From NCBI GenBank assembly GCA_958295735.1, contig OY282369.1, positions 2,270,983 to 2,334,982 on the forward strand: a DNA stretch of 64,000 nt. Direction: 5' to 3'. This DNA comes from an uncultured Candidatus Cenarchaeum sp. (GTDB lineage: Archaea > Thermoproteota > Nitrososphaeria > Nitrososphaerales > Nitrosopumilaceae). Made by a program: the position numbers and the translations under genes. Positions 1-64,000 of this stretch are shown one piece after another (within the stretch, counting starts at the first letter, position 1; every line of letters begins with the position of its first letter). The notes below the pieces were generated by a model. It did not search any database. It was not told where the DNA came from and was given only the letters and a program-made list of their open reading frames with translations.

Positions 1-979
1 TCTGGCGGAATTCGAAGTTGTATGGACCAAACGCCACACGATCGTTCCAGAACACGACATGGCCGTTCCGGTGCTTGAGATCACGGCACTCTTTCTTTTT
101 CTCAGGATCCTGCGTGTCCTTCAGCATCTGCCGCAGCTCGAGAAGCGGCTCCATCCAGTCCTCGCCGTTGTCTATCATGCTCTCCATCGACCTGTCGTGG
201 TCTACCACGGTGCATACCCAGCACCCGAATCTGCTGTTGCCGCACGATGCGGTGTTTGTGTCGATCACCAAGGGGCATTCGGAGGCGTTGGCGTCGCGAT
301 ACATGGCCAAGAGGTCGCGGTTGTCCCCGCCCCACGGGCTTTTGGAGTTCTGCAGCAGGTAGTTCCATACGTCTTCCGTCGTAAAGTCGCGCAGGGGAGG
401 ATATATGAACGCCTGCGGGAGCAGGTTGTGGTGTGATAGGTGACTTCCCCTTATGCTGTGGTTGTTTATGACCTGAGCCCTCGTGCTGCTCTCTGCCTTC
501 CTGCTCCCGAGCACCATTATCACCTCCCCGTGTTCTGACACCCTGTCCATGATGAACCGGTTTGCGCTCTTTATCTTGAGGCGGTCCGTGCACCACCTGA
601 ACGTATTCGACGGCGCGGGGTATCCCTTACCTATCATGCAAACCCAGAACGTGTCGTCCAGTACGGGACGCACGAGGTTGGTCTCCAACGGGAGGTCGGT
701 TTTTTTGGCCGCTCTTTCCATGCTCTCCAGCGAAGCGGTGGCCGTCTCGACGATTTTGGGAGACTCTACTAGCGTGTCAGATGATATGACGTAGAGTTTT
801 TTGGAAAGATCACGCCGTGGTAGCTTTTGCAGTGCCGCCCACACGATCTGCACCATGCAGGTGGAGTCCTTTCCGCCGCTGAATCCCAAAATCCAAGGCC
901 TGCCGTCTGACAGGTATACCTCTTGGATCTCGGCGTAGACGTCTTCCAGGGTCCGTGACTCGAATACCGACTTTGTCAT
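1..979 (-). CDS. dndC: DndC, phosphorothioation sulfurtransferase (3' end outside window)
   Basis: PAPS-reductase/ATP-pyrophosphatase family protein that, in Dnd systems, activates DNA and works with a cysteine desulfurase to place sulfur in the backbone. About 326 residues are visible and the frame is open to the window edge. The PP-loop SGGKDST lies at residues 34-40. Further DndC hallmarks follow: GKGYPAP and FRWCTDRLKI around residues 115-140, and the cysteine pair in SRFGCWVCT near residue 270, expected to hold an Fe-S cluster. ATG at 979 overlaps the dndB stop as ATGA, so the two are translationally coupled. Base composition is clearly less GC-rich than the genome beyond 10 kb. Family assignment is very secure. 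Confidence 0.95.
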   Translation of the reverse strand, partial: MTKSVFESRTLEDVYAEIQEVYLSDGRPWILGFSGGKDSTCMVQIVWAALQKLPRRDLSKKLYVISSDTLVESPKIVETATASLESMERAAKKTDLPLETNLVRPVLDDTFWVCMIGKGYPAPSNTFRWCTDRLKIKSANRFIMDRVSEHGEVIMVLGSRKAESSTRAQVINNHSIRGSHLSHHNLLPQAFIYPPLRDFTTEDVWNYLLQNSKSPWGGDNRDLLAMYRDANASECPLVIDTNTASCGNSRFGCWVCTVVDHDRSMESMIDNGEDWMEPLLELRQMLKDTQDPEKKKECRDLKHRNGHVVFWNDRVAFGPYNFEFRQ

Positions 980-2007
980 TGCCGGCCTCCGCAATACTTG
1001 AAGAGTATGTCTGCCGCGCTGTTCATGCCAGCCTTGGTCTTTGTCATCTTGCCCCGTATGATTATCTTGCCGTCCCACTCGGGGTTGGTCCTGCTCCAGT
1101 CGACGCGTTGGAGGCCGACCAGCTTCTGCTTCCAGCTGTTTGGGAACTTCTTTATCAACATGCTTCCGGCTATGGCAATGGCTTCCAGCATGTTCGTGTT
1201 GGCGTTGACATACCCGCGCCTGAGCTCCGCCGGCGTGACTTTTCTGTCGATCAGCAGGCCCCACTCTGGTATGTTTTTCCCCACCTCGTTCCAGAACTCG
1301 ATCGCTGTATCCTTCTCGACCTCCCGCAGGTTCTTTCCCTTGCCGAGCAGGTTCTTCGTGGCCAACTCTATGCCGCTGAGCGTGAAGAATTTAATTGAGC
1401 GGTTGGATATGCTAGTCTTTTCCATCTCTGTCCTGTTGTGAAAGGCGGCTACCTGCCGGGTCATATCTACCACAAAGGTGGCAAAATCATTGCGCCTGTC
1501 GTACAGTATGCCGAGCGATTTGGTGGGCTTTACGGCATGCTTGTTGAGATCGGCAAACATCTGCTGGCTTTTTTTGAGGTTCAGGTCCTCAAAAAACACG
1601 ACGGATATGCTGTCACTCCCGAGATCGTGGTTCGCTTCCACGGCTTCTTTTATCGCGGCGGCTCGGTGCTGGCCGTCGTTGATCAGGATTACCGCGTCTT
1701 GGGATATTGATATGGTCCCTAGGTTGGAGCTCTTTGACGCGGAGTTGAATGACACCTTCCCGTCGACGGACACGGTGATGGACGAGAACGTATAGTCTTC
1801 TGGATTTTGTAGGATGTAGTCGCATATGCGTGGGATCCTAGATTTCCGTAGGGTTCTTTGTGCCCGATGTTCCGCCGGAATGTCGGCATCTTTGAATGTG
1901 AATAACTTGGATACGGCCTTGAGCGTGCACATTGCTATATAGAAGTCATTGCCGGCTTGCCTGCCGCGGATGGCCTCAAAGGTATGTGTGTTGACGTTGC
2001 TTTGCAC
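976..2007 (-). CDS. dndB: DndB, DGQHR-domain regulator of DNA phosphorothioation
   Basis: 343-aa protein with the family signature DGQHR at residues 111-115, preceded by a hydrophobic strand (DAVILIN) as in DndB/DGQHR proteins. DndB is known as a repressor and modulator of dnd transcription and modification frequency, and its loss changes modification density. The start is a GTG at 2007. An A/T box (AAATATAC on the minus strand) lies about 24 nt upstream, so dndB-dndC can be transcribed without the upstream genes, which are separated from it by an IS66 insertion. The stop overlaps the dndC ATG. No truncation is seen. Confidence 0.9.
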   Translation of the reverse strand: MQSNVNTHTFEAIRGRQAGNDFYIAMCTLKAVSKLFTFKDADIPAEHRAQRTLRKSRIPRICDYILQNPEDYTFSSITVSVDGKVSFNSASKSSNLGTISISQDAVILINDGQHRAAAIKEAVEANHDLGSDSISVVFFEDLNLKKSQQMFADLNKHAVKPTKSLGILYDRRNDFATFVVDMTRQVAAFHNRTEMEKTSISNRSIKFFTLSGIELATKNLLGKGKNLREVEKDTAIEFWNEVGKNIPEWGLLIDRKVTPAELRRGYVNANTNMLEAIAIAGSMLIKKFPNSWKQKLVGLQRVDWSRTNPEWDGKIIIRGKMTKTKAGMNSAADILFKYCGGRQ

Positions 2008-2027
2008 GCTGGGGGGGTGTGTTGGAA

Positions 2028-2036
2028 GTATATTTC
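2028..2036 (-). promoter_or_regulatory. TATA box for dndB-dndC
   Basis: On the minus strand the sequence GAAATATACTT centres about 24 nt before the dndB GTG, the spacing expected for an archaeal leaderless promoter. It lies between the IS66 remnant and dndB. Whether it is original or was brought or exposed by the insertion cannot be told. Confidence 0.5.
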
Positions 2037-2169
2037 TGTATCGGATTCGGGCTTTTAATGCCTAAACCCAAAATCAGTGCGCCTAAGGTTTGCGTCTGAT
2101 CGCGCTCGCCCCTGCCGCCTTTCATGGTAACAGATCACGATTTTGGGGCGGTTTTTTGTGTCCGCGCTC

Positions 2170-2361
2170 GCCCCCGCCGCCCTGTGCAAAAGCCGATCCG
2201 GCTCCCGCGCGGCGCCCCCGCTTGCCGCGGCGGCGCGAAGCCGGCATCCGCCGGGCGCGCCGGCCGGGGATTGCCGCGTGGTGGGCTTATCTACTGTGTT
2301 TGCCGCGGCGGCGCGAGCCTGCGCCCAAAACCTACACCTGGGACGTACTGGATCACGCTGA
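2170..2361. repeat. Dispersed ~190-bp repeat, copy 1
   Basis: Starts near CGCCCCCGCC and ends near ACTGGATC. It is almost identical to 61207-61402; differences are a few substitutions and short indels (GGCGGCGCGAAG versus GGCGTCGAAG, CTACTG versus CTGCCG). It abuts the 3' end of the IS66 remnant. At 2347-2383 and 2417-2452 a segment beginning ACTGGATCACGCTGAGCC occurs twice about 70 bp apart. It looks like the end of an IS66-type or unidentified mobile element. Confidence 0.75.
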
Positions 2362-2398
2362 GCCGCACGGCTCGTTCCGCCGTCCATGCCGGACAGGT

Positions 2399-4001
2399 CT
2401 AGCGTGCCGGCGATGTGTACTGGATCACGCTGAGCCGCACGGCTCGTTCCGCCCTGTTGCTGTCGCACGGGATGCCGGCCATTGTGAATGTGAACGCGAG
2501 GTCCCTCTCGTGCATCAGCCTCCTGACGAACCGCTTGCAGTTGGGTTCGTCGTAATCCTTGGAGATCAGCTCGTCCGGCAGGGCTAGGAGCCTGGCCACC
2601 CCGCGCTTCCGATCCTTCCTCCGGGTCCTCGCATGTGGCCATCTCGTGGGAGCTGTGCGGTATCTTCCTGAGAGTGCGCGCGAAGCGCTGGAACGGAGGC
2701 CCGGGATCTTTGAACTCGAAGGTCTCTTTTACCTCGCGCGGGCAGCGCACATGGCACTTTTGGTGTGTGGTCCAGACGTGGCCGTGCGGGGGGTGCGAGT
2801 CGATGGTCATGGTGCCTTCGAATCCCCCCGGCAGAGACAGCAGGACGGACACGCCGCGCGAGTATTCTGCCGCGAACACGCCGTGTCTCTCGGCGACAAG
2901 CGCCCACAGCCGCGAGTTCACGCCGTTGATCCGCCACGAGGTCTCGTCGCCGTTGATCGCTTTGGCCTCGCGCGGCATTCCCACCATCACCGCGTACGGC
3001 GGCTCGAGCGCCCCGGCCGCCCTGCCCACCATCTCCACGATCGTCCCCTCCGCGACGTCGATGCCCATCACCGTCCGGAACATGTCTTCTATGTTGCGGT
3101 ACGATATGCCGCACGTCTTGGGGCTGGCCGCCGCTATCTCTGCGTTCTGGCCGTGCTTGCTGCCGGACAGTGCTACGGGGGTGGGCGGCGTCTGCACTTT
3201 GTCGCACGCGGGGCAGCGCCCCACGGCCTTCTCGTACTTCACGATCTCCGTCTCGATCTTTGTATTTTTCACCGCGTGCGAGCACGTGCCGTCGATCCCC
3301 TCCAGCCCGCCGCCGCGGTCCGGGCGCGTGCGCGGGTCGACCATGACGATCCTGTCGGGCTCCTCGCGGATCTTCCTGTCGGGCTCCTCGCGGATCTTCC
3401 TGTCGGGCTCCTCGCGGATCTTCCTGGCGCCCCCGCCCTTCCTGGTCCGCATGTTGTGCTTTGCCTTGATGATCTTGGCCGTGACGGCGGAATTGATCTT
3501 CCTGGCCTGCGCGAGATCCTCCTTCAGCCGCTTGTTTTCTTCCGCCCTGGCCACCACCGAGACCACCAGCAGGGCCTGCGCGAGATCCTCCTTCAGCCGC
3601 TTGTTTTCTTCCCCGTGCGGGCACGGGCCGCCGTCACGCGCCTGCTCCATCAGCTCACCGCTCTCCCTGCCGACCTTAGCGACCTCCGCGTCTCGGGCCG
3701 AGGGGGCCCTGCCGACCTTAGCGACCTCCGCGTCTCGGGCCGAGGGGGCCCTGCCGACCTTAGCGACCTCCGCGTCTCGGGCCGAGGGGGCCCTGCCGAC
3801 CTTAGCGACCTCCGCGTCTCGGGCCGAGGGGGCCCTGCCGACCTTAGCGACCTCCGCGTCTCGGGCCGAGGGGGCCCTGCCGACCTTAGCGACCTCCGCG
3901 TCTCGGGCCGAGGGGGCCCTGCCGACCTTAGCGACCTCCGCGTCTCGGGCCAAGGGGGCCCTGCCGCCGGCCCTCCTGCAGAAGCGCTTGGACTTCGTCA
4001 T
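2399..4001 (-). pseudogene. IS66-family transposase (TnpC-like), frameshifted
   Basis: The core resembles IS66 TnpC: a zinc-ribbon-like region (CPACDKVQTP) then SPKTCGISYRNIEDMF, VAEGTIVEMVG, GDETSWRINGVNSRLWAL and IDSHPPHG. The reading frame shifts near 2590-2600. The IS66 C-terminal region (DEPNCKRFVRRLMHERDLAF, CDSNRAERAVR) then continues in another frame, 2599 to 2399, so the gene is broken. The N-terminal part carries seven 14-residue APSARDAEVAKVGR-type repeats. The likely start is ATG 4001; a TTG at 4031 is also in frame. Composition is high-GC, unlike the flanking dnd genes, so it probably entered the island after acquisition. It sits between two genes and interrupts no dnd reading frame, but it splits the operon. 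Confidence 0.8.
3669..3962. repeat. 42-bp tandem repeat, 7 copies
   Basis: Seven nearly perfect units beginning GCCGACCTTAGCGACCTCC, with one base change in the last (GGCCAAGG for GGCCGAGG). They encode the N-terminal 14-residue repeats of the IS66 transposase remnant. Confidence 0.9.
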
Positions 4002-4031
4002 CCGCGCGGGGGCGAATATGCGTAGTAACAA

Positions 4032-4231
4032 ACTTACCTATTCGAGCCGTTCCGGGACTGCCTGGAAAGCCCGCCCCGGCCGAACGCCGTCGCGCAGCGC
4101 GGGATTTTGAGGATGTGCTTGGAATGCTTGCCGATCTGCTTCAAAAGCGCAGGATTTTGTGGCCTTGCTGGATCTCAAAGCCGCGGTTGCGGGGCAAATC
4201 GCCTCAAAACCGTGAGCTGTTACGTTGGAGC
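4032..4231. other. Spacer between IS66 remnant and dnd genes
   Basis: No gene seen. It holds two imperfect copies of a GCGGGATTTTGAGG / GCAGGATTTTGTGG motif and a CCTCAAAACCG string that may be one IS66 end. Matching terminal repeats or a target duplication could not be defined by eye. Confidence 0.4.
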
Positions 4232-4672
4232 TTACTTGGCTTCCCAGTCGGCTATCAGCGTCTTCATAGTGGAGAACATCTTGGCGATGGCATCCTCGTC
4301 GACATTTCCGATCAGTTCGCTCTCAAGTATGTCTATTCCCCCGTTAGCATATTCCTCTATCACGCGGGTAGCGGCATCGTTTTGAAAAAGTATGTCTATC
4401 CCCCCGGTTTCGGCTATGGATATGGCTAAGAGTAGTGCGGTCTGTTTATCGCTGAGCGCAACTGCGGAGATGTTCGGCTTTGCCTTTTCGATCTTTTCCC
4501 TCCTCCGGTTTTTGAATCCGAACACAGCCGCGTAGACGAATATGTCTCCCATGGTCATTCCCTTGAATGGTGAAAGGGTGTCGTTGCGAAGCCGCTCGTA
4601 TGTGTCAGTTTTTTCGTCAGCATATGACACGTTTCTTCCAAAAAAATTATTCAGCGTTTTATTGTCTGTCAA
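4232..4672 (-). CDS. Dnd system-associated small protein (dnd_assoc_4-like)
   Basis: 146 aa. The pattern MGDIFVYAAVFGFKNRRRE, then ALLLAISIAETGG, then EEYANGGIDILE matches my recollection of 'dnd system-associated protein 4', which sits next to dndB/C/D in many loci. It lacks the short DndE fold signature, so I do not call it DndE. Its biochemical role is not established. The TTG start at 4672 overlaps the dndD stop (TTGA), indicating tight coupling. The downstream neighbour is now the IS66 remnant. Confidence 0.7.
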   Translation of the reverse strand: MTDNKTLNNFFGRNVSYADEKTDTYERLRNDTLSPFKGMTMGDIFVYAAVFGFKNRRREKIEKAKPNISAVALSDKQTALLLAISIAETGGIDILFQNDAATRVIEEYANGGIDILESELIGNVDEDAIAKMFSTMKTLIADWEAK

Positions 4673-6705
4673 TTTTTTACCACCACGTCGGATTCGCTTC
4701 CAGAAAAATGTATGTCGTAGTCCATTCCCACATGTTTGCTTATGGTGTCGCGTATTGGTGGGAATTTTTGCCGGTTGTCGTCGTCTTTGATTTCTGCTTG
4801 GTATTCGGAGTCGGTCACCAAAAGTGTCACTTGTGTGTTCTCTAAGAATTTCGGGAGGAACTTTGCAATGTTGTGCCTAGGCTCTCCAGATACGCGACCG
4901 AGCGGCGTGTCTATGATCAACGGAAAACCGAATCCGGTTATCTTTCTCAGCGCCGCCATAAAAGATAATGCGAGTACGAGCTTTTCACCCTTGGACAAGT
5001 TCACTCTTGCGTCATAGCCGTCAACATGGTGGGCGGTTATTCTGTAGTCGTTTTTTATTGTAACATGATCATACGTGTCTTTTTTCCATAAGAATTTAAG
5101 GAAATATTCCTCTGTGTGGCGTTCTACTCTGCCCCTCACATCCTCAAGCAGTTCTTCTTTTACGTTTGTCAGGCCTTCTAGCGCGGAGTTGCAAACTCCT
5201 AGCTGGCGGGTCAGGTGGGCGTATTTTTGGTCCTTCCTGAGTTCTCTGTCGTAGTCGCGCTTTGCTTTTTCTAGTTGAGCATCCAACTCGTCCCTGTTTG
5301 CCAGTAAGAAGCCCATTTCTCTATTTGACTCATCAACTTCCTCCCTAAGGCGCTTTTTTTCCTCGCCATAGTCCTTGGTGAATTCATTGCCGACTTTGTT
5401 GATCCTCGCTTCCAAGTCGGCAAGCTGGTCATGGTGCTTCTCTATGTTTTTCTTGCGTTCCAGTATGTGCCTCTGCCGATCTACCATGTTTTGCATTATC
5501 CCGCCTGTCTCAAGAAGCGGGTTTAAGGTGAACTTGAGCTGGATGCAAATTTCGCTTATTTTCGAGTATTGTGCATCCTCTAGCATCTTGGCTACGTTTG
5601 CGCGCGGCTCGCCATCCGATATGCTGTTGCCGCATATGCACCTCCCTCCGTCGAGGAGTTCCTTGATGAATGTGTCTCGGATCCTGGGGGGCAACACCCC
5701 TTTCTTTGTTTTGTCGCCTATGTGCTCCAGCGTCTGGGCTATTGAATCCAGCATCAATGTGCCCGGCATGTGCTCTAAAACATATTCGCGTAGATCGCTG
5801 TTAGAATCGTCTTGCTGTTTCTGTAACTGCTCCATCTTGTTTTTGATTTCACTGGACTGCATCTGGAGCTCGCCCGCGTCTCCGCCGGCCATTACTACGG
5901 TTGCCTCGATCTCTTCTATGCGTTTTTTCTTGGTCGTCATCATTTTGTCAAGTTCGGATATTTTGTCTTTAGTTTCTGCCAGTTTTTCCTCGAAACCGTC
6001 CATCATTTCTTCGCATCTGAGTGCTTGTGGGTCAAGGTTTTTCGCACTCCTGCGTTTTTGTTTTGTTACCTTGTTTAAGGTCTCTATGGCATTTTCTACC
6101 ACTTTGATCTGCGACACATCTTCTATCCCCCTCTTCGTGTTGTCAACCTGATCGAAAAAGTCTTCAAGCTTTTCTCCATCAAAAAGGAAATAAGAAGCCA
6201 GGTCTCCCGGTAACAAATCTTTGACGCTCTTGTCAAAGTAATCAGTCGACTTCCATCCGCCGCCGTTGGTATCATACCACTGGAACGATTTCTTTGTTGT
6301 CGGAGTTGATCCGCTCGGCATGGTGATGCCTTCTTCCTTGTCTCGTATTGTGCTGTTGGTGGCACCACTGTTGTACAAGACGAGCCTTCTTTCGATTTTG
6401 AACTTATCCCCGCCGCTGTCAGCAAGCACTAGCACGACGCGCATATTTACCATCTTGTCTGGGTTATTCTGTAGGACACGCGTGTTGACTATGGGAAGAT
6501 CCTCTTTGTCATCGCCAAGGTGCTTTTCAGTTCCGTACAGGCACCACGTTATGGCGTTCATTATGTTGGTCTTGCCGGCCCCGTTGGCTCCCCTGATGAT
6601 GGTGAACGCCCTGTCTGGATCTTGGCTGAATTTTATTGATGTGTCGCGGTACTGCCTGAAGTTTTCAATTTTTAGGAAGCTCAGCCTGTAGTTTTGGTGA
6701 ACCAT
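4669..6705 (-). CDS. dndD: DndD-like SMC/Rad50-type ATPase
   Basis: 678 aa, the usual size for DndD. Walker A GANGAGKT is at residues 39-46. A long charged coiled-coil arm follows, interrupted by a CICG motif near residue 358 that resembles a zinc-hook half-site. The C-terminal ABC signature LSKGEK lies near residue 571 and Walker B PLIIDTP near 592. DndD hydrolyses ATP and is thought to open or structure DNA for sulfur insertion. The start ATG 6705 is preceded by GGAG (TAGGAGATG), a Shine-Dalgarno formed partly by the stop of the 58-aa ORF upstream. An alternative reading as a generic AAA/Rad50-like defence ATPase is less likely given dndB and dndC nearby. Confidence 0.85.
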   Translation of the reverse strand: MVHQNYRLSFLKIENFRQYRDTSIKFSQDPDRAFTIIRGANGAGKTNIMNAITWCLYGTEKHLGDDKEDLPIVNTRVLQNNPDKMVNMRVVLVLADSGGDKFKIERRLVLYNSGATNSTIRDKEEGITMPSGSTPTTKKSFQWYDTNGGGWKSTDYFDKSVKDLLPGDLASYFLFDGEKLEDFFDQVDNTKRGIEDVSQIKVVENAIETLNKVTKQKRRSAKNLDPQALRCEEMMDGFEEKLAETKDKISELDKMMTTKKKRIEEIEATVVMAGGDAGELQMQSSEIKNKMEQLQKQQDDSNSDLREYVLEHMPGTLMLDSIAQTLEHIGDKTKKGVLPPRIRDTFIKELLDGGRCICGNSISDGEPRANVAKMLEDAQYSKISEICIQLKFTLNPLLETGGIMQNMVDRQRHILERKKNIEKHHDQLADLEARINKVGNEFTKDYGEEKKRLREEVDESNREMGFLLANRDELDAQLEKAKRDYDRELRKDQKYAHLTRQLGVCNSALEGLTNVKEELLEDVRGRVERHTEEYFLKFLWKKDTYDHVTIKNDYRITAHHVDGYDARVNLSKGEKLVLALSFMAALRKITGFGFPLIIDTPLGRVSGEPRHNIAKFLPKFLENTQVTLLVTDSEYQAEIKDDDNRQKFPPIRDTISKHVGMDYDIHFSGSESDVVVKN

Positions 6706-6708
6706 CTC

Positions 6709-6885
6709 CTACCCCGTTCGAACGTATTTTGCGAGCGCTTTTTCGTACTCTTCGATCTTACCTCGCTTGGCCCTATGGCCCTGCTCGATGCCCAACACAT
6801 CCTCGACGAAGGCACGCACGGCCGGATCTGCAACGCATTGGTGGAGCTTTTCGCGAATAAGCGGGTTGATGGATAGCCGTTCCAT
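6709..6885 (-). CDS. 58-aa ORF between helicase and dndD
   Basis: Small charged protein beginning MERLSINPLIREKLHQCV and ending EKALAKYVRTG. ATG 6885 follows the helicase TGA (6891-6889) by 3 nt. The TAG (6711-6709) lies 3 nt before the dndD ATG and contributes to its GGAG ribosome site. No other reading of the 183-nt gap makes sense, so it is probably a real operon member. Predicted helical, no cysteines of note, family not recognised. It might be a small partner of DndD or the helicase (inference only). Confidence 0.7.
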   Translation of the reverse strand: MERLSINPLIREKLHQCVADPAVRAFVEDVLGIEQGHRAKRGKIEEYEKALAKYVRTG

Positions 6886-6888
6886 TTC

Positions 6889-8919
6889 TCAGGCTGAATT
6901 GTACTTACTCATAAACGTTTGTATGAGTTCCCTGCTGTATTCGGGGTTGTCTGACGAGTTGGCGAATTCCTGCAGTCTTTCGAATTCCTTCTGCATCATA
7001 GACTTTTCGTACTCTGCGTAGATCTCGTTGCCGGGCGGGTGCTTTGGTAGCACGATCAGGTCGTGTATCACCGCGCGTTCTTTGCCGGGATGTATGCGCA
7101 GTATCCTGCCTCTTCTCTGGATAAACTCGATTGGGTTGCGTGAGCTTGCGAGTAGTATGGCCGTCCGTGTCGATGGAACGTCTGCCCCTTCGTCTAGGCA
7201 CTTGATGGCTAGAAGGACATCCTTCGTCCCGTCACCGAATTCCGCCAAGAGCTGTTTGCGCTCTTTCGGGTTTTCCTGCATGGTGAACCTGTGAAATATG
7301 ACATGCATCTTGTGCAGTATGGAAGCCGCGTCACTGAGTTGGTGTCCGTTCGCACAGTACACAAGGCAACGGTCAGGGCTCCCGCCCTCGGCCAAAATCT
7401 CTTCGAATTTGCCAATCTTGTTTTTGGCGGTCTTTAGTATGTTTGATCTGTTGATCGTCAGACTCAGTACTCGGTCACGATCTGGGCGATCCCTCGACAT
7501 CTCGATTGCCAATTTTTTGCTGTGGTTGTGGTATTCGCCCAATTCGTCGTCAGTCATGTATACCACATGCGGGAACAGCAGATAGTGGGTGAGGTAGCCT
7601 TCCCGTATGGCCGTGTCCAGATCGAACCGGTACACTATGCCGCCAAAATAATCCAGTATTTTTTCTGTCCCTTCGTCGTCGAAATACCTTGCGGGCGTGG
7701 CGCTAAGCCCGAGTCTTAGTTCATAAGAATCCAGCAATCCGTCAGAATTCCTTTCAGTGCCTAGGTTGTGTACCTCGTCAGCTACCAGAAATGTCCTGAT
7801 CCTTGGAATTTGCATTGCGTTCATGAACGGCTTTTTGGAAAATGTGGCATGTGTCGTAACCACGATCACGTTCTTGACAACACCGTCGTTAAGGTGGCCG
7901 ATGCTGCTTCCCACCTCATGTTTCCACGCAGATGAGGAACCGTCAGCTCTGACTGATTCCATTCCCCACTTCTTGAGTTCTTCAATCCACTGAGTTATTA
8001 AATGCCTGTATGGACACGCGATCACGATCAAATTCCGCTCTGGTCTCCCGCAGATTCTTTGTATGCATGATATCGCCGTGTGGGTCTTGCCCGTGCCCGT
8101 GGCCATCTCGAATATGCCGTGCCGGTTGTTTTCAAGCCACTTGTTGACCGCATCGTTCTGGTAATCTCGAAGAGTGGGCTTGGTGACAGACTCTGTGACT
8201 CTGGCAACGGCTTCGTCCATCGACTTTGGAGCGCTGATCATGAGGCGCTCTTTTACCGCTGTCGGGAGATCGAATACTTTGGTGTTTTTGGCTAGGCCGT
8301 GCCAGAATTTTTCGAATTTTCTGGCATCAGCTGAGCCGTACACATCTTGTCCGGGCTTCCAGCTGCAGAATACTTTAAACTCTTCGATGTTGTCAGTCCA
8401 CGCTTTCCCTGTCTCGTTTACGGAGCCGCTAAAAGACACAACATTCTGATCACTGTCATGGAACACGCCGACTTTCTGGTGGTAGACGGAATTCTTGTCA
8501 AGATCGCCCGTTAGGAATCCTCCATCATCTGCAAGCGGCACGGCGATCTTTATGTCCAATTTTTTTTGCGCGATCATCCACGCAAGGGCCGCGACATGGT
8601 CTTTTTGGATCTGATCGGCCAGATCTAGGCCTGTCATCATGATTCTGGATATTGCGTCTTCGGGGTTGGCCAGACCTTCTTCTATCGCCCGCCTGTCCTG
8701 TTCCGTTATCTTCAGGCAGGTGACCATCCTCATCTTTCCGCCGTTTCGTATAAAGTCGGCCATCCCCTTGGCAGACATAGCCAGGATGGTGGACGAGAAA
8801 TATCCCGCCAAGCGGTCATAGCGGACGGCTGCAGAAATCATCGGTATGTAAAAATCATTCAGGATGTCGTCTTCGTCAGAGTCGTATACATCTTTTAGGT
8901 CATGGTTTTTGAAGTTCAT
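6889..8919 (-). CDS. PLD-domain plus SF2 helicase, Dnd restriction-type protein
   Basis: 676 aa. The N-terminal third is a phospholipase-D-like module with one HxK motif (YHQKVGVFHDSD, then SFSGSVNET, about residues 145-170). The rest is a superfamily 2 helicase: Walker A MATGTGKT near residue 275, DEVH box (VADEVHNLGTERNSD), LGLSATPAR as motif III, and QRRGRILRIHPGK as motif VI. PLD nuclease-helicase fusions act as restriction effectors, and a Dnd-linked 'restriction enzyme' helicase family is known; assigning this one to restriction of unmodified DNA is inference from domains and position. The end is 3 nt from the 58-aa ORF. Composition matches the island. Confidence 0.85.
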   Translation of the reverse strand: MNFKNHDLKDVYDSDEDDILNDFYIPMISAAVRYDRLAGYFSSTILAMSAKGMADFIRNGGKMRMVTCLKITEQDRRAIEEGLANPEDAISRIMMTGLDLADQIQKDHVAALAWMIAQKKLDIKIAVPLADDGGFLTGDLDKNSVYHQKVGVFHDSDQNVVSFSGSVNETGKAWTDNIEEFKVFCSWKPGQDVYGSADARKFEKFWHGLAKNTKVFDLPTAVKERLMISAPKSMDEAVARVTESVTKPTLRDYQNDAVNKWLENNRHGIFEMATGTGKTHTAISCIQRICGRPERNLIVIACPYRHLITQWIEELKKWGMESVRADGSSSAWKHEVGSSIGHLNDGVVKNVIVVTTHATFSKKPFMNAMQIPRIRTFLVADEVHNLGTERNSDGLLDSYELRLGLSATPARYFDDEGTEKILDYFGGIVYRFDLDTAIREGYLTHYLLFPHVVYMTDDELGEYHNHSKKLAIEMSRDRPDRDRVLSLTINRSNILKTAKNKIGKFEEILAEGGSPDRCLVYCANGHQLSDAASILHKMHVIFHRFTMQENPKERKQLLAEFGDGTKDVLLAIKCLDEGADVPSTRTAILLASSRNPIEFIQRRGRILRIHPGKERAVIHDLIVLPKHPPGNEIYAEYEKSMMQKEFERLQEFANSSDNPEYSRELIQTFMSKYNSA

Positions 8920-8973
8920 TTCTGGCGCACATTCGTATTGGTCGGTGCATCACACCAGTGAATCGCAAAACGC

Positions 8974-8982
8974 GTTATAACT
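8974..8982 (-). promoter_or_regulatory. Possible TATA box upstream of helicase gene
   Basis: AGTTATAACGC on the minus strand, about 55-60 nt before the helicase ATG, in a 148-nt gene-free gap. It would give a leader of about 30 nt. The alternative is read-through from the upstream 266-aa gene. Confidence 0.35.
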
Positions 8983-9067
8983 GATATCATTTTGTGCCAT
9001 CTTGGGTTTTGCTTTTCTGTGAGCCCCTCTTTTGCGTTGGTGTCCAAAACATCGGTTTGTTGGGCAG

Positions 9068-9868
9068 TCATTCTGTCTTGATTTCGAGACGTCGCACTAT
9101 TTCTATCCTCTCGTCCATGCCTTTTTCTTCGTCTATTTTCGTTGCTATGTACCGCGCATCGGGGTTGTTTTTTTCAAGCTGTATTGCAAGTGCGTAGTTG
9201 AGCGCTTTCTTGATCATGGGGGCGTAGTTTTTCATAAATCCTATTATGCTTGGATCAACCAATATGCAGTTTTGAGCTTTCACCTTGGTGTATAGATTGG
9301 GCATGTCTTTCGGTAAATGTTCCAAGACTTCGCGCATTGCCGATTTGATTACTTCTTTTCTAAACTCTGCCATCTTTTCGGATGCGAGGTGTTCGAGTGT
9401 TGGAGGCTTGTCGCGGCTGAGGCTCTCCATGACACGTCGGATGCGCTCGTTGCTTTCTATGACCTCGGATGTCATGTCGCGTATGGTACATATCATGTTT
9501 TCTTTTATAATTTTCGCTCTCTCGTCCCTGATGATCTTGACTATTTTAATATCTGCATCAGGGTTGCTTGCGTCGACCATTTTCTTCGGCGTGTGCCTCA
9601 TCCCGAACGCGATGTCCATGTCCCAGTAATACTTGGCAAGGCGTGCGGCCACAAAGTCAAGCGTTATTTTTATCTTGTCCCCTTCATTCTCTATCCAATC
9701 CTTTCCCACCAGGCCGTCGTCATCTCCATATTTGCCGATGTCTGTGAGAGAGCGCAGAAATACTATTTTGTACGTGCTTGCCATGCTGCCTTTTTTTAGG
9801 AAGTTGTTGAACATCACGCTGAAGTGCCAATTCGGATCGTCCTCAGCTCGGATCGCTTCTGTGGCCAT
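9068..9868 (-). CDS. Unknown 266-aa protein, first gene of the Dnd island
   Basis: I do not recognise the family with confidence. Residues 20-75 (NNFLKKGSMASTYKIVFLRS, then LDFVAARLAKYYWDM) recall the N-terminal region of some restriction-type HNH endonucleases, but no HNH, PD-(D/E)xK or zinc motif is visible in the remaining, largely helical and charged sequence. It may be a truncated nuclease, a regulator or a sensor. ATG 9868 has a TATA box 24-32 nt upstream, so the message is probably leaderless. It is the promoter-proximal gene of the island. Confidence 0.7.
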   Translation of the reverse strand: MATEAIRAEDDPNWHFSVMFNNFLKKGSMASTYKIVFLRSLTDIGKYGDDDGLVGKDWIENEGDKIKITLDFVAARLAKYYWDMDIAFGMRHTPKKMVDASNPDADIKIVKIIRDERAKIIKENMICTIRDMTSEVIESNERIRRVMESLSRDKPPTLEHLASEKMAEFRKEVIKSAMREVLEHLPKDMPNLYTKVKAQNCILVDPSIIGFMKNYAPMIKKALNYALAIQLEKNNPDARYIATKIDEEKGMDERIEIVRRLEIKTE

Positions 9869-9888
9869 GGTGTCGGCACCGAATGACG

Positions 9889-9899
9889 TGTTTTATAGA
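9889..9899 (-). promoter_or_regulatory. TATA box for the Dnd island
   Basis: Minus-strand ATCTATAAAAC, centred about 28 nt upstream of ATG 9868. It is the best promoter candidate for the 266-aa gene and possibly the whole upstream half of the island. Confidence 0.6.
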
Positions 9900-9917
9900 T
9901 TTTTCGGCGCGTGGCGT

Positions 9918-10009
9918 GTGTAGACTTACGTCCAAACCGAAACCGCGCCTAGCGGCAACAAACTACCCCCCGATCCCACGCCTAGATCACAATGGACGTA
10001 AGTCTACAC
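9918..10009. mobile_element. 92-bp palindromic MITE, complete, with 8-bp target duplication
   Basis: Perfect 17-bp terminal inverted repeats: GTGTAGACTTACGTCCA at 9918-9934 and its complement at 9993-10009. It is flanked by an exact 8-bp direct repeat CGTGGCGT (9910-9917 and 10010-10017). The interior (AAACCGAAACCGCGCCTAGC, then CGATCCCACGCCTAGATCAC) recurs in all other copies at 26571, 27562, 28535, 43063, 45161 and 57144. Non-coding. The parent transposase is not identified. Confidence 0.93.
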
Positions 10010-10017
10010 CGTGGCGT

Positions 10018-10804
10018 ATGGGGTCAGCCAGCCGCTCGCCCCCGCCGAGCGCAAATCTGGCTTGACGAAAGCGTTTTCGCGCCTGTGGCTAGCGAGTGGC
10101 TACTTCGTGCAGCACGGCTTCTTTGTGGGCGGTTGCTGATCTGCATGATCCGGGGGCACACTGCCACATCCACGGAGCTCACACATGGTCAATACCGGGC
10201 TTGGTGCACGATGTCACAAAAGGCCACGGGTGTGTTCTCGCCGGCAGCCGCCACGGCAACCGCGCTCTTTGTACGGCACAAACGATCCGTCACGAGGGAT
10301 GGTCCGTGCATCCTTGCCGCCGTTCACACAAAACTTCGCCTCGGGCCAAACTGTTGCCTGAACAGCACCACTCGGGGCGAAATTTTCGGCGGTCTCCGAT
10401 GTGGCTGCAGAACCGCGGTTAACCCGGGCGTGTGGTCGCCCGGATCCGGTCTCGGAAGCGATTCGCACTGGGCGATTTCTGGAAAGCCGTGGAGCCGACG
10501 ATCGCATGCTGGCGCTTGCGGACACGCCGAAGACTGCGTTCCGCCTCGGCGTCCCGTGCCTTGCCACACTGTGTATGTCGTCCGCCGTGACCGAAACGAC
10601 GATGCGCCGTAAGGGCGGCGCAGATGCCTGCGCCGGTAACCCCATGTTGCCGGGCAGTGCTGTTTGGCGCGCACCTGCCAGGCACCGGCGCCTAGTATGC
10701 GTTATTCTCGTAAGACATGCCGCCGACTGCGGGATGCTGGGGCGTGCTGGCTTGGCTCGCTTCCGAACAGGCGCACGCTGGGACGTGTGCGCTCCCCCCT
10801 CTTG
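10018..10804. other. Gene-free stretch
   Basis: No reading frame here has convincing protein character and I see no RNA gene. It marks the change from the AT-richer island to the high-GC genome and may hold decayed sequence. GCGTTTTCGCGCCTGTG near 10070 recurs near 31818. Confidence 0.4.
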
Positions 10805-11200
10805 TTACCTCCTCTCCTCCGCCTTCACCGACCACTTCTGGCGGCCGAACCTGGCCGCCTCGAACTCGACGTGCCCTATCACCTTCCCGCCCCTCTTAAC
10901 CATCCCGTACTCGGACCTCCTCACCCGGATCACCCTCTCGGCAGGCTTGTAGCCCCCCTCGATCACCCTCGCCTTGAACCTCTTGCTGGCCCTCGTGGTC
11001 AGGCTCCTCGCGCTGCCCGCGTCGCCCACCCACGAGAACATCTCGAACGAGCCGAAGTTCTCCGTCCTCAGCTCGTGGCCGTACAGCCTGGCCTCGAACT
11101 TGTAGCCGCGCCGCCTCGCCTGCTCGTTCATCCAGCCCACGACCTCCTCGCCCCGCCCGGCCTCCACGCCGAAGGACTCCGAGTCCCTCATGCCGCCCAT
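10805..11200 (-). CDS. Hypothetical protein, 131 aa
   Basis: Basic, soluble, with balanced composition (MRDSESFGVEAGRGEEVVGW, then RRRGYKFEARLYGHELRTEN, ending RQKWSVKAEERR), unlike the Pro/Ala/Arg-rich shadow frames around it. No family recognised; no membrane segment or signal. The start may be ATG 11200 or ATG 11191. Isolated from its neighbours and transcribed in the same direction as the large surface protein upstream of it. Confidence 0.6.
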   Translation of the reverse strand: MGGMRDSESFGVEAGRGEEVVGWMNEQARRRGYKFEARLYGHELRTENFGSFEMFSWVGDAGSARSLTTRASKRFKARVIEGGYKPAERVIRVRRSEYGMVKRGGKVIGHVEFEAARFGRQKWSVKAEERR

Positions 11201-11467
11201 CGCCGCCGGCGGGGGGCCGGCCGATCCTCATATTCCTTGCCCCGCGCGCGGGTCCGCCCGCCCCCGCGTTCTGGCGCGGAACGGCCGCGCCCGCGCTTTC
11301 GGGGCGGATCCTCCTGGCATCCTGCGGCATCTCGGCAAAACTGCTTTCGCGGGCGGGCGCGGGATGCGGGCCGGGATCGCCCCGACGGACCGCCGCGGTG
11401 GGGATGCGGGCCGGGATCGCGCTCCGTGATCGCCTCCGCGGGCTGGCCCGCGGGCCGCCGGGCCGGG
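11201..11467. other. Short gene-free spacer
   Basis: Contains a repeated GGGATGCGGGCCGGGATCGC motif near 11358 and 11400. Nothing else supported. Confidence 0.4.
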
Positions 11468-11896
11468 CTAGCAGTCCACATCGTACGTTATGGTCTGCGA
11501 TATGTATGCGGCATCGATCTCGGGCACTCCGGTCAGGTCCAGCCGGAAGTCGACGACCACGCTGCCGCCCGCCGGCGTCCCGCCCGGTATGGCGGTGTCC
11601 GCCGCCAGCGGCGCGAAGTCGGCCGGCCCGGGAGCGGCGCCGGCCGAGCCCACGGACATCTCCGTGAGCGAGAACGGCAGGGCGGCCCCCGGCGCGGGGC
11701 CTCCGCTCCCGTGCAGCGCCCAGTCCGAGGCGCCGACGAAGACCGCGGGCATCGGGGCGGTTCCCGTGTTCGTTATGGTCTGCCTCGCCGCCCCGCTCGT
11801 CCGTCCCGGGAACAGGGAGGGCAGGGCGAGGGACGACTTTTCCAGCGCCATCCCGCACGTGTCGATGCCGCGGAGCAGTTCCGGGGCCCGCTCTCA
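11468..11896 (-). pseudogene. C-terminal 140 residues of the giant lipoprotein, beyond an in-frame TGA
   Basis: Directly in frame with the gene ending at 11894. After TGA the frame reads ERAPELLRGIDTCGMALEKS and continues to TYDVDC. The paralogue ending at 56839 has the matching stretch EWERAPDLLRGLDACGIDLE without a stop; its Trp (TGG) corresponds to the TGA here. The domain contains TITNTGTAPMPAVFVGASDW and GGTPAGGSVVVDFRLDLTGV. So the last domain is lost to a single nonsense change, or is made by readthrough. Confidence 0.85.
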
Positions 11897-14800
11897 CCCC
11901 GCCGCCGTGTGGGAGACCGACCATACGCCGTACGTCACGGGCAGCCGCAGGTCGCCGTTCCGGTCAACACCCGTGCGGCCGAGCGGGCCGCCGTCGAGGG
12001 CGGCCGCCCTCGCCGCGTGGCCCCGCACCTCCGACGGATCGCCCCCTGCCGACGCCAGGGCCCTGCCGAGCATGCGCGCGGCCTCGTACGCGGCGTACGC
12101 CGGCGTGGCCGAGCCGGCGGGCCCCCGCACGCCCGCGGCGCCGTCGATGTAGTCCGTCATGCCGTTCCGCTCCACGGCGAACTGCACCGCGGACAGCCGC
12201 ACGTCCCTGGCCAGCCGCACGGCCGCCGCATCCGATATTACGAGGGGGGACGCGGCCACCCCGTCGCCCGTGCCCGCCCCCGCGCCGCCCGCCGCGAACC
12301 ACGCCGACCTGTCCCGCACGGGGCTGCCCGCGCTGACGTTCCCGGCGATGGCCGCCAGCTCCGAGCCCGAGCCCGCGTATACCACGGCCACGTTCCTGCC
12401 GGTCCCGCTCCCCGCGGCCGCCATGACGGCGGCTTCTATGGCCCCGACGCTTCCCGCCCCTCCCCCGCCCCTGAACTCGACGGGCCGGCCTACCGGTATG
12501 CCGAGCGGCGCCAGGTCGGACGCCAGCGGCCCCAGCAGGCCGTACGACCTGTCGGGGCTGCCGCTGGCCCCCGGTTGCCCCTCCTGCGCCTGCTCCAGGT
12601 AGGCCAGCAGGCCGCTCCCCGGAGCCGAGGCGCCGCCGTACAGGTCGGACTGCACCACGGGCACCACCGCATCGAAACCGCCCCGCGCTATCCCGTGGGC
12701 GAGGGCCTTGGCCAAATGCGCCGCGCCCGGCTCCAGCCTGTACACGCCGTCCCCCCCGGCGGCCAGCGAGCGCGCCGCCGAGGAGTGCGACACCATTGTA
12801 ATCCCGTTGGCCGCCGCGTACCCGGCCATGCCGTGCAGCGCGGCGTCGGAGGCCGGGCCCACGTACAAGACGGGCCCCTGCCCGCCGTCGTGCGCGCCGC
12901 GCAGCGCCGCCTCGGCTCCCGCCCCTGACGCGCCGGCCGGCGCGTTGTACTTGGAGACGCTGACGTAGAACGGGTAGCCCCGCTCCGCCGACAGGGCGTT
13001 GAAGGCGGCGGCCCCCAGCCGCGCCGCCTCCGCGGAGGGGTCGCCGGGGCCGCTAGCGAACGCGCCTATGCGCACGTGCTGCTTGCCGTCGGGCCGGCCT
13101 CCCGGCGCATCCGCGGTCTTGGGGCCGGGGTTCGCGAGCGGGTTCCCGAACTGGTCGGTGACGCCGCCTGACAGGTCGAACTCCACGGCAGGGCTGGCGG
13201 AGGCGGCCGCGCCGGCGCCGGCGTTCCACGAGACCACCACGTTCCTCCCGAACGCGGCCGCCCCGGAGGCGGCGCCGCGGTTGCCTTCCACCACGGTGCC
13301 GCCCACCGTGATGTTGGAATAGTGGGCCGGGACGGTCAGCACCGGCTCGTCGTAAACGACCGTGACGGAGCTGCCGTTCATGACGAAGGCACGCGCGAAG
13401 GACGGGGCGCCGGCATCGGGGGCCACGGCGAGGGGGGCATGCTCCCGCTCGTACCCCGAGCGGCCGTTGGAGGCGAAGCCGGCCGGCAGCGCCACGGTGG
13501 TGCGTAGGGGATCGGCGTACTCTTGGGCGCCTAGCGCCGCCCGCTTCTGGTCCGACACGAGCAACCCGAAGGTCATGTCCCCCGCCCGGCCGGATTCTGC
13601 CGACACCACGTCGCCGGCGGACAGGACCACGGTGGCGGCCTTTCCGGCGCCGCCGCTGCCGCGAACCTCGATGCCTCCGGGGAACGACCTCATGTCCGGT
13701 ACTGCTGCCGCCTCGTCGAACGTGAGGGTGAGCCGCCCCCCGCCGCCGGCCGGCGCCAGGTTGAACGAGGCCGCGACGAGGCGCGGGGGCGAGGGATCCT
13801 GCACGTACGCGAGCGGGACCGCCGGCTGGTTCCCCGCGTACGGCCTGCCGTCCATGTCGGACACGAAGCCGCCGGGCAGCGAAACGGCGGCGGAACCCAG
13901 GTCCGCCCCGTTGAGCTGCACCCGCTTGGCGCCTGACACGTCCAGCGCGAACGCCCTGCCCCCCGTACGGCCCGACGCGATCGATGGGACGTCCCCGGCG
14001 GACAGGGCGACCGCCCCGCCGTCGCCCCGTACTGTGATCTCTCCCTCGAACGACCACACGTCCGGCGCGGCCGCCGCCCCGTCGAACGTGAGGGTGAGCC
14101 TGCCGTTGGCGCCTGCCGTCAGGTCGAGGGCGGCGGATTCGAGCAGGAGGGCCGAGGAGGCCTCGCGCGTTATTGAGAATCGCGCTGCCGGCTGGTTGCC
14201 GTTGCCTGCCGCATCCCGCGCCGCGTTCGCGGGTATGTCGACCAGTATTGTCCCGTCGGACGTCGGCGTGACGCCGAACGCGTACGTGGCGTTCCCGCCC
14301 GAAAAGTTGGCCGCGCCGCCGTGGGAGGCGCTGCCCGAAAGGACGACGTCCCCGGCTTCGAACCCGGTGACGTTTTCTCCAAAATCTACCGTGAACTCGA
14401 TCGTCGCGGCGTCGGTCGGGCTGTCGTGTGCGGCGGCAACGGTCGGGGCCGGCCGGGTCCTGTCTATGCCGATGCGCGCCGTACCGGATGCCTCGTTCGC
14501 GTTTCCGGCCCTGTCCAGCACGCGGCCCGCGGTCATGTTTACGGCAAGCGTCTGCCCGTCGGCCGGATCCGCCACGTCGAACGCGTACGCGGCATCAAAT
14601 ACTTGGACGCGGTTGTTCTCCGTGTCGGCCACGTATATCCTGCCCGAGCCGTCGACCGCCACTCCGTGTGGGGCGCGGAACTGGCCGTCGCCCGAGCCAT
14701 CTTCGCCGATCGTTGCGCCGTGCGTCCCGTCCGGATCGAACACCTGTACGCGGTGGTTGAACGCGTCGGCCACGTATATCCTGCCCGATCCGTCGACCGC

Positions 14801-16567
14801 CACGCCGGCTGGATTGCTGAATCGGCCGTCGCCCGAGCCCTCGCCGCCGAAGGTAACATTGTGCGTCCCGTCCGGATCGAACACCTGTACGCGGCTGTTG
14901 CCCGCGTCGGCCACGTATATCCTGCCCGATCCGTCGACCGCCACGCTTCCCGGATTTCTGAACTGGCCGTCTCCCGAGCCCTCGCCGCCGATCGTCGCGT
15001 TGTGCGTCCCGTCCGGATCGAACACATGGACGCGGTCGTTGCCGCTGTCGGCCACGTATATCCTGCCCGATCCGTCGACCGCCACGCTTCCCGGATTTCT
15101 GAACTGGCCGTCTCCCGAGCCCTCGCCGCCGAAGGTAACATTGTGCGTCCCGTCCGGATCGAACACCTGTACGCGGTGGTTGAACGCGTCGGCCACGTAT
15201 ATCCTGCCCGATCCGTCGACCGCCACGCCTACCGGATATTTGAACTGGCCGTCGCCCGAGCCTTCGCCGCCGAAGGTGGCGCTGTATGTCCAGTTGGGAT
15301 TGATGACCTGTACGCGGCTGTTGCCCGCGTCGGCCACGTACACGCGGCCCGGGCCGTCTACCGCCACGCCTCTTGGATGGCTGAATCTGCCGCCGCCCGC
15401 GTTTTCGTCGCCGATCGTGCCGTTGTGCGTCCCGTCGGGATCGAACACCTGGACGCGGTGGTTCCATGTGTCGGCCACGTACACGCGGCCCGGGCCGCCC
15501 ACCGCCACGCCGTAAGGCATGTCGAACTGGCCGTCGCCCGAGCCCTCTTCGCCGATCGTCGCGTTGTGCGTCCCGTCCGGATTGAAGACTTGGACGCGGT
15601 CGTTGTCGATGTCAGTCACGTACACGCGGCCCGGGCCGTCTACTGCCACTCCGTTTGGAGATCTGAACTGGCCGTCGCCCGAGCCCTCTTCGCCGAAGGT
15701 AACATTGTGCGTCCCGTCCGGATCGAACACCTGTACGCGGCTGTTGCCCACGTCGGCCACGTATATCCTGCCCGATCCGCCGACCGCCACGCCGTAAGGC
15801 AGGTCGAACTGGCCGTCGCCCGAGCCCTCTTCGCCGATCGTCGCGTTGTGCGTCCCGTCCGGATCGAACACCTGGACGCGGTCGTTGCCGCCGTCTGCCA
15901 CGTACACGCGTCCCGATCCGTCGACCGCCACGCCTACCGGAGATTTGAACTGTCCGTCGCCCGAGCCCTCTTCGCCGATCGTCGCGTTGTGCGTCCCGTC
16001 CGGATCGAACACCTGGACGCGGTCGTTGCCGCCGTCTGCCACGTACACGCGTCCCGATCCGTCGACCGCCACGCCTACCGGAGATTTGAACTGTCCGTCG
16101 CCCGAGCCCTCGCCGCCGAAGGTAACATTGTGCGTCCCGTCCGGATCGAACACCTGTACGCGGTGGTTGAACGTGTCGGCCACGTATATCCTGCCCGATC
16201 CGCCGACCGCCACGCCTACCGGATATTTGAACTGGCCGTCGTCCGAACTCCCGCCGCCTAGGGTGGCGTTGTGCTGCGGCGCCAGGCGCAGGTTCTGCAC
16301 CGTTCCCGAGGAGACGCTGATGTCGGCCGCGTCCAGGGTTGAGGCGTTTACGGTCCCGCTGAATTTCACGGTGAACGGCACGGATGTCAGGTTGGTGGGG
16401 GAGGCCGCGCCGCTTGAGATCTCGACGGCCAGCTGGTGGCCGTCCGCGTGCGCGTGCGGCGGCGCGGCGCAACAACCGGAAAGGAAGGCCGCGGACAAGA
16501 TCAAGATCGCGGCGAACGGCGCCCGGCGCCGGGATGCGGAAATCTGCGGTATTTTCGCTAGCGGCAC
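11894..16567 (-). CDS. Giant NHL / Ig-like / periplasmic-binding surface lipoprotein
   Basis: About 1557 aa to the TGA. GTG 16567 gives a short basic N-terminus, a hydrophobic segment and lipobox LSGC (AAILILSAAFLSGCC), as in the paralogue at 45581; a longer frame upstream to 17164 is low-complexity and unlikely. Order: a short Ig-like segment (residues 35-90); about 12 NHL-type repeats of about 46 residues (GVAVDGSGRIYVADTFNHRV, then QVFDPDGTHN), expected to form a beta-propeller; Ig-like domains (RPAPTVAAAHDSPTDAATIE); strand-rich repeats (AFVMNGSSVTVVYDEPVL); then a type-1 periplasmic-binding-like domain (VRIGAFASGPGDPSAEAARL to YAAYEAARMLGRAL). Likely anchored outside the cell and binding a ligand or polymer; function inferred. 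It stops early relative to its paralogue. Confidence 0.85.
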   Translation of the reverse strand: MPLAKIPQISASRRRAPFAAILILSAAFLSGCCAAPPHAHADGHQLAVEISSGAASPTNLTSVPFTVKFSGTVNASTLDAADISVSSGTVQNLRLAPQHNATLGGGSSDDGQFKYPVGVAVGGSGRIYVADTFNHRVQVFDPDGTHNVTFGGEGSGDGQFKSPVGVAVDGSGRVYVADGGNDRVQVFDPDGTHNATIGEEGSGDGQFKSPVGVAVDGSGRVYVADGGNDRVQVFDPDGTHNATIGEEGSGDGQFDLPYGVAVGGSGRIYVADVGNSRVQVFDPDGTHNVTFGEEGSGDGQFRSPNGVAVDGPGRVYVTDIDNDRVQVFNPDGTHNATIGEEGSGDGQFDMPYGVAVGGPGRVYVADTWNHRVQVFDPDGTHNGTIGDENAGGGRFSHPRGVAVDGPGRVYVADAGNSRVQVINPNWTYSATFGGEGSGDGQFKYPVGVAVDGSGRIYVADAFNHRVQVFDPDGTHNVTFGGEGSGDGQFRNPGSVAVDGSGRIYVADSGNDRVHVFDPDGTHNATIGGEGSGDGQFRNPGSVAVDGSGRIYVADAGNSRVQVFDPDGTHNVTFGGEGSGDGRFSNPAGVAVDGSGRIYVADAFNHRVQVFDPDGTHGATIGEDGSGDGQFRAPHGVAVDGSGRIYVADTENNRVQVFDAAYAFDVADPADGQTLAVNMTAGRVLDRAGNANEASGTARIGIDRTRPAPTVAAAHDSPTDAATIEFTVDFGENVTGFEAGDVVLSGSASHGGAANFSGGNATYAFGVTPTSDGTILVDIPANAARDAAGNGNQPAARFSITREASSALLLESAALDLTAGANGRLTLTFDGAAAAPDVWSFEGEITVRGDGGAVALSAGDVPSIASGRTGGRAFALDVSGAKRVQLNGADLGSAAVSLPGGFVSDMDGRPYAGNQPAVPLAYVQDPSPPRLVAASFNLAPAGGGGRLTLTFDEAAAVPDMRSFPGGIEVRGSGGAGKAATVVLSAGDVVSAESGRAGDMTFGLLVSDQKRAALGAQEYADPLRTTVALPAGFASNGRSGYEREHAPLAVAPDAGAPSFARAFVMNGSSVTVVYDEPVLTVPAHYSNITVGGTVVEGNRGAASGAAAFGRNVVVSWNAGAGAAASASPAVEFDLSGGVTDQFGNPLANPGPKTADAPGGRPDGKQHVRIGAFASGPGDPSAEAARLGAAAFNALSAERGYPFYVSVSKYNAPAGASGAGAEAALRGAHDGGQGPVLYVGPASDAALHGMAGYAAANGITMVSHSSAARSLAAGGDGVYRLEPGAAHLAKALAHGIARGGFDAVVPVVQSDLYGGASAPGSGLLAYLEQAQEGQPGASGSPDRSYGLLGPLASDLAPLGIPVGRPVEFRGGGGAGSVGAIEAAVMAAAGSGTGRNVAVVYAGSGSELAAIAGNVSAGSPVRDRSAWFAAGGAGAGTGDGVAASPLVISDAAAVRLARDVRLSAVQFAVERNGMTDYIDGAAGVRGPAGSATPAYAAYEAARMLGRALASAGGDPSEVRGHAARAAALDGGPLGRTGVDRNGDLRLPVTYGVWSVSHTAAG
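14600..16270. repeat. NHL-repeat coding array (~138-141 bp units, about 12)
   Basis: Units encode GSGDGQF..P.GVAVDGSGR.YVAD..N.RVQVFDPDGTHN. Neighbouring units differ by few bases (15846-15985 and 15966-16105 are nearly identical), showing recent tandem duplication inside the gene. Confidence 0.85.
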
Positions 16568-17174
16568 GAACGCGCGATTTTTCCAGCCGCCCCGTCCGGA
16601 CCCGAAACCGTTTCCGCCCCGGGGCTGCTCCCGATTTTGCCCGCCGGCACCGCCCTCGGCGGCGGCGCCGCCCGCGCGCCCGCGCCCAGAGGCGCCGCCG
16701 GCGCCGCGTCTTTTGCAGTCCCGCGCGCCGGCAATCCCGGCGCGCGCGGGGGCATCCTGGGTGCTAGTGCCTTGTCCGCCGTTTCCGGATTCCCAGCCCA
16801 GCGGCATGCGCGCCCGCCGTGCCGCGGATAGATAAACCCGCCCCGCCTGGCGGTTGATGCTCGAGCCAAAACCGGCTCCTCCCAAGGATCGCGCCGCCGT
16901 CCCCCGCACCGCTTTGCCGCCCCCCGCATCTCCTACGGGATGCACAATGGCCTCGCATCCCGCCGTCCCGCCCGCCGCCGATCTCCGCTTCGGCCCGGGG
17001 CATCCTGCGCGCGCTGGTGCCCCGGGGCCGCTCCGGCCCGCCGTCCCGCCGGTCCCGATCGGGATGAATGGGTTCCGGCGGCATCGCGGCGCGCCGAACC
17101 GCGCCCCGGGCGCGCCCCGAGCGCGGCCTTCCTCCGATCTAGCGGAAGGGCGTTCCGCCCGCAAAGCCGTGTTA
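16568..17174. other. High-GC spacer without a supported gene
   Basis: Long open frames exist on both strands but all are Ala/Arg/Pro/Gly-rich. An in-frame extension of the lipoprotein is rejected because it would bury the signal peptide about 200 residues in. No RNA gene seen. Confidence 0.45.
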
Positions 17175-17186
17175 GACTAAAATAGC
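17175..17186 (+). promoter_or_regulatory. TATA box for zinc-finger gene
   Basis: GACTAAAATAGC about 27-38 nt before ATG 17213, within an otherwise GC-rich spacer; fits a leaderless archaeal promoter. Confidence 0.55.
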
Positions 17187-17212
17187 AACCGGCCCCAGCG
17201 GGCGCCGGGGCG

Positions 17213-17593
17213 ATGGCCGGGATGATCACCGTGGACTGCAGGGACGTCGAGCAGATAAAGCACGATCTGCTCGTGTACGTCTCGGACAACGTGGCGGCCA
17301 TCCCCGCGGTGAAGCTCCACGAGTTCGTCCTCTCGCCGATCGGGGAAGAGGACATCGACCAGTCGGTGGTGGTGGCGGCCATAAAGGAGTTCCTCGAGTC
17401 TATAGGCGAGGCGCGGAACTTCGCCGTCGTGTCAGCCGGCGAGTCCGTGTCCATACGGTCGGTCTCCGGGAAGCAGCTGGACAGGAACCCCGCGGGGCGG
17501 CAGCCCGGCTCCATGTTCGCCTGCCCGCACTGCGGCTTCGTGACGCGGTACGAGGTGGAGTACAACCAGCACAAGGTCATACACTACTTTTGA
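17213..17593 (+). CDS. Small protein with C-terminal C2H2 zinc finger
   Basis: 126 aa. The N-terminal two thirds is an acidic alpha/beta domain (MITVDCRDVEQIKHDLLVYV, then LHEFVLSPIGEEDIDQSVVV). The C-terminus has CPHCGFVTRYEVEYNQHKVI-H, a CxxC...HxxxH finger ending two residues before the stop. It resembles small zinc-finger proteins conserved in Thaumarchaeota (from memory). Role unknown; nucleic-acid or protein binding is plausible. ATG 17213 fits the TATA box; ATG 17222 is the alternative. Confidence 0.8.
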   Translation: MAGMITVDCRDVEQIKHDLLVYVSDNVAAIPAVKLHEFVLSPIGEEDIDQSVVVAAIKEFLESIGEARNFAVVSAGESVSIRSVSGKQLDRNPAGRQPGSMFACPHCGFVTRYEVEYNQHKVIHYF

Positions 17594-17684
17594 AGGCGGC
17601 GGGCCGGCCGGATGCCCGCGCGGGGCGCCTCCCGCATGCCGGCCGGATGCCCGCGCCGGAAGGGCGGGAAACCGGAGCCACGGA

Positions 17685-17760
17685 GCCACGGCGCGATCCG
17701 CATCGCGGGAAGGGCGGGGCCCCGGAGCCACGGCGCGATCCGCATCGCGGGAAGGGCGGC
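17685..17760. repeat. Two-copy direct repeat in spacer
   Basis: GGAGCCACGGCGCGATCCGC and the following CATCGCGGGAAGGGCGG occur twice in a row, about 41 bp apart. Non-coding. Confidence 0.6.
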
Positions 17761-17788
17761 GGTTGAGGCCCCCCCGCCCCGAGTCCAA

Positions 17789-17800
17789 CGTTTTTTATTG
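17789..17800 (+). promoter_or_regulatory. TATA box for the dsbA-like gene
   Basis: CGTTTTTTATTG, 21-32 nt upstream of GTG 17821, with no room for a Shine-Dalgarno; leaderless start inferred. Confidence 0.6.
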
Positions 17801-17820
17801 CGCGCGCGCGGGGGCTGCGC

Positions 17821-18501
17821 GTGGGCAAGGCGAAGGCGGCGGCCATAGCGCTCGTGGCCGTGATTGCAATAGCGGTGGCGGTAACCTTCGCGGTGGAGCA
17901 GCTGGCCGAGGAGCCGCCGGCCGACAGCCGCGCGTCGGACACGCGCAGCCACGGCTCGGTGTGGACCGGCGGCGGCTCCCCCGTGCTGGGGAGCCCCGAC
18001 GCCCCGGTCACGATAGTCGAGTTCGGGGACTACCAGTGCCACCAGTGCTACAACTGGTTCCACAACACGAGGCCGGCGCTGTACGACGAGTACGTGTGGA
18101 ACGACAGGGCCAACGTGGTGTTCGTGGACATGGCGTTCCTGGGGAGGGACTCCCCGCTGGCGGCCCAGGCCACGTACTGCGCCGAGGACCAGGGGGCGTA
18201 CTGGCAGTACCACGACATGCTGTACAGGTACCAGGAGCCGCAGATAGACAACGGCTGGGCCGGCCGCGACAGGCTGGACGCGTTCGCCCTCCAGCTCGGG
18301 CTGGACGTGCGGCAGTTCTCCTCGTGCATGGACTCGCAAAAGTACAAGCAGCGCGTGGCCGACAACGTCCGGGAGGGCCGCGACCAGGGGGTGACGGGGA
18401 CCCCCACGTTCGTCATCGTCTTCCCAGACGGGCAGGAAGAGCGGCTGGTGGGGGCGCAGCCTTTGGCGGCGTTCCAGAGGGCGATAGACAGGGCGATCTA
18501 G
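17821..18501 (+). CDS. DsbA-like thiol-disulfide oxidoreductase
   Basis: 226 aa. One N-terminal hydrophobic segment (AAAIALVAVIAIAVAVTFAV) acts as signal or anchor, so the catalytic domain lies outside the membrane. The thioredoxin-fold domain starts at SPDAPVTIVEFGDYQCHQCY with active site CHQC, and has a cis-Pro loop in VTGTPTFVIVFPDGQ, typical of DsbA_4/Thioredoxin_4 proteins. It would oxidise or isomerise disulfides in exported proteins. GTG start set by the TATA spacing. A membrane protein gene follows after 1 nt, pointing to an operon; that partner may recycle or assist it (inference). Confidence 0.88.
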   Translation: MGKAKAAAIALVAVIAIAVAVTFAVEQLAEEPPADSRASDTRSHGSVWTGGGSPVLGSPDAPVTIVEFGDYQCHQCYNWFHNTRPALYDEYVWNDRANVVFVDMAFLGRDSPLAAQATYCAEDQGAYWQYHDMLYRYQEPQIDNGWAGRDRLDAFALQLGLDVRQFSSCMDSQKYKQRVADNVREGRDQGVTGTPTFVIVFPDGQEERLVGAQPLAAFQRAIDRAI

Positions 18502-18502
18502 G

Positions 18503-18994
18503 TTGGGCGCCGTGGCGGCGGTCTTTTCCAGGCCCCCGTACGCGGCGCTCTCGGCGGCCGTCTTCGCGGGCATGCTGGTGCCGCTGCTCTGGCTGTCCGG
18601 GTACGTATTCTTCGAGCCGTACCTGGCGGGCCACGCGTACCCGGGGACGGAGGCGGGGCTGGCCATGATAGTAGCGCTGTCCGGGATGGCCGCGCTGGTG
18701 ATCCCCCTGAACGCGTACAGGGTGGCCTCGCTCAGGGCGTCGGGCCGCCGCCTGTCCGGCGGCGTGCTCGGCTCCGCGATGGGATCGGCCGCCGGCGCGT
18801 GCGGGTGCGGGCCTGCCGGCCTCGCGCTGTTCTCGGCGTTCGGCGCCTCCGGCGCGGCCGCCTCGGCGTTCCTCACCAACTACGAGATGCCCATACGCGC
18901 CGCCGCCATTGCCGTGCTGGCCGCCTCCTACTATGTGACGGCCCGCTCCATACGGGCCGAGTGCAGGATCGGCCCCGCGCCGTCCGGCCGGTGA
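18503..18994 (+). CDS. Membrane protein, about four TM segments
   Basis: 163 aa. Hydrophobic segments lie near residues 10-35, 50-70, 95-125 and 130-150, with a Cys pair in AGACGCGPAG and Cys near the C-terminus. TTG 18503 starts 1 nt after the dsbA-like stop; GTG 18512 is an alternative. Cys in a membrane protein beside a DsbA-like enzyme suggests electron transfer or maturation, but it does not match VKOR or DsbD by eye. Family not recognised. Confidence 0.75.
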   Translation: MGAVAAVFSRPPYAALSAAVFAGMLVPLLWLSGYVFFEPYLAGHAYPGTEAGLAMIVALSGMAALVIPLNAYRVASLRASGRRLSGGVLGSAMGSAAGACGCGPAGLALFSAFGASGAAASAFLTNYEMPIRAAAIAVLAASYYVTARSIRAECRIGPAPSGR

Positions 18995-19003
18995 CCTTCC
19001 CGC

Positions 19004-19155
19004 GCCGGATCCCGCCGGCGCCGCCCCATACGGGGGGAGCGGAGGGCGAACCTGCCGGCAAGGGCCGGATCCCGCGGGCGCCGCCCCCTGCGGGGGGAGC
19101 TAGGAACGAACCCGCAGGCAAGGGCCGGATCCCGCCGGCGCCGCCCCGGGGTGGA
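19004..19155. repeat. 60-bp repeat, about 2.5 copies
   Basis: GGATCCCGCCGGCGCCGCCC, a GGGGGGAGC block and GGCAAGGGCC recur with a 60-bp period. The array spans the intergenic gap and runs into the 3' end of the btuF-like gene, changing its last residues (GPCLRVRS). Confidence 0.75.
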
Positions 19156-20026
19156 TTATCCCCGCGAGCACCTCTATTCCCGTCACCGTGGACACGCCGG
19201 CCATGCTGAAGTGCGCGCCCGCGTCCACCGCGTGCACCTCCCCGGCCGCGGCGGCGCGGGCGGCCCGCCACCCCGCGTCGGCCGCCAGCCCGCTGGCGCG
19301 GTACTCGGCGGCGGCGCGCCCGGCATCGAAGCCGCACGGCATCAGCACGGCGATCTCGGGGTCCGCCGCGGCCGCCTCGGCGATGCCGATCCTCCGGGAG
19401 CGCCCCCCCGCCTCCCCGGCGAGGCTCCTTCCCCCCGCTATCCGGATCATCTCGGGCACCCAGTGCCCCGCCGAGTACGGGGGATCCACCCACTCCAGGG
19501 CCAGCACGCCGGGCCTCCGCCTGCCGGCCACCGCCTTTTCCACCCGCGCGATCCTGGCCTCCAGGGAACGGCGGAGGCGCCGGCCGGCCTCCTCCATTCC
19601 GAGCAGCCCCGCCAGCTCCGTCACGCAGTCCAGCACGCCGCCCACGCCGCGGGGATCCATCCTGTATATCTCCGGCGCATCCGCGCCCATGGGCGCGACC
19701 GCCTCCCCCGCCTGCCCGCCGTCTATGGCGCAGGCGCTGCACGCGTCCTGGCACACGACGAGATCGGGGCGGGCCCGGCGGAGCGCCCCCGCGTCCAGCC
19801 TGAACGCCTCCCCCCCCTCCGCGGCCAGGGCGGAGACGGCCCCGTCGATCCGCCGCCCGCCCATCCCCGACGTGTTTATGGCCGGCTCTACTATCCGGGG
19901 CTTGGGGGCCGCGCCTTCCGGCTGCGGGCACGCGCAGGTCACCGCGCAGACCGCCTCCCGCGCCCCGAGCGCGTACAGCATCTCCGTGGCGGAGGGCAGC
20001 AGGGATGCTACCCGGATCCTTCGCAC
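19100..20026 (-). CDS. BtuF-like cobalamin/siderophore-binding protein
   Basis: 308 aa, periplasmic-binding type 2 fold (PF01497-like): IRVASLLPSATEMLYALGAR at the N-terminus, ARPDLVVCQDACSACA in the middle, then LALEWVDPPYSAGHWVPEMI and a C-terminal FSMAGVSTVTGIEVLAGIIH. Such proteins bind B12 or Fe(III) chelates for ABC import. No signal peptide is evident, common for archaeal cobalamin-binding homologues; a cytosolic role is possible. No ABC permease or ATPase nearby. GTG 20026 is divergent from nreA, with a minus-strand TATA (GGTTTATTTCC) about 27 nt upstream. Confidence 0.8.
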   Translation of the reverse strand: MRRIRVASLLPSATEMLYALGAREAVCAVTCACPQPEGAAPKPRIVEPAINTSGMGGRRIDGAVSALAAEGGEAFRLDAGALRRARPDLVVCQDACSACAIDGGQAGEAVAPMGADAPEIYRMDPRGVGGVLDCVTELAGLLGMEEAGRRLRRSLEARIARVEKAVAGRRRPGVLALEWVDPPYSAGHWVPEMIRIAGGRSLAGEAGGRSRRIGIAEAAAADPEIAVLMPCGFDAGRAAAEYRASGLAADAGWRAARAAAAGEVHAVDAGAHFSMAGVSTVTGIEVLAGIIHPGAAPAGSGPCLRVRS

Positions 20027-20046
20027 GCCGGGGCAGCGCGGCGGCC

Positions 20047-20071
20047 GGAAATAAACCGCCCGCCTTTATAG
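20047..20071. promoter_or_regulatory. Divergent promoters for btuF-like gene and nreA
   Basis: GGAAATAAACC (20047-20057, read on minus) serves the btuF-like gene and CTTTATAG (20064-20071) serves nreA, each about 25-30 nt from its start. The two boxes are only about 6 nt apart, so factor binding may be mutually exclusive. Confidence 0.55.
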
Positions 20072-20093
20072 GGGGCGCGGCCCCGCCCGGCGC

Positions 20094-21257
20094 GTGCCGA
20101 CCTCGGTGGAGATGCGCAGGGCCATAGAGGCGGACTGGCGCAGGTACGCGTCCTCGCGCGGGGGCCTGTTCGCCTCGGACCGGCTGAGCGGCTCCAGCCC
20201 GCCGTCCGTCTTCGTCGGCTCCGCCGGCTACCCGCGCCTGGACGCCGGCCCCATGCTGCCCCCCGACCACGGCGACACGTCACTGCTGGACAGCCCGGAG
20301 CGGTGGGCGGGGCGCGGCCTGGAAGAGATAGTCCGGCACAGGCTGAGCCTGGTCAGGGGGGTGCGGCGCGTCGACGCGGGGGACACCTCCTGCCGGTACG
20401 TCCGCAGCCTGCAGGAGCTCGCCATGTCGGGCGGGCCGTCCGACTCCGACGTGAGGTTCGAGGCTGCCGCCGCCCCGGCGGCGGTGGCCGACGGGTACAG
20501 CCCGCCGTTCGGGCCCGTCGGGCGCGTGCGGGACGCGTCGTTCCACGGGCTGCGGCCCCCCGTCCGCCAGGTGGAGCGGGCCTACTACGACACCGACCTG
20601 GGGGCCGCCGAGGCGGTGGTGGGCATGTACGACGCGGGGGTGGAGGTCTCCCGCATACAGCGGTGCTTCTCCGCGGGGATGGTGGGCCGCCGCCGCAGGC
20701 TGGTCCCCACGAAATGGGGCATAACCGCGACCGACGACGCCATATCGTCCGCCCTCATAAGCCGCGTGCTCGACGCGCCCCTCGCGGACTCGCACCGCGT
20801 CCACTCTTACGCCCACATGGGGAACCTCTTCTGTATAGTGCTGTTCCCGCACAGGTGGATCTACGAGATGATCGAGGCGTGGCACGCCCCCGGCGGCGCC
20901 GTCGGGTTCGGCGCGGACAGCGAGGACGCGCGCGGGAGGCGCGGGCGGCCCCCGTCCATAGCTGGGGCGTACCACGCCGCCCGGCTGGCCGCCGCCGAGC
21001 ACCTGGCCGCCGCGGGGGTCCAGGCCGGCGTGCTCGTGCTCCGCGAGGTGCGCCCCGAGTACGCCGTCCCCGTCGGGGTCTGGCAGGTCAGGGAGGGCGT
21101 CCGGGAGGCCCTGCGGGCCGCCCCGGTACGGGCAGACGGGTTCCGGGAGGCGGTGGAGGCGGCGTGCGCGCGCACCAGCGTCTCCGCGAAGGAATGGATG
21201 GCGCACGGCCGCACGCTGCGGCTGGCGCGGCAGCGGGACCTGTCCGAGTTCTTCTAG
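20094..21257 (+). CDS. nreA: NreA, archaeal DNA-repair protein with PIP-box
   Basis: 387 aa, matching the archaeal Nre family (Nre_N and Nre_C). Features: SPPSVFVGSAGYPRLDAGPM, then PDHGDTSLLDSPERW near the N-terminus; RRRRLVPTKWGITATDDAIS in the centre. The last residues QRDLSEFF form a PCNA-interacting (PIP) box, as described for archaeal NreA. The CxxC-type zinc finger found at the N-terminus of some family members is absent. Expected to act with PCNA in repair of alkylation or crosslink damage. GTG start supported by CTTTATAG 23-30 nt upstream. Confidence 0.92.
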   Translation: MPTSVEMRRAIEADWRRYASSRGGLFASDRLSGSSPPSVFVGSAGYPRLDAGPMLPPDHGDTSLLDSPERWAGRGLEEIVRHRLSLVRGVRRVDAGDTSCRYVRSLQELAMSGGPSDSDVRFEAAAAPAAVADGYSPPFGPVGRVRDASFHGLRPPVRQVERAYYDTDLGAAEAVVGMYDAGVEVSRIQRCFSAGMVGRRRRLVPTKWGITATDDAISSALISRVLDAPLADSHRVHSYAHMGNLFCIVLFPHRWIYEMIEAWHAPGGAVGFGADSEDARGRRGRPPSIAGAYHAARLAAAEHLAAAGVQAGVLVLREVRPEYAVPVGVWQVREGVREALRAAPVRADGFREAVEAACARTSVSAKEWMAHGRTLRLARQRDLSEFF

Positions 21258-21453
21258 CGCCGCGGGCCGGGACGGCGCCCGCCGCCGTTCCCCGCGCGAT
21301 TCCGGGCCCCGCCGCGCTCCCGCGCGGCCGCGCCCAAGCCCGCCGGGCGGCGCGCTTCCGGGAACCCGCTGGAAGCGGCCCGCCGGGCGGCTTGCTCCCG
21401 CGCTAACTGGGTCGGGGGGCGCACTTTGAATGAGTGGCGGCAAGCGTGACGGC

Positions 21454-21582
21454 ATGGGAGAAAAAGAGGACAAAGAGGACAAAGAAGACGCAACGAGGGC
21501 CTATCACAGCCAGTCGATGCCCCGGTACCCACCCAACTCGAACGTAAAGACCGGCGTGCCTAGGCCCCCGCCTGACGACTGA
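21454..21582 (+). CDS. Small protein, KTGxPRPxPDD family, copy 1
   Basis: 42 aa from ATG 21454 (50 aa from ATG 21430). The paralogue at 31453-31316 aligns over the whole length: RDGM.EKE, then YHS...P, then N..KTG.PRP.PDD-stop. An A/T box ACTTTGAATG at 21423-21432 is about 25 nt before ATG 21454, favouring the shorter form. Highly charged N-terminus, Pro-rich C-terminus, no Cys. The stop is followed after 2 nt by a conserved structured RNA element. Function unknown; conservation between two distant loci argues it is real. Confidence 0.6.
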   Translation: MGEKEDKEDKEDATRAYHSQSMPRYPPNSNVKTGVPRPPPDD

Positions 21583-21584
21583 TC

Positions 21585-21638
21585 GGGAGCGCCCGCGGCC
21601 TGCCGCGCGGGGATGCGCTGCCGTCCCGCGGCGCTCCC
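21585..21638 (+). ncRNA. Conserved three-way-junction RNA element, copy 1
   Basis: Outer stem GGGAGCGCC (21585-21593) pairs with GGCGCTCCC (21630-21638). Inside are hairpins CGCGGC-CT-GCCGCG (21594-21607) and GGGA (21610-21613) with TCCC (21624-21627). Copy 2 (31313-31260, minus) keeps all three helices and the exact 54-nt length while loops differ. Lies 2 nt after the stop of the small ORF; could be a structured 3' UTR, a processed small RNA or a terminator. Confidence 0.55.
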
Positions 21639-21828
21639 CGCCCGGCGGGAGGAATGCGGGCCCGGTACCCCGCTGGCGAGAAACGCCCCGCGCCGGCGCC
21701 GGGTCGGCGATGCCGCGGCGCGGCCGGCTTTGGGACAAGCCCCGTTCCGCGCCGGCCCGCCAGGCCGCGCTTCCGGTAACCCGCGGGAAGCGGCGTTCCG
21801 GGCGGCCCGCTCCCGCGCGCGGCGAGCG

Positions 21829-21840
21829 ACTGTTATTTAT
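21829..21840 (+). promoter_or_regulatory. TATA box for archaeosortase-like gene
   Basis: ACTGTTATTTAT ends 24 nt before TTG 21865; this spacing is the reason for choosing that start. Confidence 0.6.
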
Positions 21841-21864
21841 CCCCCGGCCCGCGCCGCGGCACCG

Positions 21865-23442
21865 TTGGACAGGACAGTCATCCTCGCCATATGCGTGGCC
21901 TCATCTCCCGTGCTGTTCGCGCTGGCCGCCTACCCCGAGTCGTTCGGCCTGAGCTGGAACCAGGGGAGGGGCGGGTTCCTCTTCGGGCTCGCCTTCGTGG
22001 CCGCCGAGCTCGCGGGCCTGAAGGTGAAGGTGGCGCGGGGCCGCGTGCTGGCCGTTATACCGCTGGCCGCCGCCGCCATCGCCTACACTATAGCGGTGGA
22101 GAACGGCCTGCGCGAGGCCGTGCAGGCGGCCGCGCCCGCGTACGGCGTCCAGCTCGTGCACTCGTGGGTCTGGCTGTGGGACTTTGTGGTGGTGACGGCG
22201 TTCCTCGCCGCCGCCCTGAGCCTCTACTTCGGGACGCGCTGGATACGGCTGGCGCCGGCCGGCCCCGTCTTCCTCGGCGGCAGCGCCATCATACTGTCCC
22301 TGGACGCGTTCTTCCCGTACGACTCGCTGGGGCCGCTGCAGTTCTTCGTGCCGTACCTCGTGGAGCTGAACGTCTGGCTGGTCACCCTGTTCGACCTCGG
22401 CACGGCCACCGCGCGCGACAACCTCATGTTCCTCAAGGGCGACCACGGCCCGTTCGCGCTGCAGGTCTTCTGGCCGTCCGCGGGCGTCCACAGCATCGTG
22501 ATCTACTCGCTGGTGATGATGGCATTCCTCCTCAAGATGAACATACCGCGCGGCAGGAAGGCCGCGTGGTTCGCGATCGGCATACTCGGCACGGTAACGG
22601 TCAACGTGGCGCGGATATTCGCCCTGTCCTGGTACGCGATGAAGGTCACCACGGACGCGGCGAAGTGGGAGGAGTTCCACTCGGTGGCCGGCGAGATCAT
22701 GTTCCTTCCCTGGCTGTTCGCGTTCCTCGCGGTGGTGATGATAGTGGAGGGGAGGCGCCTGGGCCGGGCCGCCCCGCCCGCCGCCGCGATGCCGGCCGGA
22801 CTCGCGGGGGCGGCCGGCCACGGGGGTGCGGCCGGCGCGGGAAGGGCGGTCGACCCGGGGGGAGCGGCGGACGCCGGAAGGGCGGTCGACCCGGGGGGAG
22901 CGGCGGACCCGGTTGCCGAGGGCGCGGCCGATGCCGAGGGCGCGGCCGATGCCGAGGGCGCGGCCGATGCCGAGGGCGCGGCCGATGCCGAGGGCGCGGC
23001 CGATGCCGAGGGCGCGGCCGATGCCGAGGGCGCGGCCGATGCCGAGGGCGCGGCCGATGCCGAGGGCGCGGCCGATGCCGAGGGCGCGGCCGATGCCGAG
23101 GGCGCGGCCGACTCCGGCCCCGGCCCCGGGAAAGCGGCCGACTCCGGCCCCGGCCCCGGGAAAGCGGCCGACTCCGGCCCCGGCCCCGGGAAAGCGGCCG
23201 ACTCCGGCCCCGGCCCCGGGAAAGCGGCCGACTCCGGCGCCGGCCCCGGGAAAGCGGCCGACTCCGGCGCCGGCCCCGGGAAAGCGGCCGACTCCGGCGC
23301 CGGCCCCGGGAAAGCGGCCGACTCCGGCGCCGGCCCCGGGAAAGCGGCCGACTCCGGCGCCGGCCCCGGGAAAGCGGCCGACTCCGGCGCCGGCCCCGGG
23401 AAAGCGGGGGAGGCCGGCTCCGCGGCGGGCGGCCCGCGCTAG
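21865..23442 (+). CDS. Archaeosortase/exosortase-like membrane protease with repeat tail
   Basis: 525 aa from TTG 21865 (a longer upstream frame is low-complexity). The first ~300 residues form a multi-pass membrane domain. The exosortase triad is recognisable: PSAGVH with Ser205 at the position of the catalytic Cys, NVAR with Arg250, and FHSVAG with His272. My recollection is that thaumarchaeal archaeosortases carry such a Ser variant. They cleave a C-terminal sorting signal and transfer surface proteins to a lipid. The last ~175 residues are a low-complexity tail: eleven AEGAAD units then ten ADSGPGPGKA-type units. No PEFG-CTERM-like substrate was seen here. The stop overlaps that of dinB on the other strand by 4 nt. 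Confidence 0.82.
   Translation: MDRTVILAICVASSPVLFALAAYPESFGLSWNQGRGGFLFGLAFVAAELAGLKVKVARGRVLAVIPLAAAAIAYTIAVENGLREAVQAAAPAYGVQLVHSWVWLWDFVVVTAFLAAALSLYFGTRWIRLAPAGPVFLGGSAIILSLDAFFPYDSLGPLQFFVPYLVELNVWLVTLFDLGTATARDNLMFLKGDHGPFALQVFWPSAGVHSIVIYSLVMMAFLLKMNIPRGRKAAWFAIGILGTVTVNVARIFALSWYAMKVTTDAAKWEEFHSVAGEIMFLPWLFAFLAVVMIVEGRRLGRAAPPAAAMPAGLAGAAGHGGAAGAGRAVDPGGAADAGRAVDPGGAADPVAEGAADAEGAADAEGAADAEGAADAEGAADAEGAADAEGAADAEGAADAEGAADAEGAADAEGAADSGPGPGKAADSGPGPGKAADSGPGPGKAADSGPGPGKAADSGAGPGKAADSGAGPGKAADSGAGPGKAADSGAGPGKAADSGAGPGKAADSGAGPGKAGEAGSAAGGPR
22915..23409. repeat. Two tandem arrays in the archaeosortase tail
   Basis: Eleven 18-bp units (GCCGAGGGCGCGGCCGAT) at 22915-23112, then ten 30-bp units (GACTCCGGCCCCGGCCCCGG...) from 23110. 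The first four 30-bp units encode GPGPGKA and the last six GAGPGKA, so the array grew from two founder units. Confidence 0.95.
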
Positions 23443-24518
23443 ACGAACGAGTCCATGCTGCTCTGGCCCCCCACCTCGGAGAGCTCCGAGACCCTCACGC
23501 CGAGCCTGCGCACGGGGATCTTCTGGGACAGCAGCGCCTCGCGCAGCAGCTGCCCGGCACTCCTGCGCAACTCGGCCGGATCCGCCGTGGGCCTGCGTAG
23601 CATGCGCGACTTTGTCCTCTGGGTGAGGTCGGCCTGCACCAGCAGCACCCCGACCGACTTGAAGAGCCGCCCGTCCGCCGCCACGGCGCGGTGGACGCCG
23701 GCGCACAGGCCGTCCAGGCTGCCCGCGAGGAACCCATAGTCCGCCGAGTCCCGCTCGAGCGTGGCTATCCTGCTGTACTGGACGTTCGGCTCCCTCTCCG
23801 CCACGGGATCCGCGTCCAGGCCCATCGCCGCGCTGCGCATGCGGGCGCCGGCCACGCGGCCGAACCTCTGCTGCAGCGCGAACGCGTCCGCCGCGCGCAG
23901 CTCCCCTATCGTCCGGATCCCCATCTCGCCCAGCCTGGCCGCCGTCTTGCCGCCTATCCCGGGGATGTCGCCCGTCCCGAGCGGCTCCAGGAACGCCTCC
24001 ACCTTTTCGGGCGTGACCACCGTGAGCCCGTCGGGCTTCCTGTAGTCCGAGGCGATCTTGGACAGCAGCTTGTTGGGGGTGACGCCGGCCGAGCAGGTGA
24101 TCCCCGCCGCGTCCCGCACGGCGTTCTTCACCTGCTGCGCCAGGTGGGCCGCCGCGCCCCAGCTCCCGCCGGACCGCCGCGTCACGTCCATGTACGCCTC
24201 GTCCTTCCCGACGTACTCGAAGACGTCCGCGAAGCCCTCCATGGCGTCCATCGCCGCCCGGGAGACGCCCGCGTAGTGCGCGAAGTCGACCGGCACGAAC
24301 TCCGCATCGGGGGCCTTGCCTTTCAGCCTGGCCCTGGCCGCCCTGATCGGCATGCCCGACTTCACGCCGAACTCCCTGGCCGCGTAGTTGGCCGTGGCCA
24401 CGGCCCCGCTGTCGCCCCCCCTCCCGGAAAAGACGCAGACCACGGTGGGCCTGGCCCTGAGCTCGGGCCTGCGGATCTCCTCGCACTGGGCGTAAAAGTG
24501 GTCAAAGTCGACGTGCAT
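23439..24518 (-). CDS. dinB: DNA polymerase IV (Y-family, Dpo4-like)
   Basis: About 359 aa from ATG 24518 (an in-frame start at 24560 adds a Gly-rich leader). Y-family motifs: HVDFDHFYAQ with the metal-binding Asp, ATANYAAREFGVKSGMP, YVGKDEAYMDVT with catalytic Asp-Glu, then helix-hairpin-helix TGDIPGIGGKTAARLGEMGI and a little-finger domain. The C-terminus QSSMDSFV resembles a PCNA-binding PIP motif. Performs translesion synthesis. Convergent with the archaeosortase-like gene, the two stops sharing CTAG. No TATA box seen upstream. Confidence 0.93.
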   Translation of the reverse strand: MHVDFDHFYAQCEEIRRPELRARPTVVCVFSGRGGDSGAVATANYAAREFGVKSGMPIRAARARLKGKAPDAEFVPVDFAHYAGVSRAAMDAMEGFADVFEYVGKDEAYMDVTRRSGGSWGAAAHLAQQVKNAVRDAAGITCSAGVTPNKLLSKIASDYRKPDGLTVVTPEKVEAFLEPLGTGDIPGIGGKTAARLGEMGIRTIGELRAADAFALQQRFGRVAGARMRSAAMGLDADPVAEREPNVQYSRIATLERDSADYGFLAGSLDGLCAGVHRAVAADGRLFKSVGVLLVQADLTQRTKSRMLRRPTADPAELRRSAGQLLREALLSQKIPVRRLGVRVSELSEVGGQSSMDSFV

Positions 24519-24687
24519 TACTATGCGGCCCCCGCCCCCCGGCGCGCCCCCCCCGTCCACGCGCCGGACTGTCCGGGGCGGGTATTATCGTTGCCGGTGG
24601 CGGCGGCCCCTCGCACGATCCCGAAACCATTCCGCGTGCCGATCCGCGCCTGGAACGGGGGGTTCGCGGGGGAGGGGCCGGCGGGGT

Positions 24688-25932
24688 GATCCCGAAACCG
24701 TTTCGCATCCTGGCCGGCGGGCTGGCCCGCCGCGCGGCCGGAGCGGAAGTGGAGGCGCGTGGGGGTCCCGAGCGCTCCCCGTGGCGAAAACGTTGCGGTG
24801 ACACGGCGAAGGAGGTACGCAGTGGTGGCGAAGCTGGATCCCGCCAAGGTGAAGTGGATGGCGGGCGGGACGGGGAAGGGGGCCCGGAGCGCCGGGATCG
24901 CGGCCCGGATGGGGGTCCCGCCGCGCCGCGCGCGGCAGATCCGCGCCCGGTACCGCGGGACGGGGGAGGTGCCCGCGCCGGGCGTGCGGGGCAGGACGAG
25001 GAAGGAGATCCAGGACCGCGCCAGGATCCCGGCGGAGGCGTTCCTCCAGCGCGGGACGGGCGCGTCCAGGCCGGGGCGGATCGTGGCGGTCACGGCGAGG
25101 ATCCGCATGCCCCACAACACCATACACCGCGTGCTGAAGGAGAAGTGGATGGCGGCAGGGCACCCGAAGAAGAGCAGGAGGCGCGAGCGGATCGGGTACG
25201 AGAGGACGCACTCCAACTCCCCGTGGCACGCCGACTACGAGCTGCTCCCCGGCGGGAGGTGGTTCATGGCGTGCCAGGACGACGCATCCAGGTTCATCGC
25301 GGGCTACGGCGCGTTCGACGAGGACGCGGGGAAGCGCGCCCTGGAGGTGCTCGAGAAGGCCACGGCCGAGCACGGCAGGCCCGCCACTATGATGGCCGAC
25401 CGCGGGTCCCAGTTCTACGCCAGCGAGTCCGAGGCCAGGAAGCGCGGCAGGGCGGAGTCCGGGAAGAGGCTGGACGAGCTGGGCGTGAGGCACATCCTGG
25501 CGTGGGCGGGGCATCCCCGGACCGACGGCAGGACGGAGGGGTCCCGCGGCGGGATCCGGAGGAAGATCGAGCGGTTCAGCGGGATAGGCGAGTTCGTCCG
25601 GCGGCACGACCGCGACAGGCCCCGCGGCTCCCCGGACCAGAGCGCGCCGTGGACGCCCGCCAGGGCGTTCGCGCGGAAGATGCCCGAAAAGGGGCAAACA
25701 GTCAAAGACGAGCACGCCTGGTAGGAGTATCTTGCTGGCTAGGATGCGAAACGATTTCGGGATCGCACACGACGGCGACAGGCCCCACGACTCCCCGGAC
25801 CAGAGCGCGCCGTGGACGCCCGCCAGGGCGTTCGCGCGGAAGATGCCCGAAAAGGGGCAAACAGTCAAAGACGAGCACGCCTGGTAGGAGTATCTTGCTG
25901 GCTAGGATGCGAAACGATTTCGGGATCGCACA
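24688..25932 (+). mobile_element. IS481-like insertion sequence with duplicated 3' end
   Basis: Left end GATCCCGAAACCGTTTCGCA (24688-24715 in full) is an inverted repeat, 26 of 28 bases, of the right end at 25737-25764. A second right end at 25899-25926 follows because the terminal 162 bp are duplicated in tandem. A related isolated end (GATCCCGAAACCATTCCGCG) lies at about 24610, hinting at an older insertion. Confidence 0.8.
24822..25724 (+). CDS. IS481-like transposase (rve integrase core)
   Basis: 300 aa. The start GTG 24822 is fixed by a strong Shine-Dalgarno GGAGG at 24811-24815, unusual in this leaderless-rich window. Helix-turn-helix region (SAGIAARMGVPPRRARQIRA), then the DDE core: WHADYELLPGGRWFMACQDD, MMADRGSQFYASESEARKRG, and HPRTDGRTEGSRGGIRRKIE with the third acidic residue. 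Appears intact. The last 37 residues are repeated in the downstream tandem copy. Confidence 0.85.
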   Translation: MVAKLDPAKVKWMAGGTGKGARSAGIAARMGVPPRRARQIRARYRGTGEVPAPGVRGRTRKEIQDRARIPAEAFLQRGTGASRPGRIVAVTARIRMPHNTIHRVLKEKWMAAGHPKKSRRRERIGYERTHSNSPWHADYELLPGGRWFMACQDDASRFIAGYGAFDEDAGKRALEVLEKATAEHGRPATMMADRGSQFYASESEARKRGRAESGKRLDELGVRHILAWAGHPRTDGRTEGSRGGIRRKIERFSGIGEFVRRHDRDRPRGSPDQSAPWTPARAFARKMPEKGQTVKDEHAW

Positions 25933-25937
25933 TAGAC
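25776..25937 (+). repeat. 162-bp tandem duplication of the IS481-like 3' end
   Basis: Repeats 25614-25775 nearly perfectly (CGACAGGCCCC to GGGATCGCAC), including the last transposase codons and the right inverted repeat; a few substitutions (GCGGCTCC to ACGACTCC). Confidence 0.85.
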
Positions 25938-25983
25938 TAACCCAAACACCAAAAATTAAATGCGGGCAAGATCTACACCGCGC

Positions 25984-26496
25984 ATGGAACAGGCAACAGG
26001 ATCGTCCAAGTATGGGGCGCAGCACATCGAAGAGGTGGGCGGGGCGCAGCACATCGAAGAGGTGGGCGGGGCGCAGCACATCGAAGAGGTGGACCGGGTG
26101 AGCCGGGAGCAGTACGCCGAAGAGATGAGGCGGGAGTACAGGGAGCAGTACGCCGAAGAGATGAGGCGGGAGTACAGGGAGCAGTACGCCGAAGAGATGA
26201 GGCGGGAGTACAGGGAGCAGTACGCCGAAGAGATGAGGCGGGAGTACGGGGAGCAGTACGCCGAAGAGATGAGGCGGGAGTACGGGGAGCAGTACGCCGA
26301 AGAGATGAGGCGGGAGTACGGGGAGCAGTACATGGAAGAGATGAGGCGGGAGTGCAGGGCGCAGTACATCAAAGAGATGAACCGGAAGGACAGGAGGTCG
26401 ATCTTGGATGACAAAGATGAGATGTGGGACTATGCCCGTAAGTCCCGCCAGGAATATGCCGATACTTGGGAATTCGTACTGGTTGAGGACGACTAG
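25984..26496 (+). CDS. Coiled-coil repeat protein, copy 1
   Basis: 170 aa from ATG 25984. The in-frame ATG 25960 lies inside the TATA-like AAAAATTAAATG, which is about 24-30 nt before 25984, so the shorter leaderless form is preferred. Sequence: three 9-residue AQHIEEVGG units, then 12-residue EQYAEEMRREYR units, then a constant tail (KDRRSILDDKDEMWDYARKS, ending FVLVEDD). Strongly charged, predicted long helix or coiled coil. Family unknown. Three tandem copies differ in repeat number, suggesting a length-variable structural or binding protein. Confidence 0.65.
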   Translation: MEQATGSSKYGAQHIEEVGGAQHIEEVGGAQHIEEVDRVSREQYAEEMRREYREQYAEEMRREYREQYAEEMRREYREQYAEEMRREYGEQYAEEMRREYGEQYAEEMRREYGEQYMEEMRRECRAQYIKEMNRKDRRSILDDKDEMWDYARKSRQEYADTWEFVLVEDD

Positions 26497-26570
26497 CCGC
26501 CTCCCCCTCCCCCGATTGTTTGTGGCGGAATCCGGTCCGCCAACCCGCCATTTCCTTCCAGTGTTGCCGG

Positions 26571-26659
26571 CGTGGACTCGTCCAAACCGAAACCACGCCT
26601 AGCAACGGCAAGCCACCTCATGATCTCACGCCCAGATCACGATGGGCGTAAGTCTACAC
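26571..26659. mobile_element. 92-bp-family palindromic element, left end degraded
   Basis: Left end reads CGTGGACTCGTCCAAACCG instead of GTGTAGACTTACGTCCAAAC; the right end GGGCGTAAGTCTACAC is intact. No target duplication seen. Confidence 0.8.
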
Positions 26660-26681
26660 GGAAGACTGTTGCAAAGACTTT

Positions 26682-26921
26682 TTGACGGCGCTATACGTCT
26701 CGGACCTGACCGCCGCGGAAAAGGCGGCCAGCATGGAGGCGTGGAAGGCGGCCAGCAGGTACGGCCGGCGCTGGACGGTCGAGATCGTCTTTTCGGCCGT
26801 CAAGCGCCTGTTCGGGAGCGGCGTGCGCGCCCTGAAGTGGAAGAACATAGTCCAGGAGGTCGGCCTCAAGGTGGCCCTCTACAACAGGCTGGTCGGCATG
26901 GCCTCGGGGGGGATCGGATAG
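26682..26921 (+). pseudogene. IS5-type transposase C-terminal fragment
   Basis: Encodes ASRYGRRWTVEIVFSAVKRL, then FGSGVRALKWKNIVQEVGLK and ALYNRLVGMAS, the end of an IS5-family DDE transposase with the third catalytic Glu (VEIVFS). No N-terminal two thirds. Carried within duplication unit 1. Confidence 0.75.
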
Positions 26922-27046
26922 GGGGACTCGGGGGGAGGAAGGGGGAAGGGAGGGGGGAGGAGCGGAGCCCCGGCGCCGTCCGGGATAGTTATGAGATAGA
27001 CTACCCAAATGCCAAAAATTAAATGCGGGCAAGATCTACACCGCGC

Positions 27047-27487
27047 ATGGAACCGGCAACAGGATCGTCCAAGTATGGGGCGCAGCACATCGAAGAGGTG
27101 GGCGGGGCGCAGCACATCGAAGAGGTGGGCGGGGCGCAGCACATCGAAGAGGTGGACCGGGTGAGCCGGGAGCAGTACGCCGAAGAGATGAGGCGGGAGT
27201 ACAGGGAGCAGTACGCCGAAGAGATGAGGCGGGAGTACAGGGAGCAGTACGCCGAAGAGATGAGGCGGGAGTACGGGGAGCAGTACGCCGAAGAGATGAG
27301 GCGGGAGTACGGGGAGCAGTACATGGAAGAGATGAGGCGGGAGTGCAGGGCGCAGTACATCAAAGAGATGAACCGGAAGGACAGGAGGTCGATCTTGGAT
27401 GACAAAGATGAGATGTGGGACTATGCCCGTAAGTCCCGCCAGGAATATGCCGATACTTGGGAATTCGTACTGGTTGAGGACGACTAG
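27047..27487 (+). CDS. Coiled-coil repeat protein, copy 2
   Basis: 146 aa, same layout as copy 1 with three 9-residue units and two fewer 12-residue units. The constant N-terminus (MEPATGSSKYG) and C-terminal 45 residues are identical or nearly so. Leaderless start at ATG 27047 inferred from CCAAAAATTAAATG upstream. Confidence 0.65.
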   Translation: MEPATGSSKYGAQHIEEVGGAQHIEEVGGAQHIEEVDRVSREQYAEEMRREYREQYAEEMRREYREQYAEEMRREYGEQYAEEMRREYGEQYMEEMRRECRAQYIKEMNRKDRRSILDDKDEMWDYARKSRQEYADTWEFVLVEDD

Positions 27488-27561
27488 CCGCCTCCCCCTC
27501 CCCCGATTGTTTGTGGCGGAATCCGGTCCGCCAACCCGCCATTTCCTTCCAGTGTTGCCGG

Positions 27562-27650
27562 CGTGGACTCGTCCAAACCGAAACCACGCCTAGCAACGGC
27601 AAGCCACCTCATGATCTCACGCCCAGATCACGATGGGCGTAAGTCTACAC
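27562..27650. mobile_element. 92-bp-family palindromic element within duplication unit 2
   Basis: Identical to the 26571-26659 copy; spread by the segmental duplication, not by independent insertion. Confidence 0.8.
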
Positions 27651-27672
27651 GGAAGACTGTTGCAAAGACTTT

Positions 27673-27912
27673 TTGACGGCGCTATACGTCTCGGACCTGA
27701 CCGCCGCGGAAAAGGCGGCCAGCATGGAGGCGTGGAAGGCGGCCAGCAGGTACGGCCGGCGCCGGGCGGTCGAGATCGTCTTTTCGGCCGTCAAGCGCCT
27801 GTTCGGGAGCGGCGTGCGCGCCCTGAAGTGGAAGAACATAGTCCAGGAGGTCGGCCTCAAGGTGGCCCTCTACAACAGGCTGGTCGGCATGGCCTCGGGG
27901 GGGATCGGATAG
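27673..27912 (+). pseudogene. IS5-type transposase C-terminal fragment, second copy
   Basis: As the fragment at 26682, with RRAVEIVF in place of RRWTVEIVF. Part of duplication unit 2. Confidence 0.75.
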
Positions 27913-28037
27913 GGGGACTCGGGGGGAGGAAGGGGGAAGGGAGGGGGGAGGAGCGGAGCCCCGGCGCCGTCCGGGATAGTTATGAGATAGACTACCCAAA
28001 TGCCAAAAATTAAATGCGGGCAAGATCTACACCGCGC

Positions 28038-28460
28038 ATGGAACCGGCAACAGGATCGTCCAAGTATGGGGCGCAGCACATCGAAGAGGTGGGCGGGGCG
28101 CAGCACATCGAAGAGGTGGGCGGGGCGCAGCACATCGAAGAGGTGGGCGGGGCGCAGCACATCGAAGAGGTGGGCGGGGCGCAGCACATCGAAGAGGTGG
28201 ACCGGGTGGGCAGGGAGCAGTACATCAAAGAGATGAGGCGGGAGTACAGGGAGCAGTACGCCGAAGAGATGAGGAGGGAGTCTAGGGCGGAGCACATGGA
28301 AGAGATGAGGCGGGAGTGCAGGGAGCAGTACATCAAAGAGATGAACCGGAAGGACAGGAGGTCGATCTTGGATGACAAAGATGAGATGTGGGACTATGCC
28401 CGTAAGTCCCGCCAGGAATATGCCGATACTTGGGAATTCGTACTGGTTGAGGACGACTAG
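28038..28460 (+). CDS. Coiled-coil repeat protein, copy 3
   Basis: 140 aa. Five 9-residue AQHIEEVGG units (against three in the other copies) and a more diverged 12-residue block (REQYIKEMRREYREQYAEEM, then RAEHMEEMRRECREQYIKEM), followed by the same constant tail. Start ATG 28038 by the same TATA argument. Divergence inside the repeats with constant ends shows unequal exchange. Confidence 0.65.
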   Translation: MEPATGSSKYGAQHIEEVGGAQHIEEVGGAQHIEEVGGAQHIEEVGGAQHIEEVDRVGREQYIKEMRREYREQYAEEMRRESRAEHMEEMRRECREQYIKEMNRKDRRSILDDKDEMWDYARKSRQEYADTWEFVLVEDD

Positions 28461-28534
28461 CCGCCTCCCCCTCCCCCGATTGTTTGTGGCGGAATCCGGT
28501 CCGCCAACCCGCTATTTCCTTCCAGTGCTGCCGG

Positions 28535-28623
28535 CGTGGACTCGTCCAAACCGAAACCACGCCTAGCAACGGCGAACCGCCCCCCGATCTCGCGCCTGGA
28601 TCGCGGCGGACGCGAGTCTGCCG
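28535..28623. mobile_element. 92-bp-family palindromic element, both ends degraded
   Basis: CGTGGACTCGTCCAAACCG at the left; the right end has decayed to GGACGCGAGTCTGCCG. Lies immediately upstream of the HEPN-like/TPR gene promoter. Confidence 0.7.
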
Positions 28624-28638
28624 TTGCCGACTACGAAC

Positions 28639-28650
28639 AGATAAATAACA
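28639..28650 (+). promoter_or_regulatory. TATA box for HEPN-like/TPR gene
   Basis: AGATAAATAACA, 24-35 nt upstream of ATG 28674, the basis for choosing that start over upstream in-frame codons that lie inside the palindromic element. Confidence 0.6.
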
Positions 28651-28673
28651 ACGGGCCGTACGGCCGGTACGGC

Positions 28674-30734
28674 ATGAGGATAAAATTCGGGCGCGTCACA
28701 GATGCGGCACGCAGGCAGGACATCGGTTCGACATTCAGGAAATTCGGATGGATCATGTCAAAGCTGAAACGCGCCGACGACGACACGGAGGACCATTGCA
28801 CCGTAAAACTGGTCACGGTGCTCGAGCAGTTCCTGAGGTACGCCGTTGAAACGATGATCGACACGGGAAAAATACCCCCCGGCAAACTCGTGGGAGGCGA
28901 ACGGCCTGGTCCTGAGAAGCTTGGCAAGGCCTCGCTGGGGCGGTACGTCGCTTTTTCCATGAATTTTCAGAACGTCAATGCCATAAGAAACATCCTGGAC
29001 GAGATCTGCATGCCGCGCGCGTTCGACTGCTGCCTGCGCGAGCCATACCGGGCAACACTCAGGGCTATGTACGCCCACAGGCACGAAATGGTCCACACGT
29101 CCGCGGAACTGCCGCCGGCCGAAATCGACCGGTGTTTTGGAGCCGCCCTGACATTCATGGACTGCACCATGCTTGAGATCCACTCCAGCCGCTACCCATT
29201 CTGCCTGCACATGGGGAACGGCCTGTTCCATTCGCGCGAGTATCTGGAGGCGATCAAGTACTACGACAAGTCGCTCGCCGCGCGGCGGGACGATCCCTAC
29301 GCGCTTGCCAGAAAGGGCGAGTCGCTCGCGAAGCTGGGGCGGCACGGGGAGGCGGTGGAGTGCTTCGACCGTGCACTGGATCGGGACGACTCCGCGCTTG
29401 CCAGAAAGGGCGAGTCGCTCGCGGAACTGGGGCGGCACGGGGAGGCGGTGGAGTGCTTCGACCGGGCCCTGGCACTGGATCCGGACGGCCCGTACGCGCT
29501 TGCCAGAAAGGGCGAGTCGCTCGCGGGACTGGGGCGGCACGGGGAGGCGGTGGAGTGCTTCGACCGGGCCCTGGCACTGGATCCGGACGGCCCGTACGCG
29601 CTTGCCAGAAAGGGGGAGTCGCTCGCGCGGATGGACAAACACGGGGAGGCTGTGGGGTGCTTCGACCGGGCCCTGGCCCGGAATCCCATCAACTCCCGCG
29701 CGCATGTCCTTAAGGGGACGTCGCTCGAGAAGCTGGGGCGGCACGAGGAGGCAGTCGCGCGCTTCGACCGGGCCCTGGCCATGAATCCGGGCGACTCCCG
29801 CGCGCATGCCATGCAAGGAGAACTGCTCGCGAAGCTGGGGCGGCACGAGGAGGCGGTCTTGCACTACGGCAGGCGGCTGGACACCGTTCCGGGCGACTCC
29901 CGCGCGCATGTCCTTAAAGTGACGTCGCTTGCGGAGCTGGGACAATTCAGAGAGGCGGTAACATGCTTCGACCGGGCCTTGGAACTGGATCCGGGCGACT
30001 CCCGCGCGCATGCCATGCAAGGAGAATCGCTCGCGGGACTGGGGCGGCACGGGGAGGCGGTGGAGTGCTTCGACCTGGCCCTGGCCCTGGATCCGGGCGA
30101 CTCCCGCGCGCATGCCATGAAGGGGGAGTCGCTCGCGGGACTGGGGCGGCACGGGGAGGCGGTGGAGTGCTTTGACCGGGCCCTGGCCCTGGATCCGGGC
30201 GACTCCCGCGCGCATGCCATGAAGGGGGAGTCGCTCGCGGGACTGGGGCGGCACGGGGAGGCGGTGGAGTGCTTCGACCGGGCCCTGGCCTCGGATCCCG
30301 ACTACTCCCGCGCGCATGCCATGAAGGGGGAGTCGCTCGCGGGACTGGGGCGGCACGGGGAGGCGGTGGAGTGCTTCGACCGGGCCCTGGCCTCGGATCC
30401 CGACTACTCCCGCGCGCATGCCATGAAGGGGGAGTCGCTCGCGGGACTGGGGCGGCACGGGGAGGCGGTGGAGTGCTTCGACCGGGCCCTGGCCTCGGAT
30501 CCCGACTACTCCCGCGCGCATGCCATGAAGGGGGAGTCGCTCGCGGGACTGGGGCGGCACGGGGAGGCGGTGGAGTGCTTCGACCGGGCCCTGGAAACTG
30601 GATCCGAGCGACTCCCGCGCGCATGCCATGAAGGGGGAGTCGCTCGCGGAGCTGGGGCGGCACGGGGAGGCGGTCTCGCACTACGACCGGGCCCTGGCCT
30701 GGAATCCCATCAACTCCCGCGCGCATGTCCTTAA
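28674..30734 (+). CDS. HEPN-like N-terminal domain plus TPR repeats, frameshifted
   Basis: The N-terminal ~180 residues are helical (MRIKFGRVTDAARRQDIGST, then VKLVTVLEQFLRYAVETMID) and contain YAHRHEMVH, a possible HEPN-type Rx4H ribonuclease motif. About 17 34-residue TPR units follow (GESLAGLGRHGEAVECFDRA then LALDPGDSRAHAMK). Many TPR units are identical at DNA level. Near 30596 GGAAACTGGATCC carries one A more than the parallel GGAACTGGATCC at 29979, throwing the frame into a non-TPR tail that stops at 30734; without it the protein would be 766 aa ending at 30975. A paralogue runs off the window at 64000. Could be a toxin-like RNase with a protein-binding scaffold, or just a scaffold. 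Confidence 0.75.
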   Translation: MRIKFGRVTDAARRQDIGSTFRKFGWIMSKLKRADDDTEDHCTVKLVTVLEQFLRYAVETMIDTGKIPPGKLVGGERPGPEKLGKASLGRYVAFSMNFQNVNAIRNILDEICMPRAFDCCLREPYRATLRAMYAHRHEMVHTSAELPPAEIDRCFGAALTFMDCTMLEIHSSRYPFCLHMGNGLFHSREYLEAIKYYDKSLAARRDDPYALARKGESLAKLGRHGEAVECFDRALDRDDSALARKGESLAELGRHGEAVECFDRALALDPDGPYALARKGESLAGLGRHGEAVECFDRALALDPDGPYALARKGESLARMDKHGEAVGCFDRALARNPINSRAHVLKGTSLEKLGRHEEAVARFDRALAMNPGDSRAHAMQGELLAKLGRHEEAVLHYGRRLDTVPGDSRAHVLKVTSLAELGQFREAVTCFDRALELDPGDSRAHAMQGESLAGLGRHGEAVECFDLALALDPGDSRAHAMKGESLAGLGRHGEAVECFDRALALDPGDSRAHAMKGESLAGLGRHGEAVECFDRALASDPDYSRAHAMKGESLAGLGRHGEAVECFDRALASDPDYSRAHAMKGESLAGLGRHGEAVECFDRALASDPDYSRAHAMKGESLAGLGRHGEAVECFDRALETGSERLPRACHEGGVARGAGAARGGGLALRPGPGLESHQLPRACP

Positions 30735-30975
30735 AGGGACGTCGCTCGCGGAGCTGGGGCGGCACGGGGAGGCGGTGGAGTGCTTCGACCTGGCCCTGGC
30801 CACGGATCCGGGCGACTCCCGCGCGCATGCCATGAAGGGCGAGTCGCTCGCGGAGCTGGGGCGGCACGGGGAGGCGGTGGAGTGCTTCGACCGGGCCCTG
30901 GCCCTGGATCCGGGCGACTCCCGCGCGCATGCCATGAAGGGAAAATCGCTCGCGGAGCTGGGGCGGCACGGGTAA
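30598..30975 (+). pseudogene. TPR C-terminal part after the +1 frameshift
   Basis: Continues the TPR units in the next frame (KGESLAELGRHGEAVSHYDR to KGKSLAELGRHG, stop TAA at 30975). After the stop, 30976-31080 in another frame reads RYGRASTADPNNHSAVAGRS, then PTAIPGALMP, which resembles the sequence after the paralogue's stop at 62134, so an older frameshift seems to have removed a further C-terminal piece in both. Confidence 0.7.
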
Positions 30976-31259
30976 GGCGGTAGGGCGATACGGCAGGGCA
31001 TCGACCGCCGATCCCAACAACCATTCCGCCGTCGCGGGGAGATCCGAGCCGACTGCGATCCCGGGCGCGCTGATGCCGTAGCGCGCGCGTTAAAGGGACA
31101 CGCCGTCTGGCGGTTTTTGGCCCGCACGCACAGCGGATGCCGGTTTTATGCGCGGCCGCGGCAAACCGGGCCGCCGCGCGCGGGGCGGATGGGGCCTTGC
31201 CGAATGCGCGGCGCGGGGCATTGCACGTCGACGGAATGCCGTGCCTGCCCTGCCGGGCG

Positions 31260-31313
31260 AGGAGCGCCGCGGGACGGCGGGGCATCCCGGCGCGGCCGGC
31301 CGCGGGCGCTCCC
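31260..31313 (-). ncRNA. Conserved three-way-junction RNA element, copy 2
   Basis: Minus strand: GGGAGCGCC pairs with GGCGCTCCT at the far end; inner hairpins CGCGGC-CG-GCCGCG and GGGA...TCCC. Same 54-nt length and position (2 nt after a small-ORF stop) as copy 1 at 21585. Confidence 0.55.
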
Positions 31314-31315
31314 GA

Positions 31316-31453
31316 TCAGTCGTCAGGCGAGGGCCTGGGCCGGCCGGTCTTTATGCTCGGGTTCGGGCCAAACGAGAGATTGGGAATCCCTCGGCTGTGG
31401 TAAACCACCGCCTCGCCGTTCTCGTCCTTTTTTTCGCCTTCTTTTTCTGCCAT
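31316..31453 (-). CDS. Small protein, KTGxPRPxPDD family, copy 2
   Basis: 45 aa from ATG 31453 (53 aa from ATG 31477): MAEKEGEKKDENGEAVVYHS, then PNLSFGPNPSIKTGRPRPSP and DD. The TATA-like ATTTTAAAT (31475-31483) is about 25 nt from ATG 31453. Differs from copy 1 by substitutions and 3-nt-multiple indels that keep the frame, which is evidence of coding constraint. Confidence 0.6.
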   Translation of the reverse strand: MAEKEGEKKDENGEAVVYHSRGIPNLSFGPNPSIKTGRPRPSPDD

Positions 31454-31483
31454 GCCGTCATGCCTGTTGCCGTCCATTTAAAA

Positions 31484-32440
31484 TGTCCCCGGACGGCTAG
31501 TCCGTCTCATAACCGCGCCTACGGCGCCCGCGGCGCGGCGGTTTTTCGCGCCCAAAATCCGAGTTATGGGACGGACTACCGACGGCAGCCAGCTCACGAG
31601 TAAGCCGCCCGGAACGCCGTTTCCCGCCCGCGAATTCCCCGAAATGCGCCGTCCGGCGGGCCGGGGCGCCGCCTGGCAGGATCGCGGCGGTTCCGGCGGC
31701 GCGTTTCCGGGGCGCGGCGGAACGTTCGGGCGGGCCGGGGCGGGGGCGCGGCCGCGCGCGAGTGCGAGGCCGGCAACCCCCACTCCTCGGACGCGAACCT
31801 GGATCGGCGGAGGCGTTTTCGCGCCTGTGCTTGGCGGGTGCGCGACCTCATGCGCCGGCTAGGCCCCGGAGCGATCGTCCCCGCCCCGCGGCGCCGCCGG
31901 CTCGGCCTCGTCCCCGCGGCCGGCGCCCGATCCCCGCCCCGCGGCGCCGCCGGCTCGGCCCCGTCCCCGCGGCCGGCGCCCGATCCCCGCCCCGCGGCGC
32001 CGCCGGCTCGGCCTCGTCCCCGCAACAGCCGGCGTGCCGCGCCGCCGTTGCCTCCAGGCCGCCGCCCTCGCCCCGCAACCCGGCAATCTCCAGCCTCGTG
32101 TCCCCGGCGCCTTTTGCGCATTTTGCCTCGGCAACCAAGGGCCGGGCCGCCGCCGCCAGCTCCCTCCGCGCCAGCGCCGTTTCCGAGCCGGGCACGGCCG
32201 GGGCCACGCGTGAGTGATCCTTGAGCGCATCTGCGAAAGCGTGGCTGCAAGGTGGTGAAAGCGTTGACCCGCAGCGCGCCCGGCGGGCCTCCGGCAGGAC
32301 GCAGCCCTGCCGGCCGCCCGCGCCCGCCGGCGCGCCGCCCGCTCGCGTGGCGGCGCCCCGCCGGGCGCGGCTGGGCAACGGGCGCAACTGCGCCGCGCGC
32401 GGGCGGAAGGGTTGTTAACGCGGGGCGCGGGGGGCGCCCC
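31484..32440. other. High-GC gene-free region with a 53-bp repeat
   Basis: No supported gene. A 53-bp unit (CCCCGCCCCGCGGCGCCGCC...) is present three times at about 31874-32032. CGGTTTTTCGCGCCCAAAAT near 31537 matches CGGTTTTTTGCGCCTAAAAC near 45279, a short dispersed repeat. A TATA-like GTTGTTAACG (32411-32420) serves the next gene. Confidence 0.5.
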
Positions 32441-32707
32441 GTGGACGGCTACCCGCTGGCCGCCGGCGCCGGCGGCATAAAGGTCAGGCCCGAGCTGATG
32501 GAGGTAGAAAAGCTCTACCACTGCGTGTTCCGCGGCAGGGTCATGCTGGTGTACAAGGACGGCCAGCAGGTGCTCCACTGCTACGAGGTGGAGGGGGACG
32601 GGGGCCTGGCGGACAGGGTGGGGCGGTGCCGTAGCGCCGACGAGGCGGAGAGGATCCTCATGGAGCACGCGGAGGCCGCGGGCGGGCGGAAGTTAATAGA
32701 TAAATAA
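32441..32707 (+). CDS. Small hypothetical protein, 88 aa
   Basis: GTG 32441 is 21-30 nt after GTTGTTAACG. Soluble alpha/beta sequence: GGIKVRPELMEVEKLYHCVF, RGRVMLVYKDGQQVLHCYEV, then RSADEAERILMEHAEAAGGR. Two strands with a Cys each and a C-terminal helix; no family recognised. The alba promoter box overlaps its last codons, so the two genes are closely spaced. Confidence 0.72.
   Translation: MDGYPLAAGAGGIKVRPELMEVEKLYHCVFRGRVMLVYKDGQQVLHCYEVEGDGGLADRVGRCRSADEAERILMEHAEAAGGRKLIDK
32694..32706 (+). promoter_or_regulatory. TATA box for alba, inside the upstream gene's 3' end
   Basis: AATAGATAAATAA; its centre is about 28 nt before ATG 32730. It shares bases with the last codons and stop of the preceding gene. 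Confidence 0.6.
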
Positions 32708-32729
32708 AAGTTCATTGCGAGCCGATACG

Positions 32730-34841
32730 ATGTCAGAGGGTAGGAAGGCCACGGATGCGGAGGAGGTCCTCTCGGAGTTCAACAGGGCCCAGGGCTTGGC
32801 AAGCGAGCGCCGGCCGGCTGAGGGCGCCGGGGAGGCCCACGGCGACGGCTCTTGCTGCTCCGAGTCCCACGCCCCCGCCGAACAGGCCGCCCCCGCCCAC
32901 GGCGACGGCTCTTGTTGCTCCGAGTCCCGCGACCTGGAGGCCCCCGCCCCCGAACAGGCCGCCCCCGCCCACGGCGACGGCTCTTGCTGCTCCGAGTCCC
33001 ACGCCCCCGCCGAACAGGCCGCCCCCGCCCACGGCGACGGCTCTTGCTGCTCCGAGTCCCGCGACCTGGAGGCTCCCGCCCCCGCCGAACAGGCCGCCCC
33101 CGCCCACGGCGACGGCTCTTGCTGCTCCGAGTCCCGCGACCTGGAGGCTCCCGCCCCCGCCGAACAGGCCGCCCCCGCCCACGGCGACGGCTCTTGTTGC
33201 TCCGAGTCCCACGCCCCCGCCGAACAGGCCGCCCCCGCCCACGGCGACGGCTCTTGTTGCTCCGAGTCCCGCGACCTGGAGGCCCCCGCCCCCGAACAGG
33301 CCGCCCCCGCCCACGGCGACGGCTCTTGCTGCTCCGAGTCCCGCGACCTGGAGGCCCCCGCCCCCGAACAGGCCGCCCCCGCCCACGGCGACGGCTCTTG
33401 TTGCTCCGAGTCCCGCGACCTGGAGGCCCCCGCCCCCGAACAGGCCGCCCCCGCCCACGGCGACGGCTCTTGCTGCTCCGAGTCCCGCGACCTGGAGGCT
33501 CCCGCCCCCGCCGAACAGGCCGCCCCCGCCCACGGCGACGGCTCTTGTTGCTCCGAGTCCCGCGACCTGGAGGCCCCCGCCCCCGAACAGGCCGCCCCCG
33601 CCCACGGCGACGGCTCTTGCTGCTCCGAGTCCCGCGACCTGGAGGCCCCCGCCCCCGAACAGGCCGCCCCCGCCCACGGCGACGGCTCTTGCTGCTCCGA
33701 GTCCCGCGACCTGGAGGCTCCCGCCCCCGCCGAACAGGCCGCCCCCGCCCACGGCGACGGCTCTTGCTGCTCCGAGTCCCGCGACCTGGAGGCCCCCGCC
33801 CCCGAACAGGCCGCCCCCGCCCACGGCGACGGCTCTTGCTGCTCCGAGACCCACGCCCCCGCCGAACAGGCCGCCCCCGCCCACGGCGACGGCTCTTGCT
33901 GCTCCGAGTCCCGCGACCTGGAGGCCCCCGCCCCCGAACAGGCCGCCCCCGCCCACGGCGACGGCTCTTGCTGCTCCGAGACCCACGCCCCCGCCGAACA
34001 GGCCGCCCCCGCCCACGGCGACGGCTCTTGCTGCTCCGAGTCCCGCGACCTGGAGGCTCCCGCCCCCGAACAGGCCGCCCCCGCCCACGGCGACGGCTCT
34101 TGCTGCTCCGAGTCCCGCGACCTGGAGGCTCCCGCCCCCGAACAGGCCGCCCCCGCCCACGGCGACGGCTCTTGCTGCTCCGAGTCCCGCGACCTGGAGG
34201 CTCCCGCCCCCGAACAGGCCGCCCCCGCCCACGGCGACGGCTCTTGCTGCTCCGAGTCCCGAGACCTGGAGGCTCCCGCCCCCGAACAGGCCGCCCACGG
34301 CGACGGCTCTTGTTGCTCCGACACGCAGACCGTTGCGGTTGCCCCCGAGCCCGCCCCTGCACCGGAACCAGCGCCATATTCCGAGCCGGCCCCCGCGGAA
34401 CCCGCCCCCGAGCCGGCCCCCGCGGAACCCGCCCCCGAGCCGGCCCCCGCGGAACCCGCCCCCGAGCCGGCCCCCGCGGAACCCGCCCCCGAGCCGGCCC
34501 CCGCGGAACCCGCCCCCGCGGGGGAGGGCGAGGCGGCCGGCGACGAGCCGCCGGCCCCCGCCCCCTCGCGCGAGAGGAACGTGATATTCGTCGGGCAAAA
34601 GCCCATCATGGTGTACGTGACGGCCACGCTCACCCAGCTCGCCACGCAGCCCGTGGTGACCATAAAGGCGCGCGGAAAGCGCATAACGCAGGCGGTGGAC
34701 GTCTCGCAGATGATAGTAAAGAGGATGAACACCGTCGGCTACACCATAAGCGACGTCCGGATCGCCTCGGACTCCCTCATGTCCGAGGACGGGAAGGAGC
34801 GCAAGGTGTCCACCATCGAAATAGACATCAAGAGCAGCTAG
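32730..34841 (+). CDS. alba: Alba-domain protein with ~22 Cys-Cys repeats
   Basis: 703 aa from ATG 32730 (TTG 32715 also in frame). The C-terminal ~95 residues are a complete Alba domain: RNVIFVGQKPIMVYVTATLT, TIKARGKRITQAVDVSQMIV, ending STIEIDIKSS. Alba binds DNA and RNA in archaeal chromatin and is normally about 90-110 aa. Residues ~35-530 here are about 22 units of HGDGSCCSES(RDLEAPAP)EQAAPA, followed by a Pro-Glu-Ala spacer of EPAPAEPAP units. Each unit has an adjacent Cys pair flanked by His and acidic residues, suitable for metal or redox chemistry (inference). The N-terminus MSEGRKATDAEEVLSEFNRA looks ordinary. Possibly a metal-storing or crosslinkable chromatin protein. Confidence 0.88.
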   Translation: MSEGRKATDAEEVLSEFNRAQGLASERRPAEGAGEAHGDGSCCSESHAPAEQAAPAHGDGSCCSESRDLEAPAPEQAAPAHGDGSCCSESHAPAEQAAPAHGDGSCCSESRDLEAPAPAEQAAPAHGDGSCCSESRDLEAPAPAEQAAPAHGDGSCCSESHAPAEQAAPAHGDGSCCSESRDLEAPAPEQAAPAHGDGSCCSESRDLEAPAPEQAAPAHGDGSCCSESRDLEAPAPEQAAPAHGDGSCCSESRDLEAPAPAEQAAPAHGDGSCCSESRDLEAPAPEQAAPAHGDGSCCSESRDLEAPAPEQAAPAHGDGSCCSESRDLEAPAPAEQAAPAHGDGSCCSESRDLEAPAPEQAAPAHGDGSCCSETHAPAEQAAPAHGDGSCCSESRDLEAPAPEQAAPAHGDGSCCSETHAPAEQAAPAHGDGSCCSESRDLEAPAPEQAAPAHGDGSCCSESRDLEAPAPEQAAPAHGDGSCCSESRDLEAPAPEQAAPAHGDGSCCSESRDLEAPAPEQAAHGDGSCCSDTQTVAVAPEPAPAPEPAPYSEPAPAEPAPEPAPAEPAPEPAPAEPAPEPAPAEPAPEPAPAEPAPAGEGEAAGDEPPAPAPSRERNVIFVGQKPIMVYVTATLTQLATQPVVTIKARGKRITQAVDVSQMIVKRMNTVGYTISDVRIASDSLMSEDGKERKVSTIEIDIKSS
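32840..34330. repeat. Cys-Cys repeat array in alba
   Basis: Units of 60, 72 or 75 bp built from CACGGCGACGGCTCTTGCTG and GAACAGGCCGCCCCCGCC, in long and short versions (with or without RDLEAP). All six frames are open across the array, but only the frame continuous with the Alba domain is credible. Confidence 0.9.
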
Positions 34842-34860
34842 GCGGCTGGCTGGCCTTCCG

Positions 34861-35115
34861 GTGGCTCGCTACTGCGGGAGGCGGCTTGCGGCGGCGGCCG
34901 CCGTGGCCGCCGCAGTCGCCGCAACCGCCGCCGCGGCCTCCGCATCGCCGGGGGCGTGGGACGCGTGCGGGCTGGACCACGTCTCGATCGTCGCGGACAC
35001 AGCCGGCTACGGGGGCATGGATCCGGATGCGTGCGAGTCGCTGGCGCACCGCATAGACGCGTACAACGCGCGCTGCGGCGGGCCGGAGGTGGAGCAGCTG
35101 GACTGCGGCTGGTGA
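34861..35115 (+). CDS. Small secreted Cys-containing protein
   Basis: 84 aa from GTG 34861, 19 nt after alba. N-terminal signal peptide (RRLAAAAAVAAAVAATAAAA, cleavage near ASASPG) followed by about 50 residues with four Cys (WDACGL, DACES, ARCGG, LDCGW). Probably exported and disulfide-bonded, a possible client of the DsbA-like protein. Family unknown. No own TATA seen; likely co-transcribed with alba. Confidence 0.68.
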   Translation: MARYCGRRLAAAAAVAAAVAATAAAASASPGAWDACGLDHVSIVADTAGYGGMDPDACESLAHRIDAYNARCGGPEVEQLDCGW

Positions 35116-35119
35116 CCGG

Positions 35120-36088
35120 TCAGGCCGGCGGCCCGGCCCGCCCCGCCGCCCCGCCGAGCCTGGAGAGCAGCGCGGCGTACAGGAACGGCAGCACGGCGGT
35201 GGCCTCGGCGTGGAGGGTGGCCTGCCTCGCGCCGCGGGCCACCTTCCCCCACGAGACGGCCTCCCTGACCGGCGCGCCGCTGAGGCTGCCGTCGAACTCC
35301 TGCGCCGTGGTCACGTACAGGGCGTAGTCCAGCCCCTTGCGGTACTGGTTCCACCACAGCGTGTGGTGCTTTGATATGCCGCCGCCGATCATCAGGGCGC
35401 CGGACCTCTCCGCCTTGAACACGAGCCCGGACAGCAGCTCGGCGTCGGCCATGACGTCCAGCGCAAAGTCGGGCCTCTTTTGGGCGAACATCCACAGCTG
35501 GCTGCCCACCGCCCCGTCCATTATGCCCGGCACGACGACCGGTATGCCGTTCCCGGCGGCCTCGCGCAGGAACGAGCCCCTGCCGAGGCGCCGCCCTATC
35601 ATGCCCGCGACGTCGGCGGTGGACATGCGCCGCCTCCCCGCGGCGTACTCCTCCTCCAGGTACTCCTGCATCCTGCCCTCGATGAGCGGCCCGTAGCCGG
35701 AGGCGGGGACCAGGACGCTCCCCAGCCGGTGGGAGCCCCCGTCGGCCACCTCCGCGTCGTCCATCTCGAACGAGCCCCCCGTATAGTCGGCGTGCGACCT
35801 GGCCACGTCGTGGTCGAGGGCGCCGCAGGTGGTCACGGCGACGTCGAACATGCGGCGCCGCATCATGTCCGATATGATCCCCCGCAGCCCCGTGGACACG
35901 ACTGCTCCCACGAACGAGACGAACCGCAGGCAGGCCGCATCCGAGGCCATCTCCTGCAGTATGTCCAGCCCGTCGGCCATGTTCCTGGCCTCGAAGCCGC
36001 CGGACCGGGCCATCTGGGATATTATCCTGTCCGCGCCCGCCTCGGCGCCCACCTCCACGTCCCTGACGGGGCCTCCGGGCCGTGCCAT
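35120..36088 (-). CDS. dys: Deoxyhypusine synthase
   Basis: 322 aa from ATG 36088; a longer frame to 36157 would overlap both its own TATA box and the ino1 promoter. Family features: VSFVGAVVSTGLRGIISDMM, DVAVTTCGALDHDVARSHAD, GIPVVVPGIMDGAVGSQLWM and the active-site loop GGGISKHHT with the catalytic Lys at about 240. It transfers the aminobutyl group of spermidine, via NAD, to the Lys of aIF5A, a step essential in archaea. Stop is 2 nt from the convergent small secreted gene. Confidence 0.94.
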   Translation of the reverse strand: MARPGGPVRDVEVGAEAGADRIISQMARSGGFEARNMADGLDILQEMASDAACLRFVSFVGAVVSTGLRGIISDMMRRRMFDVAVTTCGALDHDVARSHADYTGGSFEMDDAEVADGGSHRLGSVLVPASGYGPLIEGRMQEYLEEEYAAGRRRMSTADVAGMIGRRLGRGSFLREAAGNGIPVVVPGIMDGAVGSQLWMFAQKRPDFALDVMADAELLSGLVFKAERSGALMIGGGISKHHTLWWNQYRKGLDYALYVTTAQEFDGSLSGAPVREAVSWGKVARGARQATLHAEATAVLPFLYAALLSRLGGAAGRAGPPA

Positions 36089-36110
36089 CCGCTGCCGGGC
36101 CGCCCGGCGG

Positions 36111-36119
36111 CTATAAAAC
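36111..36119 (-). promoter_or_regulatory. TATA box for deoxyhypusine synthase gene
   Basis: Minus-strand GTTTTATAG, 23-31 nt upstream of ATG 36088; decides the start. Confidence 0.6.
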
Positions 36120-36141
36120 CCTCGCGGGGGCCCCGGACAGT

Positions 36142-36153
36142 TAGGTTTAAACT
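36142..36153 (+). promoter_or_regulatory. TATA box for ino1
   Basis: TAGGTTTAAACT, 21-32 nt before GTG 36174. Confidence 0.6.
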
Positions 36154-36173
36154 TCATTCAAGACGGGCGCCCG

Positions 36174-37307
36174 GTGTTGGCGGGAAGCGGGAGGATCAGG
36201 GTGGGCCTGGTAGGGCTCGGCAACTGCTTTTCCGGCCTCATCCAGGGCATAGAGTACTACCGGCAGAACCCGTCCCAAAAGGCCACCGGGATCATCCACG
36301 AGAGCCTGCGCGGGTACACCATGCACGACATTGACTTCGTGTGCGGCTTCGACGTGGGCGCGAACAAGGTGGGCAAGCCGATCAGCGAGGCCATATACGA
36401 GGAGCCGAACATGGTGGACTGGATCCCGCGCGGCAGCATGCCCGCGACGGGGGCCGTGGTGCGCGAGGGCCCCGCCCTGGACGGCGTGGGCGTGTGGGTG
36501 AAGGACCGCATAAGGCCCATACGGAGCGGCAAGACCGACGAGGAGCTGCGCGCGGAGGCCGGGCGCGCCCTGTCCGACTCGGGGGCCGAGGTGGTGGTCT
36601 CGTACCTGCCGGTGGGGTCGGAAAAGGCGACGCGGTTCTGGGCGGGGGCCTGCCTGGACGCGGGGGCCGCGTTCGTCAACTGCATACCCTCGTTCATAGC
36701 GTCCGACGAAAAGTGGGCGGCCAAGTTCGCCGAGAAGGGGCTGCCCGTCATCGGGGACGACATAAAGGGGCAGGTGGGGGCCACCATAGTGCACCGCACG
36801 CTGGCCCGCCTGTGCAGCGAGAGGGGCACCCGCATAGAAAGGACGTACCAGCTGAACGTGGGGGGGAACACGGACTTCCTGAACATGAAGGAGCAGGAGA
36901 GGCTGGTCAGCAAGAGGATCTCCAAGACCGAGAGCGTGCAGAGCCAGCTCGGCGAGCGGCTCGGGGACGACCAGATACACGTGGGCCCGTCCGACTACGT
37001 GCCGTTCTTGGGCAACAAAAAGCTGATGTTCATGAGGATAGAGGGGCGGCAGTGGGCCAACATACCGTACAACATGGACGTCAGGCTGGAGGTGGACGAC
37101 AAGGCCAACTCGGCGGGGATAGTCGTGGACGCCATACGGCTGGCCCGCATAGCGCTAGACGACGGCCTGGGAGGCCCCGTGCTGCCGGCCAGCGCGTACC
37201 TCATGAAGCACCCCATGCGGCAGATGCCCGACCACGAGGCCAAGCGGGCCTGCGAGGAGATGGTGCGGGGGAGCGGCGGCGGCGGCGGCCCCGCTCCTCC
37301 CGCCTGA
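36174..37307 (+). CDS. ino1: Myo-inositol-1-phosphate synthase
   Basis: 377 aa. NAD-binding VGLVGLGNCFSGLIQG at the N-terminus; family blocks SEVVVSYLPVGSEKATRF-like (here GAEVVVSYLPVGSEKATRFW), FVNCIPSFIASDEKWAAKFA, LPVIGDDIKGQVGATIVHR, and YQLNVGGNTDFLNMKEQERL, SKRISKTESVQSQLG. Converts glucose-6-phosphate to inositol-1-phosphate, the precursor of archaeal phosphatidylinositol lipids. GTG 36174 chosen by TATA distance and the short leader. The C-terminal GGGGGPAPPA is low-complexity, and the stop codon is the first TGA of a 14-bp repeat array. Confidence 0.95.
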   Translation: MLAGSGRIRVGLVGLGNCFSGLIQGIEYYRQNPSQKATGIIHESLRGYTMHDIDFVCGFDVGANKVGKPISEAIYEEPNMVDWIPRGSMPATGAVVREGPALDGVGVWVKDRIRPIRSGKTDEELRAEAGRALSDSGAEVVVSYLPVGSEKATRFWAGACLDAGAAFVNCIPSFIASDEKWAAKFAEKGLPVIGDDIKGQVGATIVHRTLARLCSERGTRIERTYQLNVGGNTDFLNMKEQERLVSKRISKTESVQSQLGERLGDDQIHVGPSDYVPFLGNKKLMFMRIEGRQWANIPYNMDVRLEVDDKANSAGIVVDAIRLARIALDDGLGGPVLPASAYLMKHPMRQMPDHEAKRACEEMVRGSGGGGGPAPPA

Positions 37308-37472
37308 GCCGCGCCGCCTGAGCCGCGCCGCCTGAGCCGCGCCGCCTGAGCCGCGCCGCCTGAGCCGCGCCGCCTGAGCCGCGCCGCCTGAGCCGCGCCG
37401 CCTGAGCCGCGCCGCCTGAGCCGCGCCGCCTGAGCCGCGCCGCCTGAGCCGCGCCGCCTGAGCCGCGCCGCC
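37305..37472. repeat. 14-bp tandem repeat, 12 perfect copies
   Basis: TGAGCCGCGCCGCC repeated exactly 12 times, beginning with the ino1 stop codon. Because 14 is not a multiple of 3, TGA appears in all three frames on the plus strand, a fail-safe stop block. Followed to 37640 by irregular C/G-rich sequence with no gene. Confidence 0.97.
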
Positions 37473-37641
37473 GCCGCCCAACTGCGCACCGCCGCGCCGC
37501 CGCCCGACCGCGCGCCGCCGCCCCGCCCGATCGCGCCCCCCCCCCGCGGCGGGGGCGACTCCCGGGCGCCCCCCGCCCCCCGCCCCCCGCCCCCCGGGCG
37601 CCCCGAGCCGCCGCGGAAAACCCCCGGGAACGGCGATCAGC

Positions 37642-37651
37642 AAAAGTTATC
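37642..37651 (+). promoter_or_regulatory. TATA box for smc
   Basis: AAAAGTTATC, 23-33 nt before GTG 37675, standing out in a GC-only surround. Confidence 0.55.
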
Positions 37652-37674
37652 ACGCCCCGGCGCGCGGGAGGGGC

Positions 37675-40600
37675 GTGGTGCACATACGGAGGGTCGAACT
37701 GTTCGGCTTCAAGTCGTTCGGGTTCCGGAACACGGTCGTCGACTTCGTGCCGGGGCTCGTCTCCATATCGGGCCCCAACGGCTCCGGGAAGAGCAACATA
37801 CTGGATGCCGTCCTGTTCGCGATGGGCGAGAACCGGCCCACCATGATGAGGGTGGACAGGCTGCGCTCCCTCATACACGACTCGGACGGCCGCCGCAGGG
37901 GGCCGGCGGTGGCCCGCGTGAGCGTGCACCTGGACAACGCGGACAGGCGCATACCGGCCGACTCGGACGAGGTGGAGATCACGCGCGAGCTGAGCGCGCA
38001 GGGCGAGAACACCTACCACGTCAACGGGAAGAAGGCCGGCCACGCCCAAGTGCTCAACATGATGGAGGTCGCCAACGCCGGCCTGTACCAGCTGAACGCC
38101 GTCCAGCAGGGGACGGTCACGCGCATATCCGAGTTCTCCCCCGAGGAGAAGCGCAGGTCCATAGAGAACCTGATAGGCCTGTCGTACTTTGACGAGAAGA
38201 AGGCAAAGTCCGAGGAGATGCTGGAGCAGGCCGACAGGCGGCTCGAGGTGGCACTCGCGCGCATGGGCGAGATGAAGAAGAACATAGACGCCCTCGAGGA
38301 GGACCGCAACGCGGCGATGCGCCACGCAGCGCTGGCGCGCGAGTCGGCCCGCCTCAGGGCCATATCGTCGTCGGCCCGCCTGCGGGCGGTGGGGGAGGAG
38401 CGGGCCCGCGCGGAAGGGGAGGCCGCGGAGGCCGGGAAAAGCGCGGCGGGGCTGGCGGAAAAGCGGGACGCGGGCAGGGCGGAGATGCGCCGGCTGGAGG
38501 CCGAAAAGGGGGCCGTCGCGGCCGAGGCCGAGGAGTACGGCGCCGCCAAGGCCGGCCTGGAGCGGGAGATCGCCGAAAAGATGCGGGCGCACGAGGAGGC
38601 GGACTCGGGGCTGGCCACCGCCTCGAGGCGGCTCTCCCAGATAGGCGCCAGGCTGCCGGGCGCGCGCCGCGAGGCGGCCGGGGCCGAGGAGGCGGGCGGC
38701 CGCGCCCGCGCGCAGGCGGCCGCGCGCCGCATCCTGCTGGGAGAAAAGGAGGCGGCCAGGAAGGCGGCGGCCGCCCGCCTCGCGGAGATCGACTCGCGCC
38801 GGGCCGGCGTGCTGAAGGGGCAGTCCGAGGCGCTCCGGGAGAGGTCCGCGCTGGACGACAGGGCGGCCTCCATATCCCGCAGGCTCGGCGCCGAGCGCCT
38901 GGCCGCCTCGAAGGCGCGCGCTGCCGCCGAGGCGGCCGCGGCGCGCGCGGCCGAGGACGGGGCCGCGCGGGACGCCCACGCGCGCCGGCGCGCCGAGCTC
39001 TCCGCCCTGTCCTCGCGCCTCGCGTCGGCGCAGATGCGCCGCCGCGCCTCGGCGGCCAGGCTGGCCTCGCGCGCCGCGAGGCTGGAGTCCGGAAAGGCCG
39101 CCGCCGAGGCGGAGGCCGAGGAGATCGCGCGGATGCTGGAAAAGTGCGGGAGGGCCGGGGAGCGGCACGATGCCAGGATGGGCCTCGTGAAGGGGACGCT
39201 GCACGAGGACTACACGGCCGCGCGGCTCAGGGAGCATGCCGGCGAGCTGGGGATAATGGGGCTCGCGTACGAGCTGGTCTCCTGGGACGGGGAGCACGAG
39301 AGGGCCGCGCTGGCCGCCGGCTCGGACTGGCTGAAGGCGACGGTGGTGCCCGACTTTGCCGCGCTGGTCGGACTGGCGGAGCGGGCCAGGCGGGACGGGC
39401 TGCCCAGGGCGAGGATAATACCGCTGGATGCCGTCCCGGACATACGCCTGGACGTGCCGGAGGGGGCCGGGGCGCTGGGCGCGCTCTCCGACTTCGTCCG
39501 GTGCGCCCCGGAGCACGAGGCGCTGCGCTCGTTTCCTGTTCGGCGGGGTGGTGCTGGCCTCCTCCCGGGAGGCCGCGCACTCGCTCTCCCGCAGGGGCTA
39601 CCGCGCGGTGGATGCGGACGGCGTCCTGTTCGAGCCGGGGGCCAGGGCCGCCGTCGTGGACGTCAACTCGCGCATATCGAGGCTCACCAGGATAATATCC
39701 ATGAGCACGTCCGTGGACGGGCTCAGGGCGTCCGTCTCCCTGCTGCGGCGGCACCTGCACAAGAAAAAGGCCGCCGCCCGGGGGATGGGCGCGGAGCTGC
39801 GGCGCTGCGGGGAGGGGTCGCGCGCCTCGGCCGCCGCCCTGGCCGCGGCGGCCCAGGCGGGGGGCGACCTGGAGAGGCAGGTGGGGGCCTCGGCCCGCGC
39901 GGGCCGCCGCCTGGAGGCGCGCCTCGCCGCGCTGGCCCGCCGCCGCGCCGCCATGGAGGGGGAGGCGGCGGCGCGCGGCAGGGCCGCCGCGGCCCTGGAG
40001 GCGGAGCTGCGCGCGGCGGAGGAGGCCCGCGGGGGGGACGGCGGCCTGGACGGCCTGGCCGCCAGACTGGAGGGGCTCAACGCCGAAAAGTCGCGCCTGG
40101 AGGCCGCGCTCTCCGCCGCGGCCGCCGGGTGCCACGAGGCCGCATCCTCGCTCGCCTCGGCCGAGGCGGCCCTGGAGCGGAGCGGGATCTCGGCCGCCGC
40201 GCTGCGCCGCGAGGCGGCCGGCCTGGAGGCCGAGGAGGGGGACCTGCGCGCCCGCTCCGCGCTGCTGGAGGAGGGCAGGAGGGGGGCGGGTGAGGCGCTG
40301 GTGCGCCTCCGGCAGAGGGAGCAGGACCTCGTGTCCTCGTCCGGGACGTCGGTCCCGCGCCTGCGCGAGTACGACCTGGAGCTGGGAAGGCTCAACGAGG
40401 AGGACCGGTCGCTGTCCAGGGAGATCTCGAAGCTGGAGCGCAGGGCCGACTCGCTGTCGCGGGACCTGGCCGACCTGGGCGCGGCGCGGGACAGGGAGGC
40501 GGCCGTGCTGGCCGCGGCCGGGCCGGCCGCCGCCGCCGAGGCGGAGAGGCTGGCGCGGGAGGGGGGCGGGCCCGACGCGGGGAAGGTGCTGGCCGCGCTG

Positions 40601-41236
40601 GAGGCCGAGATGCGGTCCATGGGCGGGCTCAACGCCAGGGCCCCGCAGGCCTACGCCGAGGCGTCCGGCGGCTACCGCTCCATGTCCGCCAGGAAGAACT
40701 CGCTGGAGGCCGAGCGCAACAAGATAGTGCGCTTCATAGAGGGGGTGGAGCGCGACAAGCGCCAGACCTTCCTCGACGCCTTCGACAGGGTGGACGGGGA
40801 GATCAGGTCGACGTTCTCGCGGATGACCGGGGGGAGCGCGTGGCTGGAGCTGCAGAACGAGGACGACATTTTCAACTCGGGGATCTCGTACATGATCCAG
40901 TTCCAGGGCAAGAAGAAGCGGACGTCCGCGTCCATAAGCGGCGGCGAGAAGACGCTGGCGGCCATCGTCTTCGTGCTGGCCCTGCAGCGGCTCAAGCCCT
41001 CCCCGTTCTACCTGTTCGACGAGGTCGACGCGCACCTGGACGCCCCCAACGCCGAGCGGCTCGCGCGGATACTCGAGGAGCGCTCCCGGGAGAGCCAGTT
41101 CCTGATGGTCTCCCTGAAGGACTCGGTGGTGATGAAGGCCAAGCTCATCTACGGCGTGTACCCGCGGGACGGCGCCTCGCAGGTAGTGACGTACAAGGAC
41201 AGGCGGCTCCCGTCGATGGCCGCCGGCGGGGCCTAG
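37675..41236 (+). CDS. smc: SMC chromosome-segregation ATPase, +1 frameshift at ~39532
   Basis: With one base removed the gene encodes about 1186 aa, normal for SMC. N-terminal head: Walker A GPNGSGKSN near residue 35 and NAVQQGTVTRISEFSPEEKR; Ala/Arg/Glu-rich coiled coil; hinge around residues 510-640 (TLHEDYTAARLREHAGELGI, VVPDFAALVGLAERAR); second coil; C-terminal head with signature ASISGGEKTLAA and Walker B FYLFDEVDAHLDAPN. At 39532-39534 TCGTTTCCTGTTC should be TCGTTCCTGTTC for ...RSFLFGGVVLASSREAA; the first frame then runs on as Arg/Gly-rich nonsense while the second (from about 39530) reaches the stop at 41236. A sequencing error, true inactivation or recoding are all possible. Confidence 0.9.
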
Positions 41237-41261
41237 CCGCCTTGCCGCCCCGCGGGAAAAA

Positions 41262-41370
41262 GGGCGCGAAGCCCGCCAGGATCGGGGGCGCGAAGCCCGC
41301 CAGGATCGGGGGCGCGAAGCCCGCCCGGATCGGGGGCGCGAAGCCCGCCCGGATCGGGGGCGCGCCGTTC
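41262..41370. repeat. 24-bp tandem repeat, about 4 copies
   Basis: GGGGCGCGAAGCCCGCCAGG ATCG units downstream of smc, with CCAGG in the first two and CCCGG in the next two. GGGCGCGAAGCCC can form hairpins. Between the convergent smc and DUF6659-like genes; may help terminate transcription. Confidence 0.85.
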
Positions 41371-41459
41371 GGCGGAATCTGGGGCCGGAAGCCGGGCGGA
41401 ATGGGGGGCCCGGGGGCCGCCCGGCGGCAGGCGCGGAAAAACAAAAGGGCGGCTGCCGG

Positions 41460-41831
41460 CTAGTCCATGGTGTAGTCGCCGTACAGCTCGTTGAGGATCC
41501 TGTCCACGATGCCCCTGCCGCCCTTGTTGTCTATGGTTATGAGGAGCAGGTGGCCGTCCCTGAGGGGGAACGTGACCCTCCGCAGCTTTTCGTAGACGGC
41601 CATCGTGTACAGCCCCCTGCCTATCTTGTCGTAGTGCTTTACGCGCGACCGCCACGCGTCGGCGGCGTGCCGCAGCGTGTCCTGCGTCTCCTCCGGGGAG
41701 AGGTACGTCTGTAGCCCCTCCCTCCTGGACTCGCAGACCTGCCTGCCGTCCATGTCGCAGACGGTGCCGTACCGCACGTACTCGTCCATGCCCATGATCT
41801 TGGCGAGCAGGCGCCGGTGATCCATCGTCAT
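41460..41831 (-). CDS. DUF6659-like protein
   Basis: 123 aa. Pattern MDHRRLLAKIMGMDEYVRYG, REGLQTYLSPEETQDTLRHA, KIGRGLYTMAVYEKLRRVTF, HLLLITIDNKGG matches a family (DUF6659, by recollection) abundant in Thaumarchaeota and possibly roadblock/profilin-like. Function unknown. ATG 41831 is preferred because minus-strand CATGTTTTTGTG lies 24-33 nt upstream; ATG 41825 is an alternative. Confidence 0.75.
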   Translation of the reverse strand: MTMDHRRLLAKIMGMDEYVRYGTVCDMDGRQVCESRREGLQTYLSPEETQDTLRHAADAWRSRVKHYDKIGRGLYTMAVYEKLRRVTFPLRDGHLLLITIDNKGGRGIVDRILNELYGDYTMD

Positions 41832-42008
41832 GCGCCTGCTTGGATGCGCCTGCACAAAAACATGATCCCCGGCCCCGCCTGCCCGCGGCCCGCCGGCGGC
41901 CCCCGCCCGGCGCGGGCCCCGGCCCGGACCGAAGCCGCGCCAGGCGGCAGCCCCCCGCCCCGCGCCAGGATCGCGGCGGGCCGCGGCCCGCGCCGGCCCC
42001 GCGCGTGA

Positions 42009-42020
42009 ACCCTTATACCG
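42009..42020 (+). promoter_or_regulatory. CTTATACC promoter of zinc-family member 1
   Basis: AACCCTTATACCGCC, about 25-35 nt before TTG 42044. The same block precedes member 2 (43170-43180) and, as AACTCTTATACCGCC, member 4 (57250-57263). In member 5 it is changed to AATCCTCATGCCGCC. Confidence 0.6.
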
Positions 42021-42043
42021 CCGGGCCCCGCCGGCCCGCCGCG

Positions 42044-42784
42044 TTGGGCGCGCGGGGGCGGGGCGGGATGGGACGGATCCGATCCGTCGTGATCCGCCTT
42101 GACGTGGAGCCGTCTCGTCCCGCCGTGACGCACGCTCGCTTCTGGAAGGGCGACTCCGGCACGCCGGCGGCGGTGCACGAGTACTACGACGAGTCCGTGC
42201 AGGCCGGCTACCCCGCGGGCGGGGCGCAACCGATCCGCACGATCGAGCTCGGCTGCTTCGCCGGAATCTCCGTGAGGCGCGGGGGCGCCCGCCGCGGGAT
42301 CGTGGCGGGCATAGTGGAAGGCGCCCTGGACGCGTACCGCGCGCGCGGCGCGCCGTGCGCGGTCAACCGCATCCTCGACACGCGGATGACCATGGACGAG
42401 TTTATGGATGCGCAGGAGCCGCGCCGACCCGCGGAAGGGAGCCGCATCGACAAGGAGTGCGCCGTCTCCCCGCGCGAGGCCGGGATCGGGATCAGGTGCC
42501 CCCGCTGCGGGAAAACGACGACGATGGCCCGCCGCGGGAGATACCCGCGGGACGCGCACGCCGAGGCCGGCATGGCGGAGTGGCGCCTCAGGGGCCTGGG
42601 CGGGGAGCCGCGGCCCACCCTGCAGTGGGTGCGCCCCCACGGGAAATGCGAGGCATCCAACTCGCACTCGCTCGTGATCCTCCCGGCCGGCGCGCCCCGG
42701 AGCGGGGAGTTCCGCGGAGGCTTCGTGCTGGCCAGGATATTCGGGGCGGAGGAGCGCATCCCCCACGTCTACGGGGCGGGCTGA
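42044..42784 (+). CDS. Unknown CxxC/HxxC family, member 1
   Basis: 246 aa from TTG 42044, the codon shared with member 2 (CCGCGTTGG) and correctly spaced from the TATA box; internal ATG 42068 also possible. Order: variable N-terminal strand region (RSVVIRLDVEPSRPA), acidic TIELGCFAGISVRRGGARRG, helix IVAGIVEGALDAYRARGAPC, VNRILDTRMTMDEFMDA, CPRCGKTTTMARRGRYPRD, GGEPRPTLQWVRPHGKCEAS NSHSLVILPAG, and IPHVYGAG at the end. CPRCG plus PHGKC could bind one zinc (C2HC). I recognise no known family; could be a nucleic-acid-binding or enzymatic domain. Confidence 0.78.
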   Translation: MGARGRGGMGRIRSVVIRLDVEPSRPAVTHARFWKGDSGTPAAVHEYYDESVQAGYPAGGAQPIRTIELGCFAGISVRRGGARRGIVAGIVEGALDAYRARGAPCAVNRILDTRMTMDEFMDAQEPRRPAEGSRIDKECAVSPREAGIGIRCPRCGKTTTMARRGRYPRDAHAEAGMAEWRLRGLGGEPRPTLQWVRPHGKCEASNSHSLVILPAGAPRSGEFRGGFVLARIFGAEERIPHVYGAG

Positions 42785-42861
42785 CGCCTCCCCGCCGCGG
42801 TGCCGGCGCGCGGCCGCCCGGGGGATGCCGCCCCCGTTCGGGGCCCGGGCCGCCGGGGATA

Positions 42862-42992
42862 TCCGTTGTACATAACATACTGCTCAGTTAGCGCAAGAGT
42901 GGCGGAATCCGCCGCCGGGGCCGGCCGCGAAGTTCGACGGGCCGGCCGCCAAAAGATGCGTGTGGCAGGGTCCTTGGCGGCTTTTTAACCCC
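42862..42992 (+). ncRNA. Structured intergenic RNA candidate
   Basis: An A/T box (TTGTACATAACATAC, 42866-42880) is followed about 20 nt later by hairpins GGCGG-AAT-CCGCC (42901-42913) and GGCCGGCC...GGCCGGCC (about 42919-42948), then CCGCCAA (42946-42952) paired with TTGGCGG (42974-42980) and CTTTTTAA, like a terminator. No protein frame has coding character. Family not identified. Confidence 0.4.
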
Positions 42993-43062
42993 CATGAAAA
43001 AAATCCGCCCAGGGCGGGTCGGAATAGAGCCCTATCAACATGAACGGATCACCGGCACGGTC

Positions 43063-43154
43063 GTGTAGACTTGCGTCCACTGTGATCTGGGCGTGGGGTC
43101 GGGGGGCGGTTTGTTGTCGCTAGGCGCGGTTTCGGTTTAGACGTAAGCCTACAC
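43063..43154. mobile_element. 92-bp palindromic element, inverted orientation
   Basis: GTGTAGACTTGCGTCCA at the left and GACGTAAGCCTACAC at the right with the family interior reversed (GATCTGGGCG, GGCGCGGTTTCGGTT). Exactly 92 bp. No 8-bp target duplication visible. Its right end is about 15 nt from the TATA box of member 2. Confidence 0.88.
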
Positions 43155-43204
43155 GGCCGCCGCGCTGTAACCCTTATACCGCCGGGCCCCGCCGGCCCGC
43201 CGCG

Positions 43205-43951
43205 TTGGGGGCGCGGGAGCGGGAGCGGAAGGGCCGGCTCCTGCCGTTCGTGGTCTACCTGCACGTGGACGAGCCGTCGCGGTCCGACGGGGCGCTCGCC
43301 GCCGCCCGGGAGCCCACGGAAATGCTGCGCGGCTCGGCGTCCGGGCACTACGGGAGGGTCATAATCGGGTACCTGTTCTCCGGAAGCGGGGGCGACCTCG
43401 AGCTGATAAAGCTGGGGTTCTTCCGCGGGTTCCCCGCGAGGAGGCGCAGGGGCGCCCGCCGCGGGATCGTGGCGGGCATCCTGGCGGGCGTCCTCGACGC
43501 GTACCGCGCGTCCGGCGTGGCGTGCCGCGTCAGCCGCGTCGTCGACACGAGGATGACCGCCGCCGAGTACCGCGCCGCGGCAAAATCGTACCCCGGCGCG
43601 GAGGGGTCCGGAATCGACGAGGAGTGCGGCATCTCGGCGCGCGAGGCCGGGATCGGGATCGAGTGCCCCCGCTGCGGAAAAATGACGACGATGGCCCGCC
43701 GCGGGGACTACCCGTGGGACGGCGAGGCGGAGGCCGGGATGGAGGAGTGGCGCGGCAGGGGCCTGGCCGGGGAGCCGCGGCCCACCCTGCAGTGGGTGCG
43801 CCCCCACGGGAAATGCGATGCCTCCAACTCGCACTCGCTCGTGATTCTCCCGGCCGGCGCGCCCCGGAGCGGGAGGTTCCGCGGCGGCTTCGTGCTGGTC
43901 AGGACGTTCGTGCACCCGGAGAGCGTCCCCCACGTGTACGGGGCCGGCTGA
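43205..43951 (+). CDS. Unknown CxxC/HxxC family, member 2
   Basis: 248 aa from TTG 43205, 25-35 nt after AACCCTTATACC. All family blocks present: LIKLGFFRGFPARRRRGARR, IVAGILAGVLDAYRASGVAC, VVDTRMTAAEYRAA, CPRCGKMTTMARRGDYPWDG, GEPRPTLQWVRPHGKCDASN, IPAG-type tail, VPHVYGAG. The N-terminal 75 residues differ most from member 1 while the zinc region is nearly identical, pointing to selection or gene conversion on the C-terminal half. Confidence 0.78.
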   Translation: MGARERERKGRLLPFVVYLHVDEPSRSDGALAAAREPTEMLRGSASGHYGRVIIGYLFSGSGGDLELIKLGFFRGFPARRRRGARRGIVAGILAGVLDAYRASGVACRVSRVVDTRMTAAEYRAAAKSYPGAEGSGIDEECGISAREAGIGIECPRCGKMTTMARRGDYPWDGEAEAGMEEWRGRGLAGEPRPTLQWVRPHGKCDASNSHSLVILPAGAPRSGRFRGGFVLVRTFVHPESVPHVYGAG

Positions 43952-43985
43952 CGTCCCCCCGCCGCTGGGCCCCCGCCGCGGGATC

Positions 43986-44468
43986 GTGGCCGGCATGCTG
44001 GCGGGCATCCTGGACGCCTACCGCGCGCACGGCATGCCGTGCGAGGCCAACCGCATCCTCGACACGAGGATGACCTTCGACGAGTTCGTGGATGCGGCGA
44101 AGCCGCGCTACGCATGGGAGGGGAGCCGCATCGACGGGGAGTGCGCCGCTTCCGGGCGCGATGCGGGAACGGTAATAGCGTGCCCCGACTGCGGCAGGAG
44201 CACGACGATGGTCCGCCGCGGGGACTACCCGCGGGACGAGCGTGCCGAGTGCGGGATGGCGGAGTGGCGCCGCGCCGGCATGGCCGGGGAGCCGCGGCCC
44301 ACCCTGCAGTGGGTGCGCCCCCATGGGGAATGCGTGGTCTCCAACTCGCACTCGCTCATGCTGCTCACGGCCGATGCCCCGGGGGACGGCGGGACCCTCC
44401 GCGACTTTGCTCTGGTCTGGGTGTTCGAGGAGGCCGACCGAATCCCCCACGTGTACGGCGCGGGCTGA
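43986..44468 (+). CDS. Unknown CxxC/HxxC family, member 3, N-terminally truncated
   Basis: 160 aa from GTG 43986. It begins at the GARRGIVAG block (PRRGIVAGMLAGILDAYRAH), 34 nt after the stop of member 2, and lacks the first ~85 residues and its own promoter. The zinc site is complete (CPDCGRSTTMVRRG and PHGEC). It may be translated from read-through of member 2 as a separate C-terminal domain, or be a duplication remnant. Confidence 0.65.
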   Translation: MAGMLAGILDAYRAHGMPCEANRILDTRMTFDEFVDAAKPRYAWEGSRIDGECAASGRDAGTVIACPDCGRSTTMVRRGDYPRDERAECGMAEWRRAGMAGEPRPTLQWVRPHGECVVSNSHSLMLLTADAPGDGGTLRDFALVWVFEEADRIPHVYGAG

Positions 44469-45580
44469 CGCCTCCCCGCCGCCCGGGCCGCGCCCGAAAA
44501 CCGCCCGGGCCGCGCCGGCGCGGCGCGCCCTCCACGGCCCCGCGGGCCCCCGCCGCGGCCCGCCCGGGGCGCGGAAGCGGCGCGCGGCCCCGAAAAAGCG
44601 CGCGGTTCCCGCGTCCGCGCCGCGCAAGCGGCTCCGCGCCGGGGCGGGGCGCTCCGGGCCCCGGGCGGGGCGCCCGCCGCGCCGGCCCCTCCCGCCCCGG
44701 CGGCCGCGCGCCGGTTCCGATCGGGGCCGCCGCCTCCGGGGCGCGCCGGGATCCCGCGCAGCCTGGACCGGGGCCCGCCGCGGCGCGGGGCGCCCCCGCT
44801 CCCCGCGGGCGGCCCGTCCCGCGCGGGCCGCCGCCGGATCCGGACCCGCCGCTCCCCCGGCAGCCCCGCTGCCCGCGCCGGCCGTCCCGCCCCGGGCCGC
44901 GCGCGGGCCGCGCCGGCGGGGGCGCGTCCGGGCCGCCGCGCGCGCCGGGCCCTGCCCCGCGGTCCCGGCTTCCGGCCCGCGGCATTTTCGGGCGCGGCCG
45001 CCGGCCGCGCGCGCCGCCGCCGGCGCCGGCCGGAACGGGGGATCCCGCGGCCCGGCCGGGGCCGCGCGGCCTTCCGGCCCGGCCGGGGCGGCCGCGGGAC
45101 GCGGCGGGAGGCGGGCGGGCGCGCGCCGGCCCCGGCGCATGCCCGCGGCCCGGCCGGGGCCGCGCCCGGCAGCGGCAAGCCGCTCCCCGATCCCGTGCCC
45201 GGATCGCGACGGACCCGAGTCTGCGCGCCGGCGGACTGGACTATCCCGCAACCATGCCCACGACGGCCGCGGCGGGGCGGTTTTTTGCGCCTAAAACCCG
45301 AGTTGTGATATGCGCGATGGCGGACGTACTGTTTATCTACCGGCGGAACACTTGGCCCGCGTGTTGCTTGGCTGGGGCGAACTAGTGGCGCCGGCCCGCG
45401 CGCCCGCGGGCCTGATTCCTCGGGCCGGCATCGCGGCGGCCGCGCGGCCGGCGCCCCGTGCCGGGGACGCCCGCGCGCGGGCGGCGGCGGCATTGGGGCG
45501 GCAGGCATGGCCTGATACTCTGGCGGAAGCGGCCCCGCCCGCCCGGGGCGGGGGGGGGGGGGCAAGGATGGGAAGCGCCC
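44469..45580. other. Extreme-GC gene-free region
   Basis: Nearly pure G/C for about 700 bp, with long frames on both strands that are only Arg/Ala/Pro/Gly; no gene supported. Near 45276 GCGGGGCGGTTTTTTGCGCC recalls the short repeat near 31534. It includes a half copy of the 92-bp element (45161-45228). Confidence 0.5.
45161..45228. mobile_element. Half copy of the 92-bp palindromic element
   Basis: CGCGCCCGGCAGCGGCAAGC, CGCTCCCCGATCCCGTGCCC and GGATCGCGACGGACCCGAGT align with the right two thirds of the family; the left end is gone and the right TIR has decayed. Confidence 0.65.
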
Positions 45581-46003
45581 GTGCCGTTGACGAGAACCCA
45601 GGGCCGCTCCGGATCGCGGCGCCGGTTCCCGCCCGCCGCGGTGCTGTTCCCGCTCGCGGCGCTCCTCGCGGGTTGCGCCGTTGCCGCCGCGCCGCACGCG
45701 CACGCGGACAGCCACCAACTGACCGTCGAGATCACGGCCGGGGCAGCATCCCCCACCGACATGCAGGAAGTGCCGTTCACCGCGAAATTCAGCAAGCCCG
45801 TGAACGCCACCACGCTCGACGCGTCAGACTTCAACGTCACCTCGGGCACGGTGGAGAACCTGCGCCTGGTGATGCGGCTCAACGCGACCATCGGCGGCTC
45901 CGTGCAGTTGAACGACCCGCGCGACGTGGCGGTAAACGGCTCGGGCGCGATATACGTGACCAACGAGGGCAGCGGTACCGTCACTAGGGTTTACGCGTAT
46001 TGA
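45581..46003 (+). pseudogene. N-terminal fragment of giant lipoprotein, cut by IS5-type insertion
   Basis: GTG 45581 (or TTG 45587), then basic residues, hydrophobic AAVLFPLAALLAGC with lipobox LAGC, HAHADSHQLTVEITAGAASP, an Ig-like segment (TKFSKPVNATTLDASDFNVT-like) and the first NHL unit ending IYVTNEGSGTVTRVYAY-stop. The sequence resumes after the insertion at about 47450 (FDSARNFVASHGG), so one gene of about 3.3 thousand codons has been split. Confidence 0.85.
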
Positions 46004-46043
46004 CCAAATGCCAAAACAAGTTCACACCACGGGTTAAGGAGCC

Positions 46044-47231
46044 ATGTCACGACAGGATGGCATGCCAAACTCGCTCAAGCGGCGGCTCGCCATGTCCGAG
46101 AACGAGGTAAAGCGGCTGAAGGCGAAACTGGAGGCCGAGAATGCGCTCTGGAAGTCGCCCGCCGCCGAAAGGAGGCTCCAGTGCGGCGATCCCGCGCGCA
46201 TGCACTCGGCCGAGTGGCTGCACCGCATCATGAACGACCCCGTGCAGTCGAAGTGCTGGACCGGGCTGGCGCCGGAGGAGATCAAGCTCGTGGTGGCCTA
46301 CTATACAGAGGCGATCGAGCGCATGAACAAGACCCCGCTGTTCAGGAACTGCGCGAGCACCGCGTCGGCCCGGGGCAACAGGTGCAAGCTGGAGTACGAG
46401 CACGCCGTGTACCTCTCCCTGATACGCATCAAGGCCGACCCGACGCAGGAGCAGCTGTCCGGCTTGTTCGCGGTGGACCAGGGCTCCGTCTCCAGGTACC
46501 TGAAGATGAACGAGCGGGTGATGGAGGAGGTGCTGCCCACGCCCAAGAACATCTCCAAGGAGATAGCTGCCTGCAAGACCGACGAGGAGCGCAAGAAGTT
46601 CATGCCGGGCAAGAAGGGCGGCGACCTGACGGTCGACGGCACCCGGGTGCCCCACGTCCGGCCTTCCGACGAGGAGGAGCAGAGGGACTACTATACCCGC
46701 AAGAACAAGACGCACTGCACGAACACGCTGACGGTCATCAACCGGAGGACGGTGACCGTGCACATGAGCGAGACGCTTCCCGGCAGCAGGAACGACATCG
46801 TGATGCTGGAAGGGCTGGCCGAGACGTTCCCTAGCATGGCGGATCCGGGCACGCCCGAGAAGGAGAGGATAAGGCTGATCGGGGACTCGGGGTTCCAGGG
46901 ATCCGAGAAGCGCCTTCCCGGAATCATCCCCGTGAACCCCGCGAAAAGGACCGCGAAGAAAGATCTGACCGCCGCGCAAAAGGAGTGGAACGGGGGGATC
47001 AGCAAGAAGAGGTACAAGATCGAGAACACCTACGCGGACATGAAGAACAACCAGATACTCCGCAGGCCGTTCAGGGGGACCCCGGAGCACTTCAACAGGA
47101 TATTCAACATCGTGGCGGGCCTGCGCAACCTCGTCCTGCTGTTCAAGGAGATAGCCGCCGGCACCGGCCTGTACGGATCCATGATGGCCGGGTGGCGCGA
47201 GGCGCGGCTGAAGCGGCCCCCGTGCCGCTGA
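46044..47231 (+). CDS. IS5-family (DDE_Tnp_4) transposase
   Basis: 395 aa, complete. SD-like AAGGAG just before ATG 46044. N-terminal coiled coil (SENEVKRLKAKLEAENALW), helix-turn-helix (PTQEQLSGLFAVDQGSVSRY), then the catalytic triad: Asp198 in TVDGTRV, Asp281 in GDSGFQG, Glu327 in KRYKIENTYADMK. C-terminal FNIVAGLRNLVLLF. Appears functional. Confidence 0.9.
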   Translation: MSRQDGMPNSLKRRLAMSENEVKRLKAKLEAENALWKSPAAERRLQCGDPARMHSAEWLHRIMNDPVQSKCWTGLAPEEIKLVVAYYTEAIERMNKTPLFRNCASTASARGNRCKLEYEHAVYLSLIRIKADPTQEQLSGLFAVDQGSVSRYLKMNERVMEEVLPTPKNISKEIAACKTDEERKKFMPGKKGGDLTVDGTRVPHVRPSDEEEQRDYYTRKNKTHCTNTLTVINRRTVTVHMSETLPGSRNDIVMLEGLAETFPSMADPGTPEKERIRLIGDSGFQGSEKRLPGIIPVNPAKRTAKKDLTAAQKEWNGGISKKRYKIENTYADMKNNQILRRPFRGTPEHFNRIFNIVAGLRNLVLLFKEIAAGTGLYGSMMAGWREARLKRPPCR

Positions 47232-47310
47232 CGCGGGATTCCAGCCGCGCGAAACCGCCGTACAGCACAGGTTCCGGGGCATCCTGCGATGCTGCGAGCC
47301 CGCGCGTCCC

Positions 47311-47396
47311 GGGCCGGCAGATTGCGCTGTTATTCTCCAAGGGCGCGACATCCGGGCCGGCAGATTGCGCTGTTATTCTCCAAGGGCGCGACATCC
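47311..47396. repeat. 43-bp direct repeat, two perfect copies
   Basis: GGGCCGGCAGATTGCGCTGT... at 47311-47353 and again at 47354-47396, downstream of the transposase, followed by a third partial GGGCCG. Contains GTTATTCTCCAAGGG. May be part of the IS right end. Confidence 0.9.
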
Positions 47397-47437
47397 GGGC
47401 CGCGCGGGGCGGGCAGTCGCCGCAACGAGCCAAACGC

Positions 47438-50400
47438 ATGAACTCTACTGTGTTCGACTCCGCCCGGAACTTCGTCGCCAGCCATGGCGGGTTCCTTACC
47501 CCGCGCGGCGTGGCCGTCGACGGCTCGGGCAGCGTGTACGTGGCCGATGGCGCCAACCAGACAGTCCGCGTGTTCGACTCCTCTTGGAATGAAACCGGCG
47601 CCATCACCAAAGAGACCGTATCCGCCGCGTTCTTCATTTCGAATTACGTGGCGGTCGACGCCGCCGGCAACGTGTACGTGACCGACTCCGGCTACCTGAA
47701 AGTCAGCGTCTTCCACCCCAACAGGACCCACGCCGCCGACCTCCCCGGCCCGTTCGCCGACCCGTGGGACGTGGCGGTCGACGCCGCCGGCAACGTGTAC
47801 GTGGCAGACAGGGGCGTCAACGACATCGTCCGGATCTTCCACCCCAACAGGACCCACGCCGCCGACCTGGGCCCGTTCGCCAATCCGTCCGGCGTCGCGG
47901 TCGACACCGCCGGCAACGTGTACGTGGCCGACTCGGGCATCTACAGCGGCAACATCATGGCCTTCGATTCCGCACGGAATTCCGCCGCCAACTTCAGCAT
48001 CCGCGACTCGACTTTGTTCGGTGCTCGGGACAGCGTCGCGGTCGACGCCGCCGGCAACGTGTACGCGACCGACGCCGGGCGCGACCTCGTCTATGTGCTG
48101 GATCAAGTGTACGCCTTTGACGTGGCGGATCCTGACAACGGGCAGCTCGAGGTGACCCTGCCCGCCGGCAGCGTGCGGGACGGGGCGGGAAACGGGAACG
48201 AGGAATCGAACGCGGCGGGCATCCGCGTAGGCATAGGGCCGACCCCGACCGTCACGGCCGCGCAGTCCAGCCCGACCAGCGCGGAGACGATCAACTTCCA
48301 GGTCGAATTCGGCAAGCCCGTCACCGGGTTCGGGGCAGGGAACGTGACTCTTTCGGGGACGGCCGCCCACGGCGGCGTGCAGAACTTCGCGGGCGCCAAC
48401 GCCTCGTACTCGTTCGACGTCTCGCCGACGTCCGACGGGACCATACGGGTCGACGTCGCCGCCGGCGTGGCGCTCGACGATGCCGGAAACTACAATGCCG
48501 CGGCGGCGCGGTTCACCATAACGCACGACGGCACGCCCCCCGCCCCGGCGATCGTGCCCGAGGCGCCGGGCCTCACCCGCCTGGAGGCCGTGCCGTTCAC
48601 CCTGAAGTTCGACGAGCCCGTGAACGCCACGACGCTCGACGCGTCCGACTTCAACGTCACCTCGGGCACGGTGGTGAACCTGCGCGGCCAGTGGGTGCAC
48701 AACGCGACCATCGGCGGCGCGGGCCCAGGCCAGTTGAACCAGCCACACGGCGTTGCAGTAGACAACTCCAACTCCTCGGGCACGATATACGTGGTCGACA
48801 GGAGCGACCGATTATTCGCATTCGACTCCGCCGGGAACTTCGTCGCCAGCCGTGCCGGGTTCAACTTTCCGCGCGACGTGGCGGTCGACGGCTCGGGCAA
48901 CGTGTACGTGCCCGACCCCGGCAACGACCGCGTCGCCGCATTAGACTCCGCTCTGAATGGCGCCGACAACATCGCCAACCACCCGACTGTTATCGGCCCG
49001 GCCAGCGTGGCGGCTGATGCCTCCTCGGGACTGATATACGTGGGCGACATCTCCTCCGACCGCGTCATGGCATTCCACCCCGACGGGACATTCGCCGGCG
49101 ACCTGCCGGACACATACGAACACGTTTCCGGCTCTGGCCCGTTCGACGACCCGGAAGGCATAGCGGTCGACGTCTCGGGCAACATATACGTGGCCAACGA
49201 AGGTAACGGCACCGTCCAGATCTTCGACTCCGACTGGACCCACGTCGCCGAACTACCCGGCCAGTTCAGCTCTCCGTCCGGCGTGGCGGTCGACTCCGCG
49301 GGCAACGCGTACGTGGCCGACAGGGGCACCGTCGGCAGCACCGGCAGCATCCTGGCCTTCGATCCCGCCGGGAATACCACCGCCGCGATCCTCACCGGGT
49401 TCACCGACCCTCAGGGCGTGGCGGTCGACGGCTCGGGCCGCGTGTACGTGGCCGCCACGGGCAACAACCGCGTCCACACGTACGATCGCGTGTACAAGTT
49501 CGACGTGGCGGGTCCGGCCGGCGGGCAGCTCGAGGTGACCCTGCCCGCCGGCAGCGTGCAGGACAGGGCGGGAAACGGCAACGCGGCATCCAACACGGCG
49601 AGCAACTACATAAGCGGCCCGACCCCGACCATCACGTCCACGCAGCCCAGCCCGGCCAGCGCGGAGACGATCAACTTCCAGGTCGAATTCGGCAAGCCCG
49701 TCACCGGGTTCAACGTGAGCGACATCGTCCTTTCGGGCAACGCCACCCACGGCGGCGTGGAAAACTTCGCGCCCGCCAGCGCCGAGTCGTACTCGTTCGA
49801 CGTCTCGCCGACATCTGACGGGACCATACTGGTCGACGTCCCAGCGGACGCGGCGCAGGATTTGGCCGGAAGAAACAGCACCGAGTCGGCGCGGTTCTCG
49901 ATGACGTACTACGTCCCCACGAGCACGACCGTCACGTCCACCCAGCCCAGCCCGACCGGCGCGGGGACGATCGACTTCCAGGTCGAATTCGGCGAGCCCG
50001 TCACCGGGTTCGCGCGCGAGGACGTCGTCATTTCGGGCAACGCCACCCACGGCGGCGTGGAAAACTTCACGGGCGGCGGCGACTCGTACTCGTTCGACGT
50101 CTCGCCGACATCTGACGGGACCATACTGGTCGACGTCCCCGCCGGCGCGGCGGGGACGCCGTACGGGCGCAGCAGCGCAGCGGCGCCGCGGTTCTCGATC
50201 ACGTACGACGGCCCCCCGACCCCGATCATCACGGCCACGCAGCCCAGCCCGACCGGCGAGTCGACGATCAGCTTCCGGGTCGAATTCGGCGAGCCCGTCA
50301 CCGGGTTCAACGGGAGCGACATCGTCCTTTCGGGCAACGCTGCACGCGGCGGCGTGGAAAACTTCGCGAACGCCAGCGCCGAGTCGTACTCGTTCGACGT

Positions 50401-53400
50401 CTCGCTCGCGACCGACGGGGCGCTGCTCGTCGACATACCCGCGGGCGCGGCGCAGGACGGCGGCGGAAACGGCAACCGCGCGGCGGAACGGTTCTCGATC
50501 GTACGCGAGAGCATCCCGGCCGCGACCATCAGCGCGACGCGGTCCGGCCTGACCAACGCGTCCACGATCAGCTTCCAGGTCGAATTCGGCGATCACGTCG
50601 ACGGGTTTGAAAAGGCGGACGTGGCCCTCTCGGGGACGGCCTCCCACGGCGGCGTGGAAAACTTCGCGGGCGGCGGCGCCTCGTACTCGTTCGACGTCAC
50701 GCTCGCGACCGACGGGGCGCTGCTCGTCGACATACCCGCGGGCGCGGCGCATGACGCCGACGGAAACGCCAACCTCGCGGCGGAACGGTTCTCGATCATA
50801 CGCGACGGCACGCCGCCGGCCCCGGAGTTCGCCGCGGCGCAGCCAGGCCCCACCAACCTCGCGGCGGTGCCCTTCGACCTGACCTTCAACGGGCGCATAA
50901 ACGGGGCCACGTTCGACGCCTCCGACATAGGGATTACCTCGGGCAACGTGGAGAACCTGACCGCCGCGTGGCTAGGCGACTCGACCATCGGCAGCCAGGG
51001 CACCGGCATCGGCCAGCTCAACGGCCCGACCGGCGTGGCGGTCGACTCCGCGGGCAACACGTACGTGGCCGACCCCTCCCTCCGCCGCGTATCCGTGTTC
51101 GACAAAGCGGGGCAGCACGCCGCCGACGTCGACTACGAGTTTTCCGGCCCGCGCGGCGTGGAAACGGGCGGCCCGTCCGGCCTCATATACGTGGCCGACA
51201 CGCTGGACAGCAGAGTCGTCATATTCGACGCGGAGCTGCGGAACGTGGCCAACATCACCTACTCGTTCGACAGGCCGCACGACGTGGCGGTGGACCCGGC
51301 CGGCCGCGTATACGTGGCCGACACGCACGAGAACCGCGTCAGCGTGTTCGACGCCATGGGGCAGCACGTCGGCGACATCACCGGCCTGTCAAGCCCGAAT
51401 GCCGTGGCGGCGGACCTCGCCGGCAACGTGTACGTGGCCGACACGAACAACCAACGCGTCGCGGTATTCAACTCCACGTGGCACCTAGTCGACGAGGTTT
51501 CCGGCGTCGGCAACCCGCGTGGCGTGGCGGTGGACTCGGCGGGCAACATATACGCGTCCGACCTCGCCGGCGGCGGACGCGTCAGGGTGTTCGACCCCGC
51601 CGGGAACCCCGCGGGCTACCTCCCCGGCCCGTTCGGCAGTCCGTACGGCGTGGCGGTCGACGGCTCGGACGCCGTGTACGTGGCCGACACGCACAACGAC
51701 TACATCGCGGTATTCGACGCGGGATACGAGTTCGTCGTGGCAAATCCGGACGAGGGGCGGCTCGACGTGAGCATGCAGGCCGGCCGCGTGCGGGACGCGG
51801 CCGGGAACGGCAACGCGGAATCGAACGCGGCGAGCATCAGAATAGACAGGACCGCCCCCGCCCCCAACGTGACGTCCGCGCAGCCCGACCCGACCGGCGC
51901 CGCCACGATAGCGTTCGGGGTGGACTTCGGCGAGCCCGTCGACGGGTTCGCGGCCGGCGACATCAGCATTTCGGGCAACGCCTCCCACGGCGGCGTGGAA
52001 AACTTCGCGCCCGCCAACGCTACGGCGTACGCGTTCGACGTCTCGCCCACGTCCGACGGGACCATACTGGTCGACATACCCGCAAACGCGACGGAGGACA
52101 AGGCAGGAAACGGCAACAAAGAGGCCGCGCAGTTCTCGATAACGTACGACAGCTCCATCCCGACCCCCATCATCACGTCCACGCAGCCCAGCCCGGCCAG
52201 CGCGGAGACGATCAACTTCCAGGTCACATTCAACGTGGACGTCACCGGGTTCGACGGGAGCGACATCGTCCTTTCGGGCAACGCCACCCACGGCGGCGTG
52301 GAAAACTTCGCTAACGCCAGCGCCGAGTCGTACGCGTTCGACGTCTCGCCGACATCTGACGGGACCATGCTGGTCGACGTCCCAGCGGACGCGGCGCAGG
52401 ATTTGGCCGGAAGAAACAGCACCGAGTCGGCGCGGTTCTCGATGACGTACTACGTCCCCACGAGCACGACCATCACGTCCACGCAGTCCAGCCCGGCCAG
52501 CGCGGAGGCGATCGACTTCCAGGTCGAATTCGGCGCGCCCGTCACCGGGTTCGACGGGATCGACATCGTCCTTTCGGGCAACGCCTCCCACAACGGCGTG
52601 GAAAACTTCGCGGGCGGCGGCGCCTCGTACTCGTTCGACGTCTCGCCCGTATCCGACGGGATCATACACGTCGACATCGCCGCGGGCGCGGCGCAGGCCA
52701 CGGCCGAACGCAGCAGCGCCGCGGCGGAGCGGTTCTCTATGACGTACTACGTCCCCACGAGCACGACCGTCTCGTCCACGCAGTCCAGCCCGGCCAGCGC
52801 GGAGGCGATCGACTTCCAGGTCGAATTCGGCGCGCCCGTCACCGGGTTCGACGGGATCGACATCGTCCTTTCGGGCAACGCCTCCCACAACGGCGTGGAA
52901 AACTTCGCGGGCGGCGGCGCCTCGTACTCGTTCGACGTCTCGCCCGTATCCGACGGGATCATACACGTCGACATCGCCGCGGGCGCGGCGCAGGCCACGG
53001 CCGAACGCAGCAGCGCCGCGGCGGAGCGGTTCTCTATGACGTACTACGTCCCCACGAGCACGACCGTCTCGTCCACGCAGTCCAGCCCGGCCAGCGCGGA
53101 GGCGATCGACTTCCAGGTCGAATTCGGCGAGGCCGTCACCGGGTTCGCGGCCGGCGACATCGTCCTCTCGGGAGAGGCCTCCCACAACGGCGTGGAAAAC
53201 TTCGCGGGCGGCGGCGCCTCGTACTCGTTCGACGTCTCGCCCGTATCCGACGGGACCATACACGTCGACATCGCCGCGGGCGCGGCGCAGGCCACGGCCG
53301 AACGCAGCAGCGCCGCGGCGGAGCGGTTCTCGATAACGAACTACGTCCCCACGAGCACGACCGTCACGTCCACGCAGTCCAGCCCGGCCAGCGCGGAGGC

Positions 53401-56400
53401 GATCGACTTCCAGGTAGAATTCGGCGCGCCCGTCACCGGGTTCGCGGCCGGCGACATCGTCCTCTCGGGAGAGGCCTCCCACAACGGCGTGGAAAACTTC
53501 GCGGGCGGCGGCGCCTCGTACTCGTTCGACGTCTCGCCCGTATCCGACGGGACCATACACGTCGACATCGCCGCGGGCGCGGCGCAGGCCACGGCCGAAC
53601 GCAGCAGCGCCGCGGCGGAGCGGTTCTCTATGACGTACTACGTCCCCACGAGCACGACCGTCTCGTCCACGCAGTCCAGCCCGACCGGCGCGGAGGCGAT
53701 CGACTTCCAGGTAGAATTCGGCGCGCCCGTCACCGGGTTCGCGGCCGGCGACATCGTCCTCTCGGGAGAGGCCTCCCACAACGGCGTGGAAAACTTCGCG
53801 GGCGACGGCGCCTCGTACTCGTTCGACGTCTCGCCCGTATCCGACGGGACCATACACGTCGACATCGCCGCGGGCGCGGCGCAGGCCACGGCCGAACGCA
53901 GCAGCGCCGCGGCGGAGCGGTTCTCTATGACGTACTACGTCCCCACGAGCACGACCGTCTCGTCCACGCAGTCCAGCCCGACCGGCGCGGGGACGATCGA
54001 CTTCCAGGTCGGATTCGGCGAGGCCGTCACCGGGTTCGCGGCAGCGGACGTCGCCATTTCGGGGACGGCCTCCCACGGCGGCGTGGAAAACTTCGCGGGC
54101 AGCGGCGCCTCGTACTCGTTCGACGTCTCGCCCGTATTCGACGGGACCATACTGGTCGACATACCCGCCGGCGCGGCGGAGACGCCGTACGGGCGCGGCA
54201 GCGCCGCGGCGGAACGGTTCACGATAGAGTACCGCGCCCGCGCGGGCACGGCCCCGGCCATCCTGCTCGAGGCCGCCTCCCTCGACCTGGGGGCGGGCGC
54301 CAACGGCCGGCTTTCCCTCGCGTTCGACGGGCCGGCAACCGCGCCCGACGTGTCGTCGTTCTCGGGGGAGATAACCGTACGGGGCGCCGGCGGCGAGGCG
54401 ATCCGCCTGTCGGCCGGCGACGTCCCCTCGATCGCGTCCGGCCGGACGGGGGACGCGGCGTTCGCGCTGGACATCTCGGGCGCCAAGCGGGTGCGGCTCA
54501 ACGCGGCGGACCTGGGCTCGGCGACCGTGTCGCTGCCGGCCGGCTTCGTCTCCGGCCTCGGCGGCGGCCCGCACGCGGGGGGCCAGCCCGCCGCCTTGGC
54601 GCACGCGCAGGATCCCGAGCCCCCGCGCCTCGCCGCGGCGGCGCTCAACCTGGCGCGGGGCGAGGGCCGGCTCGTCCTCACGTTCGACCAGGCCGTGGAG
54701 ATTCCGGGCGCGCTGTCGTTCGGGGGGGAGATCGTGATCAGCGGCCGGAGCGGGGGAGGCGGCGCGGCGGTCTCCCTGCCCGCCGCCGACGTCATGTCGG
54801 TCGAGTCCGGCAGCGCGGGGGACAGGACGTTCGTGCTGCTCGTGTCGGACAGTGCGCGCTCGCTGCTGGGCGAGGCCGCGTTCTCGGATCCCGAGTCCAC
54901 ATCCGTGTCGCTGCCCGCCGGCTTCGCCACCAACGGCCGCTCGGCGCACGGGCCGGAGCGGGCGCCGCTGGAAACGGCCCGCGATTCCGGCCGCCCGTCC
55001 CTCCTGCTGGCATTCGTGCTGAACGGCAGCTCCGCGGCCGCCGTCTATTCGGAGCCGGTGCTTGCCGTCCCCTCCCACTACGCGAACATCACGGTGGACG
55101 GCGCCGCGGTAGCGGGGAACGGCGGCGCCTCCGAGGCCGCCGCGTACGGGAACAACGTCGTGATATCGTGGAACGCGGATGCGGGCGCCGCCGCCTCGGC
55201 CGGCTCCGCCGTGGGATTCGACCTGTCCGCGAACGTCACTGACGCCTTCGGGAACCCCGTCGAGAATCCCGGCGAAAAGTCCACCGGCGTGCGGGAGGGG
55301 ACCGGGCTGGCCGGCAAGCGGCCCGCGCGGGTGGGCGCGTTCTCGGGCGGCCCCGGCGACCCGTCCGCGGATGCGGCGAGGCTGGGGGCGGCCGCATTCA
55401 ACGCCGCCTCGGTGGAGCGCGGGTACTCGTTCTACGTCGACGTGTCCGAGCACGCGCTCCCGGCGGGCGCTTCCGGCGCGGCGGCGGAGGCGGCGCTCCG
55501 CGGGGCGCACGCCGGCGGGGAGGGCCCCCTCCTGTACGTGGGCCCGGCCTCCGATATAGCGCTGGCCGGCATGGCCGGGTACGCCTCGGAGAACGGCATC
55601 ACGGTAATATCGCACTCGTCGGCGGCGCGCTCGCTTGCCGTGGGGGGCGACCGCATATTCAGGATGGAGCCCGGGGCGGCGCACCTGGCCAGGGCCCTCG
55701 CGACCGAGGTGGCGCTGGGCGGGCACGCCGCCGTGGTCCCGGTGGTGCAGGCGGGCCTGCGCGGCCCCGATTACGGCCTGCTGGAATCGCTGGGATCGGA
55801 CCTGGAGCCGCTCGGGATACGATTCAGCGCGCCCGTCGAGTTCCGGGAAGGCGGCGCGGCGGCCGCGCCCGTGGAGGCGGCCGTCGCGGGAGCGGCCGGG
55901 AGCCGGGGCGCCGGGAGCGTGGCCGTCGTGTACGTCGGCTCGGACGCGGAGCTCGCCGCCCTCGCCGGCGGCGTGCCGCCCGGCAGCCCGGCGCGGGAGG
56001 CCGCGTGGTTCGCGCCAGGCGGCGCGGGGGCGGGGGCCGGCGACGGGGTGGCCGCGTCCCCCGCGATACTGGCCGATGCGGCGGCCGTGCAGCTGGCCCG
56101 CGACACGCGGCTGTCCGCCGTCCAGTTCGCCGTGGAGCGCAATATGATAACGGACTACATAGACAGCATCGCGGCCCCGCGCGGCCCCGCATCGTCGGCC
56201 ACGCCGGCGTACGCCGCGTACGAGGCCGTCCGCGCGCTGGGCGGCGCCCTGGTGCCGGCCGGGGGCGACCCGTCCCTCGCGGGGGGGAATGTGGCGGGCG
56301 CGGCGGCCCTGGCCGGCGGCCCGCTCGGCCGCACGGGCATGGACGGCTCCGGCGACCTGCGGTTTCCCGTGACGTACGGCATATGGTCCGTGTCCGGCGT

Positions 56401-56839
56401 ATCGGCGGAGTGGGAGCGGGCCCCCGATCTGCTCCGCGGCCTGGACGCGTGCGGGATAGACCTGGAAAAGTCGGCGCTCGCCCTCCCCGAGCTGTCCCCG
56501 GGGAGCACGAGCAGGCCGGTGCGGCAGACCGTGGCGAACATAGGAACCGGCCCGATGCCCGCGGTGTCCGTGTCCGCCACGGACTGGACGCAGTTCAGGG
56601 GCGGCGACCCCATACCAGGACAGCTGCCGTTCTCGTACACGGAGATGGCCGTGGGCCTGGACGGCGCCTCCCCGAGGCGGGCCGACTCCACCCCGCTGGC
56701 CGCGGGCACCGAGATACCGGGGGGGACGCCGCCGGGCGGCAGCGTGGACGTCGACTTCCGGATCAACCTGGAGGGGCTGGAAGTGCTCCGGGCCGACCGC
56801 ATATCGCAGACCGTCACGTTCGTTGCCAACTGCGGCTAG
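47438..56839 (+). CDS. Giant NHL / Ig-like / periplasmic-binding surface protein, body
   Basis: About 3133 aa from ATG 47438; the true N-terminus lies at 45581, before the insertion. Three NHL blocks (GVAVDGSGSVYVADGANQTV; about 47450-48120, 48700-49500, 50970-51730) alternate with Ig-like domains of about 99 residues (SPTSAETINFQVEFGKPVTG, then DVSPTSDGTI.VD). Six Ig units at 52443-54224 are nearly identical. Then strand repeats with AFVLNGSSAAAVYSEPVLAV, and a type-1 periplasmic-binding domain (ARVGAFSGGPGDPSADAARL to YAAYEAVRALGGAL) and a final beta domain ending VTFVANCG. Same architecture as the 11468-16567 gene. Without the signal peptide this half would not be exported. Confidence 0.85.
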   Translation: MNSTVFDSARNFVASHGGFLTPRGVAVDGSGSVYVADGANQTVRVFDSSWNETGAITKETVSAAFFISNYVAVDAAGNVYVTDSGYLKVSVFHPNRTHAADLPGPFADPWDVAVDAAGNVYVADRGVNDIVRIFHPNRTHAADLGPFANPSGVAVDTAGNVYVADSGIYSGNIMAFDSARNSAANFSIRDSTLFGARDSVAVDAAGNVYATDAGRDLVYVLDQVYAFDVADPDNGQLEVTLPAGSVRDGAGNGNEESNAAGIRVGIGPTPTVTAAQSSPTSAETINFQVEFGKPVTGFGAGNVTLSGTAAHGGVQNFAGANASYSFDVSPTSDGTIRVDVAAGVALDDAGNYNAAAARFTITHDGTPPAPAIVPEAPGLTRLEAVPFTLKFDEPVNATTLDASDFNVTSGTVVNLRGQWVHNATIGGAGPGQLNQPHGVAVDNSNSSGTIYVVDRSDRLFAFDSAGNFVASRAGFNFPRDVAVDGSGNVYVPDPGNDRVAALDSALNGADNIANHPTVIGPASVAADASSGLIYVGDISSDRVMAFHPDGTFAGDLPDTYEHVSGSGPFDDPEGIAVDVSGNIYVANEGNGTVQIFDSDWTHVAELPGQFSSPSGVAVDSAGNAYVADRGTVGSTGSILAFDPAGNTTAAILTGFTDPQGVAVDGSGRVYVAATGNNRVHTYDRVYKFDVAGPAGGQLEVTLPAGSVQDRAGNGNAASNTASNYISGPTPTITSTQPSPASAETINFQVEFGKPVTGFNVSDIVLSGNATHGGVENFAPASAESYSFDVSPTSDGTILVDVPADAAQDLAGRNSTESARFSMTYYVPTSTTVTSTQPSPTGAGTIDFQVEFGEPVTGFAREDVVISGNATHGGVENFTGGGDSYSFDVSPTSDGTILVDVPAGAAGTPYGRSSAAAPRFSITYDGPPTPIITATQPSPTGESTISFRVEFGEPVTGFNGSDIVLSGNAARGGVENFANASAESYSFDVSLATDGALLVDIPAGAAQDGGGNGNRAAERFSIVRESIPAATISATRSGLTNASTISFQVEFGDHVDGFEKADVALSGTASHGGVENFAGGGASYSFDVTLATDGALLVDIPAGAAHDADGNANLAAERFSIIRDGTPPAPEFAAAQPGPTNLAAVPFDLTFNGRINGATFDASDIGITSGNVENLTAAWLGDSTIGSQGTGIGQLNGPTGVAVDSAGNTYVADPSLRRVSVFDKAGQHAADVDYEFSGPRGVETGGPSGLIYVADTLDSRVVIFDAELRNVANITYSFDRPHDVAVDPAGRVYVADTHENRVSVFDAMGQHVGDITGLSSPNAVAADLAGNVYVADTNNQRVAVFNSTWHLVDEVSGVGNPRGVAVDSAGNIYASDLAGGGRVRVFDPAGNPAGYLPGPFGSPYGVAVDGSDAVYVADTHNDYIAVFDAGYEFVVANPDEGRLDVSMQAGRVRDAAGNGNAESNAASIRIDRTAPAPNVTSAQPDPTGAATIAFGVDFGEPVDGFAAGDISISGNASHGGVENFAPANATAYAFDVSPTSDGTILVDIPANATEDKAGNGNKEAAQFSITYDSSIPTPIITSTQPSPASAETINFQVTFNVDVTGFDGSDIVLSGNATHGGVENFANASAESYAFDVSPTSDGTMLVDVPADAAQDLAGRNSTESARFSMTYYVPTSTTITSTQSSPASAEAIDFQVEFGAPVTGFDGIDIVLSGNASHNGVENFAGGGASYSFDVSPVSDGIIHVDIAAGAAQATAERSSAAAERFSMTYYVPTSTTVSSTQSSPASAEAIDFQVEFGAPVTGFDGIDIVLSGNASHNGVENFAGGGASYSFDVSPVSDGIIHVDIAAGAAQATAERSSAAAERFSMTYYVPTSTTVSSTQSSPASAEAIDFQVEFGEAVTGFAAGDIVLSGEASHNGVENFAGGGASYSFDVSPVSDGTIHVDIAAGAAQATAERSSAAAERFSITNYVPTSTTVTSTQSSPASAEAIDFQVEFGAPVTGFAAGDIVLSGEASHNGVENFAGGGASYSFDVSPVSDGTIHVDIAAGAAQATAERSSAAAERFSMTYYVPTSTTVSSTQSSPTGAEAIDFQVEFGAPVTGFAAGDIVLSGEASHNGVENFAGDGASYSFDVSPVSDGTIHVDIAAGAAQATAERSSAAAERFSMTYYVPTSTTVSSTQSSPTGAGTIDFQVGFGEAVTGFAAADVAISGTASHGGVENFAGSGASYSFDVSPVFDGTILVDIPAGAAETPYGRGSAAAERFTIEYRARAGTAPAILLEAASLDLGAGANGRLSLAFDGPATAPDVSSFSGEITVRGAGGEAIRLSAGDVPSIASGRTGDAAFALDISGAKRVRLNAADLGSATVSLPAGFVSGLGGGPHAGGQPAALAHAQDPEPPRLAAAALNLARGEGRLVLTFDQAVEIPGALSFGGEIVISGRSGGGGAAVSLPAADVMSVESGSAGDRTFVLLVSDSARSLLGEAAFSDPESTSVSLPAGFATNGRSAHGPERAPLETARDSGRPSLLLAFVLNGSSAAAVYSEPVLAVPSHYANITVDGAAVAGNGGASEAAAYGNNVVISWNADAGAAASAGSAVGFDLSANVTDAFGNPVENPGEKSTGVREGTGLAGKRPARVGAFSGGPGDPSADAARLGAAAFNAASVERGYSFYVDVSEHALPAGASGAAAEAALRGAHAGGEGPLLYVGPASDIALAGMAGYASENGITVISHSSAARSLAVGGDRIFRMEPGAAHLARALATEVALGGHAAVVPVVQAGLRGPDYGLLESLGSDLEPLGIRFSAPVEFREGGAAAAPVEAAVAGAAGSRGAGSVAVVYVGSDAELAALAGGVPPGSPAREAAWFAPGGAGAGAGDGVAASPAILADAAAVQLARDTRLSAVQFAVERNMITDYIDSIAAPRGPASSATPAYAAYEAVRALGGALVPAGGDPSLAGGNVAGAAALAGGPLGRTGMDGSGDLRFPVTYGIWSVSGVSAEWERAPDLLRGLDACGIDLEKSALALPELSPGSTSRPVRQTVANIGTGPMPAVSVSATDWTQFRGGDPIPGQLPFSYTEMAVGLDGASPRRADSTPLAAGTEIPGGTPPGGSVDVDFRINLEGLEVLRADRISQTVTFVANCG
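52443..54224. repeat. 297-bp tandem repeat, 6 units, encoding Ig-like domains
   Basis: ACGTACTACGTCCCCACGAG recurs at about 52446, 52743, 53040, 53337, 53634 and 53931, exactly 297 bp apart, with blocks of identity hundreds of bases long. Recent expansion of single domains. Confidence 0.92.
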
Positions 56840-57143
56840 CCGGGCGCCCCGGGAGGGGCTCCCGGGCCGCGGTTCCGGGCGCGAAGGGCGGCCAAAGCCG
56901 CGGATTGCCGGGCATCCGCGGTTCCGGCTCCCCCCACCCGCGGGCCCCGCGCCCGGCCCCGGGCCCTCCCGAAGGCCCGCCCGGCGGCGCGCGGTCCAGG
57001 TTCTCTGGGATCGGGCGGCCTGCTGATGTCGCACCCCGCCTCCCGAAGGCCCGCCCGGCGGCGCCCTGCCCCGGCTCCCGGCGGCGCCCCCGCCCGCCCG
57101 CCCGCCCGCATCGGCGCCCGGGATCCCCCGGCGGGCCCGGCCG
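56840..57143. other. High-GC spacer
   Basis: No gene. Contains a diverged direct repeat (CCCGAAGGCCCGCCCGGCGG occurs at about 56967 and 57043). Confidence 0.5.
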
Positions 57144-57235
57144 GTGTAGACTTACGTCCATTGTGATCTAGGCGTGAGATCGCGAGGTGGCTTGCCGTCG
57201 CTGGGCGCGGTTTCGGTTTGGACGCAAGTCTACGC
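57144..57235. mobile_element. 92-bp palindromic element with 8-bp target duplication
   Basis: GTGTAGACTTACGTCCA at the left; right end GGACGCAAGTCTACGC with two changes. Flanked by CCCGGCCG at 57136-57143 and 57236-57243, an exact 8-bp direct repeat. Interior in the inverted orientation. Ends about 14 nt before the TATA box of family member 4. Confidence 0.92.
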
Positions 57236-57285
57236 CCCGGCCGCGCGGCAACTCTTATACCGCCCCCGCCCCCGCTCCCGCCGCG

Positions 57286-58029
57286 TTGCAGGCGCGGGAG
57301 CCGCCGAGGATCAGCCCGTTCCGCCCGGTCATGATCCGCATCGGCGTGGACGATCCGGCGCGCCCCAGCGCGTCGTTCAAGAGCATCCAGGAGCCCACGT
57401 TCGGGCTCCACGTGTCGGTGCGCGCGCACTACATGAGGTACGTGCCCGTGTACTTTCTCTCCGCGAAGACGAGGCTGGTCGACGCGGTCGAGCTGGGGTG
57501 CTTCGACGGGATCCCGGCGAGGAGGAGCAGGGGCGCGCGCCGCAGGGCCATCACCGACCTGCTGGAGGACGCCCTGGCCGCGTACAGGGCGTACGACGTG
57601 CCGTGCAGCGTCAACCGCGTGCTCGACACGAGGATGACCGGCGACGAGTACGACGTCGCGGTGCACAACTACCCCACCACGGAGGGGAGCCGCATCGACG
57701 AGGAGTGCGCCGCCTCCCCGCGCGAGGCCGGCAACGAGATCGAGTGCCCCCTGTGCGGGGCGGGGACGACGATGGCGCGCCGCGGCGACTACCCGTGGGA
57801 CGGGCAGGCCAAGGCCGGCGCGGCGGAGTGGCGCAGCCGCGGCCTGGCCGGGGAGCCGCGGCCCACGCTGCAGTGGGTGCGCCCCCACGGGAAATGCGAG
57901 GCCTCCAACTCGCACTCGCTCGTGATTCTCCCGGCCGGCGCGCCGCGGGCCGGGCGGACCGGCGGCTTCGTGCTGGTCAGGGCGTTCGGGGAGGAGGATC
58001 GCATCCCCCACGTCTACGAGGCGGACTGA
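57286..58029 (+). CDS. Unknown CxxC/HxxC family, member 4
   Basis: 247 aa from TTG 57286 (CCGCGTTGC), about 25-35 nt after AACTCTTATACC; ATG 57331 is another option. Blocks: DAVELGCFDGIPARRSRGAR, ITDLLEDALAAYRAYDVPCS, VNRVLDTRMTGDEY, CPLCGAGTTMARRGDYPWDG, GEPRPTLQWVRPHGKCEASN and IPHVYEAD. Zinc ligands intact. About 14 kb from members 1-3, so the expansion was not only local tandem duplication. Confidence 0.78.
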   Translation: MQAREPPRISPFRPVMIRIGVDDPARPSASFKSIQEPTFGLHVSVRAHYMRYVPVYFLSAKTRLVDAVELGCFDGIPARRSRGARRRAITDLLEDALAAYRAYDVPCSVNRVLDTRMTGDEYDVAVHNYPTTEGSRIDEECAASPREAGNEIECPLCGAGTTMARRGDYPWDGQAKAGAAEWRSRGLAGEPRPTLQWVRPHGKCEASNSHSLVILPAGAPRAGRTGGFVLVRAFGEEDRIPHVYEAD

Positions 58030-58785
58030 CGTGCCCCGGCGCGGGGCCGCCGCGCGCTCCCGGGGGCCGGGACCCCGCCCCCCCGCGCCGCGGGATCCTG
58101 GAGATCCCGGGCTCGGGTCCCGGGAGCGGCCCCGGCGCCGCCGCGCGATCCGCGCGGGCGAGCATCCCGGCTCCCGCGGCGGCGGGGCCGGGCGGACCGG
58201 AGGGGCGGCTTCCCCGCGCCGGAGATCGCGCGCGGGCCGCCCGGGAGGCCGGGCATCGGGACGGGGAAGGGGCCCGGCGGCCGCGCCGCCGGGCCCCGCC
58301 GCGAAAGGGGCGGGGCGGGAGCACCGGGCGGCCGGGAGCGGGCCCGGGTCCGGCGGCCGGGGGGCGGGGCGCGCCGCGCGCCCCGGCGGGGCCCGGCCGC
58401 CCGCGGGCGCGGGCGGCGCGCCCTGGTCCTCCGGGCGCGGGCCGGGACGCGCCGCGCGGGCGCGGCGCGCCGGCAAGGCGGCGGGCGCGGGCGCCCCCGC
58501 CCCGGCGCCGCCGGCAGCGGGTACCGCGGCGGGGGCCCCGGGGAGCGCGCCAGAAAGTCCCGCGCGCGCGAGGCGCCGGAGCGCGCCGCGCGCGCGGCAA
58601 GGCGGTTTCCCGGCGGCGGCAAGCTGGGCGGCCGCGCGCGCGAGGCGCCGGAGCGCCCGCCGCCGGGCCGCGGGTCCTCCGGCGCGGCCCGCGCGCGCGG
58701 CAGGGCGGAAGGGGCGCGCGCGGGCCGCGCCGGCGCCGGCCCCGCGCGGGAATCCTCATGCCGCCCGGCCCCGCCCGCCGCCGCG
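58030..58785. other. Extreme-GC gene-free region
   Basis: G/C-only low-complexity sequence with no supported gene. CGCGCGAGGCGCCGGAGCGC occurs twice (about 58565 and 58636). Comparable in make-up to 44469-45160, which also lies next to members of the same family. Confidence 0.5.
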
Positions 58786-58824
58786 CTGGATGCGCGGGAG
58801 GGACGGCGCCGGCCCCTGCCGGCA

Positions 58825-59523
58825 GTGATCCGCCCCGACGTGGCATACCGGCATGAGCCGGGCGAGTACCCCGACGGCCCCGCGGCAATCATACACGGTG
58901 TCAAGCGGGCGGCGTCGGAGCACTACGCCGGGTTCGAGCCCTCGATCTTCGAGGAGAACGAGGGGCTCGTCGACTCGATCGAGCTGGGGTGCTTCCGCGG
59001 GCTCCGCGCGAGGAAGCGCCGGGGCGCCCGCCGCGGGATCATATCCGGCATGCTGCGGGCCGCCCCGGACTCGTGCCGCGCGCGCGGCGTGCCGTGCCAC
59101 GCCAACCGCGTCCTGGACACGAGGATGGCCGCCGCCGAGTGCCTGGCAGAGAGGGACATCGGCCTCAGGGAGGGGTTGTGCGGCGGCGCCGGGGCGCGCG
59201 CCGTCTCCGCGCGCGAGCCCGGGGCGAGGACAGCGTGCCCCCGCCGCGGCGCGGGCACCACGATGGCCTTCCGCGGGAGGTACCCGCCGGACCGGGCGGC
59301 CGAGGCCGGGATGGCGGAGTGGCGCGGCCGCGGCCTGGCCGGGGAGCCGCGGCCCACGCTGCAGCGGGTGCGCCCCCGCGTGAAACGCGGGGCCTCCAAC
59401 TCGCACTCGCTCGTGCTGGTCCGGGCCGGCGCGCCCGAGGCCGGCGGGGTCCTCCGCGCCTTCGTGCTGGCCGGGGCGTTCGGGGCGGGCGAGCGCATCC
59501 CCCGCGCGTACGGGCCGGGCTGA
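58825..59523 (+). pseudogene. Unknown CxxC/HxxC family, member 5, decayed
   Basis: Open frame of 232 aa from GTG 58825, but the family TTG has become CTG (58786), the TATA box CTTATACC has become CCTCATGCC, and both zinc half-sites are lost (CPRRGAGTT; QRVRPRVKRGAS in place of QWVRPHGKCEAS). DSIELGCFRGLRARKRRGAR and VNR-type VLDTRMA blocks remain. Loss of promoter, start and all metal ligands except one Cys together indicates a dying copy. Confidence 0.7.
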
Positions 59524-59862
59524 CGGGCCCCCGCCCCCGCTTCGCCCCCTCCGGCGGGCCCCGGGCCCCCCGCCCGCCCGCGGGTCCGGGGGCGGCCGCG
59601 CGGCGCGCCCTGCGGCCGCGGTTTTGGGCGCGGGGGGCGGATCCTGTTTTCCCCGGGGCGGCGGGGCGCCTTGCGGCGGCGTGGGATTTGGACGTCTGCT
59701 TGAAAACGTCGGAGCCGCCGCGCGGGCGCGCCGCTTGAAGCGCGCCGCCGCGCGATCCGTGGCGCGCCGGCGAGGCCCCTGACCGCGCGCCGGCGCCTGA
59801 TCCGGCAGATCCCGGGTGTAGTTTTTTGGGCGCGGGCCCGCGCCGCCCGAAACTGCCGCGCG
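59524..59862. other. Spacer before transposase remnant
   Basis: No gene. GGGTGTAGTTTTTTGGGCGC (about 59814) resembles the complement of the 2300-2345 repeat (GGTGTAGGTTTTGGGCGC), probably a fragment of the same element. Confidence 0.45.
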
Positions 59863-61129
59863 ATGCAAATATCTATACAGACAAGTTTTCAGATCCCGGC
59901 GACGGCGGCGCCAAACGGCCCGGACGCGCGGCAGATCTCCCGCCGCGCGGCGAAGTTCATGGGAAAGTCGTTCGGGGAGCTGGGCACAGGGACGGGGAAG
60001 GGGCGCGACGCGGCGTGCGGGCCGGCCGACTACGCGCGCGCGACGTCGAAGGCGGGGCTCGAGAACTCGTCCGTATAGTCCGCCGCGAGATCGATGCGGC
60101 GGGCGGAGGAGGCGGCCGCGGAGGAATGCGGGTCCGGCGCGAAGCCGAAGCGCGTCCCGGACCACGATCTCACCCGGTCGTCCATCCTCGCCGCGGGCGA
60201 GGGAAAAGTGGCCGGGTGCCGCAACGAAAAGCTGGGCAGCGCCGTCCGGGCGGCCGGCCGGCCGGTCCGGGATGAAGCCCGGCGTGGCGAAGGGCGCGAT
60301 CGGCACCACCGACTACGGGTACCACGGCGAGAAACTGGAGGAGCACACGCGGGATTCCCGCCCTCGCGGGGGGACGTCCACGGCATTCTCGTACGCGCTG
60401 CCCCGCGGCATCGGAGAGGACGCGAACATCGTGCTCAAGGTCAGGCGGTTCCCCCGCGGCTGCAAGCTGGAAGACGTCACGCTGGCGATGCTGGCGTCCG
60501 CCTCCAAGGCCGGGGCGCTGCCGGAGCTGGTGCTGCCGGGCCGCGGGTTCTGCGACGCGGGCTGCATGCTGGCGGCCGGGCTGAAGGGGAACGGGTGGAT
60601 CACGCCGATGCACGAGAACGCGAAGGCCGAGCGCCTCACAAGGGAGCACGACGGGGGAAATCTGCCGCGGGCCGTGGAATACACGATGCACGGCGCCGGC
60701 GGCAGGAGCGTGACGTTCACCCTGCTCATGGTGAAAAAAGCCGCGAACAAGGGGAAGGGCAAGGGCAAGGGGAAGGACGGCGACGGCGACGGCGACGCGG
60801 TGTCGAGGTACGTCGCGTTCGCCGCCAGCATGCGGGTCGAGGATGCCGACGCCGCGATCGAGTCGATCCCCGAGGAATGCCGCAAGCGGTGGGGGATAGA
60901 GGCGGGGATCAAGGTGGTCAAGGGCATCACGGGAACCGCGACCAGCAACTCGATCGCCCTGCGGCTGGTCCTCTTCTTCGTGCCGCTCCTCGCGTACGAC
61001 CCGCGGAGGATCGCCAGGTTCGCCGCCGGCGCGGCGGATCGCGGCAGCGGGAGAAAGCTGACCGCGAGCACGTTCGTCGGGGGCATCGTGGAGGCCCTGG
61101 GATCGTTCGTCGTAGACAGGGGCAAGTAG
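59863..61129 (+). pseudogene. IS4/ISH3-like transposase, dead
   Basis: The frame from ATG 59863 (MQISIQTSFQIPATAAPNGP) has an in-frame TAG at 60076, continues (EEAAAEECGSGAKPKRVPDH), then shifts frame near 60268 into IGTTDYGYHGEKLEEHTRDS, YALPRGIGEDANIVLKVRRF, a GRGFCDAGCMLAAGLK block and RWGIEAGIKVVKGITGTATS NSIALRLVLFFVPLLAYD. The usual (D)RGF Asp is Gly here (LPGRGF), so even the longest frame (60272-61129, 285 aa) is probably inactive. A Lys/Gly/Asp-rich insert (NKGKGKGKGKDGDGDGD) breaks the core. Confidence 0.75.
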
Positions 61130-61206
61130 CGCCTGGCGGCGCCCGGGGATCCGGGGCCCGCCAGGCCGTCGGGATTCGAGATGCGCCGGCCGCGGGGCCT
61201 CCCCGC

Positions 61207-61402
61207 CGTCCCGTGCCCCGCCCCCGCCCTGCGCAAAAACCGATCCGGCTCCCGCGCGGCGCCCCCGCTTGCCGCGGCGTCGAAGCCGGCATCCGCCGGG
61301 CGCGCCGGCCGGGGATTGCCGCGTGGTGTGCTTATCTGCCGTGTTTGCCGCGGGCGGCGCGAGCCTGCGCCAAAAATCCACACCTAGGACTTACTGGATC
61401 CG
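61207..61402. repeat. Dispersed ~190-bp repeat, copy 2
   Basis: Near-identical to 2170-2361, same orientation, without any adjacent IS66 sequence. Lies between a dead transposase and a surface-protein relic. Confidence 0.75.
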
Positions 61403-61440
61403 GGCGCCGGGGGGCATGCTAGTTTCCGCGCAACACGCGC

Positions 61441-61557
61441 GCCGCGGCGCCGGCGGGCGGCAGCGTCGGCCTCGACTTCAGGGTGGGCCTGACGGGCGTC
61501 CCCTCGCTGGATGCCGGCCGCATGGCGCAGGCCGTCACGTACAGCGTGGGCTGCTAG
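61441..61557 (+). pseudogene. Relic: C-terminus of a third giant surface protein
   Basis: Reads PAGGSVGLDFRVGLTGVPSL then DAGRMAQAVTYSVGC-stop. This matches the ends of the two large proteins (PAGGSVVVDFRLDLTGVPEI.. TYDVDC at 11468; PPGGSVDVDFRINLEGLEVL.. TFVANCG at 56839). Nothing upstream of about 61441 aligns, so only the last ~38 codons survive. Confidence 0.75.
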
Positions 61558-62133
61558 GGGCGCCGCGGGCATCCCGCGCCCCGCGGCGCCGCCGCCGGGC
61601 GCGGGGGAGGCGCGCGGGGGGATCGCGGCGGGCGGGCGGCGAGCAGGGGAGGCCCTTCGGGACCGGGGAGGCGGGGATCGCGCGCCGCGGGGGCCCGCCG
61701 GAATCAGCCGCGCCCCGCAGCGGGCGGAGGGCCCACCGCCCGCCGGGCGCCGCCGATTCGGGGGCTCCGCCAGGCGCATCCCCGGGCGGGATGGCCGCGG
61801 GAGCGGGCGGGAAAAACGCCCGCGCCCAGCGCGCCGAGCCGACCTTTAGGCGGTGGCTAGGCGGGAAGGGTGGGAGCGGGCGGGAAAAACGCCCGCGGCG
61901 GGCGGGGGAGGGCGCGGGCGGACGGGCGGCACGGTTTCCGTGAGGCACGCGCCGGTTTCGCCGCGCGGGATCCAAATGCCGAAAGGCCCGGGGATCAAAA
62001 GCCCGTGGGCCCCGCGCGGACGCGCGGCCGGGGCGGACGCCCGCCGGCATCAGCGTGCACGGGATCGCGGCCGGCCCGGATCTCCCCGCAGCGGCGGGAC
62101 GGCTGTCGGGATCGACGGCCGACGCCCCGCCGC
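61558..62133. other. Spacer with relic TPR C-terminus
   Basis: On the minus strand, 62130-62030 in the frame after the TPR stop reads VGGGASAVDPDSRPAAAGRS then PAAIPCTLMPAG, matching the sequence after the other TPR gene's stop. The rest is high-GC with a repeated GCGGGCGGGAAAAACGCCCG hairpin (about 61804 and 61877). Confidence 0.5.
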
Positions 62134-64000
62134 CTACCCGCGCCGCCCCAGCTCCGCGAGCGACTTTTCCTTTCCGGCAAGCGCGCGCGGGTCGTCCGGA
62201 ACGGCGCACAGCCGCCTGTCGTAGTGAATGACCGCTTCCCCGTGCCGCCCCAGCTCCGCGAGCGACTCTCCCTTCATGGCATGCGCGCGGGAGTCGACCG
62301 GATCCCGGGCCAGGGCCCGGTCGTAGCACGCGATCGCCTCCTTGAACAGTCCCAGCTCCGCGAGCGACTCTCCCTTCATGGCATGCGCGCGGGAGTCGAC
62401 CGGATCCCGGGCCAGGGCCCGGTCGTAGTGCACGATCGCCTCCTTGAACAGTCCCAGCCCCGCGAGCGACCCTCCCTTTCCAGCAAGCGCGTGCGGGTCG
62501 TCCGGAACGAGGTACAGCCGCCTGTCGTAGCACGCGATCGCCTCCTTGAACAGTCCCAGCCCCGCGAGCGACTCTCCCTTCATGGCATGCGCGCGGGAGT
62601 CGCCCGGATCCCGGGCCAAGGCCCTGTCGCAGCACTCCGCCGCCTCCTTGAACAGTCCCAGCCCCGCGAGCGACGCCCCTTTCATGGCATGCGCGCGGAA
62701 GTCGCTAGGATCCAGGGCCAGAGCCCGGTCGTAGCACGCGATCGCCTCCTTGAACAGTCCCAGCCCCGCGAGCGACCCTCCCCTTCCGGCAAGCGCGTAC
62801 GGGTCGTCCGGAACGATGTCCAGCCGCCTGTCGTAGCACGCGATCGCCTCCCCGTGTTTCTTCAGCCCCGCAAGCGACTTTCCTTTCATGGCATGCGCGC
62901 GGGAGTCGCCAGGATCCAGGGCCAGGGCCCGGTCGTAGCACGCGATCGCCTCCTTGAACAGTCCCAGCCCCGCGAGCGACTTTCCCTTTCTGGCAAGCAC
63001 GACCGGGTCGTCCGGAACGATGTCCAGCCGCCTGTCGTAGCACGCGACCGCCTCCCCGTGCCGCCCCAGCCCCGCGAGCGACGCCCCTTTCATGGCATGC
63101 GCGCGGGAGTCGCCAGGATCCAGGGCCAGGGCCCGGTCGTAGCACTCCGCCGCCTCCCTGAACCGCCCCATTTCCGCGAGCGACTCTCCCTTCTTGGCAA
63201 GCACGATCGGGTCGTCCGGAACGGCGTACAGCCGCCTGTCGTAGCACTCCGCCGCCTCCCTGAACCGCCCCAGCCCCGCGAGCGACTCTCCCTTCTTGGC
63301 ATGCGCGCGGGAGTAGTCCGGATCCAGGGCCAGGGCCCGGTCGTAGCACGCGACCGCCTCCCCGTGCCGCCCCAGCCCCGCGAGCGACGTCCCCTTCATG
63401 ACATGCGCGTGCCGGTCGCCCGGATCCCGGGCCAGGGCCAGGTCGTAGCACTCCGCCGCCTCCCCGAACCGCCCCATCGCCGCGAGCGACTCCCCCTTCC
63501 TGGCGAGCGCGTGCCGGTCGCCCGGATCCCGGGCCAGGGCCAGGTCGTAGCACTCCGCCGCCTTTTCGTGCCGCCCCATCGCCGCGAGCGACTCCCCCTT
63601 CCTGGCAAGCGCGGAATCGCCGGGATCCAGGGCCAGGGCCAGGTCGTAGCACTCCACCGCCTTTTCGTGCAGCCCCAGCCCCGCGAGCGACTCGCCTTTT
63701 TTGCCAAGCATGTGGGGATCGTCGGGCAGCACGGCAAGCGACTTGTCGCAGTACGCGATTGCCTCCTGGTACTCGCGCGAGTGGAACAGGCCCTCCGCCA
63801 TGTGCCGGCAGAAACGGCGGCCGCCTGGGTGGATCTCGGACACGATGCAGTCGATGAGCGGCAGGACGATCCCAAAGTACCGGTCGATTTCGATCGGCGG
63901 CGATTTCGCGGACGCGTGGGCTATCTCGTGCCTGCGATCGAACAGATCCTCTAGTTTTGCCCGGTATGGCCCGCACGGGCAGTCGTCGAGCACGCGGGGC
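62134..64000 (-). CDS. HEPN-like/TPR repeat protein, 5' end outside window
   Basis: About 621 codons visible, open at the window edge. N-terminal part PYRAKLEDLFDRRHEIAHAS has RRHEIAH, the possible HEPN-type Rx4H motif, aligned with YAHRHEMVHTS of the gene at 28674. A shared linker follows (GLFHSREYQEAIAYCDKSLA) and about 16 TPR units (KGESLAGLGRHGEAVACYDR; ALALDPGDSRAHAM) ending KSLAELGRRG-stop. Uninterrupted, unlike its paralogue. Its repeat units are more varied. Confidence 0.78.
   Translation of the reverse strand, partial: PRVLDDCPCGPYRAKLEDLFDRRHEIAHASAKSPPIEIDRYFGIVLPLIDCIVSEIHPGGRRFCRHMAEGLFHSREYQEAIAYCDKSLAVLPDDPHMLGKKGESLAGLGLHEKAVECYDLALALDPGDSALARKGESLAAMGRHEKAAECYDLALARDPGDRHALARKGESLAAMGRFGEAAECYDLALARDPGDRHAHVMKGTSLAGLGRHGEAVACYDRALALDPDYSRAHAKKGESLAGLGRFREAAECYDRRLYAVPDDPIVLAKKGESLAEMGRFREAAECYDRALALDPGDSRAHAMKGASLAGLGRHGEAVACYDRRLDIVPDDPVVLARKGKSLAGLGLFKEAIACYDRALALDPGDSRAHAMKGKSLAGLKKHGEAIACYDRRLDIVPDDPYALAGRGGSLAGLGLFKEAIACYDRALALDPSDFRAHAMKGASLAGLGLFKEAAECCDRALARDPGDSRAHAMKGESLAGLGLFKEAIACYDRRLYLVPDDPHALAGKGGSLAGLGLFKEAIVHYDRALARDPVDSRAHAMKGESLAELGLFKEAIACYDRALARDPVDSRAHAMKGESLAELGRHGEAVIHYDRRLCAVPDDPRALAGKEKSLAELGRRG

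Follow-up and report, generated by a model that had tools for sequence, protein, structure and literature searches.

The closest described relatives of the protein reported here are the Alba proteins of the Sso10b family (PF01918; PDB 1h0x, 1nh9 and 1nfh), which have the same domain by sequence and, judged from a model of an orthologue, the same fold. Characterised Alba is about 97 residues long and has a pI of 10.4 (Hocher et al. 2022, PMC7613761, Table 1), whereas the present protein, Alba-1, has 703 residues, a predicted pI of 4.26, a conserved head and a tail with 44 cysteines. Its gene (32730..34841, plus strand; ORF with an ATG start, 70 kDa) lies in the stretch of DNA analysed here (the window, 64,000 nucleotides), which covers positions 2,270,983-2,334,982 of the single 3,166,131-base contig of a genome that is 96.8% complete. 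The relatives of this genome (G000) are the Nitrosopumilaceae, which are ammonia-oxidising archaea, and one other genome (G001) falls in its genus. For the tail, the nearest described systems are the metallothioneins and other Cys-rich metal-buffer repeats, with which it shares clustered CC/CxC thiols, few aromatic residues and acidic spacers. It differs from metallothioneins in that it has no profile homology to them, is fused to a chromatin protein and has 7.2% Cys, a lower share than that of the small classical metallothioneins.

The Alba domain is encoded at 34575..34838 (plus strand). Residues 617-678 match Pfam PF01918 with an E value of 4.5e-13 and a score of 49.2 bits, where the curated cut-off is 25, which makes the protein a member of the family, and the closest solved chain by sequence is 1nh9_A (E 3.6e-17). 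The AF2 model of an orthologue (L109), whose Alba domain is 87% identical to that of the window, shows a helix at residues 9-19 of the head; confidence is low over the tether, with a mean pLDDT of about 50, and high over the Alba fold, at about 95. In Foldseek the model matches 1h0x_A with a target TM of 0.91. Judged from this orthologue model, the beta-alpha-beta-alpha-beta-beta fold is predicted to be present in the window protein as well. In the window Alba, Gln takes the place of the first Lys in the IGKKP motif, an acetylation site in Sulfolobus. Binding of DNA or RNA is putative, and the domain on its own is basic (pI 9.9). The genome encodes two further Alba genes and one histone-fold gene. 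A second Alba (L002; G000:C1:1609704-1609889, minus strand) is of the GKKP type and carries a tail of QPQTEQP repeats at its C terminus; both paralogues have thus grown repeat tails, at opposite ends.

An Alba match is present in 246 of 250 Nitrosopumilaceae genomes. We gathered 147 distinct Alba-1 orthologues, of which 90 have a readable head and 88 are complete. Most begin with the head (consensus MSxxxKxTDAEEILSEF from 44 aligned orthologues), continue with a tether of tandem repeats (PEPEPTPEP, PEPEPQLESP and other units) that is acidic, rich in Pro and of varying length, and end with Alba; the complete sequences have a median length of 170 residues and a median pI of 4.75. With the orthologue model, this points to a family design in which a disordered, acidic tether joins a short helical head to the Alba domain; we found no description of this design in the open-access literature. 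The window protein follows the design, having the same head (DAEEVLSEF, within the DAEE(I/V)LSEF pattern), the same position of its acidic tether and the same domain. The usual tethers, however, are about 20-165 residues long and lack Cys, whereas that of the window has 607 residues and 44 Cys. The comparison with Cys-poor Alba of about 100 residues made in the first-pass annotation was thus incomplete: a head and a long acidic tether are normal for Nitrosopumilaceae Alba-1. The long tail is thus a trait of the family, of which the window protein is the extreme, and what is new here is its Cys content and its length. Among the frames listed, Alba frames in other families of the order reach at most 138 residues, and from frame length alone the long tether seems restricted to Nitrosopumilaceae. 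An Alba-1 86% identical to that of the window occurs in a record titled Gammaproteobacteria bacterium BBSC-SA02 (L024) and groups with Nitrosopumilaceae; this contig is probably mislabelled or contaminated.

The tether contains an array of 22 HGDGSCC(S/E/S) units (32838..34325, plus strand; residues 37-532), with units of 60, 66, 72 or 75 nt. These correspond to spacings of 20, 22, 24 or 25 codons, and all length differences are therefore multiples of three. Tandem Repeats Finder (TRF) independently reports a 72-bp array at 32878-34321 with 20.6 copies and a score of 2283. The counts of 22 HGDGSCC copies and 44 Cys bear out the earlier description of an Alba domain in frame with about 22 Cys-Cys repeats, and the array indeed takes up some 500 residues ahead of Alba. 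Each of the 44 Cys belongs to a CC pair and thus has a second Cys no more than two residues away, whereas in shuffled versions of this linker an average of 11 Cys are so placed. TGT is used for six of the 44 Cys codons and there are GCC/GCT variants too, so the copies are non-identical; within the HGDGSCCS core of the 22 units all six differences are synonymous (TGC/TGT). The tail is strongly charged, with 122 Asp/Glu against 22 Arg/Lys. Between the array and the Alba domain is a second, Cys-free tandem repeat, EPAPAEPAP (27 nt x 5.1; 34381..34518, plus strand), which resembles the usual family tethers. The HGDGSCC repeat is found nowhere else in its own genome, all 16 matches being this locus, in none of the 249 other Nitrosopumilaceae genomes, and on no plasmid or viral contig searched. 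A Pfam search with three tail types gave no family at E<=1, a PDB search with the Cys tails gave no match, and neither linked the tail repeats to a metal-protein family. No RNA families were found in the window.

An alternative is that translation begins at an internal GTG and yields just the Alba domain, or that the array was misassembled. The first in-frame start codon past 32796 is the GTG at 34581..34583 (plus strand), and it is preceded by GAGAGGAA, which is similar to a ribosome-binding site. However, this codon lies within the first Alba strand, and a product begun there would lack the first residues of strand 1. No in-frame ATG, GTG or TTG occurs between 32799 and 34580 in the ORF, and the N-terminal head (MSEGRKATDAEEVLSEFNRAQ, 21 residues; 32730..32792, plus strand) is conserved in the 44 aligned orthologues, which argues that translation begins at the head family-wide. 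A TATA-like promoter box, AAATAAAA, occurs once in the window on scanning both strands (32702..32709, plus strand), with its centre 24 nt upstream of the ATG at 32730, where an archaeal TATA box is expected if the transcript is leaderless. This spacing implies a leaderless or very short-leader Alba-1 transcript, and A/T-rich boxes also lie 5' of the ATG in the compared orthologues. A sigma-70 promoter scan of the window gave no match, the sigma-70 model being unsuited to archaea. The start at 32730 is thus well supported by these sequence features, and the internal start is rejected. An assembly or frame artefact is likewise unlikely since the array lies inside a single contig, its copies differ, their length steps are multiples of three and the frame stays open throughout. 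The two circumstances that the first-pass annotation had named as fatal to its reading, a downstream start giving Alba alone and an artefactual array, are therefore both unsupported, and we regard this alternative as very improbable.

The neighbourhood of the gene is partly conserved. Upstream lies a small conserved gene (VRPELM...YHC...HCYEVE; 32483..32707, plus strand) with no confident Pfam family, which takes the same place in L060, L063, L140 and L235; in L060 and L063 its frame continues into Alba-1 without a stop, which could reflect a fusion or chance. Downstream is a syntenic deoxyhypusine synthase gene (35120..36157, minus strand; Pfam PF01916). By sequence resemblance, an ORF similar to it adjoins Alba-1 in L234 and L235, and both the deoxyhypusine synthase and inositol-1-phosphate synthase neighbours appear to be kept in G128 (L235). 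A 14-bp repeat, CCGCCTGAGCCGCG, is present in 12.4 copies at 100% identity at 37300-37472, covering the 3' end of the inositol-1-phosphate synthase gene and the region beyond it.

Of particular interest is the recurrence of Cys in the tethers of other Alba-1 proteins. Among the 90 orthologues whose head is readable, 84 have a tether entirely free of Cys (0 in 6156 residues). The other six come from four lineages, and the motif differs in each: HGDGSCCSES x22 in the window, HSGGSCGCSHDE x13, GSCGCGGEAGSCDDK x1 and HTHGDDHTCADDSCACCDD x2. The tether of G019 (genus g7; L151/L236) has 13 SCGCSHDE units with an invariant core, 26 Cys and 38-39 His; G016 and G017 (genus g6) have GSCGCGGEAG-(S/T)C-(D/E)DK; and in genus g14 the tether of G132 has ECTCGSGD and HTHGDDHTCADDSCACCDD, and that of G128 has SECACG and DDSCGCC. 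The motifs are unlike between lineages, yet the Cys are nearly always CC or CxC beside His, Asp or Glu. Every Cys in the tethers of G000, G019 and G128, and eight of ten in G132, is within two residues of another Cys, and in these four clustering is well above shuffled means. The count of Cys in orthologous tethers thus forms a series of 0, 3, 5+, 10, 26 and 44, where 5 is a minimum owing to a sequence gap. The search for Alba fusions with CC repeats that had been proposed earlier thus returned Cys/His clusters in the same tether of at least three other lineages, although not the same unit. The array of G019 is the nearest counterpart of the window's, long, in the same tether and apparently independent, but it has CGC rather than CC, units of 18 or 33 residues, its many His and a genome region of 36% GC. 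Some 1 kb downstream of the G019 gene is an ORF (L236:9622-10899) which, judged by eye, resembles an Nramp-type divalent metal transporter.

In a tree of the Alba domain the Cys-bearing proteins do not form one clade, and the supported branches need at least three changes; the tree has 88 columns and little resolution, with bootstrap values that did not settle, and a single gain followed by losses is a possible alternative to separate gains on these sequences. Tethers without Cys are found in the same genus as the window (G001) and in g6 (G018), so that tether Cys are dispensable. Local GC exceeds 45% in five of the six Cys loci and in three of the 84 Cys-free loci (Fisher p 7e-6, kinship ignored). 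High GC has been reported for many sponge-associated Thaumarchaeota, though not for all (PMC7848895, PMC6697440), and the G016 sequence is that of a locus titled Thaumarchaeota archaeon S13, Ca. Cenporiarchaeum stylissum S13 being a sponge symbiont (PMC7848895). A link between tether Cys and host life is therefore possible.

The window itself has a local GC of about 70% (49-61% at 1-12000, possibly an acquired region) and is rich in tandem repeats, for example at 14604-16274, 25605-28358, 28536-30981, 49618-54220 and 62143-63693; many of the window repeats are coding (TPR-like and others). Tandem repeat makes up 23% of the window and 0-8% of the loci of eleven relatives, and this genome seems to expand repeats pervasively. 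The high copy number of HGDGSCC probably reflects this in part and needs no selection. Since the array copies were recently homogenised, their synonymous-only variation is likewise weak evidence for selection.

These observations also speak for neutral or near-neutral repeat growth, in which a chance Cys stretch was amplified in a tether that needs only length, acidity and disorder, the thiols being idle. The separate repeat tail of the Alba-2 paralogue, the diverse PEP-type repeats and variable length of other tethers, and the Cys-free tether of the same-genus G001 all fit such growth. It accounts poorly for Cys being absent from the 84 other tethers, which indicates that slippage here does not usually produce Cys, and for clusters of Cys, His and acidic residues built from unrelated units in four lineages; moreover, G128/G132 and G016/G017 combine a low repeat load (1-3%) with few Cys copies. 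Purely neutral growth is thus an unlikely explanation, though one to be taken seriously. A redox role, in which a vicinal CC dithiol-disulfide switch crosslinks Alba or senses oxidants on chromatin, would suit the strict pairing of the Cys in the window. The other lineages, however, have CGC, CTC and CACC with His clusters, a metal-ligand pattern and not a conserved redox motif, and no dedicated partner was seen near the Alba-1 locus, so that we consider this role improbable. Two further suggestions of the first-pass annotation, disulfide crosslinking of chromatin and sulfur storage, found no positive support. The tail could also be chiefly an electrostatic or entropic brush with incidental Cys, the acidic tether tuning DNA affinity and the head docking a partner. 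The head and acidic tether are family-wide, with the low median pI given above, and the L109 model has a helical head and a low-confidence tether; the recurrent clustered Cys/His would be left unexplained, and as the chief role of the tail it is decidedly doubtful. A brush and a metal buffer are compatible and can be true together.

The recurrence of Cys/His in the same tether is, among these sequences, the strongest evidence for function. Clustered CC/CxC with His, Asp and Glu that recur in different forms in related archaea suggest a metal-binding tail fixed to chromatin, and we put selection for soft-metal binding at about even odds. Metal binding, which had been listed among possible roles of the array, is accordingly kept as plausible. 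We infer that the tether of this lineage was turned into 22 clustered thiol/imidazole/carboxylate sites (HGDGSCCSES). The Alba domain would anchor the tail on chromatin, and each CC pair, aided by nearby His/Asp/Glu or by a second CC pair, would bind a soft metal ion, most likely Cu(I) or Zn(II) and possibly Cd(II). Alba-1 would then act as a chromatin-tethered metal buffer. Since the tail is so strongly acidic and sits on a basic Alba, metal loading would lower its charge; the neutralised tail would compact, which could alter DNA bridging by Alba-1. Genome-wide tandem-repeat expansion may have raised the copy number of a motif already useful at few copies; that is, the choice of motif was probably selected and its copy number inflated by repeat growth. 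Our overall explanation, Alba-1 with a Cys-array tether as a chromatin-tethered soft-metal buffer, has a probability of roughly 0.5.

The HMA (CopZ-type) domain is absent in 15 of 16 Nitrosopumilaceae genomes tested, that of the window included. With this usual cytosolic copper chaperone domain missing, there is room for a non-HMA cytosolic metal buffer. The lack of HMA was rejected as an explanation of the distribution of Cys tethers, because the domain is absent in Cys-bearing and Cys-free marine relatives alike.

More tentatively, the tether may have become, repeatedly and in several ammonia-oxidising archaeal lineages with mostly sponge-symbiont-like GC, a chromatin-anchored metal store and sensor through which nucleoid structure would be linked to metal status. 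No mention of thaumarchaeal Alba tails, or of metal- or thiol-bearing Alba, was found in the open-access literature. The orthologous tethers, with 0 to 44 Cys, constitute a natural series in which to study the gain of function by low-complexity tails. Should the Alba-1 tail prove to bind metal, a nucleoid-anchored metal buffer would be part of archaeal chromatin, in copper-dependent nitrifiers that mostly lack HMA.
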